Below are positions 1 to 64,000 of a stretch of DNA of 64,000 nucleotides, in pieces. The first letter of the stretch is position 1. Each line of letters starts with the position of its first letter. Below the pieces are notes generated by a model. The model did no database searches. It was not told the origin of the DNA and worked only from the letters and a program-made list of their open reading frames with translations. This DNA comes from Cymbomonas tetramitiformis (Eukaryota > Chlorophyta > Pyramimonadophyceae > Pyramimonadales > Pyramimonadaceae), in assembly GCA_001247695.2 (NCBI GenBank), contig LGRX02025952.1, positions 1 to 64,000 on the forward strand, given 5' to 3'. A program made the translations under genes and the position numbers.

Positions 1-2
1 AA

Positions 3-632
3 CCAGAAGAGTGGGAGAGGAAGGCCGTCGCTGACGACATCCCAGGCACTCACAACGCCTTGTTGAAGATTCGGGAAGTTGCTGAGGAGGTGGAGAGCGA
101 CATTGACACGGAGGCGGCTCAGAGGCGCTCTCAAGACCGTCCTCCCCGTGCTGTTTCCTTCGCTAACCCACCACCTCGCACCCCCTTCTACAGGCGTACC
201 CCCTCTTCGAGCCGTCCAGCTCTTGCCATGCTGGAGAACGGGCCTGCCACCACCGTCGCCGCGGCAGTGACTCCTTTGCCACCACCACCTGGCCTCTCCC
301 GCCCTGATGCTCCGAAAGTCCGCCGGTGCTTCGCCTGCGGCTCTGCGGAGCACATCGTCCGTAACTGTACGGACGAGACTAAGCTCAAGGAGTGGAGGGC
401 CAATGCACCCGCTCGACTGGCGAACTCCCCTGGGTTTGTAGCCGCCGTCGTTTGGGCCATCGAGCAGCAGGAGGACATCTCCTCGGTGGATGGCGTCCCA
501 GAAGAGTTCTCCGAGGAGGTCTTGGCTCTTGCTACCTGTGAGGACGAGCAAAGCTACCAGACCCTGGCGGCCCTTGCGGGCATCGAGCTTGTGGAGGGTG
601 ACGGCCTTCCCCCGGTGGAGAGCGATGAATGA
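3..632 (+). CDS. Element 1 gag, C-terminal part (open at window edge)
   Basis: This frame is open from the first complete codon at position 3, so the N-terminus lies outside the window; the ORF is not a gene starting at 60. It ends at UGA 630-632. A single CCHC zinc knuckle with spacing CX2CX4HX4C (CFACGSAEHIVRNC, about 327-368) identifies it as the nucleocapsid part of a retrotransposon Gag, which packages element RNA in cytoplasmic particles. A proline- and alanine-rich stretch precedes the knuckle and an acidic tail follows it. The downstream pol frame (633-8243) is the same frame, separated only by this UGA, so Gag and Gag-Pol are probably made from one RNA by stop-codon readthrough. The knuckle is directly visible; readthrough is inferred. 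Confidence 0.85.
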   Translation, partial: PEEWERKAVADDIPGTHNALLKIREVAEEVESDIDTEAAQRRSQDRPPRAVSFANPPPRTPFYRRTPSSSRPALAMLENGPATTVAAAVTPLPPPPGLSRPDAPKVRRCFACGSAEHIVRNCTDETKLKEWRANAPARLANSPGFVAAVVWAIEQQEDISSVDGVPEEFSEEVLALATCEDEQSYQTLAALAGIELVEGDGLPPVESDE

Positions 633-647
633 CTGGCCGGCGGCCAG
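630..647 (+). promoter_or_regulatory. In-frame UGA with adjacent hairpin at the gag/pol junction
   Basis: The only stop between gag and pol is UGA at 630-632. It is followed immediately by a perfect 6-bp stem, CTGGCC (633-638) and GGCCAG (642-647), with a GGC loop. Codons after it stay open to 8243. A leaky stop plus a nearby RNA structure is the known arrangement in readthrough-type gag-pol elements. Here the hairpin starts directly after the stop instead of after a spacer, so its role is uncertain. Confidence 0.5.
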
Positions 648-3600
648 CCCCAGACCCTGCCCTTCGAGGAAGTGAGGTCTTGCCCTGATGATCAGACCCT
701 CTCCGCCCTGGAGAAGCGGTCAGAACCAGTGGAACCCCGACGCGCCCGAGGACGCAGCGACCCTTGGGGCCAACGTCCCCATCCCAAGAGCGTGGCCTTC
801 ACCTCTGGGACCCGCTTGCGACGCACCTACCGCTCAGCTGGTGCCCCATCGCCGCCGAGGGATGACTTGTCCAGCCACCCTCTTGCAGGAAGCACCCCCT
901 TCGATGAGCCGTCGCTACCTCTTGATGACGGCCCTGCTTATACACAAGCGAGGATCGAGGGTCTGAGGGGACGGCGAGTTCCCCGGCACAGACCCCCCAT
1001 TATGGGCAACAACCGCGGAGAGCCCCGCGACCTTCGCCCCCGACCGCGTGTTGTCCTGCCGCTGTCCATCTATCAGTCCAACCTCGCAGACCCACGGAAA
1101 AGGCTAACTGCGTGGCACTGGAAGAGAGATCTGTACTCCCTCCCCCTCGAAGTCGCCATGCAGAAGGTCCGCAGAGCTCTGTGCAAGTCCCCAGAGGCTG
1201 CCAAGGACCTGGTGGATAAGATGTCGGAGCGCGTCCGCAGCCGCGTACACTCTGGGAGTCGATCGCCAAAGGAGCGCGTGAACCGCGCCAACCAGCTGGC
1301 AGAGAGGATACGCATTGCCCGCGAACCTCAAGATCGCAAGGAGGGCCATCAGCGCATAGCATTGTGGCACCTCCTTTCACACGACGGTCGCCAGCAAGTC
1401 CCCGAATCCTCTAACACCACCTCCCACGACCTCTACGCGGCTTGGAGAGAGCTGTCGCCTGCCGAGCAGCAAAAGGCAATCGCCACTTCGAGTCCAGACT
1501 CTTCCCCAGGTAGCAGGCTGTGGGAAAAGGAGGGCGCACGAAGAGCAGCAGCGAGGTCTTCGACATCCCTCTGCACCCTGGACACTGAAGTGGGCACGAT
1601 ACCTGGGACAGCGGGAGATGTGGGTTTACCTGGCGCCTGGTGCAGTCTGCACGCAGTACACCAGTACAAGATGAGGAAGCTGGGTCCCAGCCCCTTGGGA
1701 GCATCCCCTCCATCATCCTCGCTGGCCGAGCCCACAACAGAGACTACATCTTCGCACCATGATAACGCGCCGGCCACTCCGGGAGGAAACCCCGAAGGTT
1801 CATCCTACTGCTCAGAGGCGGAGGAGACCTCCGCACCCAGTTCGCTTTGCTTCACCCAGCAGATGACCACCGTCAGAACGCATGAAGCGGATGAAGCGCC
1901 ACCCTGTCTCGACAGCCACCCCATCGCTGAAGACCCCGAGGTGATGGAAGAGGAGTCCTCGGTCAATTCGCTCTGCTTCACCCAGCAGATGGCAGCAGCT
2001 GGGACCCCTCAGACGAGAACTGACCACCAGAGCTCCCACCAGCTCGCCCACAACTCCCCTGCTGGCAGCCCTCAGCATGACGAGGATCCTCTCACCCATG
2101 GCGGTCTCACCAATAGTGTCGCTACCCATGTGAGCCCCACAACAAGCGGCACTACCCACGTGAGCCCCACAGTAAGCGGCACTACCCATGTTAGCCCTAC
2201 CACCAGTGGCACTACACATGTGAGCCCTACTACCAGTGACACCACCCATGTGAGCCCTACCACCAGCGACACCACTCATGTCAGCCCCACCTCGAGCGAA
2301 TGCACCTCAGCGGGCACCCTGCTGACGGCGAGTGCAGACAACCTCGTCAGTCATCCGACTGAAGATGTTGATTTGCTGGATGAGGAGTTCTACGCCGCGT
2401 GTAGGCAAACGTTGGAGGAATGCCGCGAGGCCTCGGACAACCTCCTCCCCAACCTCAAGTGCAAAAGCATACGCACAGATGGGGGAGTTCAGTGGAAGAC
2501 CGACATCGAGGGTACCCTCGCAGCGGCACATGATGAAGAAGGACCGCTACTGCTGGTATTCTACGCAACCCTCAGAGGGCACACGGTCAAGGTGCTGATT
2601 GACTCGGGGGCCTCTGACAACTTCATCTCGGAGCAGAGCGCTAAGCGATGTGGCCTCACAACACGAGCCGGCTCCGAGATGCGAGTCACCCTGGCGGATG
2701 GATCTGTGAAGATCACTGGCGCCACCGCGTACGCCAAGTTTAACACGCACACCACCACGGGCACCTATACGGAGAACGCCCTTGCCCTCCGGATCCTACC
2801 ACTGGGCATACAGGTGGATGTTATCCTCGGCGGAAGGTGGCTGCGCAGTCACTCTCCTGTCACTCTGGGCTATGAAGGGAATGGCTCCGTCTCCTTCCTC
2901 AGGAAGTCCCGCAGTGGCAAGATTGGGGATCGCGTCACCATCACAGGCTGTTCTCCTGGGAAAGCATCTGGGGACAGGTCTCCGAAGGGCACGGCCTGCG
3001 CGGGATTGGTGGATGAGGTGTTCCTAACCCCTGCCCAGCTGAAGAAGTACCTGGTGTACGCGGAGACGCAGACGCTACGCGGCAATGACGACCCGGAGAT
3101 ACAGCCCGCCTGGCTCATGGTGGCCGAGAAGTCCCCCGACGATACTGCTTCTGCCTTTGCAGCCACGGCTATCGACTCTGAGAACGCCGAACCCGCTGCG
3201 GATACTGAAGATGCAGAAGTAAGCCCTGAGTGGACCCTCAAGTTTCAGGACTTCTGGGGTGAGGAGTACAAGAAGGAGATGACGACTGCCCTACCGAACA
3301 TCGATGGACTCAGACATGACCCCCAAGATGAAGCCAACATTAACCTGGACCCTGAGCTGAGCAAGAAGGGACCTCCCTGCCAGCGCATCTACAAGAAGTC
3401 CGCAGAGGAACTCCGCCAACTTCGAGAACGCGTGGAGACTCTGATGTCCAAGGGCTACATCCGACCCTCTTCCAGCCCTTATGCAGCTCCCTGTTTGATG
3501 GTCCCTAAACCTGGGAACCCCAAGGAGCTGCGACTGGTGATCGATTACCGGCTCCTCAACCGCCAGACAGTTAAGGACAAGTATCCTCTCCCGGACATCC

Positions 3601-6600
3601 AGATGATGTTCGACGAGATGCAGGGTGCGAAGTTCTTCTCTTCGTTCGACGCGGTGGATGGCTTCTGGCAAGTACCGATGGCACCAGGAGATGTCGAGAA
3701 GACCGCCTTCACCACCCAGATGGGGTCATATGAGTGGTTGGTCATGCCGCAGGGGCTGCAGAATTCACCATCTCAGTACCAGCGACGGATGCAGCGGGCC
3801 TTGGGCCATCTCCCATTTGTTCGGATCTTCATCGATGATGTGGTCGTCTTCAGCAATACCGCTGCAGAGCACTACGAGCACGTCAAACAACTGCTCCTGA
3901 CATGCAGGGAGAAGGGCGTCTTCCTCAAGAGGTCCAAGTGCCAGCTGTTGAAGAAATCCTTGCGGTTCCTTGGCCACTGTATCTCCGCAGATGGCTGCAG
4001 ACCCCAACACGACAAGGTGGCTGCAGTGAGGGACTGGCCCGAGCTGGAGACGGTTACCCACGTCAGGCAGTTCTTGGGCCTAGCGGGGTATTACCGCAGG
4101 TTCATCCACTGCTTCTCCGAGATCGCTCAGCCCCTCACCCGGTTGACCAAGTCGGACGTACCCTGGGAGTGGGGTCCCATGCAGCAGTGGGCCTTCGAGG
4201 AGCTGAAGAAGGCCCTCACATCAGCGCCAGTGCTCGCCTTGCCCAACATTAAGGGTGCCGCAGACGGCACAGCACCTTTCGTGGTGCAGACGGATGCTAG
4301 CGGCATCGCTCTTGGGGGAGTACTGATGCAAGACAATGGAGATGGTCTTGGGCTGCGCGTGATAGCATACGAGAGCCGCCAGTTCTCAGCCGCCGAGCAG
4401 AATTATCACACCGGCGAGCGTGAGCTAGGTGCTCTACACCACTGTACCACCGTCACCTGGCGGCATTACCTCATCTTCACCAACTTCCGCATCCAGGGTG
4501 ATCACCGCCCCCTTGAATGGCTGATGGAACCTGGCAGAGAGCTTAGCCGCAGACAGGCACGCTGGTACATGGATCTGGTGGAGGTGGGAGTCCCGAGAAT
4601 GGAGTACATCAAGGGAGCGCTGCTGCTGGTACCAGACGCCCTGTCCAGAAGACCCGACTTCAAAGACAAGGACGTTCGCGAGGGGTTGAAGGAGGCAGGA
4701 GTGATCGACCCCACCTCAGACCTGCCGAAAGACCCTCTGGCAACGCTGGAGTCTGAATGCTTCTCCAGCTCACCACCCGCAGCTCATCCCCACTGGGCCC
4801 AGACGGTTGACTGTTGGCTCTCAGCAGTGGAAACCCTCTCCGTGGCGGAACAGGCCATGGACATGGGGGAGACCATCGCTCTCGTTAATCCGAAGCTCTA
4901 TAAGGGAATGAAGGAGGATCACCTCGACTTCGACATGCCTGACTGGCCTGAAGCTGATAGCGCGAAGCCGACAGAAGCTCCACACCAACCCCCTGACAGA
5001 GCTCCACCTCAGATAAGGATAACGAGGAGCATGTCACGCGCTGGAAAAGCCTCTACGACCCCAGCGCCTCCACAGTTGGCGTCACCGAAGACGCGAACGC
5101 CTACATCACGAGCTGACGCATCGGAGGCGCCCGCTGAGAAGGTGCGAGTGAGCTCACCACCCCCGCAGCAGGCGCCCCAGCAGTCAGCTCCATCCCCGGT
5201 CCTTCACCCGCAAAAACGGCAGACTCCCCCCGAAGACTCACAGAATTGGCGTGTCCGAGCAGAGTACTCCTCGAAGTACGCCGAGAAGTTTGGACCCTTC
5301 GATGTGGACGCCTGTTGTGACTTTGGCGGCCGCAACAGACAGGCGGATAGATTCTGGACAGACTGCCTTTCAGAGAAATGGAGGGGCCTTCGGGTTTGGT
5401 GTAACCCTCCATATAACTCCAAGCACATTACGGTGGAGGCGATTTTGAACAAGTATATCGCAGAATGGAAGGCAGACCCAGAAAACACCTCAGCAGTCTT
5501 CGTTCTACCAGATCACCAGTCCAAGCTCCCCGCGTGGCGCAAACTTTTCAGAAAGGCTAATATGCAGATCGTGGAGGTCATCCCTACTCACGATGATAAG
5601 GGCGAGCCCAATCAGTTCTTCGAGAACCCAGATGGGAAGGCCTTCGACCTTCGTTGGCCTGTTCTGATAGTACACGCCCCTCCCGCCAAACCACAGCCAG
5701 CACGCGTGAGGCACCCGCGAACAGCCCCCGCTGTGATAAGGACAGGTGAGGCAGCAGCCTTCAGAGACGCAACCTCCCAGCAGTCGGACTCAAAGTTCCT
5801 GCGTGCGTTGAAAGCGGAGTACACCCGAGAGGGGACACTTCGTTCGCTGCGGGAGAAAGTGAAGGCGGCACCACACCAATGCCTACAAGACTTCAGGCTG
5901 GTGGGTGAAGTGGTTTGGAGGACCGCAGCAGGGAGATATCAGTTGGTGCTGGGGGAGGACTCTCCACTTCGAGAAGTAGTGATTCGCCATGCTCATGAGT
6001 CATTGTCCTCAGGCCATACTGGGCGAGACAAGACTCTGGAGAGGGTGCTGCGACGCTTCTATTGGCGTGGTGCCGCGGAAGATGTGGGCACCTGGGTTGC
6101 ATCCTGCGCAGTGTGCCAATCAGTGAGGCCGCGGGGAACTTACCCGGATGGGTTGCTAAACCCTCACAGCATCCCGAACAGGCCATGGCAGGATGTCGCG
6201 GTGGACTTCGTCACCGGCCTGCCGGTATCAGAGAGGGGCAATGATGCTTTCGTGGCCTTCACCTGCAAGCTGACGAAGATGGTCCACGTTGTGCCGATGA
6301 ACTTCGGCGACAGCTCCGCAGCTGTGGTGGCCAGAATCTACTTTGACTCGGTGTGGCGCTTACATGGCGCGCCTATGAAGATTGTCTCTGATCGTGACCC
6401 GCGGTTTCAAGATGCTTTCTGGCAGGAACTCATGAGACTGATGGGTGTGAAAGTGGCTCGTACCACGCCGTACAACCCTCGGTCTGACGGCCAGGCGGAA
6501 CACAGCAACAGGGTTATTGAGGACATGCTCAGGTCCTTTGTTGACGCCAATGTGGAGGACTGGGATCTGTTCACCACTAACGTGGAGTTCGCGATCAATG

Positions 6601-8243
6601 ACTCCAGGAGTGAATCTACTGGCTTCACGCCGTTTGAACTGGTGTTCGGGTTCTCGCCGCTGTCGCAGTTGGATCTTTTCCTGGAGGCCGCGCAGTCCAC
6701 CGCCGGACGACGAACTGGGGGAGTAGGCACCGCACACGAAGTGGCTGTGAAATTTTCGTCGCAGCTGCGGGACGCCAGGCAGCGGTTGGAGCTGGCTCAA
6801 CAGCGACAGCGCGAACAGTTTGATCGCAGACACGGGCAGCGGGAGTATGCTGTTGGAGATCTGGTCTGGATAGAGGCGAAACACCTTACGGAGAAGGTGA
6901 TGGATCGCTCCATCTGTAGGAAACTGACCAAGCGCTGGCATGGACCAGTTCCTGTGACCGAACGCTTCTTCAGCGATATACAGATGACCATGCCCGAGGC
7001 CGACAGAGGAGCTCCAGTAGCCTACCGCCTACGCCTCCCTCCTCACTGGCGGATTCACGACGTGTTCGCTCAACATCGCCTCAAACCGTACACCAGCGGT
7101 CAAGATGCTTTTGCCGCACGCGATCACCTAGCAGTACCTGAAGAGGTGGTAGTGGACGGTCAGAAGGAAGCACACGTTGAGCGTATCCTTGCACGTCGAG
7201 TGCGGTCTGTTCGAGGAAAGGAGGTGGAAGAGTGGAAGGTTCGCTGGACTGGCTACTCCAAAGCTCACGACCAATGGAGGACGCGTGACAAACTTGAACG
7301 CGGAAGTCCACTTCAACAACTTCGTGAATTCGAGCAAGCGAGACTGCACATGGAAGCGCAAGTCCGCGACGAAGCCACTCGGCGACGCGAGCAGCGTGGC
7401 CGCCACTCCGCTCAAGCCGGAATGACACTGGCCCACCTCATCACCAATCCCTGCGATGAACTGGACCAGCTCGAACAGATGGAAGATGATATCCCCCTGC
7501 CGTGGGAACGCCAAGAGCGCGTGGAAGATGGGTCGTTGGCACTGGTGACAGAGCTGCTGGCAATACAGGCAAAAACAACCCGCACGCCCAGGATTCTCGT
7601 ACTTTTCAGCGGTACTGGCTCAGTAGAGAGGGAATTCCTAAATTGCTTCCCCTCCGCCTCAGTGGTGACCCTCGACTCCGGGCATATCTGGCAACCCACT
7701 CATGTGTGTGACATCCTGCAATGGGACTACAAGCAATACCCGCCTGGATTCTTCGATGTTATTTGGGCAAGTCCCCCCTGCAGGCAGTACAGTCAAGCGC
7801 GCACCACTGGTGGACCCCCTGACCTTCCCCAGGCTGACAAAATCGTACGACGAGCATTGCAGATCATTGACTACCTAGAGCCAAAACATTGGTTCATGGA
7901 AAACCCCAGAGGTCGCTTCCCTAACGCGCTACGGCTTCGCCCTATGATGCGCCAGCTTCCCCCACCGCTGGTGTGTACCTACTGCATGTATGGTACGCAG
8001 TACATGAAACCCACCTGCATATGGACGAACTCAGCACCACCCTCGCCCCTGCTACGCTGTACTACTTCAACACCGTGTGCGTGCAGATGGGCAACCGGTG
8101 CTCACCCAGAGACTGCTCAGCTTGGACCTCACCCGCAGCAGACTGGAGCAGGTCGATCTGCGAGTGTATACCCCGTACCAGCACTCCTGCTACGACAACT
8201 TTTCCGACATTTACGCCTCCGCGACACTGAAGACCCGCTTTAG
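633..8243 (+). CDS. Element 1 Pol: protease, RT, RNase H, Dam-like MTase, integrase, chromodomain, C5 MTase
   Basis: Residues are counted from the codon after UGA 630-632 (about 2536 residues). A long low-complexity N-terminal region leads to a retropepsin (LIDSGAS, Asp657). The RT has VIDYRLLN, a FSSFDAVDGFWQ-type motif A and catalytic FIDD at 1068-1069. RNase H follows (VVQTDASG). A Dam-like domain (about 1538-1700) has DVDACCD and NPPY (1591-1594). The integrase has an HHCC finger and a DDE triad at D1858, D1920 and E1956, an exact DX35E spacing. A chromodomain lies near 2178-2230 (WKVRWTGY). A C5-cytosine methyltransferase domain (about 2320-2470) has LFSGTGSVE, ASPPC (Cys2383) and MENPRG (Glu2423). 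No internal stop or frameshift is visible, so the element may be young. The order RT-RH-IN-chromodomain is that of Ty3/gypsy chromoviruses; the two methyltransferases are extras. Confidence 0.88.
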   Translation: MAGGQPQTLPFEEVRSCPDDQTLSALEKRSEPVEPRRARGRSDPWGQRPHPKSVAFTSGTRLRRTYRSAGAPSPPRDDLSSHPLAGSTPFDEPSLPLDDGPAYTQARIEGLRGRRVPRHRPPIMGNNRGEPRDLRPRPRVVLPLSIYQSNLADPRKRLTAWHWKRDLYSLPLEVAMQKVRRALCKSPEAAKDLVDKMSERVRSRVHSGSRSPKERVNRANQLAERIRIAREPQDRKEGHQRIALWHLLSHDGRQQVPESSNTTSHDLYAAWRELSPAEQQKAIATSSPDSSPGSRLWEKEGARRAAARSSTSLCTLDTEVGTIPGTAGDVGLPGAWCSLHAVHQYKMRKLGPSPLGASPPSSSLAEPTTETTSSHHDNAPATPGGNPEGSSYCSEAEETSAPSSLCFTQQMTTVRTHEADEAPPCLDSHPIAEDPEVMEEESSVNSLCFTQQMAAAGTPQTRTDHQSSHQLAHNSPAGSPQHDEDPLTHGGLTNSVATHVSPTTSGTTHVSPTVSGTTHVSPTTSGTTHVSPTTSDTTHVSPTTSDTTHVSPTSSECTSAGTLLTASADNLVSHPTEDVDLLDEEFYAACRQTLEECREASDNLLPNLKCKSIRTDGGVQWKTDIEGTLAAAHDEEGPLLLVFYATLRGHTVKVLIDSGASDNFISEQSAKRCGLTTRAGSEMRVTLADGSVKITGATAYAKFNTHTTTGTYTENALALRILPLGIQVDVILGGRWLRSHSPVTLGYEGNGSVSFLRKSRSGKIGDRVTITGCSPGKASGDRSPKGTACAGLVDEVFLTPAQLKKYLVYAETQTLRGNDDPEIQPAWLMVAEKSPDDTASAFAATAIDSENAEPAADTEDAEVSPEWTLKFQDFWGEEYKKEMTTALPNIDGLRHDPQDEANINLDPELSKKGPPCQRIYKKSAEELRQLRERVETLMSKGYIRPSSSPYAAPCLMVPKPGNPKELRLVIDYRLLNRQTVKDKYPLPDIQMMFDEMQGAKFFSSFDAVDGFWQVPMAPGDVEKTAFTTQMGSYEWLVMPQGLQNSPSQYQRRMQRALGHLPFVRIFIDDVVVFSNTAAEHYEHVKQLLLTCREKGVFLKRSKCQLLKKSLRFLGHCISADGCRPQHDKVAAVRDWPELETVTHVRQFLGLAGYYRRFIHCFSEIAQPLTRLTKSDVPWEWGPMQQWAFEELKKALTSAPVLALPNIKGAADGTAPFVVQTDASGIALGGVLMQDNGDGLGLRVIAYESRQFSAAEQNYHTGERELGALHHCTTVTWRHYLIFTNFRIQGDHRPLEWLMEPGRELSRRQARWYMDLVEVGVPRMEYIKGALLLVPDALSRRPDFKDKDVREGLKEAGVIDPTSDLPKDPLATLESECFSSSPPAAHPHWAQTVDCWLSAVETLSVAEQAMDMGETIALVNPKLYKGMKEDHLDFDMPDWPEADSAKPTEAPHQPPDRAPPQIRITRSMSRAGKASTTPAPPQLASPKTRTPTSRADASEAPAEKVRVSSPPPQQAPQQSAPSPVLHPQKRQTPPEDSQNWRVRAEYSSKYAEKFGPFDVDACCDFGGRNRQADRFWTDCLSEKWRGLRVWCNPPYNSKHITVEAILNKYIAEWKADPENTSAVFVLPDHQSKLPAWRKLFRKANMQIVEVIPTHDDKGEPNQFFENPDGKAFDLRWPVLIVHAPPAKPQPARVRHPRTAPAVIRTGEAAAFRDATSQQSDSKFLRALKAEYTREGTLRSLREKVKAAPHQCLQDFRLVGEVVWRTAAGRYQLVLGEDSPLREVVIRHAHESLSSGHTGRDKTLERVLRRFYWRGAAEDVGTWVASCAVCQSVRPRGTYPDGLLNPHSIPNRPWQDVAVDFVTGLPVSERGNDAFVAFTCKLTKMVHVVPMNFGDSSAAVVARIYFDSVWRLHGAPMKIVSDRDPRFQDAFWQELMRLMGVKVARTTPYNPRSDGQAEHSNRVIEDMLRSFVDANVEDWDLFTTNVEFAINDSRSESTGFTPFELVFGFSPLSQLDLFLEAAQSTAGRRTGGVGTAHEVAVKFSSQLRDARQRLELAQQRQREQFDRRHGQREYAVGDLVWIEAKHLTEKVMDRSICRKLTKRWHGPVPVTERFFSDIQMTMPEADRGAPVAYRLRLPPHWRIHDVFAQHRLKPYTSGQDAFAARDHLAVPEEVVVDGQKEAHVERILARRVRSVRGKEVEEWKVRWTGYSKAHDQWRTRDKLERGSPLQQLREFEQARLHMEAQVRDEATRRREQRGRHSAQAGMTLAHLITNPCDELDQLEQMEDDIPLPWERQERVEDGSLALVTELLAIQAKTTRTPRILVLFSGTGSVEREFLNCFPSASVVTLDSGHIWQPTHVCDILQWDYKQYPPGFFDVIWASPPCRQYSQARTTGGPPDLPQADKIVRRALQIIDYLEPKHWFMENPRGRFPNALRLRPMMRQLPPPLVCTYCMYGTQYMKPTCIWTNSAPPSPLLRCTTSTPCACRWATGAHPETAQLGPHPQQTGAGRSASVYPVPALLLRQLFRHLRLRDTEDPL
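2120..2300 (+). repeat. 30-bp coding minisatellite in element 1 Pol
   Basis: Six imperfect tandem copies of a 30-bp unit encode a Thr/Ser/Pro decapeptide (THVSPTTSGT and variants). They lie in the low-complexity linker between Gag and protease. Copies stay in frame, so number changes are tolerated. A few hundred bases upstream and downstream the linker also repeats a short SLCFTQQM segment (about 1843-1866 and 1966-1989). Confidence 0.85.
5245..5725 (+). other. Dam-like N6-adenine methyltransferase domain in element 1 Pol
   Basis: The translated segment has the layout of the phage-type Dam family (the family I know as PF05869): a DVDACCD motif, an R-N-R-Q-A-D-R-F-W-T turn, W-R-G-L-R-V-W-C leading into the catalytic NPPY motif, then a strand with VFVLP and a final strand ending in LIVHAPP. 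NPPY is the signature of amino-methyltransferases that act on adenine or cytosine N4. It sits between RNase H and integrase. The same domain recurs in elements 2 and 3. DIRS-type retroelements are known to carry such a domain; its place in a Ty3/gypsy Pol is unusual. Confidence 0.75.
7580..8040 (+). other. C5-cytosine methyltransferase domain in element 1 Pol
   Basis: Motif I is LFSGTGSVEREF, motif IV is ASPPCRQYS with the catalytic Cys, and motif VI is MENPRGRF. The segment ends with a C-x-YG...KPTCIWTN stretch like the short phage-type cytosine methylases. The tail after IWTN (to 8243) is not recognisable as a target-recognition domain. The domain follows the chromodomain at the very C-terminus. 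It would transfer a methyl group from S-adenosylmethionine to C5 of cytosine if active; activity is inferred. Confidence 0.8.
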
Positions 8244-8431
8244 ATTCCAAGTGGCACCCTTCTTCTTGAAAGTGGTGCCCTGGTAGCGGCAGGCAAACTA
8301 TGCTCGAAGAGGAACCAGAGAACCTAAGAACTGGAAACAGCAAGGAACCAGAGAACCTAAGAACTGGAACTTAGATGGGTACCTTAGCGGAGTGATCCCA
8401 GGAGGTAGACCACTCCTAAGGGGGGGAGAGT

Positions 8432-9122
8432 TGTGCCCGGAGGCACAGCGTGAGCCGATATGCCTATGCGTCCGTATGTGTGTCATCGGGGGTAATCTGG
8501 GATTGGCACGATGACAGTGAATTGGGCTTGAAATCACGATGAGAATGAATACCAGATGTCCGGGGTATGACAGTATGACACTATGACACTATGACAGTAT
8601 GACAGTATGACACTATAGTAGTATGACAGTACTGTGGGGGTGTCATCGTGGAACTCAGTCAGACCCTCGAAGAATGGTCAGATTCGCATCGGGGTTGAAA
8701 AGACAATGAAATCGAATATCAGATATTAAGGTTATGACAGTATGACAGTATGACGCTATGACAGTATGACAGTATGACAGTACAGTAGTATGACAGTACT
8801 GTGGGGCAGTCATCGTGTCAGCCTGTTGGCATAACATCTGAATCGAGAATGACGAATCGGAATTAGAAATGAGATCGGATCGGGAACTGAACGTTGAGCC
8901 GAAGTGTGACATCGGCTCTCGAGTGGTTGACCCTGCAACCTGAGTGACGAGTGAATAAGTAGAGCACTTGAGAAGTGTTTAGCCTTCAGAACTCGGAACC
9001 GAATTATCGTTTGTACCTCAATCTGGCCCTGATCCAGTATATTATAAAAATCCGAATTGTGTACCTTTGCACGTTCAATCAAAAACATATCTCCGAGCAT
9101 CTGTCGTCGTGCCCCTGGCACA
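8432..9122 (+). repeat. 3' LTR of element 1
   Basis: The LTR begins TGTGCC and ends GGCACA, a perfect 6-bp inverted terminus, 691 bp long. It is preceded by a polypurine tract (about 8418-8430, G-run then AGAG). A second, 633-bp copy ends element 2 (26927-27559), and the two align along most of their length. Two clusters of a 10-bp TATGACAGTA-type repeat (about 8571-8635 and 8734-8800) account for much of the length difference. The LTR lies within the integrase of element 3, so element 1 inserted there; TGTGG at 9123-9127 is the likely target duplication, but the other side is outside the window. Confidence 0.88.
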
Positions 9123-11271
9123 TGTGGTCGAAGTAGATTCGAGCGATAACCTCAGCGGAGCTGTCCTGGAAGTTCAACGGGATGATGTGAACCATTTTGC
9201 TGAGCTTACATGTGAAAGTAGCAAAGGCATCGTGATTCCGCGCCGTGACTGGCAGTCCAGTGACAAAGTCCACACTGACCACTTGCCATAGTCGCGTAGG
9301 AATAGTGTGTGGGTTCAGCAATCCATCCGGGTAGGAATTTCTCGGTCGCACCGCTTGACAGATAGTGCAAGATGAAACCCAGCGTCCCACATCTTCTGCT
9401 GCCCCTTTCCACCAGAAGCGTCGCAGTACTCGTTCCAGAGTTTTGTCCCTGCCCGCGTGTCCAGCTGAAACAGATGCATGCGCCTCTTGCAGTACTACCT
9501 CACGGAGGGGTGAATCTTCTCCCAGTACCAACTGATAGCGCCCAGCGCTCACCCTCCACAACACATCTCCCACTACGCAGAAGTCACGAGTGCGTTGATG
9601 CGGAGCTTCTTGGATTTCCTTCCTTAAAGTCTGGAGGGGACCAGGTCGCCCATATTCCGCTTGCAGCGCTTTGAGGAACTGGCCTCCTGATATCTGCTGA
9701 TGCAGGTCTCGAACGCTGGCCGCTTCTCCAGTACGCACGATAGGAGGGGGGGAACTCGTTTTCCTTTCCCGCTTGACACGCTGTCGAGCTGGCGGGGCGT
9801 ACACCACTAGCAGGGGCCAAGGAAGATCCAGAAGGGCTCCATCCGGGGCGGCGAACATCTGCACAGGTTCTCCTTGAGCGTCATGGGTAGGAATAATGTA
9901 CTCCACTCTCATTCCCGCAGATCTGAACAACTGCCGCCACTGTGGCATGCGAGACTGAAAGTCAGGAAGGACGAAGAGAGCTGAAGTATTCTCAGGGTCC
10001 AGACGCCATTCTTCCACATATTTCCTCAGTACGGCCTCGATGGTCAAATGGTTGGAGGAGAAGGGAGGATTGCACCAGACGTTCAACCCTCGCCAGTTTT
10101 CCTTCAAGCAGTCCGTCCAGTAGCGGTTGACCTGACGATTCTTTCCTCCCAAGTCGCAACAGGCGTCCACCTCGAAAGGTCCATATTCTTGACTCAAGAA
10201 GTCGAACATGTCCGCACGGAACTTCCAGTCCTGTCGATCGCTGGGCTCCAGGAGTCTGGTTGAGGCCTCGCTGCACTTCGGCGTTGCTGAGTAATCAACA
10301 GGGGTCTTCCTGGGAGAAGGGGGCGAGGACGCTGTCAGTTTGCCAGAGCGCGTCTGAACTGCCAGGGTTGCTTTCTCGTACCCAGTTTCGGCCAGCTGCA
10401 GGGTATGTAAGGCGTCCATCCAGAGTTGAGGGGAGTCCATCCAGGTGAGAGTCCCACTGTACGCGAGGACTGGTTCAGGATCTTTGGTCTTGGCGCTGTT
10501 GGACTTGCGCTCCTTCAACTTGTTGGGATCTACCACTCCCAGGGGCGCGCGTCCTTGGCGAGACTCTTTACCAGCTGCAGGTCGAAACTTGCTGGCAGTG
10601 TCTGCGGCCGAGGGAGGTCGCTGCGGTTTCCCAGTAACCGGATGCACAAAGCCAGCTTCTACCAGTCCTTCTCTCGCGGAAATTTCCTTGTAGTCGGGTC
10701 GCCTGGACAGAGCGTCTGGAACCCAGAGTAGCGCCCCAGGGATGTATTCCATCTCGGGTACCCCTACCTCCACTAGATCCATGTACCATCGGGCTTGGCG
10801 TCGGCTGAGAGGTTGTCCGGGTGCCATTAACCAGACTAGGGGCTTGTGGTCACCCTGCAATTGGAACTCAGTCCAGATGAGGTAGTGTCGCCAAGTTTGC
10901 GTAGTGCAGTGATGGAGAGCGCAGAGTTCTCTTTCGCCAGCATGGTAGTTCTGCTCGGCTCCATTAAACTGTCTGCTCTCAAAGGCGATAGGTTGCAATC
11001 CATTTCCTACGTCTTGCATCAGTACTCCCCCTAGTGCCACTCCACTGGCGTCAGTTTGTACCACGAAAGGATGCCGTCCTTCGGCCGCCGCTTTCATATC
11101 GGGTAGCGCCAGAGTGGGTGAAGAACATAGCGCCTTCTTAATCTCCTCGAAGGCCCAACGCTGCATGGGTCCCCATAGCCAAGCGACATCCCCTTTGGTG
11201 AGCTGAGTCAAAGGTTGTGCTACTTCAGAGAAGCCCAGCATGTACCGCCGGTAGTACCCAGCCAACCCCAA
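9123..11271 (-). pseudogene. Element 3 Pol, second half: RNase H, Dam-like MTase, integrase (cut)
   Basis: This continues element 3 Pol after the one-base frameshift near 11270. It begins with GLAGYYRRYMLGFSEVAQP, the connection after RT. RNase H (VVQTDASGVALGG) follows. The Dam-like domain (about 10230-9770) has EVDACCD and NPPF, with Phe in place of the Tyr of element 1. The integrase shows the HHCC finger and VDFVTGLP with its first catalytic Asp, then is cut at 9122 by the element 1 LTR; the track continues as LTR-encoded residues to 9079. The second and third catalytic residues are missing from the window. The DNA cannot encode an active enzyme as it stands. Confidence 0.82.
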
Positions 11272-14200
11272 AATTGGCGCACATGCGTGGCGTTTTCCAG
11301 AGCGGGCCAGTCCCTGATGGCGGCCAGCTTGTCATGTTGAGGTTGACTTCCTTCCCGTGAGATCACGTGCCCCAGAAAGCGTATCTGGGTCTGCAATAGT
11401 TGACACTTAGACTCTTTGAGGTAGATACCCTGGTTCTCACATACTTCGAGAAATTGCTGGAGATGGGAAAGATGCTCCTCCAAGGTGTTGCTGAAGAGGA
11501 TACAATCGTCCAGGAATATTCTTACAAAAGGAAGATGTCCCAGAGCGCGCTGCATGCGTCTCTGATAGCATGAAGGACTGTTGGTCAACCCCATGGGCAT
11601 CACCAACCACTCATACGAGCCATAGGGAGAAGTGAACGCAGTCTTTTCCACATCCTCAGACGCCATAGCCATCTGCCAGAACCCATCGACTGCATCGAAG
11701 GAGGAGAAGTACTTGGCCCCATGCATGGAGTCGAACAACTGCTGAATGTCGGGAAGTGGATATTTGTCCTTGACGGTCAGGCTGTTGATGGCTCGGAAGT
11801 CGCAGACCATTCTGAGTACTTCAGGTTTCCCAGGCTTGGGAACCATCAGCACTGGTGCAGCGAACGGACTTGAGGAAGGTCTGATGTAGCCCTTGCTCAG
11901 GAGTTCATCCAGGCGTTCTCGCAGTTGAGTCAGCTCCACCATGGACATCTTGTAGGGCCTCTTAGCGGGCGCGATGCCATTCCATCCCTCTTGCAGTCTC
12001 ACGTGGGCCACTTCATCTTTTCGCAGGGCGTCAAAGTTGGGCAGCGCTTCGCGAATTACTCGAGGTGAAAAGGACTCGATCAGCTTCTGAAACTTCTTTC
12101 TCCACTCGGGGGAGATTGAAGGGTCCTCCAAATTCTCGCTGGTGGCCACCGCTGATAACATCGAAGTCCCTACCAGAGGTGTCGCATAGGCCACTAAGAT
12201 GTCGTGGGGTGTCGCGGCACTGTCCATTCCCGCATATCTGCGCCGATAGGCTTTGATCTCCTTGGTCGCTTGAGCCGCTGATAACATTACCATCGGTTCC
12301 AGAGCCATCGCGGTTCTCTCGCCTTTGCGTGTAGAGCTACGCCCTGGCGAACATCCCCGTATCCGCACGGATTTGCCATGCTGGCGAAACTTGACTGATC
12401 CCCACCCATCATAGTCCAGCGTGACCGGCGAGAGGTGTCTCAACCACCTTCCTCCGAGTACAATGTCCACCTTGATGCCCAGAGGAAGTACTCGCATCTT
12501 GATGACCTCGGAGTAAGTCCCCTCTGAAGTCTCGGCGGTCAGCTTGCCGTAAGCGACTTGCGCAGAGGTCTGCACTGACCCATCCGCGAGGGTAACGTTC
12601 AGCGGCATCCCATTAGCGCGAACTGTGAGGTTCAATCTCTTGACGCACTCACTGGAGATGAATTCATCCGAGGCACCCGAATCCACCAGCACGCGCACTC
12701 GCTGTCCCTTCAGCAAGGCCCAGAACACCAATAGCAGCGTTCCCTCTTTGTCCCGAATCGCAGTCAGCTGACTGTCCTGGTTCCACATTACTTGACCATC
12801 GCGTCGCAGATGTGCACAGATGGCTGCTCGCACTGGGTGATGCAAAGGTACGCGCTGCTTAGACCGGATAGGTCTTGTGCGCGGTGGTGCAGGCTGCGAA
12901 CGAGGATCCGGACCAAAGTACCATCCACCTTCCAGGTCGCGATCTGCTTGTAGCTGCCGCTCCTTAGCGCGTCGCTCTTGTCCCTGAGCGCGTCGTCTGG
13001 CGCGGCTCTGCGTGCGGCTTTCCAGAGGGTAAGAGCGAAGAGGTTGGATGGAAATCTTCTCCTCCTCTTCCTCCCCAGCGCTATCTTCTGGTTCGGACTT
13101 TTGAGTGAACGAGGGGGTTTCTTCTTCCCGCGGTGCCGCCTGGGCGTTGGTGACGTTCGCTGGTGCTGCCACTGCTTCATTACCTTCCAGGATCGGCCGC
13201 AGACGATGGCGTTGCTGTTTCTGAATGGTCAGTAGCAGTTCCAGGTGGGTTTCCTCCTGGATGGTTTTCAGGGGAGTCGGCTCCACTCCTTCTGTCACCG
13301 TTGTCAGCACACTTGGATTGTTCTCCGATCTGGCGGCGGCCAGCTGTCGCTCCATCAACTGCTGCGTGAAGTTGAGCGACCGCTGGGAGTCCTCGAGGTC
13401 GGAAATGTCCCCAGAAGTTGCGGGCTGAGAACTGGATGGAGATAAGGTCAAATCCAGAGTTGTCGCTGGATTCGCATCTGATGGTTCCGCTGAGTCCAGG
13501 GAGAGTGAATCACCACTTGCTGTTGAGGGTAGAGCCAGGTGAGCAGCCTCCTCCGCAGCTTCCCTTTCTCGCTGGTTCCATTGGTGCACCCTGTATAGAC
13601 TGCACCATGCGTCTGGAATTCCTACATCTCCACCAGAACCTGGGATAGTACCGCACTCGGTCTCCAGAGATAGCTGAACTGCTCCTTCGGTTATCGTTAG
13701 GTCAGGGGTGACCTTCCCATGCCATCTGTACCAGCGGCGGCGATATCTGCGCCACCCTTCTGGTACCCATGCATCTCTCCATTTCTCATTCTCCTTTACC
13801 AGCGCTGCCGCGGCCATGTGCTCCGGGTGCGTCATCTCTCTCCAAGCACGCGTGCGATCCGCCAGTGACTCTGCTCGAAGTCCTGGTGGTTCATCTCCCA
13901 ACCTGGTGGCCCGAGGGTGCGTACCCTTGCCACCCTTGCCCCCCTTGCCGCCCTTGCCATTAGGGTGCTTCTCCCTCGGCTTGGTTGTGTCAGCCGAGCC
14001 CCGCCCCCCCTCACGGACTTCCCCCGTCATGGAGGCAGCTCGGGGGCGGGATGAAGAGCCAGGGAGCTGGGAATGGTGGGCAGAGCCCTGGGTGTACCAT
14101 ACCTTCCCGATGGCCTCAATGAACTTCTGAAGACCACCGGGGAAGCCAGAGGAGGTCAAGCGGTTGTTCTCCTCGTAGGTGCGGATGACCTCGAAGTACA

Positions 14201-15374
14201 GAGGGATGTTGAAGAGGTGCTCGGCCGTGTCCTGGGAGGCCCGTAAGATGTCAATGAGGACCTCCTGCTCCTGCTGTCCAGAGAAGGCGGGGTGGAGCTG
14301 CCTGTGGTTGCCGATGAGGGTGGCGAAGGTGTTCAGCTTCACGGCGGGGTCCTCGGACTCAGAGATTCGGAGGGCCTTGGCCTTGGTGAGGTTGGAGTTG
14401 TCCGTGGAGGGGGGGTAGGTGATCAGGCGGCAGTGCATGTGCAGCAGAAGCAGTCTGCCGTCCACCTGAGCCCGGGGGGAGTCCTTCACAATTTGTGACA
14501 ACACAATTTGTGTGTTGCCACAAGTGGCCGCAAGTAGAAGTTGAGCTAGAAGGCCATTGGAGATACCGTCGTAGGGCTCGTCCTTCAGTCGGCGTTGAAG
14601 GTTAAGTAGTGCTGGGGCGTGGCCAGGTCGGGTGGCGGTGAGCACACGGGTCAGGGCGTCACAGAACTTTTTGAACACAATGTCGCCGCCCGCGGTGAGG
14701 AAGTTCAATTGGAGTTCACGTTGTTGTTGGCGCTCGTGAATATCCGTGAGGGCATAGTAGGCGGTCTTCAACTGCTTCAGGAGCGGAGTGACGTCAGGGG
14801 TGGTGGAGCGGGTGTTGAAGGCGCTGGTGTTGTCGTCCATGATGTGCTTGATCTTGGTTGGAGGAAGTTCTTGCCCGTCTCGATGTTGCAATGGCGTCAC
14901 CTCTGGAATAGTTTCCAATTCCTTGGTGGTGTCGAACATCTTGTCCGAAGTAATTACGACTGAAGATGGCGTCGAAGATGAAGTAGTTCTACTCGCAACA
15001 GTGCGAGCCAGTGAGGTGGCGTTAACGCATTCGTCGCGGACTTTGATTAAGTCGTTGAAGATGGTCTCGTTGAGTTGGTTGACGTCGTTGAGTTCTTCCT
15101 TCGTGACGTAATTCTCGTGGATCTCGTCGGATTGGGCAGATGAACGCTGAAATGCTACTACAAGCGAGGTGACGGTGGTGGAGAGCTCAGCCATGTTGGC
15201 GGTGACGGCATGAAGGTCTTGAAGAAGGGCGTTGATCGTGATGGAGATTTCTTCGTTTGTTGGAGATGGCGGAAGAGGTTGACGTGAAGTAAATAAACGT
15301 CGTTGAGCATGTTGTTGACGCTCTTGTGTTGGTGGTTGGGATCCCGGAGTTGTAGTTGGCGTGAACGAGGACAT
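11220..15374 (-). CDS. Element 3 Gag-Pol (gag through RT), single reading frame
   Basis: The 1384-residue frame runs from ATG 15374 without a stop between gag and pol, unlike element 1. The N-terminus has a helical, coiled-coil-like region (about residues 40-130). A capsid-like middle follows, then a basic KGGKGGKGGKG tract near 13921-13960 where a zinc knuckle would be expected; no CCHC is present. Further on are the TECGTIPGSGGDVG and AWCSL motifs shared with element 1, a retropepsin (LVDSGAS, about 12670) and an RT with VCDFRAIN and FLDD (about 11500). The frame breaks at about 11265-11275, where one base is missing relative to the expected QFLGLAGYYR reading, inside a C/A homopolymer run. 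This could be a mutation or an assembly error. Confidence 0.82.
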   Translation of the reverse strand: MSSFTPTTTPGSQPPTQERQQHAQRRLFTSRQPLPPSPTNEEISITINALLQDLHAVTANMAELSTTVTSLVVAFQRSSAQSDEIHENYVTKEELNDVNQLNETIFNDLIKVRDECVNATSLARTVASRTTSSSTPSSVVITSDKMFDTTKELETIPEVTPLQHRDGQELPPTKIKHIMDDNTSAFNTRSTTPDVTPLLKQLKTAYYALTDIHERQQQRELQLNFLTAGGDIVFKKFCDALTRVLTATRPGHAPALLNLQRRLKDEPYDGISNGLLAQLLLAATCGNTQIVLSQIVKDSPRAQVDGRLLLLHMHCRLITYPPSTDNSNLTKAKALRISESEDPAVKLNTFATLIGNHRQLHPAFSGQQEQEVLIDILRASQDTAEHLFNIPLYFEVIRTYEENNRLTSSGFPGGLQKFIEAIGKVWYTQGSAHHSQLPGSSSRPRAASMTGEVREGGRGSADTTKPREKHPNGKGGKGGKGGKGTHPRATRLGDEPPGLRAESLADRTRAWREMTHPEHMAAAALVKENEKWRDAWVPEGWRRYRRRWYRWHGKVTPDLTITEGAVQLSLETECGTIPGSGGDVGIPDAWCSLYRVHQWNQREREAAEEAAHLALPSTASGDSLSLDSAEPSDANPATTLDLTLSPSSSQPATSGDISDLEDSQRSLNFTQQLMERQLAAARSENNPSVLTTVTEGVEPTPLKTIQEETHLELLLTIQKQQRHRLRPILEGNEAVAAPANVTNAQAAPREEETPSFTQKSEPEDSAGEEEEEKISIQPLRSYPLESRTQSRARRRAQGQERRAKERQLQADRDLEGGWYFGPDPRSQPAPPRTRPIRSKQRVPLHHPVRAAICAHLRRDGQVMWNQDSQLTAIRDKEGTLLLVFWALLKGQRVRVLVDSGASDEFISSECVKRLNLTVRANGMPLNVTLADGSVQTSAQVAYGKLTAETSEGTYSEVIKMRVLPLGIKVDIVLGGRWLRHLSPVTLDYDGWGSVKFRQHGKSVRIRGCSPGRSSTRKGERTAMALEPMVMLSAAQATKEIKAYRRRYAGMDSAATPHDILVAYATPLVGTSMLSAVATSENLEDPSISPEWRKKFQKLIESFSPRVIREALPNFDALRKDEVAHVRLQEGWNGIAPAKRPYKMSMVELTQLRERLDELLSKGYIRPSSSPFAAPVLMVPKPGKPEVLRMVCDFRAINSLTVKDKYPLPDIQQLFDSMHGAKYFSSFDAVDGFWQMAMASEDVEKTAFTSPYGSYEWLVMPMGLTNSPSCYQRRMQRALGHLPFVRIFLDDCILFSNTLEEHLSHLQQFLEVCENQGIYLKESKCQLLQTQIRFLGHVISREGSQPQHDKLAAIRDWPALENATHVRQFWGWLGTTGGTCWASLK

Positions 15375-16116
15375 GGTAGACCTTCCGGACCGTTGGTGGC
15401 GGTGAAGGTGACGATGTTGCGCAAGTCGTTCTCGTAGGGGTTGAGATGTAGATTTTCTCTAAGATTTGTTAATTTTTAAAAAATTGGCCAGCGCTTCCGC
15501 CGTAAATGCTCGTAATGAAGCCGAAATCCAAGGCGTCCCCTAAATTCCGGCAGAGCGTGTGATAATTAACGGACGCGATTTAACATTGAAGTTGAAATAA
15601 GAGCCGAGAGGGCAATCGTAAGTTAATTCCCAATCATAAAAGGTTTTGGCTAGTTAAAATTCACGCCGGCCCGACCTGCGGAGGGTTAGTGCAAGCGGAA
15701 AAGGCAATTTTCAAGTAATTTTTGTTACTGCCAGTTCGATGCGCTTTTGACGGCTAATTTGAAATTTGTTGTGTCATCAGAGATTGCAGTGGTGCGTCGT
15801 GGTCAAACATAACCTAATAGATAGTTTGAAACACATATAGGGTAGAATATTCTATATATCCGTGTTTTAATACTATCGCTGTACGCAAAAATATGAGGCT
15901 CAAACGGTGATAATATGTCTGTAAAAGATATAACATATGAGAGTCTGAGAGTCTAAGTAGCTTATGCTACGTGCGCTGTGTAAGTCTGTACGAGTACGGC
16001 TACGGTGATGCTCGAGTACTCTAACACGTGGCTCGCAGTCTCTGTCGCTATGACTTGCGGTGTCGAGCCGAATAATAATGCAGTCATCTGTCACATGCAT
16101 CGAGGAATGTCATACA
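15375..16116 (-). repeat. Probable 5' LTR and leader of element 3
   Basis: There is no coding signal in this AT-richer stretch. It lies upstream of element 3 gag and ends where element 4's protease frame is broken. Read on the minus strand it would start TGTAT at 16116, and a possible end ...CTACA lies near 15448, giving about 669 bp, similar to the other LTRs here. The other LTR is outside the window, so the ends are a guess. Confidence 0.45.
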
Positions 16117-17975
16117 GGGGGCAGTACGGTATATCTAGTCCCCCGTGAGACAACTACTCTGTTTCGGAGGGTCCGCAGGTCCCGGCGAGCTCGACGTTGG
16201 CTCAAAAGGACTCCCTGTACCAGTGCCATCGCCGTGTCCTTGGACCGACTGGGGTCCGGGGACCCCGGCGAACAGCCGGTGATGACGACCTCTTCCCTGC
16301 CCTTGGTGAACCGGACCGAACCCCAGTTCTTATAATCCAGTGTGACCGGGGAAAGGTTCGCCAGCCAAGGACCTCCCAGGATGACATCCACCTTGAGGTC
16401 GAGGGGCATTACCCGAAGCTCAACCTGCTGGCCGTAAGACCCCTTCGACGTCTCAGCAAGGAGCTTGGGCCTGATGCAGGAATTAGCATCATATGTGGTG
16501 CCGTCAGCCACTCGAACCCGCATGGCTTGCTCGTGGCGCACCGGCTTGACGCCGGAGAGCTTCTGCAGTGTACTCTTTGCGATAATATTGGTGGATGCTC
16601 CCGAATCCACCAACACCTTGACTCTGACGCCCGCAATCCAGGCCCAAAACAGCAACAACGTCGGTGTGCGACTGTGCCTGTCGAAACTCCTCGGGCGCGC
16701 TCCCATCGAGGACACCGCTGCCAGGGACTCACACCAGCTCGGACTGATATCGCCGTCCTGCATTATGCAGTCCAGGCGGGTGACTGACGTTTCTGCGTCG
16801 GAGTCACAGTCCGGGAGGCAGTAAGTACATGCGTCCGCTAGCAGGCCGATGGCGACTGCTTTCTGGACTGCACTGCGCTCCGGGAAGTCTGGGGGGGACA
16901 CCGCGACTTGGACTGACGCTGCAGCCAGTTTAGCCGCTATGTGCTTTCTGACTTGCTCGTCCCGGTGCATCAGCTCATTGTCTTGCTGAAGTTCCCTATT
17001 CTCCCTTTCCAACTCCTCCTTTACGAAGGCGTGGAAGTCCGCATGGCGTTCTGTTGAGGTAGAAGCCGGGTCCCTACCCTCCAACTCGTACCTGCGCTGC
17101 AATCGAGAGGTTCGAAGCGCCTTGTCTTCAGGAGTCAGCCATGGTCTGCGTTTCGGGCCCAAAGCCTGGCGAGCCCTGCTTCGGGTCAACCACGGCCGAC
17201 TGGGCTTTGAAGTTCTCTCTGGTGGTGAGAGTTCTTCTCCCTCGGCAGGCTTGGGCTTGGCTACGCGAACGAACCGTCCGAACTCCTGATCCAAGATGGC
17301 TTTGCGTCGGCGATTGAACTCGCGCACCCTGACGAGCCGCTTCAAGCGCTTATCTAACTCTTCTCGATTCAACTGGGGCTTACTAGTCGTGGGTCCAAGC
17401 TTCTGGCTCATCCGCCTTTGACCTGCCCTCCAAAGCGCAAGGGACTTGACCGGTCGGACCTCTGACTCTTCCAGCTTTAGATACCTTTCTAGCGCCCTGA
17501 TGGCGGAACGCAGGCGAGCACTTGGCTGCTGGGCCTGAAAGGCTTTCCTAACTCTGGGGGGTAAACGCTGAGCCCTGAACTTCCAGTGCCCGCGAACTCT
17601 CGCAACATCCGACCCCTGGTTCTCCAGGTGCTGTTGGTAGACTGCCCGTGGCTCAACTGTGTGGCTCGACCGGTTTTTATCCCGGGTGTCCGCACCGGTG
17701 ATCCAACAGAGCAGCTCCCACGGCTCCTCGGGACGCGGAACTGAGGCGGTTGCTGGGGTTCTGGCGGACTTCCAGAAGTTCGCCTGCTCTCTCTGGACGC
17801 GTTGCTCGACCTGTTCCCGCTCAGGAGGCTCTGGGCTTCCCGTGCGGGTGGCGGCTAGCATGTCCAAACCTTCCTGCTCATACTTCTCGACTCGACTCTG
17901 GCTCTTGAGGTGGCGCCTGGCGCTGCCACTAAGGTGTCTCCCACACCTTCTCCACCTATCACGCAGCACCTGCAT
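16110..17975 (-). CDS. Element 4 protease-containing frame (cut before RT)
   Basis: ATG 17975 is only the first Met; the frame is open upstream through the end of gag. It overlaps the gag stop in the -1 frame, so a -1 frameshift could join the two. The first 400 residues are Arg/Glu-rich and unrecognised. They are followed by a GDISPSWCESL segment that resembles the GDVG...AWCSL motif of elements 1 and 3, then a retropepsin with VKVLVDSGAS (about 16600) and the ILGGPWL flap-side motif. The frame ends artificially at 16110 in foreign sequence from element 3's end. RT, RNase H and integrase are missing. Confidence 0.75.
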   Translation of the reverse strand: MQVLRDRWRRCGRHLSGSARRHLKSQSRVEKYEQEGLDMLAATRTGSPEPPEREQVEQRVQREQANFWKSARTPATASVPRPEEPWELLCWITGADTRDKNRSSHTVEPRAVYQQHLENQGSDVARVRGHWKFRAQRLPPRVRKAFQAQQPSARLRSAIRALERYLKLEESEVRPVKSLALWRAGQRRMSQKLGPTTSKPQLNREELDKRLKRLVRVREFNRRRKAILDQEFGRFVRVAKPKPAEGEELSPPERTSKPSRPWLTRSRARQALGPKRRPWLTPEDKALRTSRLQRRYELEGRDPASTSTERHADFHAFVKEELERENRELQQDNELMHRDEQVRKHIAAKLAAASVQVAVSPPDFPERSAVQKAVAIGLLADACTYCLPDCDSDAETSVTRLDCIMQDGDISPSWCESLAAVSSMGARPRSFDRHSRTPTLLLFWAWIAGVRVKVLVDSGASTNIIAKSTLQKLSGVKPVRHEQAMRVRVADGTTYDANSCIRPKLLAETSKGSYGQQVELRVMPLDLKVDVILGGPWLANLSPVTLDYKNWGSVRFTKGREEVVITGCSPGSPDPSRSKDTAMALVQGVLLSQRRARRDLRTLRNRVVVSRGTRYTVLPPV

Positions 17976-18040
17976 CGCTGTGGACGCCGGCGCGGGGCCC
18001 TTTTGTCCCCCTGACCCCGCAGTGACGGGGCCCGCGCCCT

Positions 18041-21000
18041 TTACTGCGGGGAGGACGCCCCGGGCTGGGGAGCGTCCTCCTGGACAAAATCCAATCCGAT
18101 GGCAGCCAAAGCTTCATCCACCGACTCGTCCCCTATCAACGCCAGGGTGTCCTCCAGGAGGCACTTGGCCCACTCCTTCGGGCGCTGCTTCGCCTGCGGA
18201 CAGTCGCGGGCATAATGGTCCATGCTCTTGCACAGACGGCAGCCCTCGTACTCTGGGGAGCCGAGTCGTTGCCCTGTGGGTGTCGGAGTGCCAGCGGATG
18301 TCGCCATGGCTAGCAGCTCCTCCGTGACATCTACGTGGGCCAGCAGCTGGACCGAGCGGCTCGTCTTATCCTGGCTCTGCCGCAACTCCCGCTCAGCCTC
18401 TATGGCCCAGGTCAGGAGTTCGTGGCGGCCTTTACTGGCCGTCCGGCTCAGGGTCAGGACCGAAGAGCTTTTCCTCTCGGCTATAAGGAAGACCTTCCTC
18501 CTTATCTCCGGTATCAATCCCGTAAGGAATATCTCCAGCAGCTCCTCTTCCGGCACCGGAGAGGTGAGCTCGTGGGCAGCCAGCATGCTCACGATGTCGT
18601 GAGCAAGGTGCACCCCGTCCCAGAACTCGCGGACCGTGCGAGTCTGTCTGTCCTGACTTTGGCGCACGCGACGCAGGAACGGACCGATCGACGCCATTTC
18701 CCCCTTGTCGGGCATCACCAGCTGCGCCAAGGGGACCACTATGACGTCCAGGGTGAGGTTCTTACCTTCCCGAGCCTCCGTCAACACCGAAGAAAGCTCG
18801 CGGTACTCGGAGCTGAGTGCGCCGAAGCAGTGTCTGGCCACTTCTGACAGCAGGGAGTGGTCCGACAACACCTTCTCCTCACCCCCGCTCTCTAGTGGTC
18901 CCAGACGCGCCATCTCCATGGCGTAGCGCACCGGCTCCAGTTCCCGAACCTCCCTGACCTGCCGAACAAATCGGAGGAGCCGACCAAAGACGTGGGACGA
19001 CCCCTCCACCTCTGTGTGGTATTTGTCCACTGCCTTCTCCATGGCTCTGAGGGCCTCCTTGAGAGCGTGCTGCTCGTCCTTACGACTGTAATGGCTTCGG
19101 GGCTCCCTGTAACGAGAGGAAGACGAGAAGGTGAACTGGCTGTCGCCATCCCCGTCCTCGCCATCGCCGCCAGGGTCCTCGCCCGGACTCCCCGGGCCTC
19201 CCGGCCCTCCAGGGTCACCGCTCCCCGAGCCACCAGGACCACCATGACTGCTGGCACCGGGCATCTCCGAAAGCTCGTTTGGCTCCGAGTGCTCCAGTTG
19301 AGGGACCATCCCCCCCCCGTCTTCCGGTGTGTCTACCGCCGTAGCAAGCGGAGGCGGTGTCACAGCCGGAAAGTGGTCGAAAGCACCGGGCCACACGTCC
19401 GCGGCGCAAAACCCACACACCGGCAGGTACACCTTTTTCAGGAACGCTACCACACTTTTCTTAGCGCTTACCTGACACGCCCACATACGCACCGGGCTCT
19501 CCTCGTGCCCGCACCCACAGCGAGCGCAGCTCTCTGCGACGGACGCCAAGGCCGTCGTGAGACTGTGAATCACCTGGGCCCCGAGGACCCTGTCCTCGTC
19601 CGAGACTCTTGCCTTCAGGCATTGCCTGATCTGACTGGCAGGGTGCAAGCACCCGGCGACCTGACCAAGGGAGCGATACCTACGAGCGGCGTCGTAAAAC
19701 AGGCGCTGGGCTTCGATCCCCGGGTTGGCATACCCGACCACGTGTTTCCGGAGGGCGTCGCAGACTTGTATAGGAAGGGAAACAAAGTCCCATGAGTGCG
19801 GCGGAAGCGATGTCACGCCCGCGCGTGACTCCTCCGGAGGGCTTTGAACGCCCCGGTTCTCGACGTCACAGGTGACGACGGAAGTCGGCTCTACCAGCTC
19901 ATGTCCCTCTCGGGAGATGGGCGTCTCCTGAACCGGACTCGACGCTGCCGCTGAGGGCCCTCGAGCGTCTGACTCCACGGGCCCCGGGGGCGAAGCCTGA
20001 ACCAGGGCGAGCCTTTGGACTTGTGACTCTATGACCGCCTGCAGCCTCTCCTCTAGCTGGGCCTCAGCTGCTGCTCGCCGCTCATCAGCAGCTACCTGCT
20101 GAGCGACGCTCTCGTCGACAGCCAACTGCCTGGCAGTCTCCCGGGCCTCTGCGGCCAGCCGGTCTGCAGCCCAGCGCTCTTCGACAGCGCGTTGCTCGGA
20201 GGCCCTGCGTTCCTCGGCAGCGCGCTGATCGGAGATCCTGCGCTCCTCGGCAGCTCTTTGACTCTCTTGGAGTTGCCGAGACAGCTGTTCCAGGCGAGCC
20301 TCGGCAGCCGCCTCCCGAGCTTGCGACTCCTTCTGCCAGGCTTCCTTCAGCTCTCGCAGGTCCTGACTGTTCCTGCTCGAGGTGGACTCCGGGGACGACG
20401 ACGTGTTCCCTGAGGAAGTCGGACCGGGGTGCGGGGCCGAGGGTGCTCGACTGGGCTTCCGGGTGCGAGGCACCGGGCGACTGGGGCCGCTCGGCTTAGG
20501 CGCCTGAGTCCTGGGCCTCGGACGTTCCGCGGGATGCTCTTCCTCCGATGAGGACGAGAGGGGAGCAAACCGGTTCGACCAGTTCCCACCGGGGGCTGCG
20601 GAACTCGGAGGTGCTGTACCTGACTTCCTAAGACCCCTGTGTGACTTCCGGGTGCGGCCGCTCATTCTGACGGCCGCGACGACCGCTCTCCTTACCTCCT
20701 GGAGGTCCACTCCTCGGCGTACTAGCTCCCCTGGTCTGCTGGCGTTGATGGCAAAGACAGAGAATCTACACCTCCCGAGGGAGTTGTGAGGGTCCTCGCG
20801 CTTTTGCTGCATCAACCCCCTGGACTCGGAGACTGACTGCTGGTGGATCTCCAGGCGATAAGCGCCGTCCTCGGAGAGCCCATGGTCCTTGAGCTGGAAC
20901 CACATTAGCCCTGACAGCGGGTGGTCTTTCCCCAGGCGCTTTAGGCCTCGACGGATGTCTTGCCACATAGACTCCTGGTCGGAATCCGAGCAAGAGCTGA

Positions 21001-21235
21001 CACCGGATGAGGTTCCCGCCTTTCTTACTGGACGGCGGGCACTCGTTCCCTGGGACGAGTCCGAGCTGACTGGGGTCGTCCTGGGGAGCCGGCGCCACTC
21101 GCGGAGACACCTCCTGCCCATCTGGGTCATCCGGTGTCTCCGGGCTCCAACCCACCAGGTGCTCCTCTCCTTGGCGAGCATCGTCTGCTGGTGCCATGCC
21201 ATGAAGACAGCTCCAGCTTGACGTCTGCCTCTGCG
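18041..21235 (-). CDS. Element 4 Gag, main part with coiled coil and zinc knuckle
   Basis: About 1064 codons from after UGA 21236-21238 to TAA 18041-18043; the first Met is at 21202. In order it has a basic, Ser/Pro-rich stretch, a long Ala/Glu/Arg coiled coil with repeated RAAEERRxSDQ units (about 20030-20330), and a Cys-rich segment with CARCGCG ... CGFCAADVW (about 19520-19400) that looks metal-binding. Then come a Gly/Pro/Asp-rich collagen-like stretch, a helical capsid-like region, and a CCHC knuckle CRLCKSMDHYARDC (about 18240-18190). The total Gag, with the upstream part, would be about 1430 residues, far above the few hundred usual for Ty3/gypsy. Part of this region is copied at 50581-51529. 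Confidence 0.75.
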   Translation of the reverse strand, partial: RRGRRQAGAVFMAWHQQTMLAKERSTWWVGARRHRMTQMGRRCLREWRRLPRTTPVSSDSSQGTSARRPVRKAGTSSGVSSCSDSDQESMWQDIRRGLKRLGKDHPLSGLMWFQLKDHGLSEDGAYRLEIHQQSVSESRGLMQQKREDPHNSLGRCRFSVFAINASRPGELVRRGVDLQEVRRAVVAAVRMSGRTRKSHRGLRKSGTAPPSSAAPGGNWSNRFAPLSSSSEEEHPAERPRPRTQAPKPSGPSRPVPRTRKPSRAPSAPHPGPTSSGNTSSSPESTSSRNSQDLRELKEAWQKESQAREAAAEARLEQLSRQLQESQRAAEERRISDQRAAEERRASEQRAVEERWAADRLAAEARETARQLAVDESVAQQVAADERRAAAEAQLEERLQAVIESQVQRLALVQASPPGPVESDARGPSAAASSPVQETPISREGHELVEPTSVVTCDVENRGVQSPPEESRAGVTSLPPHSWDFVSLPIQVCDALRKHVVGYANPGIEAQRLFYDAARRYRSLGQVAGCLHPASQIRQCLKARVSDEDRVLGAQVIHSLTTALASVAESCARCGCGHEESPVRMWACQVSAKKSVVAFLKKVYLPVCGFCAADVWPGAFDHFPAVTPPPLATAVDTPEDGGGMVPQLEHSEPNELSEMPGASSHGGPGGSGSGDPGGPGGPGSPGEDPGGDGEDGDGDSQFTFSSSSRYREPRSHYSRKDEQHALKEALRAMEKAVDKYHTEVEGSSHVFGRLLRFVRQVREVRELEPVRYAMEMARLGPLESGGEEKVLSDHSLLSEVARHCFGALSSEYRELSSVLTEAREGKNLTLDVIVVPLAQLVMPDKGEMASIGPFLRRVRQSQDRQTRTVREFWDGVHLAHDIVSMLAAHELTSPVPEEELLEIFLTGLIPEIRRKVFLIAERKSSSVLTLSRTASKGRHELLTWAIEAERELRQSQDKTSRSVQLLAHVDVTEELLAMATSAGTPTPTGQRLGSPEYEGCRLCKSMDHYARDCPQAKQRPKEWAKCLLEDTLALIGDESVDEALAAIGLDFVQEDAPQPGASSPQ

Positions 21236-22333
21236 TCACAGACCCTGTGTCTGGACGACATGCTGGCGCCATGCTGCGAAAGCGGACTCGACTCGGCGCC
21301 GACTGCCTCTGTCAAACAGGCCCTGAAGTTGGGCGACCTGCTGGGTGACGTCATTCCACGCTTGGAATGCCAGGCGCTGGAGCTCGCGCTGATGCGCTGA
21401 CTGGTCCGTCCTGGCCTTCCATGCGACCCACGCAAGCCGCGCGGTTGCGCGCTGACGAGCTGGCAGGGAGACTCTCGCACGTCGTTGCGCTGAATTCAGC
21501 GCCCAGGTGCTCCATTGACGGAGGGCCAATGCGAGCATGGATTGACGTCGCTCTCCTCGCCAAGCCGGATTGGGCCGGATGCGAGACTCGCGCCCCCGTG
21601 ACTGGACGACGTCCAGCCGCTCTGGGCGCCGGACATCATCAGACTCCCCTTCTGCAGGGGGGCTCCAGTCACTGGCTCGGTAAATCTCAAAGCGCCCTGG
21701 GGCGCTGATGAGATTTCCTTGCTCGCTCCCCACGAGGGGAGAGAGGGAGGACGCTGCCGGTCCCGACGTCGGTTCCTGACGGACGACCCTACTGCTCGCA
21801 CTCCTGCTGGACGCAGGGAGTGGGGAGAAGGGAGCTGCCGAGGGGTTCAACCCCTTAGCAGAGCGGTCCGAGTCCGACCCGGAGCTGGCGCCTGCCGCCG
21901 GTGGTGCCGGAGCTTCGGGCGACGCACGCTTCCGGCGCGCCGGCTGCCGTAGCGCCGAGCTCAATGCGAGCTCGGATACTGGCTCAGCCCCACTGACTCT
22001 CGCTGGTGAAGGGGTTTTCGGTGGTGAGGCCCTGGGGGGCCCACCAGACAACCCTGGAGGGGCTCTCAGGGGCGTGCGCGCCGGTGTAACCTCGAGGGCT
22101 TCACCGCCGTATTGGCGTGCAAGCGCACGCCGCACTCCCTCCCCCCTCTCACGGGAGCGCCAATCCCGGCTGTCTGACCCGCCAGCCGCGCCCCAGAACT
22201 CCCCAGAGCCTGGGCCGACCGACAGGCCCGCAGCGCGAGACCCCGACCGACCGGACCCCACGGCTGAGCCGGGGGCGGCGCCGGCCCGACCCCCCCCCAC
22301 GACGGCCCGACCGACCGAGGCATTCCTCTTCAT
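21236..22333 (-). CDS. Element 4 Gag, N-terminal part ending at in-frame UGA
   Basis: This 365-residue frame starts at ATG 22333 and stops at UGA 21236-21238. The next frame continues in exactly the same phase, so the two are one coding unit broken by one UGA. The N-terminal 250 residues are Gly/Pro/Ser/Arg-rich. The last 110 residues contain regularly spaced Trp helices (LRQWSTW, LAWVAW, LAFQAW, AFAAW), and a fifth (VFMAWH) lies just past the UGA. The repeat resembles the Sfi1-type centrin-binding repeat. Whether the UGA is a mutation or read through is open. Confidence 0.65.
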   Translation of the reverse strand: MKRNASVGRAVVGGGRAGAAPGSAVGSGRSGSRAAGLSVGPGSGEFWGAAGGSDSRDWRSRERGEGVRRALARQYGGEALEVTPARTPLRAPPGLSGGPPRASPPKTPSPARVSGAEPVSELALSSALRQPARRKRASPEAPAPPAAGASSGSDSDRSAKGLNPSAAPFSPLPASSRSASSRVVRQEPTSGPAASSLSPLVGSEQGNLISAPGRFEIYRASDWSPPAEGESDDVRRPERLDVVQSRGRESRIRPNPAWRGERRQSMLALALRQWSTWALNSAQRRARVSLPARQRATARLAWVAWKARTDQSAHQRELQRLAFQAWNDVTQQVAQLQGLFDRGSRRRVESAFAAWRQHVVQTQGL

Positions 22334-23539
22334 CCGAGTACATCGGCATTGTATGCGTGCTATGCGTGAGATCTAATTAGCTAAAGCCGAAAGTGCCACA
22401 CGACACACGTGGCGACTAGCACCCGCCGATCCAGAAATTCACCACTTGCGCCCGAGCACAAGCAGCTACACCGGCCGAGGCGCGGAGATTTCCGGAAAAG
22501 AGGATTCTAGAAAACTAAAGTCCCATGGGGAACATCACACGTTGCACGCTCGTGAATTAACCAATCGAAAAACGGTTGGCGTGGCAACTAGTACCCGCTT
22601 CCAGGAATTCGCTACTTGCGCGCGAGCACAAGTAGACACACCGGCCGAAGCGCGGAGATTCCCGAATAGGGGGGACTAGAGGGCCAAATTAAAGGTAGGC
22701 GAAATCTCGAACCAACTCCGAATTTCAGCAAAAGCCACGCAAAATTCAAAAATTTGCGCAGCGCTTCCGCCGCGAAGGGTCGGATTTGCCGAAAAACTGA
22801 GACGATTCCGATTTCCCGATACCTGCGAGTCCAAAACACGGCTATGCGTGCTATGCGTGCTATGCGTGCTAGGACCAAGGCAACGCGCGCACCTCAAAAG
22901 ATTGTCGTCGGGCTAGATTCCTCCACACCGACGCGGCTCCAAGCGACCTGGAACCCTCAAGCCCACACACCACCGCGCAACAAGAACGAAAGCACAGGCA
23001 TTCTCGATTTCGTAGTGTCGCACTTCGCTAGCTAGTCGCGCAAGGCGGGGCGGGTATGATCAGAATTCGCGCTAAAAAGACAGGGAAGCAACGTAAAAAC
23101 ACGAACTAATTACCATTTTGTAGGAGTCTCCACTCTTGCTTATCTCTTCTTTACGGTTTCGGACTTATTCTATCTACACTTACTAAACGACCGCACGAGG
23201 TATGATTACGCTTGGTCAACTAAAAGACTTCGGTTTCGTAAATCTTATTAGTTATGCTTTTGCTTTCAAGTGCATGCTTTCAATACACAATATACAGCAG
23301 TTACGGCTCTTTACTTTTATGTTACACTTTTCAGTTCAGTTCTCATCCCCGAAACGGGTTACACTTAGAGTTCTTATACATTCAGGAACTCTTTCCATAA
23401 CTCAACTGTACTGAGTACTCCGTACAACAGGCTAGGCACCTCACATCAACATCATTCTGATCGGTCCTACTGTACTCCGTACTGAGTACTCTTGCGTTTT
23501 ATACTTAGCCGTTTTTCTTGCTCTTGTGCTTGCCTCCTA
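22334..23539. other. Non-coding stretch upstream of element 4 with a diverged tandem duplication
   Basis: No gene is recognisable. Two copies of an about 100-bp segment about 170 bp apart (roughly 22405-22500 and 22575-22670) share GGCGTGGCAACTAG-, TTCGCTACTTGCGC- and CACCGGCCGAAGCGCGGAG-like blocks. A short TGCGTGCTA microsatellite lies at about 22843-22873, with a further copy near 22350. It could hold element 4's 5' LTR and leader, but no LTR ends can be placed. The part after 23040 is AT-rich and featureless. Confidence 0.5.
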
Positions 23540-23709
23540 GCACAGTGACATCCAGCACTGTACGCATGCAGTACAGTACAGTAGTACAAGCTCTTGCTTC
23601 ACTCTGTCTGGGTTTCCGAGAGCATAAAGCCTCAGCCAGACACTGTTTATGTGATTATCAGTTTGATGCTCAGCGAGCTTAGCCGGACAGCGTATCTGTC
23701 TTCCTCGCA
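23540..23709 (+). repeat. LTR fragment of the gag-only element family
   Basis: From about 23545 to the CTCGCA at 23704-23709 the sequence matches the last 170 bp of the LTRs at 56242-56484 and 59294-59535, including TGTTTATGTGATTATCAG and the final CTCGCA. It abuts element 2 directly, so a member of that family inserted here, or recombined, at the 5' break of element 2. Confidence 0.8.
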
Positions 23710-26700
23710 TCGTCTCCCGGAGGACCCGCAGAAATGGCGCGTTCGCGCAGAGTACTCCTCGAAGTACATCAACAAGTTCGGGCCCTTCGACGTGGACGCC
23801 TGCTGCGACTTCGGTGGTCGCAACAGACAAGCGGATCGGTTCTGGACTGACTGCCTCTCCGAGAAATGGAGGGGTCTTCGAGTCTGGTGCAACCCCCCAT
23901 ACAATTCCAGCCACATCACTGTGGAGGGGATTCTGAACAAGTACATCGCGGAATGGAAGACAGATCCGGCGAACACTTCTGCAGTCTTCGTCCTTCCAGA
24001 TCACCAGTCCAAACTCCCTGCGTGGCGTAAGCTATTCAGAAAGGCTAACATGCAGATCGTGGAAGTCATCCCTGCCCACGATGACAAAGGCGAGTCCAAT
24101 CAGTTCTTCGAGAACCCAGATGGAAAGGCCTTCGATCTCCGCTGGCCTGTCTTGATAGTCCACGCCCCTCCCGCCAAACCACAGCCAGCACGCGTACGGC
24201 ATCCACGAGTGACACCGGCTTTGATAAGGAAGGGAGAAGCAGCGGACTTCAGAGACACGATCTCTCCTCAGCAGTCGGACTCAAAGTTTCTGCGTGCTCT
24301 GAAGGCGGAATACGTCCGTGAGGGATCGCTTCGCTCGCTGCGGGACAAAGTGACGGCAGCTCCACACCAGTGCTTACAGGACTTCAGACTGGTGGGTGAA
24401 GTGGTTTGGAGAACTGCGGCGGGGAGATATCAGTTGGTGCTGGGGGAGGATTCTCCTCTTCGGGAAGTGGTGATTCGTCATGCCCACGAGTCACTGTCTG
24501 CGGGTCATACTGGAAGAGACAAAACTCTGGAAAGAGTACTGCGACGCTTTTGGTGGCGTGGGGCTGCGGACGACGTGGGCACCTGGGTCGCATCCTGCGC
24601 AGTGTGCCAGTCGGTCAGGCCACGGGGAACTTGCCCGGGCGGCTTGCTAAACCCTCACAGCATCCCGAATAGACCGTGGCAGGATGTCGCAGTGGACTTC
24701 GTCACCGGCTTACCAGTATCAGAGAGAGGCAATGACGCATTCGTGGCCTTCGCGTGCAAGCTGACAAAGATGGTCCACGTCATACCGATGAACTTCGGTG
24801 ACAGCTCTGCGGCCGTGGTGGCCAGGATCTACTTTGATTCAGTGTGGCGCTTGCATGGTGCACCTATGTAGATCGTTTCTGACCGCGACCCGCGGTTTCA
24901 GGACGCCTTCTGGCAAGAGCTTATGAGGCTGATGGGCGTGAAAGTGGCTCGCACCACTCCGTACAACCCTCGGTCTGACGGGCAAGCGGAGCACAGCAAT
25001 CGGGTCATTGAGGACATGCGCAGGTCCTTCGTGGATGCTAATGTGGAGGACTGGGATTTGTTTACCACCAACGTGGAGTTCGCGATCAATGACTCCAGAA
25101 GTGAATCCACTGGCTTCACGCCATTTGAGCTGGTATTTGGATTCTCGCCGCTGTCTCAATTGGACCTCTTCCTGGAGGCCGCGCAGTCCACCGCTGGACG
25201 ACGAACAGGGGGAGTGGGTACCGCCCACGAAGTGGCCGCGAAATTTTCGTCGCAACTGCGGGACGCCAGACAACGGTTGGAACTAGCTCAGCAACGACAG
25301 CGCGAGCAGTTTGATCGCAGGCACGGACAGCGGGAGTATGCTGTCGGGGATCTGGTCTGGATAGAGGCGAAGCATCTTACCGAGAAGGTAATGGACCGCT
25401 CCATCTGCAGGAAGTCGACTAAACGCTGGCATGGACCAGTCCCTGTGACCGAGAGCTTCTTCAGCGATATGCAAATGACCATGCCGGAGGCCGACAGAGG
25501 AGCCCCAGTAGCCTGCCGCTTACGCCTTCCCCCTCACTGGCGAATACACGACGTGTTCGCTCAACATCGCCTCAAGCCATACACCAGCGGTCAGGACGTC
25601 TTCGCTGCGCGCGACCACTTGGCAGTGCCTGAAGAGGTGGTGGTAGACGGTCAGAAAGAGGCGCATGTCGAACGCATCCTCGCACGCCGAGTGCGATCTG
25701 TACGAGGAAAAGAGGTGGAAGAGTGGAAAGTTCGCTGGACCGGCTACTCCAAGGCCCACGACCAATGGAGGACCCGTGACAAACTCGAACGCGGAGGCCC
25801 ACTTCAACAACTTCGTGAATTCGAGCAAGCGAGACTGCGCATGGAAGCACAAGTTCGTGACGAAGCCACACGGCGGCGTGAGCAGCGTGGTCGCCATTCT
25901 GCTCATACAAGCCGGAGTGACGCTTGCACATCTCATCACCAACCCCTGCGATGAACTGGACTAGCTCGAGCAGATGGAGCATGCTACTCTTCTGCCGTGG
26001 GAGCACCAAGAACTCGCAGAAGATGGATCATTAGCACTGGTGACGGAGCTGATGGCGATTCAGACAGAGACAACCCGTGTGCCCAGGATCCTTGTACTTT
26101 TCAGCGGTACTGGCTCGGTGGAGAGAGAATTCCTAAATTGCTTCCCCACTGCTTCAGTGGTGACCCTCGACTCCGAGCACACCTGGCATCCCACTCATGT
26201 ACACGACATCTTAAAGTGGGACTACAAGGAATACCCGCCAGGATTCTTCGATGTCGTTTGGGCCAGCCCTCCCTGCAGGCAGTATAGCCAGGCGCGCACC
26301 ACTGGAGGACCTCCTGACCTTCCTCAGGCTGACAAGATCGTGCGGCGAACATTGCAGATCATCGACTATCTAGAGCCGAAACACTGGTTCATGGAAAATC
26401 CCAGAGGTCGCTTCCCCAACGCGCTGCGGCTCCGCCCCATGATGCGCCAGCTCCCCCCTCCGCTGGTGTGCACCTACTGCATGTACGGTATGCAGTAGAT
26501 GAAGCCCACTTGCATATGGACGAACTCAGCACCACCTACGCCCTTGCTACGCTGCACTGCTTCAACACCATGCGCGTGCAGATGGGCAACCGGCAGCCAT
26601 CCGAAAGCTGCACAGCTAGGGCCCCATCCGCAGCAAGCCGGAGCGGGGCAATCCGCAAGTGTATACCCTGTACCAGCGCCCCTGCTGCGACAACTTTTCC

Positions 26701-26738
26701 GACATCTACGCCTCCGCAAGACTGAAGACCCGCTTTAG
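23710..26738 (+). pseudogene. Element 2 Pol relic: Dam-like MTase, integrase, chromodomain, C5 MTase
   Basis: This is a close relative of the 3' half of element 1 Pol, starting just before the Dam-like domain; protease, RT and RNase H are missing. The Dam-like domain keeps DVDACCD and NPPY (about 23897). The integrase frame is broken by TAG at 24869-24871 in place of the Lys codon of element 1. The chromodomain is intact. A 4-base insertion near 25905 shifts frame, a TAG near 25963 replaces a Gln codon, and a TAG at 26496-26498 replaces the Tyr codon near the end of the C5 methyltransferase. That domain still has LFSGTGSVE, ASPPC and MENPRG. The copy is dead, but both methyltransferase cores are well preserved. 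Confidence 0.85.
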
Positions 26739-26926
26739 ATGCCAAGCGGCACCCTTCTTTATGACAGTGGTGCCCTGGTAGCGGTAGGCAATCTATGATC
26801 GAAGAGGAACCAGAGAACCTAAGAACTGGAGCTAAGAAGGAACCAGAAAACCTAAGAACTGGAACTTAGATAGGCACCTTAGCGGAGTGATCCCAGGAGG
26901 TAGACCACTCCTAAGGGGGGGAGAGT

Positions 26927-27559
26927 TGTGCCCGGAGGCACAGCGTGAGCCGATATGTCTGTGCGTCTGTGTGTGTCATCGGGAGTAATCTGGGATTGAC
27001 ACGATGACAGTGAAATTGGGCTTGAAATCACGATGAGAATGAGTACCAGATGTCCGGGGTATGACAGTATGACACTATGACACTATAGTAGTATGACAGT
27101 ACTGTGGGGTGGTCATCGTGGCACTTAATCAGACCCTCGGGGAATGGCCGGATTCGCATCGGGATCAGATAGACGATGAAATCGAGTATCAGATGTCGGG
27201 GGTATGACAGTATGGCAGTACAGTAGTATGACAGTACTGTATGCCGGTCATCGTGTCAGTCCGTCGATGTGACATCTGAATCGGGAATGACGAATCGGAA
27301 TTAGAAATGAGATCGGATCAGGAATTGAACGTTGGGCCGTGGTGTGACATCGGGTGCCGGGTGGTTGACCCTGCAGCCCGAGTTACGAGTGAATAAGTAG
27401 AGCACTTGAGAAGTGTTTAGCCTTCAGAACTCGGAACCGAACTATCGTTTGCACCTCAGTCTGGCCCTGATCCAGTATATTATAAAAACCGAATTGTGTA
27501 CCTTTGCACGTTCAATCAAAAACACCATTCCGAGTATATGGCGTAGTGCCCCTGGCACA
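26927..27559 (+). repeat. 3' LTR of element 2
   Basis: Starts TGTGCC and ends GGCACA, 633 bp, preceded by a G-rich polypurine tract (about 26913-26925). It aligns with the element 1 LTR (8432-9122) and has fewer copies of the internal 10-bp TATGACAGTA repeat. The promoter and polyadenylation signals of the element should lie here; a TATTATAAAAA stretch near 27477-27488 is also present in the element 1 LTR and is a plausible core promoter. Confidence 0.87.
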
Positions 27560-27679
27560 GGCACAGCAAACAAACAAACCCATTCAAATGTCAAAACAAC
27601 TACCTCGAAAAACATCATGCAAATTCCCAGCGTTCACCCATGTTGATAATCATGACTAGCCCTGCCATATATATGTAGC

Positions 27680-27812
27680 ACCAGCGCGCCTTGGCACAGG
27701 CTCGCCTGTGCCAAAAAACAGTTGGCACAGGCGCGCTTGTGCCAAGGAATTATTGACACAGACGCGCCTGTGCCAAAATCGGCTGGCATATGCCAGCGGC
27801 GCGCTGGTGCCG
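27680..27812. repeat. Cluster of palindromes built on TTGGCACAGGC
   Basis: Four successive imperfect palindromes lie side by side, for example GGCACAGGCTCGCCTGTGCC, TTGGCACAGGCGCG...GTGCCAA and GGCATATGCCAGCGGCG...GTGCC. The core GGCACA matches the LTR end of elements 1 and 2, which lies 120 bp to the left. Each could fold into a hairpin. Confidence 0.75.
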
Positions 27813-30800
27813 TAACATACATGTAAACCCCGATCGGTCGAGCAATCACTCGATATGTCCTGCGGATTGCACTCGGACAGTCATCACAGTCACCGCTCTT
27901 AGGGCGGAACCTGCGGTCCAAGGTAGGGGTCACCCTGCACAGGGACTTCCGGTCAGGGCCACCTGCTCAGATCCTCGCAGAAAATGGTAATCTACAACCG
28001 ATCTGATATACGGCACCATGTCAGTATACATTTGTATCGATGTGATGTGATGTGATGGTGTTTTTAGAGTGATACAATGGTTCATATTCTTGGTACATAA
28101 AATCCGTTATAGATCGTACCGCAACTTTGAATGTGAAGATGAATGCGCCTACCTGTGTACCTTAACTTCTTTGTATTATTCGCTTGTTTGTGATGTATAT
28201 CATGGCCGGGACGGTCTTGTCTGGGTGGACCGATCTCCCACAATAGCTCGGTTCCGTCGGTTGAGATGATGTTTGCTCACCGACTTTGTACATCAGACGT
28301 TCAGTCCGTTCCGGTTAACTTTATCCTTGCCCGCTTACACAGTCGTGTCACCCATACACCCACCCACTCACTAGGCTGCCTACCGGTCGTTGCGATACAG
28401 TATAGTATCTGCGGATATGCCCCCCTAGTGGACCTCCTAGTAGCTCTGCTTAACAGATCGATCCGAAGGACCAGCTTACTCGTTCCGGTATAAGACGCAG
28501 CGTGCATGCTCTGCACCTTTCAGGTATTGGTGACCACCGGAAACCCTATTGTCTAGGTTTCCTCAGGGTATATGTCTTAGTATATATATATATCCGACTG
28601 CCGTCGCCGACGTCGTCTCAGTTATCCGCTATCACACAGTATTCGTATATCACCGAATATTCCTATTTTTGCGTTGTCACAGTCGTATCCACTCACTTTA
28701 TTCATAGTTCGGGGGGTTTTCCACCAATGGGAGCGTGCCAACTCAGCAACACTATATCACATATTGCTAAAGGGTGGTTTGATCGCACGGTTTTGCTGCT
28801 TTCAATTTGTTCGTTTATATGATCAATTTTATTGTTTTTATACTGATGCCACGGGTTCAGGGAGAATTGGGTTGCTGCATGACATCTTTTGCAATATCAG
28901 GAGCAATGCTACTGTCCTGCTGACGTGTCAGGAGTTTGTTAGGGATATGGCGCAATACCACATCCTTGAAAACCTCCTGGCACGTCAGCAGGACAGGAAC
29001 ACTGTTCCTGACACTGCAAAACATGCCATGCAGCTAAACCCTAAACCCCCTGCCCACGCGGCGGCTGACAGCCTTAACCAGAAAATTAGGCTAAGGCCGA
29101 AAGCGTTGACCAGCGAAACCTAAATTGCGTGACTCTTTGCGCCGACTCTTCTGTCGCTGACGCGTTTATCCGTGACGCTTCTGCGGTTCGCTCGCTTCAT
29201 AGCTCTTTATCCGCGAGCAATATATCACGTATTCCTAGTTTCCTACCCCTCCCTAACTCTTACAATTACATATCACTCGCAAAATCATATTTTGATATGT
29301 GCGAAATACTGCATTTCGTTGAGCATTGCACACGGTACCCTTACTTTTGTGCACACATACTCGTTCACCGAGCCCGCTGGCGATATGCAGTCAATTTATG
29401 AGCGCGTGTGGAGTGATGTAATACGGCGGTCTTGCTTCTAACGCGATGTCACTTTCGAGTAAGCAACATGAGTGCACGAATAGGTTGCACCCATTTTGGC
29501 GAAAGTTCGGTTTCCAGAGTTATTTTGTTTCAACGAGGTGGATTTTCACAGATACATATATATAGCATATGTGTGTTAATGAATACTTTCAACACATATA
29601 TGCGGGTCATAGCAGCCTGTCAAGCTGTTTGGGCACGCAGTGTGAGTCGCGCACCTTCTGCTTTTCATGTTTTTTTATTGTTTTCTGTCCTCCCATCTCG
29701 ATGCTATCTGAGGTGTATCGATAATCTAGCAGTGCACGGTAGCTTGTTGTAGCAAACAATTCACCACAACTGACGAGCCATGCATACATTTCCCTTGCTG
29801 ATAGTGAGAGGGCAGTGAAATCCCGGCATACACTGGTTTATATCAAAATCTTGCATGTATGGTTGGCGAGGATAAATGTGGGAATGCCGATTTCAAAGTT
29901 GTGATTGTGGCGAATTTGGTCTTTACTCGCTGCCTGCTGTTGTACCAGCAGCTTATGCATTCTGGGATTTCTGACCACCATCTCTGTGATGAAGGATATT
30001 CAAGAATACCTCATGACACAACTTGACTGTTCCTACCAAATACAAGCTCAATGTACAAGTTTGTCTGAAAACTGGATCCTTTAGCACATTTTGCGGGCAA
30101 GGCAGATTCTACCCCATTTTGACTAAACTTTAGATCATAATTCAGGATCTCCACGTAGATTTTCTTGCCATGTGCGCCCAAAGCATACACATTGCCTGTG
30201 CCAAGCATTAGAACTGGGTCAGCCAAATTTTCAAACTAAATTCCAAACTATCGCCCGAAATGTTAGCTGAACCTTTTGTATTTCGAGAACTCAATTCCAG
30301 TTTTTTTAATGTATACTTATATCACGAATATCACCATACCCACACATGGTAAGGAACAGTTTTCACCTGATTGGTGAGGGCCAACTCAAACAAAGCAATC
30401 ACAATCACTAAAAAACAATCATGAGGAAAAGCATATCGCACCCGGAACACGAATGCTTCTTCAGTGCTTGGACACAGAAACCCAGGGGCCTCTCAGAGAA
30501 CGCACATCCCAGAGGCTTAGGGACCTGCTCCCCCACCAGTCCTCCTTCATTGAGTTTCATCTGTCGTCTAACACAATTTGCAGAATTGAGGGCAAATCGT
30601 AAACACAAAGAAAACAAACCACTTCGAGTCAACATGGTTCACTCATGTCAGAAATGAGAAAAGGCTGGAAGGTGATCGCGATGTCCATGGCAATGGTCAC
30701 CTGGCTGTGATGGCGAATAAGTAGTGGGGAGTGCTTCTCTAAAGTACGCAGCTCCCTGCGTTTGGAAGCTTCGGAAGCAGACACCCACCTGAAGGGACGA

Positions 30801-33800
30801 CAACAAAGTGCACAACCGTCTCATAATGTCTCCTGTCGAGGAGGGACTCTCCTGGCTGTGTCAATCGCATCAATTGACCGGAAAGCAAGGGGCGCAGAAA
30901 GAGACAGTCACGCCCTCCGGCCTCTCTCGAGGCCTGCTCGCCCTCTGCCACAAATGCAACAGGGAGCCCGCTCATCGAATATCGACGGCGGGTAGAGCTA
31001 CTCGCTGCTCTGGATGCTCGATACAAATTGGCAGGCTGGCTACGCACCGAACGCCTCGCGGGTTCGTTGAAGTTGGGCATCCCCCCAAGAGTGCAGACGC
31101 CTGTCGAGTCACCGAGCACCTCGAGTTCCGCTGAGCCCACCTCCGTGCGCACACTGCTCTCGCATGTTCTTCAATCCAAGGGCAGGCGCGCAACACAGCA
31201 CTGCGACGGGAAAATCGCCAGCCCACTCAAACGCTAGGATCGGCTGACCCTGATCCAGGGGGGGAGCACGAAGGCGCTGCACTCACTCTGTGGGTTCATA
31301 GATGGAGGCCCTGGGAGAGCTGCTCCAGTTTTGAGCTCCTTTTTCACATCACCCTATCCTACTCATCGCTTTGGGATCGTCCCATCTCCGGGCAGGGGGA
31401 CATCGAGACGAGGAAGTGGGAGGGCATTTGCCACGTGCCACTTTCGTGGAGATCTCTTTGAGGCGATCCTGTGGCATCTACTGAGTCCACTGCGGGAGCC
31501 GCTGCAGCCAATAGCAGGAGCAGCCATCTGGTCTGGCAGCAGCTCCGAGCACCCGGCGGGGATGCAAGGTGAGACCCACTTCTGCTCGAGGCCCACGATT
31601 CCGCGGTGGGTGCTGACTGGAGCTAAGACCTCGAGAAATCGAGATGGAACCTCTTGCATGATTAGATTCCAGGTTCACAAGAACTTCGCTCCTTTGGTGC
31701 CTGGACCCTCTTTGCAACGCAGTCGCTGGCCAAGACAAGCCGGAGTGGGAGGGCGCTCATGCGGAGTGTCGTACACAACCGAGTACCTGGATGAGCATGG
31801 TCCAAGTTGTGCGCACGCCTCCGAGGAAGTAGCGAGAACGCTGCTGTAGGTGGAAGGTGCTCATGGAGGACGTGACGACCTGTTCAGGACCCCACAACCT
31901 CCTTGCAACTTCCATGTCCAAGGGTTCCCCAATCCCCTGTGCAGATGCACAAGACAACAGCCGTGCGGCAGTATCTGAGACTGCACTTTTGACATTCTCG
32001 GCAGTGTGCACGCTTCCATGATGCTAAGGGTATGCTCCAGGTTGGCGCGGCTGATCGTTACAAACAGATCCAATCTCCACATGTGCATGCTCGTGCTGGA
32101 TTGAGCTATACACACTGAACGGCATGAGGCCCGCCGACAAAAACCAGCCCACCGTCATCCCAGTGGATGTGAGAAGCATTCAGGAAGAGGGCGGGGCCGT
32201 GGCAAGGAACCACCTACATTTATGTTACGTTATGAGTGCGCCATGCGCATATGCGCGCCGCTTTGTAGCATGAGCGCGCCAGGCGTACTTTTGTGTGTAC
32301 ACTGAGTAGCGCCGGCGAAAGGCGCGCTCGTAACGTAGCACATATACCTCTACACAAGTGCAAAGCAGCACGGATGGATGTATGCATGTACCAATCACTG
32401 CCAAACATGTAAGATTGTGCAACTTTACGAGAGTGTGTGTACCTGTGTCACTGTGATGCTTTCTCTGCCGTTAGATTGCGGGAGCTTCTCCCATCCCGAG
32501 GATGAGCCAGTACCTTGATGCACATCTCCTGCCAGGCATGCGACTTCACCTCTCAACTCACCAGACACACTATCTCACCCCTTACATGGCCTTGTGCCCA
32601 CCATCCTCCTCCTCCTAACCCGCCCCCGCCTAACCCCATCAAGATATTCTTCATGAACTCAGTCGAAGCATCAAGTTTGACATAAGCATGTCATGAAGTA
32701 TGCTGTGCGCGTGACATACAGCATGCCGTGCGCATGACATGAAGTGTGCCGTGCGCATGGCATGCGGTATGACGTTGCATCACATTTCGTCTGCTTACGC
32801 GGTAGTCTAGAGCGCCCTGCTGGGCATGCCCATTTGCCCATCGCCTGTGACTGTGTGTCGGCGGTTGCCCGGTGGATGCCCCTTACACAGCCCAAGTATC
32901 GCTCTGCCCCGTAACCCAAGACACCAGCTTCTCCCACACTGCTCCCTGCCGAAGGCGTCGCGTGCTCGTATGCGGGTCCGACTTACAGGCCGGACATAGC
33001 TAAGCGGAGATGAGCTTCCCTCGATCACTGGTTCACAGGCAGGGCGAGGCGGCAGAAGAGGTTCCAGTGACACTCAGGCTCAGTCAGACGTCCATGTCCG
33101 GGTAGCCTGTGCGCGGGCATGCTCCTTTGCTCCTCCTCGCCCCCCCCGGCTCAAACTTCAAGCTCCCCCGAAGTCCTTCGAATCCTGCCACAGCTCTTCC
33201 CTCTGAACAAGAGGTCCGCAGAGTCCTTTCGGGTGCCGCCTGCTTCGAGGGAGGCATGCCGAATCCCCCGGATCGCATACACCCACCCGCCTACTTGTGA
33301 ACGGTGTAACCCTCAGCACTCCGAAGACATTGCCCGTCCGCTTGCACAGAGAAGGTCCAACACCTTGATTGAAGATGAAGCGCCAGCGAGGCGTGTACCT
33401 CTCCCACCCCGCGTAAGTCCGTTCACTTTCTGTACAAGTGCCCTTAAGCACCCCCCACAATTCCCTCCCCACATCCGCTGTCAAAACGCTCGGTGGCCGA
33501 CACGCCCGTCTGCAAGGCGGGTTTCCTCATCATTGAACATTGATGTCTCTGAGCTGATCTTCCAAACTTCAGAACAGCATCATGCTTTGGCCTGGGGTCC
33601 TGGGTGTGGCTGAGTGCATCACCTGCGAGTGGCGAGAGTGGGAGCAAACCCACCTGAAGTCAAGATGACGGTGTCAACAACCACGTGGTGGAGCTTCTGC
33701 TGCTCTCGCCGGATGTTCTCCGCAAGTTCCATGAAGTCCTGTGGGCTTGCCTCCTCCGCGCGCGCGCAGCCACCAGCCATGAGCCGACCCTCACGTTCCC

Positions 33801-36040
33801 CACCCCTTCGCTTGGAGTCCCCCCTCTCCCCGGGGACACGCAGCCTGGCACCATGACCACGCTGGCGAAAGACAATGCAGCACAACCTTGCGCACACTTC
33901 ATTGCACGTGCTCCGTTGCTCCAGCGCTTCGGGGCTCTGGCCGCACTCTTACTCCCATGCCGAAGTTCTCATGCGAAGTCTGTGCGGAGATGGATGGCAC
34001 ACGGAATGTCGGGGCCACGTGCGCCGGCGGATGGTGCACGTCACGGCGATTTCCAAATTTGATAACTCGAAATTTTTCCAAGAGAAAGCGGCTGGGCGAC
34101 GCATGCGCTGTCCTCCTGTGCTGATCATTTGTGACGTCAGCTGTGAAGTCGGTCATCACAAATTACGACGGTGCTCGGACCATTTCGACTTGTGGGAATC
34201 TTGTCACACGCGCACCGACTTTATAGCCTATTGTGCTGCCCGCAATCGCACCAGAGGTGCCTCCAAAAAGTGTGCGCGCCCGCTCTAGTCTCTTTCTCCA
34301 GCCTCGAGACACCCCAGATCCTCGAGAGCGCGGCGGGATCGCACAGCGTCGGCGCGTGGTGCCGGAGGGTGCGCCGATCCGGAGCGGCGTACTAAAGCTG
34401 TGCCGCACCTTAAAGCCCATCCCGGCACAGTTGATCTCCCCGCTTGCACTATGACTAAGGTTATGGCCGGCGCACTTGTCCGAGCCTCGCACCGGCATGC
34501 TGATTGTGCGCCTGCTCGCCCCACCAGCACGAGGGCCCTGATATCTTCAGCCGCCACGTCAGCTTCCGTCCCCCTCCCCCTATCGAGGGTTTCAAGTTAG
34601 TGCGGCAGGCTGCATGCCCACGATAAAAGTCGATGCGTGTGCCCCCCCCCCTTGCGTGCTCCATAAGGGCGCGTACTCTACTGCCGCCTCATCCACCGCC
34701 CTGATCTCCCTCCCATTCTGGCACAAGCAATGTTTCCGCCACCACCTGGTCACCCATCACCTGCCGATCTCTCCGCTATAATGACATTATCAGACAATCA
34801 CCATCAAGTAGTTCATCCACCCCTCACCGTCCTCTTCTCCCGCTTCGACAGCCCCACGGACCTTTGACGTCACCTCACCATCTACCTCCATCTGTACATT
34901 GCAGGCCGTCGGCCACTGCGCCTGTGCCTGCACCTGAACCTGCAACTGCGCCTGCGCCTGCATGCATGGTCAATCCGTAGTTACTGTCGGGGGGATAGTG
35001 CATAAGCTTCAGGGGCTTTACATAGGATCATGGTCAGCCGGCAGCGACTCTCGCAGTTGATGCTCCACAGCCTCCTGCGCCACACCCTGGCCTCGTTGAG
35101 ACCCTCTCGGGACTGCAAGCTGCCGTGCCAGATTGCTGCAGCTGGCGCATTGTGACACAACCCCCCCCCGGCTGCAGGACACGCACCACTGCGCTAGCAA
35201 GGACTGAGGGCAGACACATGACTTTGATTGGTCACTCGGTCAACAGCAGGCGGACAGCCGCTGAGGCCTCGATCAAGGTTGCGTGCGTTGCATTGTTGTT
35301 GTGGGGGGCGAGCTGTTGGAGCGAGCATCGAAAACGGGGTGTCGGACCTTGAGCCAAGGCTGCATTCGCAGGAAATATAGCGCCGCCGCAATCATCCACT
35401 CCGCAGGAAATGGAGATACTGGCAGCCCCATCGCCCTCGCCGTTAAACTCGCCACCCATCGCCCCAAGACACCCCTCGCAGGCGACACCGACGCGGCAGC
35501 TCGCGGCGGCCTTGAAGACCCATCCGCGGCAGGGGCAGGAGTGGCGGCGGTGCGTGGAAGTTGGGGGAGCGGCCTCCACTTGCCCGGGTTGACAAGGCTG
35601 ATCTCTCAGCCGGATGCTGGACTTGGAAGCACGCTAGATCCTTGTTATAAGTGCGGGTCGGGAGCACTGCAGCGTTCAAGGGAAGAAGGGGGAAGGCGGA
35701 ACGAGGAGGGCACCTGGACTCTTAAATGCGAATTTGACCGCGCCGAAATCTGGATTACCGTGGCCTTCGTCGAAAAAATGCCGATCAATACTGATGGGAT
35801 AGACGGCGAAGGCGTCTGGAAGACGATAGCCTGGTACAGTTGATGATCCACAGCCCGGTTGCCTAAAGTCTTGAGAGCAACCGACAGCACTCTTGCAACG
35901 TCTACAGCAGCTGACAACGCTCTAGCAGTCTCGACAGAAGTCGCCTGCTGGTGGAGGGGTGTGTCTGCAAACCTCGAGGTGAGCCAAGCATGAACGGACA
36001 GTGGTTCGCCAAAGTATGTATTCTGTTTGCCCGATCTTGC
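27813..36040. other. Long region without a recognisable gene
   Basis: Several open frames of 60-190 codons lie here on both strands, but none has a recognisable domain, and many overlap one another. A segment near 27927-27980 (TGCACAGGGACTTCCGGTCAG-like) is repeated at about 42833-42890, which suggests retroelement remnants. A (TA)n run lies near 28583-28594. Near 32687-32770 a CATGAAGTATGCTGTGCGC-type unit is repeated about three times in mirrored form. Near 34915-34970 there is a CCTGCN simple repeat. Genes split by introns cannot be ruled out. Confidence 0.5.
28912..28996. repeat. Near-perfect 23-bp inverted repeat with 39-nt loop
   Basis: The left arm is 28912-28934 (CTGTCCTGCTGACGTG...) and the right arm 28974-28996; 22 of 23 positions pair, with weaker pairing continuing inward. 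It could be a small hairpin RNA gene, a terminator-like structure or a remnant of a miniature inverted-repeat element. Confidence 0.7.
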
Positions 36041-36510
36041 ATGCAGGGTTGGGACGAGGGTAGCGCCTTGCATGCAGGGTTGGGGCGGGGGTAGCGCCTG
36101 CATGCAGGGCTGGGGCGGGGGTAGCGCCGCATGCAGGGTTGGGGCGGGGGTAGCTGCATGCAGTGGGATAGGGCGGGGGTAGCGCCCTGCATGCAGGGTT
36201 GGGGCGTGCGGGTAGCGCCTGCATGCAGGGCTGCGGCGGGGCAGCGCCTGCATGCAGGGTTGGGGCGGGGGTAGCGCCTGCATGCAGGGTTGGGGCGGGG
36301 TAGCGCCTGCATGCGGTGGGGTAGCGCCTGCATGCTGGGGCGGGGGTAGCGCCTGCATGCAGGGTTGGGGCGGGGTAGCGCCTGTGTGCATTGGGGCGGG
36401 ATAGCACCTGCATGGCGGGTAGCGCCTCGCATGCAGGGTTGGGGCGGGGGTGGCAGCGCCGCATGCAGGATAGGGGCGAAGTAGCCACTTGCATGCAGGG
36501 TTGGGGCGGC
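36041..36510. repeat. G-rich minisatellite, about 28-30 bp unit
   Basis: Roughly 15 imperfect copies of a unit reading GCATGCAGGGTTGGGGCGGG then GGTAGCGCCT. Most copies contain the palindrome GCATGC and three to four G-runs on the plus strand. The proline-rich open frames on the minus strand here (for example 35645-36637) are by-products of the repeat. Copies vary in length between about 20 and 32 bp. Confidence 0.9.
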
Positions 36511-38106
36511 CTTGTGTAGGGGTGTGGTTTGAATAGGGTTGTCGCGCGAGTAGAGTTGGCACAAGCATGCGACTGCCACGCTCGTTGGAAACCAGGGCTT
36601 GGATGTTGTTTCGCGCCGGCCCTTCAATCAACCACAAATGTGCGCAGTCCCAACCTTACGAAGTCCGAGGGAACGACGCCGATAAGGAGTGGTGCTCGTA
36701 AACTCTATTGACGAGCTTAAGCCGGAGAGTGCAACGCGGGCACCGGCTGACAAAGTCCCTCACCTTCTCGTGCGCTGAGCAAGACAGGATCCTTCAGAGC
36801 ATCCTCGGAGCTCGTACGCTTTCTCTATCCGAATCAGAGCACAAAGTCAGTTCCCGGTGGAAGTGGGCGGGATACGTCGTGCAAGAAAAGAAAGCGGCAA
36901 AAGAAGAAGTTACACCCCGCACTCTGTGCTTCAGGGTACTGCGCTTCAAGATGGCCCTTCGATGCATAGTAGGCACAGTTTCCTTCAAGGTGGCCACACG
37001 AAATGCATGAGCATGAAGACTGAAACGATGAAGTATGAAAGAATCCGGGAGGAAAGCCGTTACACACGTGCAAATTATGGCAGAAATTTTGTCTTACCCT
37101 CTCGAAATCAATTTGCGCGATCGCTAAGGCTCGCTTCGCAGATGCGCTGTCGGCGCAACGCGATAAGGCGAGGAAGTAGCATTCGAAAGTTTGTTTCCTG
37201 ACGCAATCCGATCCTACGTGGTAACGACCCACGCCGCGGCAGAGTTCGTCAGAGAGCGGGGTGCACATCGTAGCAAAAAGGATAAAGCGGTGTCAGTGCT
37301 CACGGGGGCTCTGAGGCTTCCTGGCTTTGCTGGCATACTTGACAGGTGAGGTCCCATTATGATGCTGCACTCAGATAATTCAAATAAGCCTCTTTCAAGT
37401 GTTTGGCCTCAGCTGAACAACCCTAATTTTCTGCCACGTGTGTCGAAGAGCTATGAACATCCCTTGAGCAAAGAGATTAAGGGTTGATGTTCACTTGCTA
37501 CGTTGGAAACTTCGAAGGCGCGTTAAGTGGCATACCGATGTGGTTGCTGGTGTGATCTGTCTGTAGTAGGATTCGACCTGCGCCCCAAAACAGCGCTATC
37601 GGCCATTTATACGCATCATAAACTATACGGGTATTAAGCAAGCTAAGCTCTCATCACCTGTGTACATGGCTATCATTAGCTTGTTTGCAAATTGTCCAGA
37701 CACTGCTCCAAGCCCCTGTGTATTGCTTGGCTGTCGATAGAAGAGGTATCGAGCAAAGTCACAGTTCGAAGGGTTCTGATGCTTTGAGATCCTCGCGAAT
37801 AACCCGTCGCCAATGGAGGAAGGCTCGCGCACGTGAAACAAAGAGAGTCGAGTTGTATGTGGATCAGGTGCGGGTTCGATTCGTCGTTTCATTGGACACA
37901 CAAATGGAAGTCGGAGCATCGCAAGGACCGCGAACAGAACACATGCCTTCGTGAGGCCTCGTACAGGCAATAATTTCATCAGTGCTGTGCAAGGGCAAGT
38001 GCCTTTTCTGCTTGGGTGCTTCAGACTATCCACAAGACACTACTGGCGTGGTGTGCAAAAAGCATGGTAGGAATCTTTCCTCATACACGTAGATACTACG
38101 TATCTA
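36511..38106. other. No recognisable gene
   Basis: Short open frames on both strands lack recognisable domains and overlap each other. Nothing repeated or structured stands out before the hAT target duplication at 38107. Confidence 0.5.
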
Positions 38107-38374
38107 CTATACTCCAGGGCCCTTCACAGGTAGTACCTTGTACCTCCAGGTACTTTTAGGTTGGGCCCATGGGTCGCAGGTACCAGGTACAGGTACTTCT
38201 CGATTTTGAAATCGACGCAGGTACCAGGTACAGGTACTTTCATGCAGGTACAGGTACAGGTACCAGGTAGTACGCGGGTACCACAGGTACTTTTCAGGTA
38301 CTTTTCACGTTTCGTATTCTAGGCCTACCAAACCGCTATTAGCACCTCAAATCGGGCGATAACGCAATATACCG

Positions 38375-38870
38375 TGTCGAATCTTTTGATTTATCGCACC
38401 TATGATAACAAACGATATATCAAAATGTTCGTCTACGAAAGATATATTCATATACCAAGTTTCAGCCTAAAAGGTTAAGTGTCTCAAAAGTTAGCGAAAT
38501 CATTTTGTCTGTAAAACCGATGCCGGCTTACAAAAAATGTCGAAACTTTTGATGTATCGTACCTATGATAGCAAACGACATACCAAAATGCTCGTCTAAA
38601 CAAGATATATTCACACACCAAGTTTTATCTCGTAAGGTCAAGTATGTAAAAAGTTGGGAAAACTGCCGTGTATCTGTCAAATCGATGCCAGATTACAAAA
38701 AATGAATTCATTTACGGGATGTTGCGCCTATGCTTACAACCGATATATCAACATATGTGTCTATACAGGATCTATTTGTGTTATGTTTTACGGCCAAAAT
38801 GGCCAAGTATATCAAAAGTTATGCCCATTTTGGTATTTTCGGTTATTTTGATACGCATAAGAAAATGAAT
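38375..38870. repeat. About 165-bp tandem repeat inside the hAT element
   Basis: Three diverged head-to-tail units start near 38375, 38538 and 38704. They share blocks such as TTTTGATNTATCGNACCTATG, AAACGA(T/C)ATA(T/C)C and CGATGCC(G/A)G(C/A)TTACAAAAAAT. They lie downstream of the transposase and are AT-rich and non-coding. Confidence 0.75.
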
Positions 38871-39316
38871 TCAGTTTTGATGGTATATTGCTTCAAACCA
38901 TACGCGCAATATACCCAACTATTCATCTGTTCATATAGGATTGGTACACCAATTTTCATACATACATATCAAGTATTTGGATAGTTACATGCAAATAAAG
39001 CAATATATTATAGGGTTCCTTCAATTAAGATAAGTTTCTCTCATTTTGGGGTGTGCGTATGACACTATTCATGCACTTAGGTTTGCAAATACCAAATAGG
39101 TGTGATGCACTTATGTAGAGTACATTTCTAAGGCTAAGACACGTGATAAAGGAAATGTGACAAGCAAAGAAGCTTTCATATTATGGTTTTACCACTGCAT
39201 AATTACCTGAGCTCAAAGTCATAGCTGCGGAGGCCCTGTTTCCTGCCTACCAACAGGTGGGCGGTGTCTAGAGCTAGACACTAGCTGAAGCTGTGAAGAA
39301 AACACACACTAGCAGT

Positions 39317-41665
39317 CTACAAGATATCTGCCAAGCCCTTAATCACGTGCTTGTTGCGGTGTAAAAAAAGCATAGCCTCAACTTTCCACGCGGACATGCT
39401 TGCACGCAGATGATCCAAGAGCCGCCCAGCAGATGAGAAGATTCGTTCCACCTCACAGCTCGTGGGATCAATAGCCAGGAATGCCACCGCTACAACATGT
39501 ATCATAGGGAAGTTCTTCACATTCTCCTGCTTCACCCACACCTGTCCGAGATGGTGGGTAGGATCAACCTCAAACAAATTGTTGTCCACTAGGTACTTGT
39601 AGCGATCGACCTCGGTGGTCACCTTCTTTGCTGCCACTGAAGCAAAACCCGGTGTCGTGGCGCCACTTAGCAGCTGGCGCTTGGCAACGCTCTGGCGGTA
39701 ACGCTCACGTGCCGAGTATTTCACCTTTTTTTGCTCAGGGCTCTTGGCAGGATCTCGGGTAGTAGCCACATCAGCAACCACAGGCTTAGCAAAACAAGCC
39801 TGTGCCTTCTCCACCTCCGCGTTAAGCTCCTCAAAAGCTTGAGCTTTCACCTCCTCGTCAATCCAAGGAAAGGTGGGGTGCAAGGCACAACAAATGCGGT
39901 CCTCCCTGCTCACTGGGTCACCCAGTTCATACGCCTCATACTTGGAGCGGAGTACAAGCACCAAAGTCTGGGCGATTGGCGGAAGATTCTCGAAGCTAAC
40001 CTCCTCAAATTCGACGTCAACGTCGTTCACGATAGTGCCCTCGGAGTTTAGCTCCAAAGACTGGTTCGTTGGCAGCTCAAAGGTGTCACCGTTCACCATG
40101 GCTTTGGTTTCCTGCAGAGCCTCAATCGTGGAAGCCACAAAGCTAGTGTCCCCGCCTTGAATGTCCTGGTGGACTTCGTGGTGTGGTTGCAATACCCCCA
40201 GCGCCGCACGAACGTCATTCCACTCGCTCATAGACAGCTGAAGCTTGTTCGTGTTGTCATGAATGTTGAAATAGCACACGATAGCAGTGCGTAAACGCCA
40301 CAGCTTCCAGAACATGCGAAAGGTAGAGCCCCAACGAGTGTCGTTGCGACTCTCCAACTCTTGCATGTCGTCATACAAGGCAAGCATGATCGCTTTGAAC
40401 TTGCCAGTGGCCTTGGGGGAGTGTGAGAAATGGCCCACCAAGCCCGCGCAACGCGAGATCAGCTTGCGCATGTCAGGGTTTAGAATAGTCCCTTCAGGAT
40501 TCCTCGCTGAGGGAGGTGAACGAGCGATACCAGAGGCCCACTGCACGGTCGTGTTCAGGCGATGGCCCAAACAAACCTTGCACGCAATATCCAGCTCTTC
40601 AGCAAAAGCGTTCAGCTCCTTTCCAGCCCCATCAGCGGTTCCAGCGATAAAAACCTCCACGAGCTGTACCTCCTGCAACCCAAAGTCGAGCCACAACTCG
40701 CGCATCCACGCAGCGCAGTCCACGGAAGTGTGGGACCCAGGGAACAAGCGAACGCCGAGGCAAATTCTCTCACGCACTCCAGTCTGAGGGTCCAGTAGGC
40801 ACACAGCGAAAGCGCCATAAGGCTCTCCACTAGTAGAAGTCCACAAGTCAAGCTGGCCATGTAGAGCAGGCCCATACTTGACATATTCAAGGTGGGCCTT
40901 GAGCTTCGCGCTAACAGTGTCTCTAGCGTCAGCGTACTCTTTCAAAAGAGTGCGATCAATAGTATTGTGATGGCATGGCTCAACTGCCCAACGCGCATTG
41001 AAACCGGACATGTAGAATTTGTACCCTACACCATAGCGCATCTCTGGAGGGCGCAAGTCAACAGCGCACATGAGCACGAAACCGCGTGTGTAGAAGGCAC
41101 GCGTATCGGCAGGTAGCTTTTGAGTCGAGGGAGTTTCAACAGTGAGACCAAGCTTTTCGAAGCTAGAGTGAACTGCGTTCGCAGCGGTCTTGGCCTTCTC
41201 CTCCTTCACAACATCGCTGTTGGCACTCGAAATCTGAATTCGTAGAGTGGTGCCAGGATGGTTGGCCTTAAAATGCTTCGCCATGTTCCCAGTGCTGCTG
41301 TGCGCAGCATCAATCTTGATCAAAGCCATGCAAGGGGTCTTCGCGGTGTTTTCGGTGCAAACGCAAACGACGTTCTTCCCAGATATGGGAAGGGCTGGAC
41401 TAAAGGAAACGACATTTGCCCAATAACCAGAAGTGAGCGGTTTCCCACCCTTCGCAACGCTTTTGACGACTGTAACCTCGTGCTCCGATCCACCTCGATC
41501 CTTTGCGAGAAACTTGCTACCTATCTCTGGAAACTTTGGTGGTTCCGCATCTACCGAAGCCACAGTTACTATTGCAGAATTGCTCTCGATGTTTGAACTT
41601 CCTTCTGACATAGAAACACTGGTTGCGCCACCCGATTCCGACATGGTGATGAGTTGAGGGAACAC
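39317..41665 (-). CDS. hAT transposase with BED-type zinc finger
   Basis: The protein has 782 residues from ATG 41665; a second Met seven codons on could also serve. Near residues 100-140 a C...C...H...H arrangement (C103, C112, H131, H136) resembles a BED finger that binds transposon ends. The middle has LDLWTS, IAGTADGAGKELNAF and NDTRWGSTFRM, typical of the hAT catalytic RNase H-like fold and its helical insertion. The C-terminus has the hAT dimerisation region, with FPMIHVVAVAFLAI and SCEVERIFSSAGRLL (about 695-735). It would cut out and reinsert the element in the nucleus. The frame is intact, so the element may be recently active. Confidence 0.92.
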   Translation of the reverse strand: MFPQLITMSESGGATSVSMSEGSSNIESNSAIVTVASVDAEPPKFPEIGSKFLAKDRGGSEHEVTVVKSVAKGGKPLTSGYWANVVSFSPALPISGKNVVCVCTENTAKTPCMALIKIDAAHSSTGNMAKHFKANHPGTTLRIQISSANSDVVKEEKAKTAANAVHSSFEKLGLTVETPSTQKLPADTRAFYTRGFVLMCAVDLRPPEMRYGVGYKFYMSGFNARWAVEPCHHNTIDRTLLKEYADARDTVSAKLKAHLEYVKYGPALHGQLDLWTSTSGEPYGAFAVCLLDPQTGVRERICLGVRLFPGSHTSVDCAAWMRELWLDFGLQEVQLVEVFIAGTADGAGKELNAFAEELDIACKVCLGHRLNTTVQWASGIARSPPSARNPEGTILNPDMRKLISRCAGLVGHFSHSPKATGKFKAIMLALYDDMQELESRNDTRWGSTFRMFWKLWRLRTAIVCYFNIHDNTNKLQLSMSEWNDVRAALGVLQPHHEVHQDIQGGDTSFVASTIEALQETKAMVNGDTFELPTNQSLELNSEGTIVNDVDVEFEEVSFENLPPIAQTLVLVLRSKYEAYELGDPVSREDRICCALHPTFPWIDEEVKAQAFEELNAEVEKAQACFAKPVVADVATTRDPAKSPEQKKVKYSARERYRQSVAKRQLLSGATTPGFASVAAKKVTTEVDRYKYLVDNNLFEVDPTHHLGQVWVKQENVKNFPMIHVVAVAFLAIDPTSCEVERIFSSAGRLLDHLRASMSAWKVEAMLFLHRNKHVIKGLADIL

Positions 41666-41700
41666 TGGACTTCGTTTAGGTTATGCTCGAATTGGGAATT

Positions 41701-41757
41701 GCAAAAACGGACACTGGCTGCAAAAACGGACACTGGCTGCAAAAACGGGCACTGGCT
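41701..41757. repeat. Three 19-bp direct repeats upstream of the transposase
   Basis: GCAAAAACGGACACTGGCT occurs at 41701, 41720 and 41739 (the last copy has GGGCAC). The copies lie 36-92 bp upstream of the transposase start codon. They could bind a regulator or the transposase. Confidence 0.85.
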
Positions 41758-42339
41758 CACGCCCCAACGATTTTGAGATCACTCAGACACTCACTGGCGT
41801 CGCCACGACGCGACGTGGCAAAAATCGAAAAGTACCTGAAAAGTACCTGTTCGTCCCAGGTATTACCTGGCAAAATCTGGACCGCAGGTACCAGGTACAG
41901 GTACATTTCGATTTTTGAAATCGGCGCAGGTACAGGTACAGGTACTTTTCGACAGGTACAGGTACGGGTAGCAGGTAGTACCTAGTACCTGTACCTGCCA
42001 AAAATACTCGGGTAACTAAGTACCTGTGAAGGGCCCTGCTATACTCCCCCTGCTTTCCTTAATCGTATCGAACAAGCATTCTCCATGCGATGGTCGGGGA
42101 TACTCTTGTCCCCAGAGCTGATGGACGAAAATAGGCATTTAGGGTTTGTAACACTCTTGAGTCCATAAGCTCTGGCATGACTCGGCATGGCCCAAAATCG
42201 ATGCCCTCCAAAGTGCACACCACTTCACTCTTCAGAGGATCCAGCGGGGCCAACCAAACAGATCCGAGATCGAGATGTTCTGCTCAACACATGCCATGTT
42301 ATGGAGGTATCACGGGGGACTACTTACACCATCTCCCAC

Positions 42340-42560
42340 GCTCGAAGAAGTCTCTATCACGACCAACGCCCTTCTCCAAGACGTGCATGCGCTCACCGCC
42401 ACCGTCGTTGAGCTCTCCACCACCCTCGCCTCGCTTGGATCTGCATTTCAACGCTCAGCTGCCCAGATCGACGAGATCTACGAGAAGTACGCTACGAAGG
42501 AGGAGCTCGACGACATGAGTCAACTCAACGACACCATCTTGGACGACCTCTGTGACCCTC
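42340..42560 (+). pseudogene. Relic of an element-3-like gag N-terminus
   Basis: The frame 42275-42646 contains EEVSITTNALLQD, VVELSTTLASL and YATKEELDDMSQLNDTI, which match element 3 Gag residues about 40-115 (EEISITINALLQD, MAELSTTVTSL, YVTKEELNDVNQLNETI). The match ends after about 42555. It is an isolated fragment with no other part of the element nearby. Confidence 0.75.
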
Positions 42561-42899
42561 ACCCTCACTCCGGGGGTGACCGCTTCCTTGCAGACCGCTT
42601 TCGAGCAGAAGGACGCCGCCAACGAGTCTCTACCGGAATATCCTAGTTCACTAGATATCAGAGGTCCCGCGCGACCTGTGTGTGGATAAACTCAATAGAT
42701 AAATAAACCCTAAGCTAGATATACCCGGAACGGTCTCGGACGGTTTCGGAGTCTAGCCTACCTGACACAGCGTGTGTCACAGCACGAACCTACAGATCAG
42801 TCAGCAATCCAGTGTTGGTCCTAGAGATCTGTCATAGGGGCCTGCACCGGGACTCCCGGTCAGGGCTGCCTATACAGATTTCAGCAGTCTCTTTTCGAC

Positions 42900-43239
42900 T
42901 TGGCGGATGCCACCAAGGAGGTGAACACCATCTACAACGCCATCCTCTTTACGATGTTGACTTCGTTGACGAAACCCCATTCAGCCGCACGACGTTGGGT
43001 GGACGCTTCTGGACGTGCTTCCCCGCGGGATGGGAAGCGCGCTTTGCTCGAGATTACGAAGAGGTTGCTTCCTCGAGTTCTTCGACCCCTTGGGAACTAC
43101 GAGAAGCTTTGTGCGATCTACTTCGACTCCAAGCTCGACCCCGATCCGTTGATTCAGGATTTCGACGCCTGTCTAACGGCTATCCGCAACGCCGCTTCTG
43201 GACCGCTCGACGACATGGTGGCCAAGAAACAGTTGCTTG
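42900..43239 (+). pseudogene. Relic of a gag related to the gag-only element
   Basis: The frame has ARRWVDASGRASPRDGKRALLE and DPDPLIQDFDACLTAIRNAA, which parallel ARDWLEASGSDVPGDGKRAA and DPDRGIREFNGLLRDVQ in the Gag at 56939-59107. It is cut at 43240 by the start (TGTCAG) of an LTR-like repeat. Confidence 0.7.
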
Positions 43240-43960
43240 TGTCAGGGTCATGACCGATGACATATGTGTCATACATGTCATACGTGTCATACCTGTCAGA
43301 CATGTCATACCATGTCATGTCATATATTATTATGACAGTCGGTCGTGTCATATATTATTATGACAGTCGACAGTATGGTCGATCATGACTGTACATGTCG
43401 AGTCGCGTCATATATTAATATGACAGTCGTCAGTACGGTCGATGATGATTGTACATGTCGCCAGATGATAATGTCATATCATCAGGCATCCCTGTCATCG
43501 AGAGTTCGTATGTCGAATTCGAAGATGGCAAAGCAAAGATACATCTTGAATACAAACAAGAACCATCTTGGCTTTCAGCATGCGCGGAACTCGCATGCGC
43601 AGCATGAACGAACTAGTCGTTATTACCATGTTGGTCGTTCAACCTACGTCTCGGGTTCACAACCCAATGGCGGTACCATCTAAGATGATGGGAGACGTAT
43701 GGTACAAAAGTGAGGAAGCGTTGTGCTTCAGCAGATCTTCTTACAGAGACTGCACTCACAAACCCGCTCATCCGTACACTTGCATTGCTGTCCAACTTTG
43801 CAGTGTTTATTCGTATACTGATAATATATTCACGGCGTCTGTTTATCTCGCCGTATCAGATGGTATTCTAAAAGAAACTCGTCAAGGCACGATACTCGAG
43901 AACTCAAGTGGGTGCAGCGATAGACGTAGCATACAGTATTTCATAGTGTTCGCAGGTTTG
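43240..43960 (+). repeat. LTR-like repeat B, diverged copy
   Basis: It begins TGTCAGGGTCATGACCGATG like the copies at 54972 and 59575. It shares with them the TGTCATAC-rich start, TGTCATATATTATTATGACA palindromes, ATGGCAAAGCAA and GGGTTCACAACCCAAT. Similarity fades after about 43840, so the end is approximate. Confidence 0.7.
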
Positions 43961-45737
43961 CAGGTGGGCGCATAAGCGACTACGCTCGCAGTAATATTGA
44001 ATATCTGCAGCTCGAATAATATACGCTCGCATATCGACAGCGCAGAGATTGCGCGAGGAGATTTTTCGCAGCGCACACGCAGAAACAGCTGATCGCACAT
44101 ATACGCGATAAGGTATGCACATGGCATACATCGGCGCAGCAATGAAACGTATTCGCATAAATGGTTCGCAAATGTATGCATGTTCGCAGATGCGATAAAT
44201 CAGCGGCGAAATCGTTTTCGCGCGGAAAATCATCATCGCAGTATCACGATTTTCATAATTGCACTAAATTGCTTTTTGTACGGCTTCATACATGTTGATG
44301 CGCGATGGTCACTAATTTGCAGATGGCAGCATGCGCGATGGTCGCATATTTTTACAGAAGTGAATCGCAGCATGCGCGCGCTTGTATGAATCACGTTCGA
44401 AAATTGTCCAGAATGATATATTACATAGTGGTCATCGACAGAATTTTGATTCGTATACATGTCAGCGCTCGTATCATGCGCTGATGAATGGCGACGACAA
44501 TACATGCTTTTCATCAGCAGCGCGCTCGCATTCGTATGCGACGTACATCAGCGATTTTTGCAAATAATTCCTTCGCACTGTTTACAATACCAGCGCGTAC
44601 AATGATTTATGGCCTGTCAGCACGATATACGTTCTTCATGATTTCGTCACATGCGAAGAACGCTCGATTTTAGCGCGTACAATTTTTGATGTGTTTACAT
44701 GCAGTGAGAAGCACATATGTATACGCGCGTCGAAATCATATGCAGAATGATTGTATACATGCAGGAATGCTGTGGACACATGATCGTTATGCTGTGGATA
44801 CATACTGCTTTGGATACATTACCACTATGTTGCTGTGAATGTATTATTATCATACTGCAGCAAATTCCAAAGTGTTCTGATGACTGCACAAATACTTTAA
44901 TCATCAGCATTATGCTTATTAGCAGCACAATGATCTGTTCACAACATGTGTGTGCGGATCAGCACACACACACATGCACTTATTTCACTCACAGCAATCA
45001 TCAACATGCAGTGCATACACTTTTATACCATGCACATATCTTATGCTGAATGATTGCATTGATTGTGAATTGTACATGCTTTATTATACTGTACAGCTTG
45101 ATCACGATACCAGCTGTAGTACATAGAGCATAAGCATATTGCAGTGAATGCTAGTCTATATTCGAATCCATGTAGCAAAGGGTGCCTGAAAGTAGTCTTA
45201 ACACCATAATTAGTTTGTCATGTCCTGGTGGAGCCGAGATGCTCTCCAGATCACATGTACATTCTATGGTGGATTACTGGATGGAATGCTCACCTGAGCT
45301 TCATGTAAAATCTATCCAGCAACTCATTTTGTAATGAGATTAGCATGAAATTACAATGATCCCTAAACTTGATATATCATGTTAGATGTAATCAGTACAT
45401 GGTATGCTGACTGTCTTGCATGATAAATTGTCTAGGATATTGTGATACCCAGAACATATCCTGCAGAGTGTGTACAAGTAAACACACACACACACTGGCA
45501 TAAGTACTAATCAGCAGTACTACACACTGCACATACACTAGCATTCATTATACATGTTGAGATTCACTGACTCAGAGTGAATAGATCAACTATATTGTAT
45601 ATGGTAATATGGATACCACTTTCCAAACACATGTGCGTGGAAAGTGTCAATGATGGCGATACATAAGGGAACAGGATAAGACAACATGCTGTAGGGCTGG
45701 ATGGAGTTATCTCCAGACCCGAAGGCAAAATACTAAG
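43961..45737. other. AT-rich stretch without a recognisable gene
   Basis: Only short, overlapping open frames without domains are present. Short CA runs lie near 44964-44975 and 45482-45494. No RNA gene or transposon end could be recognised. Confidence 0.5.
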
Positions 45738-48700
45738 ATGTTAGATACTATACACCCTGGAAGCAATATGACCAAATTGCCATTTACTAGGAGAGAGGTC
45801 ATAAGGGGAAAAGGGGGACAGCCCACTGAGTCACCAACCTTAAACAATAACAGGCTTGAAGCAGAAGCAGTTTACAACGGAGAAGGGATTGACTCGGAAC
45901 AGCTCGACGAGGCTCTCAGACTACAGGACAAAAGCTCGATCCCCCCCCATAGGCTATGATGAGCTCCTTTCAAAACTGGAAACCGGGGAATTAAGCTTCT
46001 TACACCTCATTAGAAAAGCATTGGGCAAACATCTGAGGACCCACTTTGGGGTAAGCAACGGTGAACATTGGAGACTCATAACACTTCGAATTACAACAGA
46101 ACAACACATAGAAGCCTATATCTATGATTCCCTTGGAGCAATGACAGCAACCGAAACACAAAGCAAACTTGAAGGGGCGCTCTCCGCTTGGTTGCATACC
46201 CATCATAAAACCATGAAAGGGAAGAGTTGGAATGTAGAGGTATCAACTTTCAGACAACAACTGGATAATCACACTTGTGGGATATGGGTTATTAGAACAG
46301 CGGAGAAATGGAGGCAATGGTGTGATAGGAGCGGGCACATACCATTCTTCACCTATCTAAAAGAAGGAAACACGGAAGGGGAGCACCACAGTTCTGAGGC
46401 TACATTACACATCCAGGACTTACAGGAAGTAATTCAAGATAGGATTACTCAACCCAAGGATGCAAGAGGGAGCATCAATAGCGACATTTCAAAATACAAC
46501 CCTGTATACAGTAGAAAAGGAGTCATCTCCATAACCAACATTGTGACTCTGTGCAGAAAGCTGAAGCTAGACTTCACTTGTACCAACAACGAGCATATCC
46601 TTTATGAAATGATAAACGGGAGCCAAAAGGAATATAACAATAACACCAACAAACTTCCCCAGACAAAACACCACACCTATATTCATCACCAAAGTCAGGA
46701 ATGGACATTGGCAATACACCTGAAACATAAGAACACCGTCCTCCTAATCAAACCCTTCACAAAAATGGGAAAGGAAAGTCATGACAACGAGACACCAGTA
46801 TATAAACACTTAGGCCTCAGATGTGAGATCGATGCTCAAAACAAAGGCCTCCTTGTCCTCCACACAGCAGTCAAAATTCAGGAAATCCTTCAAAATCTCA
46901 GATATGCAGGAGAGCACCAGTTAGAAAGAGACATCATAAACAGCATGACCACCTCCAACATCAAGTACCACCACGGTACCGGGAAATTCACCAGAAATGA
47001 GAAGCTAAACAACAGGGGAGCGGTAGCCATTATCAGGGAGCAGCTCAGATATGGGAATATAACCTCTGACGAAATAGCGCAAAACAGAGAACTCTGGGGA
47101 AATCAAGAGGTGGTTGGAGGCATAAGAGCAGGAAAAGTTATGGCTTCTAATGTTCAAAGCAAAAGGAACACTCCTAAAACCACAGGCCTGAGGCACCAGA
47201 CAGGGAAAAAACTGAGGAGGAAGATCCAAAATTGTGAGCGGACAGAAAACATCTTTTTCCACAAAAACCTATATGGAACGGATGGAAGATGCATTAAGCA
47301 AAAGGCAAAGCACTCACGGAATGAGGCGGAGAACATGCGGCTGCAGGATCTACAGAGAGCCCAAGGGAGAACGGAACATATTATAGTAATGGGAATGAAC
47401 ATGAGAGGCCTGAGACACACAAAGGAGGACCAGGACAGTATGATAAAACTAGAGACCATCTGCAACCTGGTGCTAGACAGAAAAGCACACATCATATGTG
47501 TCTCTGAGACCAAGATCTCAAACACAAGTTTGCCAATGGTCAAAACCTTGATGTCTCAGAAAGGTCTGGGCTTTAGAATTTCACACACGGATGAAAAGGC
47601 TAGTATAGGGTCCCTCATAGTATGGAATCCCAAGGATATCCCGCTGACACCCAATGCAACTTATGTTGACGGGGTGCAAAAAAGGTCAGTTATGATTCGG
47701 TTTACGGGCATAAAGGGTTTCTCATTTTCGGTGGCAAGCGGGTACATGAACGATGCCAGCCTCAAAGAGGAACAAGAGGACTTCTACAAAACACTTAAGG
47801 ATTGGGCAGCCAAATCAGGCGACAACAGAAACAAGGCGCATATAGAAATAGGAGACAAAAACTGCACACTGACCCAGAGCCAAAGGATAACAAAAGGTCA
47901 GCAGATGTCATATAAAGACCACCAGACAAAGAACAAACACCTCTTAAGTTATTTCAATGATGACAGGACAACACTAACAGAACTCGTCACACATATGCAC
48001 CCCGAATGCAATGAGATATTCACAAGGGTTGTAAACAACAGCTCAAAAGCAAAACTAACTCATATAATGGCAAACAAAGGAATGGAAGATAGAACAGCTG
48101 CTGCTGGCTGGCTCGAAATTAACCCATACATAGTTTCAGACCACGGAATAGTCTGGGCTCAGATTGACATCAGAAGAGAGCAGATACACCCCGAAAAACT
48201 GAAACATACATATACAGAAGAAGCACGCATGAGTGGAGCAAACGACACCACCCATGACAAGTACCCTGGCTTCCCAGTCAGACTGGAGCACACACAGACA
48301 GTAAGAGACACTAAAAAGCTTACTAAGGCTGCGATTGCTAGATTACTGGGGGAAAATGGATACACCATAAAGCATTTTGCAAATGCAAGCATCGAACAAA
48401 ACAATGCAGCACAAGCAATACACACTGTCTTAGGTGACACCACAGACTACAATATGAAAAAGGAGGATATTCACGGAGACAAACTAAAAGAAAACTCAAG
48501 CACATGGAAGGGGAAGCTGACGAGCACAAAAGGTAGCATAAAGTGGCATAACAAAACCAAAGAATGGTGGATACATATGAACTCACCCTGGAATTCTGCA
48601 CACATCCGGTCTAGGGGCAATGGCATGCCAGAGGGCGTGACACAGCATGGGTACACAAAAATTGGTAATCTTTGGAGCTTGAAATTCCCAATCAATTATG

Positions 48701-50580
48701 GGAAAAAAGATGTCCTAAAATACCTTAAAACACACTTTCACTTGGGGAACACTGAAGTCTTAAAACTCGAAGGACCTAGGGAGCATGAAGAAGGGCACAT
48801 ATGGGACATCTGCATGCATCAGAACCTGCAAGCAGAGCACTGGAGTCATTGTGGCAAACCCCTATTAGCACTAGACAAAACCAAAGCATACAACTTCAAA
48901 TATGCCACCGGGTGGAAAGCCTACACAGAAAGACTTCAAAAACTAGTAGACACAAACAAAGAATCGGAGGGCAGTAAAGAGAATATAGATAGCTGTAGGT
49001 CCCGTGAAGAAGATACGGACCACACTTGGGACTTCATCCATGAATCAGCAAACATAGCGGCGTGTGCTGCATTTGGAACAAGGGGGAAAAAGATGCACAA
49101 AAGGCCGGTCCCATCAGCCACATCAAACTATCTTTACAAATGGCTTCAGTCACTGAGAAAAGCACACCGGATGCTGGGAATGGCAGAAAATGAAAAGGAC
49201 CTGGAAGCAACAGAATGCCTCATCAACACCATTCCTTGTGACAGTCTTCGCAGGAAGCCACAGGAAACGGCTGAGGCATGGGGTAACAGACTTGAGGCGA
49301 ACCTGCCAACAGTCACAAAGGCATTCCAAGAGAGCAGACTCAAGGACATAAGATATTGGAAGCTCCGGGAGAAGGAAGAGATGCAATATTTGTTTGCAAA
49401 GAAGGTTTCAACCTTCTTGGACAGAGCCTTAGGAAACAAGAAAGGGATGGAAAAGGGCGCAGCACCAGAATATGATGATAAAGGTGAGATACCGCCCACA
49501 GCAAATGAAAGGAAGCAAGCCATCCTAAAGGAATATAAAGAAAACAAACTTTTTTCCACAAAACCCGAAGCACCCGAGCACCTACCGCCATGGTTGAGAT
49601 CAATCTTAAAGAACAGCCCCAGACTTCCCCAGTATGTCATTGAGCAGCTAGCAGAACCCATACTCATGAAGGAGCTGGAGGCAGTTTATGGAACATGTGG
49701 AGTATCCACAGCCCCAGGCCCATCAGGAATGCATTATGCACAATGGATACAGGGACCCCAAAACCTCCAAGAACTTATACTCGAAATGTTTAACAACATC
49801 TTGAGAACAGGCTCCTTTCCAAAATTAGCTAAAGCAGGCTTCATTCAGCCAATCCCCAAAGATCCAAACAAACCATGCACATCAGATAATTCCAGGCCAC
49901 TCACCATGCTGGAAACAGGCATGAAGTTGTTTAACTCCATCATTGCAAACAGAATAAAGAAGGCCTTATCCAAACATCCAGTCCTCTTCCCAATTCAAGA
50001 TGCTTTCCTGCCCAATAAAAACATTGAAGATTCATTGCAAGTCCTAAATGAAGTTATTTCCGATGCTAACAGATTCGACAAGGAACTGCATGTTGTCTAC
50101 TTAGACCTTAAACAAGCCTTTGATCGAGCAGAATTTTGGATGAGCAAGCTAGCACTTGAAAAAATAGGACTGCCCGAAAACATTATCACAATCATTTCGG
50201 ACATCACATCCGAAGCATCACGATCAGTCCTCACATCTGAAGGCATGACAGATGAATGGATGCTCGAATGCGGGGTGCCTCAAGGAGAAGTCCTAAGTCC
50301 CCTCAGGTTTGTGGCAATTATGGACATTCTAGCCATCTGGCTGGCAGAAAGGGCAAACGGTAAGAACCCCATGAAACAGACCTACGGGTATGCTCTAGAG
50401 AAACCGAGAGATGCCACCAGAAACCCGGGAGCAACATCACCCCAGAAGAACAGGAAACGGTTGAACATGAACTCACCGCCCAACATCTTTGCCAGATTCT
50501 TCTGTGATGATATTATCTTGATAGGGAAATCAAGAGAGGAAGTACAGGACATGCTCGGGGTGATCAATGAGTTCATGATG
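45738..50580 (+). CDS. Non-LTR retrotransposon protein: Ulp1-like protease, APE endonuclease, reverse transcriptase
   Basis: The main frame starts at 45856. An upstream frame (45738-45959) probably encodes the true N-terminus and is joined to it by a shift in the C-run near 45941-45948. In main-frame numbering, a Ulp1/C48-type cysteine protease has H71 (EHWRLI), D91 (YDSLG), Q135 and C141 (HTCGIW); the six-residue Gln-Cys step matches the family. An APE endonuclease follows (about 510-770: MNMRGLR, VSETKI, IEIGDKN, VSDHGIVW). The RT (about 1255-1560) has YLDLKQAFDRA, GVPQGEVLSPL and FCDD (1551-1552). The RT thumb and 3' end are missing because the frame runs into foreign sequence at 50581. 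It would prime reverse transcription at nicked chromosomal DNA; this copy is truncated. Confidence 0.85.
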
Positions 50581-51570
50581 GCGTCCGTCGCGGAGAGCTG
50601 CGCTCGCTGCGGGTGCGGGCACGAGGAGAGCCCGGTGCGTATGTGGGCGTGTCAGGCAAGCGCTAAGAAGAGTGTGGTAGCGTTCATGAAAAAGGTGTAC
50701 CTGCCGGTGTGTGGGTTTTGCGCCGCGGACGTGTGGCCCGGTGCTTTCGACCACTTTCCGGCTGTGATGCCACCTCCGCTTCCTACGGCGGCAGACACAC
50801 CGGGAGACGGGGGGGGGATGGTCCCTCAACTGGAGCACTCGGAGCCAAACGAGCTTTCGGAGATGCCCGGTGCCGGCGGTCATGGTGGTCCTGGTGGCTC
50901 GGGGAGCGGTGACCCTGGAGGGCCGGGAGGCCCGGGGAGTCCGGGCGAGGACCCTGGCGGCGATGGCGAGGACGGGGATGGCGACAGCCAGTTCACCTTC
51001 TCGTCTTCCTCTCGTTACAGGGAGCCCCGGAGCCATTACAGTCGTAAGGACGAGCAGCACGCTCTCAAGGAGGCCCTCAGAGCCATGGAGAAGGCAGTGG
51101 ACAAATACCACACAGAGGTGGAGGGGTCGTCCCACGTCTTTGGTCGGCTCCTCCGATTTGTTCGGCAGATCAGGGAGGTTCGGGAACTGGAGCCGGTGCG
51201 CTACGCCATGGGGATGGCGCGTCTGGAGAGCGGGGGTGAGGAGAAGGTGTTGTCGGACCACTCCCTGCTGTCAGAAGTGGCCAGACACTGCTTCGGCGCA
51301 CTCAGCTCCGAGTACCGCGAGCTTTCTTCGGTGTTGACGGAGGCTCGGGAAGGTAAGAACCTCACCCTGGACGTCATAGTGGTCCCCTTGGCGCAGCTGG
51401 TGATGCCCGACAAGGGGGAAATGGCGTCGATCGGTCCGTTCCTGCGTCGCGTGCGCCAAAGTCAGGACAGACAGACTCGCACGGTCCGCGAGTTCTGGGA
51501 CGGGGTGCACCTTGCTCACGACATCGTGAAGGGGGTTCCAAATGCTTGGACGGGGCTCGGACCTTGTTAA
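50581..51570 (+). pseudogene. Fragment of element-4 gag fused in frame to the RT gene
   Basis: From GCGTCC at 50581 to about 51529 the DNA matches the reverse complement of 18589-19547 nearly base for base, including the CARCGCG Cys-rich segment, the Gly/Pro-rich tract and the capsid-like region. A small in-frame deletion (GPL) and a few substitutions separate the copies. It starts in the same frame as the RT, so one 1904-residue frame runs through both before ending at 51570. Neither end shows a repeat, LTR or clear target duplication. It is a captured fragment; a functional fusion is possible but not shown. Confidence 0.85.
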
Positions 51571-52120
51571 ACGGGCATTCCAATGGGGTTCCAAAGGCTT
51601 GGACGGGGCTTAGACTCTGCCAAACGGTGATTCCGAGGAGGGTCCAAGGGCTTGGACGCTGCAAAAAAACAGGTTCCAAAGGGGTTCCAAAGACTTGGAC
51701 GGGTCTTGGACTCCGTCAAAAGAAGTTTCCGAGGGGGTTCCAAGGGCTTGGATAGGGCTTGGACTCAGTTAAACAGAGATTCCAACGTGATTCCAAGGGC
51801 TTGGAAGCTGTTAAATTAAGGTTCCAAGCGAGTTCCGAGGGCTTGGACGGGGCTTAGAATCTGTTAAACGAGAATTGCATGGCCAGGTTCCATTGTTCCA
51901 AAGCTTTGGAACAATGTTTCCAAAAGCTTGGACGGACATGTTCCAAATACTTGGAACCATGGTTCCAAATACATTTATTTTGCTTCATACATTTCATTAA
52001 TTTCAAACGCTTGGAACCGCATTTCCAACGATTTGGAACAACGTTTCCAAAAGGCTTAAACATATATGGCTCCAAAGGCTTAAACGGACATGGTTCCAAA
52101 GACTTGGAACCATGGCTCCA
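51531..52120. repeat. Tandem array of TTCCAA...CTTGGA units
   Basis: At least seven imperfect units, each with TTCCAA(A/G)GG and CTTGGACGGGGCTT, alternate between about 52 and 42 bp. The right part (about 51880-52120) decays into scattered palindromes such as GTTCCAAA and CTTGGAAC. The inverted TTCCAA/TTGGAA halves allow hairpins. It starts immediately after the gag fragment. Confidence 0.85.
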
Positions 52121-52560
52121 AATACATTTACAGTGAGCATATGCAGGTATGCAGGGTTAAGGGGTACTGCGCAGTTCCAAAATACACTTGCAATTGTTGC
52201 TACATTGTTTTCATGTTTCTTTGCACACATACATTATGATGTCGTGTGCATGCTGTACACAGAAAGTTTAAAGGTTGCGATGCTAAGTTGCAAATACGTC
52301 ATCATCATTGGATAAATAACATTACTTGACAGAGTTACAAGTGCGTGGGATCTAGGTTCAGGCTAATAATGCTATCACAAGTCAGGGATTCTACCGAAAG
52401 CTGCAAGCTTTCGAAACTACTCTTAAAACTACTCTAATTAGTTTGAAACTTTTAAATTGAAATCTGTTCCGCTAATTGCAAGCACTGACGCACTTGAAAC
52501 ACGACCTGCGAACATGCCGTAAAACAGAACAAAATCAGCGTTCATCAGACGCCGAACCGC
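52121..52560. other. No recognisable gene
   Basis: AT-rich sequence between the tandem array and the integrase gene. It has no open frame with a recognisable domain. Confidence 0.5.
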
Positions 52561-53963
52561 AAGTAAAATAATAAACTTCAGTCAACGAAACATTCTACTT
52601 CATGAGTGCCACTCAGCCACTATTTCTGGTCATGTAGGCAAAAATCGCATGCTTCATCTATTGCGTAGCCGATATTATTGGCCAGGAATGACGATGGCAG
52701 CCATTCAGTACATTCGGGAGTGCCCCGTGTGTCAACGCCAGAAAACGAGGAGACACAAACCTTATGGTCAGTCACATATACGATATTGTGTGCCTAAGAC
52801 AAAATGGCTTGATGTATCTCTTGACTGGATTACTGACCTGCCTATCATTACTAATGGGCACGACAGTATATTTGTGGTAATGTGTCAATTCTCTCATCGT
52901 TGTCATCTCATTCCCTTCAGCGTGACCTGGACTGCTCAGCATACCGCTTCAATATATATGCAGCATATCTTCAAGCTCCATGGTCTTCCGAGGAACATCA
53001 TCTCAGATCGAGACCCCAGATTTACCTCTACATTCTGGCAAACACTGTGGAAATCTACCGGTACGAGATTGTCTTTGACGTCTTCACACCATCCACAGTC
53101 GAATGCAAGCGATGAAAGGAGCCATGCCTTCATTGAGGACATCCTCAGGTATTTTTCAATTTGTTTGATGCATGATTCACCATCCTCTGGTTTATAAACT
53201 GATTAGATAGTATTTTTCTCCACAGGTGTTGTTGCAATGATACTTCAGCCAATTCGTGGGAGGACAAGTTGCCTCTGGTGGAGTTTGCAATTAACAACAC
53301 AGTTTCTGCAACTACTGGTTATTCACCATTCTATCTCGACTCGATGGCGCAGCCACTTTCGCCTCATGACCTGGCAATCACTATTCCGCCAGAAGCTCCT
53401 GTTCCAATACAGAATGCTATTCGAGATCATTTTGACCAGTACTCGGCTGTACATGCCAACGCGGTAGACAACATCTCCCGAGCAGCAGAAATTAGCCAAG
53501 CCAGATTCAATAAGACTCACATGCCCCGGCAATATGCAGTAGGGCCGAAAGTTCTTTTACGGACCGAGTTTATCCAATGGACTGGTTTGACAGAGGCAGG
53601 CAGACACTTTAAACAGCCATATATTGGACCGTTTACCATATCCAAAGTGCTCAGCCATGGACGTGCTTATGAGTTAGATTTCGGGGATCTCGATATTCGT
53701 ATCATCCATCCGGTACAGCCTGTATCCAGAATAGAGCTGTACTGTATAACGACTCGATCCAAGCACCTTTGCCTCTGCCACAGATGATCACCGAAGAAGG
53801 GCAACCACTGTTTGAGATATCACACATACTCTCAGATAAGATCACTAGAGGTGTCAAGTACTATTTAGTGCGATATGCAGGCTACGGCCCTGAGCATGAC
53901 ACCTGGGTCAAAGCCACAGAGCTGACCAATGCAGCAGACATGATAGCTGCCTATGAAGGCTAA
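52561..53963 (+). pseudogene. Ty3/gypsy integrase and chromodomain with a 77-bp intron
   Basis: Exon 1 encodes an HHCC finger (LLHECHSATISGHVG ... CPVCQRQK), catalytic SLDWITDLP and SDRDPRF, and the Glu region (NASDERS). Its frame would stop in the intron. Removing 53149-53225 (GTATTT ... TTTCTCCACAG) joins ...EDILR to CCCNDTSANSWEDKLPLVEFAINN, the expected integrase continuation. Exon 2 runs through the C-terminal integrase region (GPKVLLRT) to IELY. There a tandem duplication of CTGTA (about 53733-53742) shifts frame. The next frame carries a chromodomain (ISHILSDK, YYLVRYAGYG) up to 53963. Upstream protease, RT and RNase H are absent. It may be an old retroelement or a once-domesticated integrase gene; as read it is frameshifted unless the duplication is spliced around. 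Confidence 0.75.
53149..53225 (+). other. Probable spliceosomal intron in the integrase gene
   Basis: GT-AG ends, a pyrimidine-rich acceptor (TTTTTCTCCACAG), a CTGATTAG branch-like site about 28 bases before the end, and an exact restoration of the integrase reading frame across the junction. Introns are rare inside retrotransposon integrases because RNA passage would remove them. Confidence 0.75.
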
Positions 53964-54181
53964 CATTATTAAGCCTAATGCCCTTACTTCTTGTAATATA
54001 TACTAATACATGTCAATCATCTATATACCTTGCTCTTAATGTTTTATCATTATGTTGCATAGAAGCAGGAAATTGATCCTTCCTTGCTAAAGGTGTAGTG
54101 AGCCTTGTACAAAATCATACCCTTGCACAGATACGCACACATGCGAGATATCATATCTGTGGATAAGTAAAAACTGCTGAA

Positions 54182-54971
54182 GCTACCTTTGCCAGACCGT
54201 GGTTTGTCATTCGGATCTTATGGCCAGTAATCCGTGCTACCGGATAATACTGAGGTGGACGGAGTTGTGATCCTGAGTTATGCTTGACACACATAACTAA
54301 AACGAATTTCACATTAGTACGTGTCGAATCCACTCTGAATCGACAGATGTTCGTCAAAGCGCGCGTACCGGACCAAATATTGAGGAGTTGAGCAGACCGG
54401 GTAAAGGATTATAAGTCCAATCCCGTTAAGCAGGGCCACTCCGTTTGCATTAAAACAAGCCCCAAAAATCGGGCTCCCCATGACCGCCTGTGAACCTCCA
54501 TAGTAGCTTCAGGAGGGGAGGAAGGGTTGGGTGCACTATATATAACTGTGGAAACATGTACCCAAGGGTTTTCGTCGATCAGTTGTATATATAAGGCCGA
54601 GAATCGTTCGTTAAATCGTCGATCATCGTTCGCAAAGGCGTCGACGGCAAGCGCAAATATATCCGTAACGTAAACCTCGGATACCTTGAATCGTCACTCT
54701 GAAATACGATACGCAATTCATGGATACCTTGAAACGTCACTCTGAAATACGATACGCAATTCATGGGGGATACATCCTAAGAACTGTAAGGCTAAATGCC
54801 TAAGGTGAGGGTTTAAAGTGGACTCAGTTCCCCCCAATATCCTAAAAACACCTTGAGGGACGCCTCACATCGGTGTAAGAAGACTGGTATCAGCAACAAC
54901 AACAAAGACATCAAAGACATAAACAAAGGTATGCCCGTTGTGAGGTCACAACTCTCTTAAGAGGGGAGATC
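54182..54971. repeat. Repeat A (first copy), probable short internal region
   Basis: This 0.8-kb segment recurs at 55551-56236 plus 59541-59574. Both copies begin GCTACCTTTGCCAGACCGTGG and end with GGTCACAACTC and a purine-rich AAGAGGGGAGA tract just before repeat B. No protein domain is recognisable. A purine tract before an LTR-like repeat suggests the internal part of a non-autonomous LTR element. Confidence 0.7.
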
Positions 54972-55549
54972 TGTCAGCGTTATGACCGATGCCATATGTG
55001 TCATACGTGTCATATGTGTCATACCTGTTATACATGTCATATCATGTCATATCATGTCATATCATGTCATATCATGTCATGTCGTGTCATGTCATATATT
55101 ATAATGACAGACAGTCGTCAGTACGGTCGACTATGACATGTACAGTCATCATTTGTCATTCACTCACCTTGAGTGACACCTGTCATCGAGAGGCCAGGTT
55201 GTGGCATCGAGATGGCAAAGCAAGATGAAGTCTTGAAGAACCGAAAGTGTTCGGAGAAAACTCATCTTCGCTTCTAGCATGAACTGAACAAGCATGCGAG
55301 TATCATATGGCTTATTCGTTCAGCCGATACTGATTGTTCAACCAATGCCTTGGGTTCACAACCCAATTGTGGTGGCATCTATGAGATGCGGGGCATTGCG
55401 TAAATGAGGTAGCATTGAGCTACAACAGTCACTTCTGGAGAAGCGCTGCACTCATATCCACACATACGTTGCGTGAGCTATTAACGTTCAATAATAATAG
55501 CCTCGCCTTATATCATATATCTATTCGCTTGCTAGCGAAGCCCTAAGAG
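54972..55549 (+). repeat. LTR-like repeat B (second copy)
   Basis: Starts TGTCAG after a polypurine tract and is followed directly by repeat A'. It shares its whole length with 59575-60170. It contains TCATATCATG-type pentamer runs and a TGTCATATATTATAATGACA palindrome. No protein is encoded. Confidence 0.75.
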
Positions 55550-56236
55550 CTATGCTACCTTTGCCAGACCGTGGTTTGTCATTGTTTCGGATCGTATGGC
55601 CAGTAATCCGAGCTACCGGATATTGAGGTGGACGGAGTTGTGATCTTGAGTTATTATGCTTGACACACATAACTAAAACGAATCTCACATTAGTACGTTG
55701 TCGAATCCAATCTATGAAATGTTCGTCAAAGCGCGCGTACCGGACCAAATATTGAGGAGTTGAGCAGACCGGGTGCAGGATTATAAGTCCAATCTCGTTA
55801 AGCAGGACCACTCCGTTTGCATTAAACCAAGCCCCAAAAATCGGGCTCCCCATGCCACCTGTGAACCTCCATAGTAGCTTCAGGAGGGGAGGAAGGGTTG
55901 GGTGCACTATATAAGGCCGAGAATCGTTCGTTAAATCGTCGATCATCGTTCGCAAAGGCGTCGACGGCAAGCGCAAATATCTATCCGTAACGTAAACCTC
56001 GGAAGATACCTTGAAACGTCACTCTGAAATACGATACGCAATTCATGGGGGCTACATCCTAAGAACTGTAGGGCTGCGTAAGTTCCTTAAAGGACTGCAT
56101 GCCTAAGGTGAGGGTTTAAAGTGGACTCAGTTCCCCCCAATATCCTAAAACACCTTGAGGGACGCCTCATCGGTGTAAGAAGACTGGTACCAGCACAACA
56201 ACAAAGACATCAAAGACATATACAAAGGTATGCACC
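55550..56236. repeat. Repeat A' (second copy), interrupted by the gag-only element
   Basis: It matches 54182-54971 with small indels. It is broken at CTATA (56237-56241) by the insertion of the LTR element and resumes at 59541 with TTGTGAGGTCACAACTC. Confidence 0.75.
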
Positions 56237-56484
56237 CTATATGCTGGACTTCGGGTTTAGGCTTAGTTATTATGGGCTCTGACTAGCCCCTAGCCTGACC
56301 CTGCTTCCGTATCGTGTCCGTGACATCCTAGCACTGTACTGTACAGTAGTACAGTACAGTAGTACAGTCTTGTCTTCACTGTCTGGGTTTCCGAGAGCAT
56401 AAAGCCTCGGCCAGACACTGTTTATGTGATTATCAGTTTGATGCTCAGCGAGCTTAGCCGGACAGCGGATCTGTCTTTCTCGCA

Positions 56485-56510
56485 GGTTATGGCCCGCACC
56501 GGCTTTCCGG
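56485..56510 (+). promoter_or_regulatory. Primer binding site resembling half of initiator tRNA-Met
   Basis: Directly after the 5' LTR the sequence GGTTATGGCCCGCACCGGC closely follows the complement of the anticodon-arm region of eukaryotic initiator tRNA-Met (GGTTATGGGCCCAGCACGC). Drosophila copia and yeast Ty5 prime from such an internal tRNA fragment. A 3'-end site (starting TGG) is not seen. Confidence 0.6.
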
Positions 56511-56938
56511 TGATTCTGATGATGGCACAGCGCCTTGCTGTTGCCATGTTCGGCTAAGTAGGACGTAGGAGGGGTTGAGCGCCCACTTGGGCGGTGGTGT
56601 ATTGTTCTCGCGGTATGGCCTTTTAGCATGGCAGTGATGGCGGCACACGTTGTGCTCGCCTTCGCTGCGCAGGAGATCGGCAGTTGACGGATTGTTTTCT
56701 TTTACGGCAGTATCGTCGCATCGAGGGTTTATTTGCATCGTGCGCCACTGGCTCTGGCGAGGTCGCTCCACACGTTGTACATTTTGGCCGCTCTCATTCT
56801 TCCGCTCACGACCTGTAAATTTCGGTCTATTGTGCTGAGACTTCTACGGATTATCTGGCCGCCGTGACAGTTTTATACCACCGCTCTTGACTGGCTCAAC
56901 TCTCTCCACTGTCTCTCCATCATGCTACAGCAAATAGA

Positions 56939-59107
56939 ATGACGCGGTCTCGCGTCCGTAGATTAGAAACGATTTTTGATGATGTGGGTGCGCAGCACAC
57001 TGCGACGCCACACACGCCGCGGCTGCCAGCTCCGACCACCGCAGCTGCGAGGGAAATCCTTGAGAAGTGTCAGCAGTTGGCTCGGGAAAGTTTCGACAGG
57101 AGAGTTGCTAAGACCGTTGCCACTAAAATTCTGGGAGACAAGTCTGAGCGCTTCGCTGGGACCGAGACAGATGCAGTCGACATTTTTTCACAAGTCATGC
57201 ATGAGCTACGCACGCAGTTTCTGCTGCAGTCACAGGCATTTGCTCCCCTGTTTGACTTGACCGACATGGCTGTTGAGGCTAGGCATGAGGCCAATGAATT
57301 GCTGCTTTCGGCTCTGACGTTTCTGGCTCGCCCTGGCTCGCCTGCTCGTGACTGGCTTGAGGCCTCTGGGTCTGACGTTCCTGGAGATGGCAAGCGCGCT
57401 GCCCTTGAGGTGGTGCGCATGCTCCAGGAACGCTCAGAACCCTTTGACTCTTTTGAGTCGCTGCTGGCGGTTCGCATCCCCAGCAGCGAAGATCCTGACC
57501 GTGGCATCCGTGAGTTCAATGGCCTGTTGCGGGACGTTCAGCGTTCCCACAACTTGCCAGAGGACGCGGTGAAACGGCAGTTTCTCAAGGCTCTCGGCAG
57601 TTCGGCTCTGTACCGTGATTTGGCTAACTCTCTGGCTCGAGCTGACCAGCGGCAGGGCGTGTCTCTCTTGACTATTCAGGCTCGTGTGCGGGAGCAGTTC
57701 CGCCACGGCCTGAAAGTCTCTGACACCCGTGTCTCTGCTCTGTCATTCGGCGATGGCGCGTCTGACCTGGCTGCGGCGTTGTCCAGTCTGCAGAAGCAGC
57801 TGGAGCGCATGCAGCAGGACATTCGTGACCTAAAGCGGCAGAAGCGGGAAGGGGCACCGCCTGCGGGCAAGCACCTTACCCGCTCTGCTGCTAAGCATCA
57901 TCGTGCTGGTGTTAAGCCACTTGGCACCGCTCCTCCTGTCTCGTTTGACATGAAGAGCGGTGCCTTCGTGCCCCACTGCAGAAATGCGGAGTGTGCACAA
58001 AGTGGTTTGAAGCACTGGCATGCTGAATGCCCCAACGGCGGTCCTCAGTCTGCCCACTATTGTGGTGCAGTTGAGAACTATGAGACTGACTGCTTGGCTG
58101 TTCGTTTCCAGCGTTTCTATGACGCTGGGGATGAGCATGCCTTCGAGTCGCTCTGCATGATGGAGGGTCGCCCAGAGGTGTGCGAGCTGTCAGCATGTTC
58201 TTTTGTGACGGCTGAGCCCACATCTCTGCGGCACTTTCAGGATGCGGCGGCTTCCGCTCAGGATGCGGCGGCTGACGATGACGGCATGGCTCAGTTTGGT
58301 CTGGCCACATTCCACTCGGATGCACGGGGCTCGATTCCGCCACCGCCTGCGGTTCGGCATCCCTCTGCACTCGTGGCTGGTGGTGTGCCTACGGCTCATG
58401 ACCCGCCAGTGGTTGTCCCTGGCTCTCTCGGCTTGCCTGGCCCTGTCCCGTCACTCCAGCTTGGCGACTCTGCACCGGCTCCGCTGTTTGCTGGCATGAG
58501 GGTTGAGGCTTCTGACATTGGCTCTGAGGTCTCTGACAATGACCAAGGCTCTGACAATGACTCTGACGGCGGGCGGCGAGTGGCTTTTGGCTCCTTCGGC
58601 ACTCTTGGGCATGGCTCTGACTCTGACCTTGCTGACGGGGGAGCATCGCCAGCAGCAGCTCCGGTGTGCCGTCCGCGGGCCCCGCCGAGCTTTCTCCGAT
58701 GTGCATTGATGTCTTCGGTGCTCTGTTGTTCTCTGCTAGCCAGCGCTACGGCATCTCTGGTTGCCGTGGGCGGTGGTGACAGGGGCCTGGTTGAGCCCGG
58801 AGTCACCGTCCGTCGGTCTACTGGAGATCTCTTTGCTTCGATTCCACCACTTGGTGCTGCAGGCATCCGTGATTGGCCGCCAGATGATGGAGTTCTTTTA
58901 TCTCCTTCTTCAATGCTCAAACCGCCGTGGGATTCTACTTGTTTCAGTTCTTCGGTTGCTTCACTTTTTGCTGTCGATCCACCTTACCCACTTGGGTCTG
59001 GTGGTACTCAATCTGTGACAGACAACTTACAATTCACTTCCGGATTCTTATTTACTTTGCATCCGACCGCTGAACTCAGCCCCGCTGACCAGCCTCAAAG
59101 TGGCTGA
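56939..59107 (+). CDS. Gag-like protein of the gag-only element
   Basis: The protein has 722 residues from ATG 56939 with no internal break. Residues about 20-280 are helical and resemble a capsid region (LARPGSPARDWLEASG, GDGKRAALEVVRML, FLKALGSSALYRDLANSLARA). A coiled coil follows (AAALSSLQKQLERMQQDIRD). Near residue 343 a variant zinc knuckle, CRNAECAQSGLKHWHAEC (CX4CX6HX4C), is present. The C-terminal 300 residues are Ser/Pro/Asp-rich and contain a hydrophobic stretch (ALMSSVLCCSLLASATASLV, about 590-610) that could span a membrane. A truncated relative lies at 42900-43239. The family (copia rather than gypsy) is inferred from the primer site. Confidence 0.75.
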   Translation: MTRSRVRRLETIFDDVGAQHTATPHTPRLPAPTTAAAREILEKCQQLARESFDRRVAKTVATKILGDKSERFAGTETDAVDIFSQVMHELRTQFLLQSQAFAPLFDLTDMAVEARHEANELLLSALTFLARPGSPARDWLEASGSDVPGDGKRAALEVVRMLQERSEPFDSFESLLAVRIPSSEDPDRGIREFNGLLRDVQRSHNLPEDAVKRQFLKALGSSALYRDLANSLARADQRQGVSLLTIQARVREQFRHGLKVSDTRVSALSFGDGASDLAAALSSLQKQLERMQQDIRDLKRQKREGAPPAGKHLTRSAAKHHRAGVKPLGTAPPVSFDMKSGAFVPHCRNAECAQSGLKHWHAECPNGGPQSAHYCGAVENYETDCLAVRFQRFYDAGDEHAFESLCMMEGRPEVCELSACSFVTAEPTSLRHFQDAAASAQDAAADDDGMAQFGLATFHSDARGSIPPPPAVRHPSALVAGGVPTAHDPPVVVPGSLGLPGPVPSLQLGDSAPAPLFAGMRVEASDIGSEVSDNDQGSDNDSDGGRRVAFGSFGTLGHGSDSDLADGGASPAAAPVCRPRAPPSFLRCALMSSVLCCSLLASATASLVAVGGGDRGLVEPGVTVRRSTGDLFASIPPLGAAGIRDWPPDDGVLLSPSSMLKPPWDSTCFSSSVASLFAVDPPYPLGSGGTQSVTDNLQFTSGFLFTLHPTAELSPADQPQSG

Positions 59108-59574
59108 GTTTCTTAGCATTTATCCTGGCAGCTTGATTAGCTTTAGCCCAGTAGTGGGATGACCGGGTCAAGACCCCGGCACCCAGCTAGAAGTGATCGG
59201 TTTCCACCGAAGTGAATGTTAGGTGTGTGTTTATTATCTCGTGGCTGTGTATCCTGTACATGCTTTGCTAGGTAGTCACACCCACGGGTGGTGTGCTGGA
59301 CTTCGGGTTTAGGCTTAGTTATTATGGGCTCTGACTAGCCCCTAGCCTGACCCTGCTTCCGTATCGTGTCCGTGACATCCTAGCACTGTACTGTACAGTA
59401 GTACAGTACAGTAGTACAGTCTTACTTCACTGTCTGGGTTTCCGAGAGCATAAAGCCTCGGCCAGACACTGTTTATGTGATTATCAGTTTGATGCTCAGC
59501 GAGCTTAGCCGGACAGCGGATCTGTCTTCCTCGCACTATATTGTGAGGTCACAACTCTTTTAAGAGGGGAGATC

Positions 59575-60170
59575 TGTCAGGGTTATGACCGATGACATAT
59601 GTGTCATACATGTCATACGTGTCATACCTGTCATACCATGTCATGTCATGTCATGTCATGTCATGTCATGTCATGTCATGTCATGTCATGTCATGTCATG
59701 TCATGTCGTGTCATGTCATATGTTATAATGACATACAGTCGTCAGTACGGTCGACTATGACATGTACAGTCAATCAGTCATACCATTTGTCATTCACTCA
59801 CCTTGAGTGACACCTGTCATCGAAAGGCCAGGTACTGGCATTGAGATGGCAAAGCAAGATGAGTCTTGAAGAACCGAAGTGTTCTGAGAAGACGATGTCT
59901 TCGCTTCAAGCATGAACTGGACAAGCATGCGGGTATCACATGGCTTATTCGATCAGCCGATACTGTTGTTCACACAATGCCATCCGGTTCACAACCCGAT
60001 TGTGGTAGCACTTGCGAAGTGCGGTGGCATTGCGGTATATGAGGTAGCATTGAGCTACAGCAGCACTTCTGGAGAAGCGTCTGCACTCATACCCACACAT
60101 ACTCTGCGCGTGCGGTTATCGTTCAATAATAGCCGTGCTATCATATCGCTCACATAGCGATCCCTAAGAG
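59575..60170 (+). repeat. LTR-like repeat B' (third copy) with pentamer expansion
   Basis: Matches 54972-55549. Near 59636-59705 it contains about 14 uninterrupted copies of TCATG; in the other copies this stretch is shorter or interrupted. It contains the same TGTCATATGTTATAATGACA palindrome. Confidence 0.8.
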
Positions 60171-60954
60171 GCATAAACAGCTAGGGTTCTGGTTCGGGTG
60201 ACAGTCACAAACACTCCTACGGGAAGAGTCACAAAAGTAAGCGGTGTGACAATTCCAGCTACAGTATTCAAACTCTTTAAGGCTTCCACTAGAAAATAGT
60301 CGGAGCCCACGACTCACAAGTTGTATGGCGGGAGGGCGGATTCAAACTCTTTAAGGCTTCCACTAAAAAATAGTCGGAGCCCACGACTCACAAGTTGTGT
60401 GGCGGGAGGGATTCAAACTCTTTTAAGGCTTCCACTAAAAAATAGTCGGAGCCCGCGACTCACAAGTTGTGTGTTTCAGACTTCCACTAGAAAATAGTCG
60501 GAGCGCGCAGCACCCAAAGTTGTTTGGCGGGGAGGGTATCCCAAAAGGCCTCCACTAAAAAAAAAATAGTCGGAGCGCGCAGCACCCAAAGTGGTCTCGT
60601 TGGGCGGATTTGAACTCTACCTGTACTTTTCAGACTTCCACTGATACGAGGGCATGGACACATCATGCCGAATGTCGCGAACATCAACATGGCGGATGAA
60701 TGATTGGACGATCGAAACTGGAGGCCGTCACAAGTCGTCAATGAATCCAACGAATGGTGAGCGAGGATTTCGACAACAAATGCACAGTTGGTGCCTATGT
60801 GGACACCGAGCGCAAGCGTGACTGTACTATCAATTCTTGCCGGATTGCTTGTCACTCAGGCGAGGGGCGACCAACATTATTTAACCGCGAAGAAACAACG
60901 TTCTCTTATTTACTTCGTACCCGATTCAAGTTCTAACATACCGAAGAATTCAAG
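60171..60954. repeat. About 70-bp tandem array and upstream region of the SAM synthetase gene
   Basis: Between about 60268 and 60610 five imperfect units carry AGGCTTCCACTA, AAAATAGTCGGAGCCC and ACTCACAAGTTGT(A/G)TGGCGGGAGGG. The last two units carry GGAGCGCGCAGCACCCAAAG instead. The array ends 345 bp before the start codon. The promoter must lie between or within; no TATA box is obvious. Confidence 0.75.
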
Positions 60955-62880
60955 ATGGCCAGCATGGATACTTTCCTTTTCACTTCTGAGTCTGTAAACG
61001 AAGGACACCCTGATAAGCTTGCCGATCAGGTGAATGGATTGGCGTAGTGTTCACATACGAACTGTCACCTGAGTGCAGAGTATCGCTTCTTGCTTTTGTT
61101 ATTATGTGTACCGCCTTGGAGTTGTTGTTATGTGCACCGTCTTTAGCGAGTAAATCATCTAACATATAGATCCGCTACAGGTGTCCGATTCCGTTCTCGA
61201 TGCCGTTCTCGAGCAAGATCCCGAGTCGAAGGTGAGCTCAAATTAGCACACTGTACAACTTCAACGCAGAGGTCCTGCGTTTACGAAGTTCGGACTCCTT
61301 ACAATGCCTTTTGCACCACTATGAGCCACTGAACATAGTCTCACATCATAGCCTTTCACTGCAGAGCTGTGTGCTCTTGGGCCCTTGGCTGCTGGTTTTC
61401 AGCTTGGATGGCCGTGTTGTGATAATGCTGACCAAAGCTCTCTTGTTTCAGGTTGCGTGCGAAACCGCCACCAAGACCGGTATGGTCATGATTTTTGGCG
61501 AAATTACCACCAAGGCTGTGGTTGACTATGAGGCAATTGTCCGCAAGGCGTGCGAGGAGATCGGATTCACCTCAGCTGACGTAATTCACTCACACTTTCG
61601 GTGTTATCACATTGTTGTCGCAAGTTCTGAAAGTGTTGAGGAAGGTACCTCACAGGAGTGTTTGATAAGCTACGTGCAGTTTCCTCACCAAAATCCACTT
61701 TGTGTCGTTTGCACAGGTCGGTCTCGATTGCAAGACTTGCAAGGTCCTCGTGAACATTGAAGAGCAGTCTCCTGATATCGGCCAAGGCGTGCACGGTATG
61801 GGCACTAAGAAGCCTGAGGAAATCGGAGCCGGTGACCAGGGCCACATGTTTGGCTATGCCACTGACGAGACCGAAGAGTTGATGCCCCTGACACACGTGC
61901 TTGCCACCAAGATCGGCTACAGGCTCACCGAGGTGCGACTGTGTGTAGACTCTCTGAACGATAGATTCTAGTCTTGTAAGTTGATTTCACTACGACGCTA
62001 GCGAGCGCTGGGTAGACGTAGAGTGCGTGAGTGTACTACTATTAACTGAGGATCAATTCTGCTATTGAGCAAAAAAGTCTAGCGAAGCTCTGGCTCCGTG
62101 CGTTTTACGGGGTTTCGCGAACTGAGCATTATTCTGCTCACAGTATGCAAACACACTTATTTTGAGGTTTCGTCCTCTCAGGTGCGCAAGAACGGTACCT
62201 GCCCCTGGGTGCGTCCTGACGGCAAGACCCAGGTGACCGTTGAATACAAGAACGAGGGTGGTGCCATGGTGCCCATCCGCGTGCACACTATCCTGATCTC
62301 CACTCAGCACGACGAGACCGTTGACAATGACAAAATCGCAAAGGACCTCATGGAGGAGGTTGTGAGGAAGGTCGTTCCCGCAAAGTACTTGGATGACAAG
62401 ACCATCTACCACTTCAACCCCTCCGGCCGCTTCGTGATCGGTGGCCCCCACGGTGACGCTGGTCTTACCGGCCGTAAGATCATTATCGACACCTATGGCG
62501 GTTGGGGTGCCCACGGTGGCGGTGCTTTCTCCGGAAAGGACCCTACCAAGGTGGACCGCTCCGGAGCGTACATCGTGCGCCAGGCTGCCAAGTCTATCGT
62601 TGCTGCCAAGCTTGCCCGCCGTTGCATCGTCCAGGTGTCTTATGCTATCGGTGTTGCCGAGCCCCTGTCCGTGTTTGTGGACTCCTATGGCACTGGAAAG
62701 ATTCCCGACAGGGAGATTTTGGCGAAGGTGAAGGCGGCCTTCGACTTCCGTCCAGGAATGATTGGCATTAACCTCGACCTGAAGAGGGGAGGCAACAAGC
62801 GTTACCAAAAGACTGCCGCTTATGGCCACTTCGGCCGTGACGACCCTGACTTCACCTGGGAGAAGGTTCTCCCTTTGTAA
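60955..62880 (+). CDS. S-adenosylmethionine synthetase (methionine adenosyltransferase), five exons
   Basis: Exons 60955-61029, 61181-61231, 61452-61580, 61717-61932 and 62182-62880 join to 389 residues plus stop. All four introns are GT-AG and phase 0, of 151, 220, 136 and 249 bp, with donors GTGAAT, GTGAGC, GTAATT and GTGCGA. The enzyme makes S-adenosylmethionine from methionine and ATP in the cytosol. GHPDK (17-21), GAGDQG (122-127) and GGGAFSGKD (269-277) are the signature motifs, and the full family length is present. ATG 60955 was chosen because [21 protein letters not shown] matches the usual N-terminus; Met 4 is an alternative. It is the only clear host gene in the window. An open antisense frame across exon 5 is a shadow. 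Confidence 0.97.
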
Positions 62881-64000
62881 AATAGTACATAGCATAGTGA
62901 GACAAGCATAGAGGAAGAGAAGAGTAGGTCGGATTATTGAGACCTGCTTTCAGCTGCGGTTAGAAATAGGGAATTGGGTGGGATTAGTGATGGCTGAGGA
63001 TTGCGGATACAGCATCTGTTGTGTTGCGAAGTTTGCTTTGGTAAATAGTTAAAATTTAAGAATTAATAGAGTTAATTATCACATGATTTGATATTTTTCA
63101 TTCTGTTGAGTGGGCACAACCTGTGATTTGACACCGGGACATTAGGTACGGCTCCGTCCAGTAACATACTTATACATATCCCGGCATCTCAACAGTAGCT
63201 TAACGAAAACGAGGCCAACGTATTCCTTCCGATTGCTACTACCCAGATTACACCCTGCATACTAGAAAAATCCATGTTATTGGCATAAGAACTGTGATAA
63301 TCGATCAGACCAAGAATCGGTTTGTACTACTAATGCCAGGTCAACCACTAGTGGCATCCAAATCGGGTGCCAACAATGAGGTACTAATAATGCCAGGTCA
63401 ACCATCAAGACGTGTTGAAGACAACAATGAGGGCATACTGTTTTCAAGATGTATTGGTGTCTGCACAAATGTGGTATGCTTCCAACGAGCAGAGCGGACT
63501 AATGTGCCTTGGATGCAAGGAGACGTAGAGTATGGTGAGATCCACCCATTATGGAGCAGGGTACGTATGGCAAGTCAATGAACTTCCCCTGAAGTCAGGT
63601 TGTCAAGTTATTAAGATTATCTTTTCCAAAAAAATCAATGGCATGCCTCGTCTACAAAAGGCGAAAAGTATTAAAATCATTTAGGGGAATAAGTGATATA
63701 TTGTATAAGTTTAAGGTACATATTGGTCAAACTCACTTTCACTTAATTTACTTCAGTCGAGGTGCTAATTGGTTAAACTCGTATTATAAAATACACTGTT
63801 GCAGTTTTGGTTCGTAGAACTCCAAAGACTCTATTGGCGCTCTCTGTACCAGGGGGCACGATAGACTGGTGACTACCCCTACGAAAGGGGGGTCCGATTC
63901 AGATTACCGGCATATCTGGGGAAATAATGATAGGGAATCTGAGATCGTGGATGAAGAATGCAAAATCAGTAAATGTAATCGCTTTGGCAGAATCGTGAAC
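62881..64000. other. Region downstream of SAM synthetase, no recognisable gene
   Basis: The 3' untranslated region of the SAM synthetase gene should start here; no clear AATAAA signal is seen. A short frame at 63294-63581 contains a CTAATGCCAGGTCAACCA duplication (about 63330 and 63385) and has no known domain. Confidence 0.5.

Follow-up and report, generated by a model that had tools for sequence, protein, structure and literature searches.

As a rule, retrotransposons are on the receiving end of DNA methylation. Some also carry methyltransferases. KnitGypsy-Dnmt3 of Klebsormidium nitens, a gypsy element with LTRs, encodes a cytosine methyltransferase within Pol, under purifying selection (de Mendoza et al. 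2018, PMC5890265), and SymbioDIRS-Dnmt3 and SymbioLINE-Dnmt are likewise retrotransposons with cytosine methyltransferases, CG methylation having been shown in yeast for the SymbioDIRS-Dnmt3 type (PMC5890265). DIRS1-like tyrosine-recombinase retrotransposons have a Dam-type domain after RNase H (PMC3266345). Cytosine-methyltransferase gypsy elements and Dam-bearing DIRS elements are thus already in print; the original prediction for the locus treated here had named retrotransposons with captured cytosine methyltransferases in some algae and DIRS elements with a Dam-like domain. In the prasinophyte green alga Cymbomonas tetramitiformis itself, high-copy chromodomain Ty3/gypsy pol sequences have been termed Chlamyvir-related (PMC10675990), and three scaffolds with over 10,000x coverage have homology to chromodomain, RNase H, and cytosine DNA methyltransferase (Burns et al. 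2015, PMC5741210). Here, we analyze a 64,000-nucleotide window of this genome (LGRX02025952.1, positions 1 to 64,000), in which a retrotransposon, element 1, encodes predicted methyltransferases of both types in its Pol frame at 633-8243(+).

Results

The Pol frame of element 1 comprises, in order, protease, RT, RNase H, a predicted Dam-type methyltransferase, integrase, chromodomain, and a predicted C5-cytosine methyltransferase:

3..629, + strand: gag, 3' part, with CCHC zinc knuckle CFACGSAEHIVRNC (frame shared with pol)
630..632, + strand: TGA at the gag/pol junction, in frame with both (sequence of element 1 and sister copy L127)
633..8243, + strand: uninterrupted Pol frame of 2,536 aa
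2550..2867, + strand: aspartyl protease (profile matches)
3420..4109, + strand: reverse transcriptase (profile matches)
4155..4616, + strand: RNase H (profile matches)
5235..5609, + strand: predicted Dam-type (PF05869) methyltransferase domain, NPPY at 5403-5414 (Pfam, phrog_111, AF2 model and VIA comparison)
5940..6812, + strand: integrase, H2C2 and core (profile matches)
7155..7364, + strand: chromodomain (Pfam Chromo, 28.6 bits vs a cut-off of 25.1)
7587..8204, + strand: predicted C5-cytosine methyltransferase domain, SPPC at 7770-7781 and ENP at 7899-7907 (phrog_757, PF00145, Foldseek)
8418..8431, + strand: polypurine tract AAGGGGGGGAGAGT (sequence)
8432..9122, + strand: 3' LTR, TGTGCC...GGCACA (match to the 5' and 3' LTRs of a complete copy in contig C21424)

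The contig begins inside gag, which runs past its start, so that only the 3' LTR lies within the window; sister copy L127 has a longer open gag frame. The TGA is present in both family-A copies whose junction was read (2/2, L127 included), and is probably passed by translational readthrough. Judged from its sequence, element 1 is a Ty3/gypsy-type LTR retrotransposon, with the order protease-RT-RNase H-integrase and an H2C2/DDE integrase 3' of RT (H2C2 62 bits; rve under its Pfam cut-off). The chromodomain, C-terminal to integrase, agrees with the earlier label of chromovirus. Identity as a DIRS or tyrosine-recombinase retrotransposon was ruled out, since profile searches of the Pol frame matched H2C2 and rve and gave no Phage_integrase match.

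Profiles, motifs, and modeled folds were considered for each methyltransferase. The first domain exceeds the Pfam cut-off for PF05869 (31.1 vs 28.1 bits), also matches the phage profile phrog_111, and combines an NPPY/F motif with a class I SAM-methyltransferase fold in its AF2 model, which fits adenine-N6 methyltransferases best; a search of PDB sequences with the Dam profile gave no believable match. We predict a Dam-type adenine methyltransferase. GATC is not depleted in the element frame (29 seen, 27.6 expected). The second domain falls 0.2 bits short of the PF00145 gathering cut-off (21.8 vs 22.0), yet phrog_757, a phage profile, matches its whole length (2.9e-16), while NCBIfam dcm reaches only 0.018. 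It contains the catalytic motifs SPPC (PPC, motif IV) and ENP (motif VI type). Its model adopts a C5-methyltransferase fold, retrieving DNMT3B (Foldseek E 2e-7, probability 1.00) as well as DNMT1, M.HaeIII, and M.HhaI, at a TM of about 0.5 and with residues 193-206 badly modeled. Sequence and model together point to a phage-type C5-cytosine methyltransferase.

Element 1 belongs to a family with at least 150 near-identical copies in the genome: all 150 scored matches to its C5 domain have 99-100% identity, and 32 of them lie within frames of at least 2,500 aa. A complete sister copy in contig C21424 spans 13,805 bp, with two 693-bp LTRs that differ at 5 of 693 sites, TG...CA ends, and a TGTCT target-site duplication on both sides. 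Just after its 5' LTR stands TTTGGTATCAGC, a candidate tRNA primer-binding site, which we take to resemble that for initiator-Met tRNA. The window holds further elements, one of which is interrupted by element 1 inside its integrase:

9123..15458, - strand: second element, gag-PR-RT / RNase H-Dam-integrase (profile matches)
9865..10239, - strand: second element, Dam domain with NPPF (Pfam 38.7 bits, E 1.1e-9)
23713..27559, + strand: third copy, 5'-truncated, three stop codons (profile matches, sequence)
23723-24094, + strand: third copy, Dam
24431-25303, + strand: third copy, INT
25646-25855, + strand: third copy, chromo
26082-26699, + strand: third copy, C5
26927-27559, + strand: third copy, LTR

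Sequence searches collected 72 related proteins. Both methyltransferase domains occur in 47 of 63 tree rows, in Pol in every one, and most rows of a 46-row clade keep both. The order Dam-INT-C5 recurs among these relatives, as the original prediction invited one to check, beside INT-C5-Dam and C5-RT-INT-Dam, two orders in which the Dam calls are weak. PPC and ENP are retained in 57/57 full element C5 domains, whose length, looked at for a separate target-recognition domain, is 187-220 aa across the 57 rows; a branch of the tree with full support separates these 57 from 21 viral C5 domains. The Dam NPPY/F is altered or missing in 10 of the 46 clade members and in four of five rearranged elements, and one relative (P0019) has a dead C5-like tail with both C5 motifs gone. 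Separate capture of Dam in the rearranged elements was considered; with five long rows excluded, the AU test did not reject a single gypsy Dam clade (p 0.49). Among 90 viral loci, one phage record paired a C5 domain with a 14-bit Dam match, which we judged to be noise.

In the family of element 1, purifying selection acts on both domains, and more strongly than on the neighboring linkers. In a single pair of copies at moderate dS, element 1 versus the broken copy that shares its window, the value of dN/dS is 0.038 for Dam (dS 1.18) and 0.072 for C5 (dS 0.66), with 0.021 for INT and 0.076-0.089 for linkers. Against the C21424 copy, Dam shows 0 nonsynonymous and 4 synonymous changes, and the adjoining RNase H-Dam linker 10 and 7, respectively. 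Eight further copies (L119-L126) show no nonsynonymous C5 change; they were chosen as best C5 protein matches, and hence are not counted as evidence. The predicted architecture, with Dam between RNase H and integrase and C5 after the chromodomain in one frame, is thus upheld by profile matches, motifs, modeled folds, and selection, which together with the conserved order rule out chance or mis-called domains. Neither outcome that the original prediction named as refuting it was seen, these being a lack of significant methyltransferase profile matches and folds devoid of the SAM-binding Rossmann core.

Discussion

What might a retroelement do with two such enzymes? That element 1 marks its own DNA or steers silencing, as first suggested, would be a functional reading of its domains. 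In the specific form that we propose, and to which we give roughly even credence, both predicted enzymes methylate the element's own fresh cDNA before integration. The element protease would cleave Pol, leaving both methyltransferases beside RT and integrase inside the particle, where the finished double-stranded cDNA would be methylated on A (Dam) and C (C5). By analogy with orphan phage methyltransferases, which shield phage DNA, the marked cDNA could then pass as modified self DNA before host nucleases or foreign-DNA sensing, and the chromodomain might direct integration to chromatin already full of such elements, a steering for which one may cite the insertion of element 1 in another element. 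There is a precedent in a Dnmt3 from a retrotransposon, for which de novo CG methylation was shown in yeast and methylation of cDNA was proposed (PMC5890265). Adenine methylation would not be needed everywhere, because NPPY/F is lost or changed in several relatives, and the threat answered by the mark is hypothetical, because elements without methyltransferases transpose too.

The enzymes could instead act after insertion, methylating integrated copies for tuning or silencing (copy-number control), or keeping them active through 6mA. The chromodomain would suit a role at chromatin, and de Mendoza et al. list a gain from slower retrotransposition among the possibilities (PMC5890265). However, among singletons from integrated copies of two families, C-to-T changes are not in excess at CpG (33/1,086 CG sites vs 101/3,316 other C sites; odds ratio 1.00, p 1.0), in a pooled test that takes four of five regions; in the fifth, the RNase H-Dam region of family B, to which one divergent copy contributes 83 singletons, CpG transitions are 11/263 and other C/G 31/964. 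CpG observed/expected also differs little (0.76 in the element frame vs 0.83 in the whole window). Errors are among the singletons of a long-read assembly, and a mark would be masked by repair or by targets other than CG. The missing footprint speaks against lasting CpG methylation, weakens lasting self-silencing by that route, and leaves a transient mark untouched; a transient or non-CpG mark is favored for this reason, and marking after insertion appears unlikely. Native nanopore data of Cymbomonas exist, and were used for the published assembly.

The same missing footprint is equally expected from a C5 enzyme that is inactive on DNA or acts on RNA. The domains would then bind or modify RNA, or be structural parts of Pol, which we consider rather unlikely: their nearest profiles are phage DNA methyltransferases, and the PPC and ENP motifs, intact in every full C5 domain, would be superfluous for a scaffold. 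A use against DNA viruses, as weapons or as shields that benefit the host, has been suggested for retrotransposon methylases generally (Morozov et al. 2019, PMC6338049), and endogenous viral elements are reported to be numerous in Cymbomonas (PMC10675990); yet both enzymes are bound into the Pol of a proliferating element rather than being single host genes, and our analysis found nothing linking them to virus DNA, making this improbable. That the domains are functionless passengers, despite the Dam motif decay in some relatives and the dead tail of P0019, is already disfavored and barely credible given the purifying selection, stronger than on the linkers, and their retention across most of the 46-row clade.

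Returning to methylation of cDNA before integration, one may tentatively, and with rather more doubt than confidence, extend it to a whole LTR lineage with phage-type two-base marking, in which C5 would have been kept since the origin and Dam would accompany it in three or more orders, each new reverse transcript being modified on A and C before integration, as a retroelement counterpart of phage anti-restriction. The successful family described here combines, in one polyprotein, a chromatin reader with enzymes of prokaryotic-virus type that are predicted to deposit the two major DNA marks. If active, they would offer a simple system for asking how a retroelement profits from modifying its own DNA, whether unmodified DNA is sensed in algae, and what share of the host methylome transposons write.

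Our literature search found no published account of one LTR element with both methyltransferases, consistent with the claim that no such Ty3/gypsy element had been described, and PHROGs, Pfam, and NCBIfam contain no family named for a retroelement with two methyltransferases. In KnitGypsy-Dnmt3 the Dnmt3 is of host origin, no Dam accompanies it, and the arrangement of the repeats is DIRS-like (PMC5890265), whereas the C5 domain of element 1 is nearest to phage profiles and is joined by Dam and a chromodomain, with plain LTRs in the C21424 copy. The SymbioDIRS-Dnmt3 and SymbioLINE-Dnmt elements belong to other classes, with Dnmt3 or other eukaryotic-type enzymes, and that part of the paper describes no second, adenine-type enzyme (PMC5890265). 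DIRS1-like elements use a tyrosine recombinase in place of the H2C2/DDE integrase (PMC3266345); examples occur in the same Cymbomonas genome (L001, 3.3 kb, and L114, 9.9 kb), their Dam adjoins gypsy Dam in the tree (support 89), and a profile search found no C5 domain in either. A Ty3/Gypsy element of orchids is reported to have captured a methylation-related enzyme as well, differing in that this is an m6A RNA demethylase domain with an RNA substrate (PMC9289625). Orphan phage methyltransferases, whose profiles phrog_757 and phrog_111 match C5 and Dam, respectively (phage matches 25-36% identity), are free-standing genes, whereas these domains are fused in a eukaryotic retroelement polyprotein. 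Within Cymbomonas, the main text of the Chlamyvir-like chromovirus paper does not contain "methyl" (PMC10675990), and the scaffolds that Burns et al. (2015) described, which very likely represent fragments of these elements, were not joined as one element, nor is an adenine methyltransferase mentioned in the accessible part (PMC5741210). Methyltransferases of each kind were known singly in retrotransposons, as were methyltransferase repeats in Cymbomonas; what appears to be new is the presence of both in one LTR element.

An open Pol frame with two predicted methyltransferases

In element 1, a Ty3/gypsy retrotransposon with a chromodomain, one open Pol frame (633-8243(+), 2,536 codons) encodes two different predicted DNA methyltransferase domains. 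Pfam recovers, in order, an aspartyl protease, RVT_1, RNase H, a Dam-type domain (Dam), H2C2 integrase, rve (under the Pfam cut-off), a Tf2-1 SH3 domain, Chromo and DNA_methylase, the C5-cytosine methyltransferase domain (C5). The original prediction, which placed Dam between RNase H and integrase and C5 behind the chromodomain in a single frame, is borne out by this order.

Pfam scores of key domains in element 1
Dam: PF05869, 31.1 bits, cut-off 28.1
Chromo: 28.6, cut-off 25.1
DNA_methylase: PF00145, 21.8, cut-off 22.0

Matching to these two methyltransferase profiles, proposed with the prediction, thus upheld Dam outright and left C5 marginally short in Pfam; yet phrog_757, a phage DNA methyltransferase profile of PHROGs, spans nearly all of C5 (residues 2310-2510, 2.9e-16). 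The PHROGs profile phrog_111 matches the Dam segment (6.5e-12), and NCBIfam gave sub-threshold matches only. All three catalytic motifs (PPC, ENP and NPPY/F) are intact in element 1.

Boundaries and neighbouring copies

Element 1 has no 5' LTR in the window because the window begins at the start of contig C17070. Its gag (3-629, with a CCHC knuckle) shares the frame of pol, with a TGA between. In family A, to which element 1 belongs, a single in-frame TGA (window 630-632) separates the two; in several copies of family B, another family of such elements, the pol frame is stop-free from the start of the examined stretch.

LTRs and copies
8432-9122: 3' LTR of element 1, preceded by a polypurine tract
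23713-27559 (+): third copy, 5'-truncated, with Dam, integrase, chromodomain, C5, LTR and three stop codons
Contig C21424, LTRs at 23173-23865 and 36285-36977 (693 bp each): complete sister copy, span 13,805 bp

The sister copy is flanked by TGTCT at both ends, and its LTRs differ at 5/693 sites, all transitions. The sequence beyond 9122 belongs to the integrase of a second element, on the minus strand and with its own Dam (9865-10239); therefore, element 1 inserted into a relative. Other repeats also occur in the window. A 111-bp repeat lies at 23599-23709, where the third copy is cut off on its 5' side, and at 56374-56484 and 59425-59535; in translation it recurs in the genome stretch L114, from 3312 onward. 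A frame-broken gypsy-type integrase remnant occupies 52586-53379(+). The frames 45856-51570(+) and 18041-21235(-), one with RVT_1 and the other with a CCHC gag-like end, share an inverted stretch (18589-19548 vs 50579-51529, 98-100%), and a 782-aa frame at 39320-41665(-) carries a hAT transposase dimerisation domain.

Abundance in the genome

With the window C5 as protein query, 150 of 8,342 initial candidates in the assembly (851.7 Mb, 25,745 contigs) were scored; all 150 show 99-100% identity, and 32 of them sit in frames 2,500 aa long or longer. With the C5 of a relative, P0014, the 150 scored places (of 7,969 candidates) all belonged to another family, in which identity to the query was 66-73% and the longest frame reached 2,759 aa; PF05869 likewise matched at 150/150 scored places (of 7,257 candidates). 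Twenty stretches, picked for long frames or varied scores, were examined, and 16 hold Dam, integrase, chromodomain and C5 in this order, some across frame breaks (the exceptions being L106, L110, L113 and L114). In the Cymbomonas genome paper, LTR elements account for 140.6 Mb and a gypsy pol with a chromodomain is described as a relative of the Chlamyvir chromoviruses; "methyl" is absent from its main text (PMC10675990). Three scaffolds with >10,000x coverage, described as carrying chromodomain, RNase H and cytosine DNA methyltransferase (Burns et al. 2015, PMC5741210), are, from that description, probably parts of these elements.

A clade of related elements

Three protein searches (19, 21 and 51 hits) yielded 72 distinct proteins, 14 named Cymbomonas, 1 from this genome and 57 in jgi/ena/lgn/ncbi records. 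The nearest proteins with a species name are those of Cymbomonas tetramitiformis. The RT, RNase H and integrase (INT) tree holds 63 sufficiently complete rows, the window's included (P0003, P0004, P0007, P0015, P0016, P0017, P0024, P0026, P0028 and P0029 were left out). Every row was recovered via Dam or C5, so that the sample covers members with at least one of these domains.

Domain orders among the 63 tree rows
Dam-INT-C5: 42
INT-C5-Dam: 2
C5-RT-INT-Dam: 3
C5 last, no Dam detected: 11
C5 first, without Dam: 1
Dam, no C5 detected: 4

The order of element 1, sought in relatives as the prediction had proposed, is thus found in 42 rows, the window's included, and a fully supported branch separates the 46 rows of the Dam-INT type from all others. 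Among Dam-INT rows without a C5 call, P0005 has a partial C5 match, and P0013 and P0018 stop in or just past integrase. In P0019 the C-terminal ~230 residues align with C5 by eye, both catalytic motifs being lost (NAPK in place of SPPC, FTGF in place of ENP), and this tail is a probable pseudo-enzyme; its Dam retains NPPY. PPC and ENP are present in 57/57 full C5 domains and NPPY/F in 36/46 main-clade Dam domains, and C5 seems the steadier of the two predicted activities.

In the rearranged types, P0067 has integrase, then C5, then Dam, while P0071 and P0072 carry NUDIX and C5 upstream of the protease and a C-terminal Dam. Pfam finds both methyltransferases in these three, Dam slightly under its cut-off (24.9-26.0 vs 28.1); the Dam of P0068 and P0070 scores 24 and 29 bits with a profile built here, that of P0070 also matching phrog_111 (0.0021). 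Only P0070 among the five keeps NPPF, the other four having NPVY, NPVF or NPAF. Additional domains were seen in Pol: NUDIX lies at the N-terminus (P0071 residues 79-174; P0072 66-138, under the Pfam cut-off), a PHD finger sits between Dam and integrase in P0026 (563-607) and, by precomputed Pfam, also in the Pol of P0044 and P0055, and P0070 and P0027 show a weak Tudor match near the C-terminal part.

Origins of the two domains

The C5 tree comprised 57 element and 21 viral domains, the latter thinned from 80 IMG/VR loci (best of 588). Element C5s are split from viral C5s with full support, and those of the Dam-INT type are set apart from the other domains at support 93; in this tree of element and viral C5s alone, a single early capture is the simplest reading. 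At a support of only 89, the gypsy Dam is separated from viral Dam and placed beside the Dam of retroelements with a tyrosine recombinase found in this genome (L001-L006, L114); thus, Dam may have passed between retroelement classes, a reading that AU tests did not discriminate. The Dam of these DIRS-like retroelements, of the L001/L114 type, is the nearest found to gypsy Dam. Both L001 (1240-2013(-), contig C18222) and L114 (4169-6448(+), contig C6651) have Dam directly behind RT/RNase H; in L001 a weak Phage_integrase match accompanies RT and Dam, and L114 has RT and Dam in one frame.

Selection and methylation footprint

Between element 1 and the window's broken copy, dN/dS is 0.038 for Dam, 0.072 for C5, 0.021 for INT and 0.018 for the chromodomain, and 0.076 and 0.089 for the Dam-INT and chromo-C5 linkers. 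When element 1 is compared with the C21424 copy, only synonymous changes are seen in RT (10), RNase H (5) and Dam (4), while the RNase H-Dam linker differs by 10 nonsynonymous changes and 7 synonymous ones. In comparisons with family B, synonymous sites are saturated. From these ratios and counts we therefore conclude that selection maintains both methyltransferase domains, C5 appearing under somewhat looser constraint than integrase. Lasting CpG methylation of the copies should make C-to-T changes commoner at CG. Singletons of families A and B showed no such excess (33/1,086 CG vs 101/3,316 other C; odds ratio 1.00, p 1.0), in a test blurred by assembly errors and selection and in which other target motifs would leave no signal. 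The test thus lends no support to lasting CpG methylation.

Proposed role and known systems

We suggest that the element methylates its own reverse transcripts. What is observed is that the two domains lie next to RT and integrase in Pol, keep their motifs, have the predicted folds of such enzymes, evolve under selection and occur in recent copies. The methyltransferases would be released by the protease, packaged and act on cDNA; modified cDNA might then be protected from host nucleases or foreign-DNA sensing, with the chromodomain possibly contributing to targeting. The original prediction knew of no described Ty3/gypsy element with both enzymes, which agrees with our search: among the papers found in the open-access literature (subscription papers and Repbase being outside its scope), none describes a single LTR element that carries DNA methyltransferases of both adenine and cytosine type. 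Nor did we see there a description of the pair, of its seemingly phage-type C5 or of how broad the clade is. Retrotransposons with captured methyltransferases are already known, and de Mendoza et al. (PMC5890265) make a similar proposal for DIRS-borne Dnmt3 and name Dam-bearing DIRS as possible analogues.
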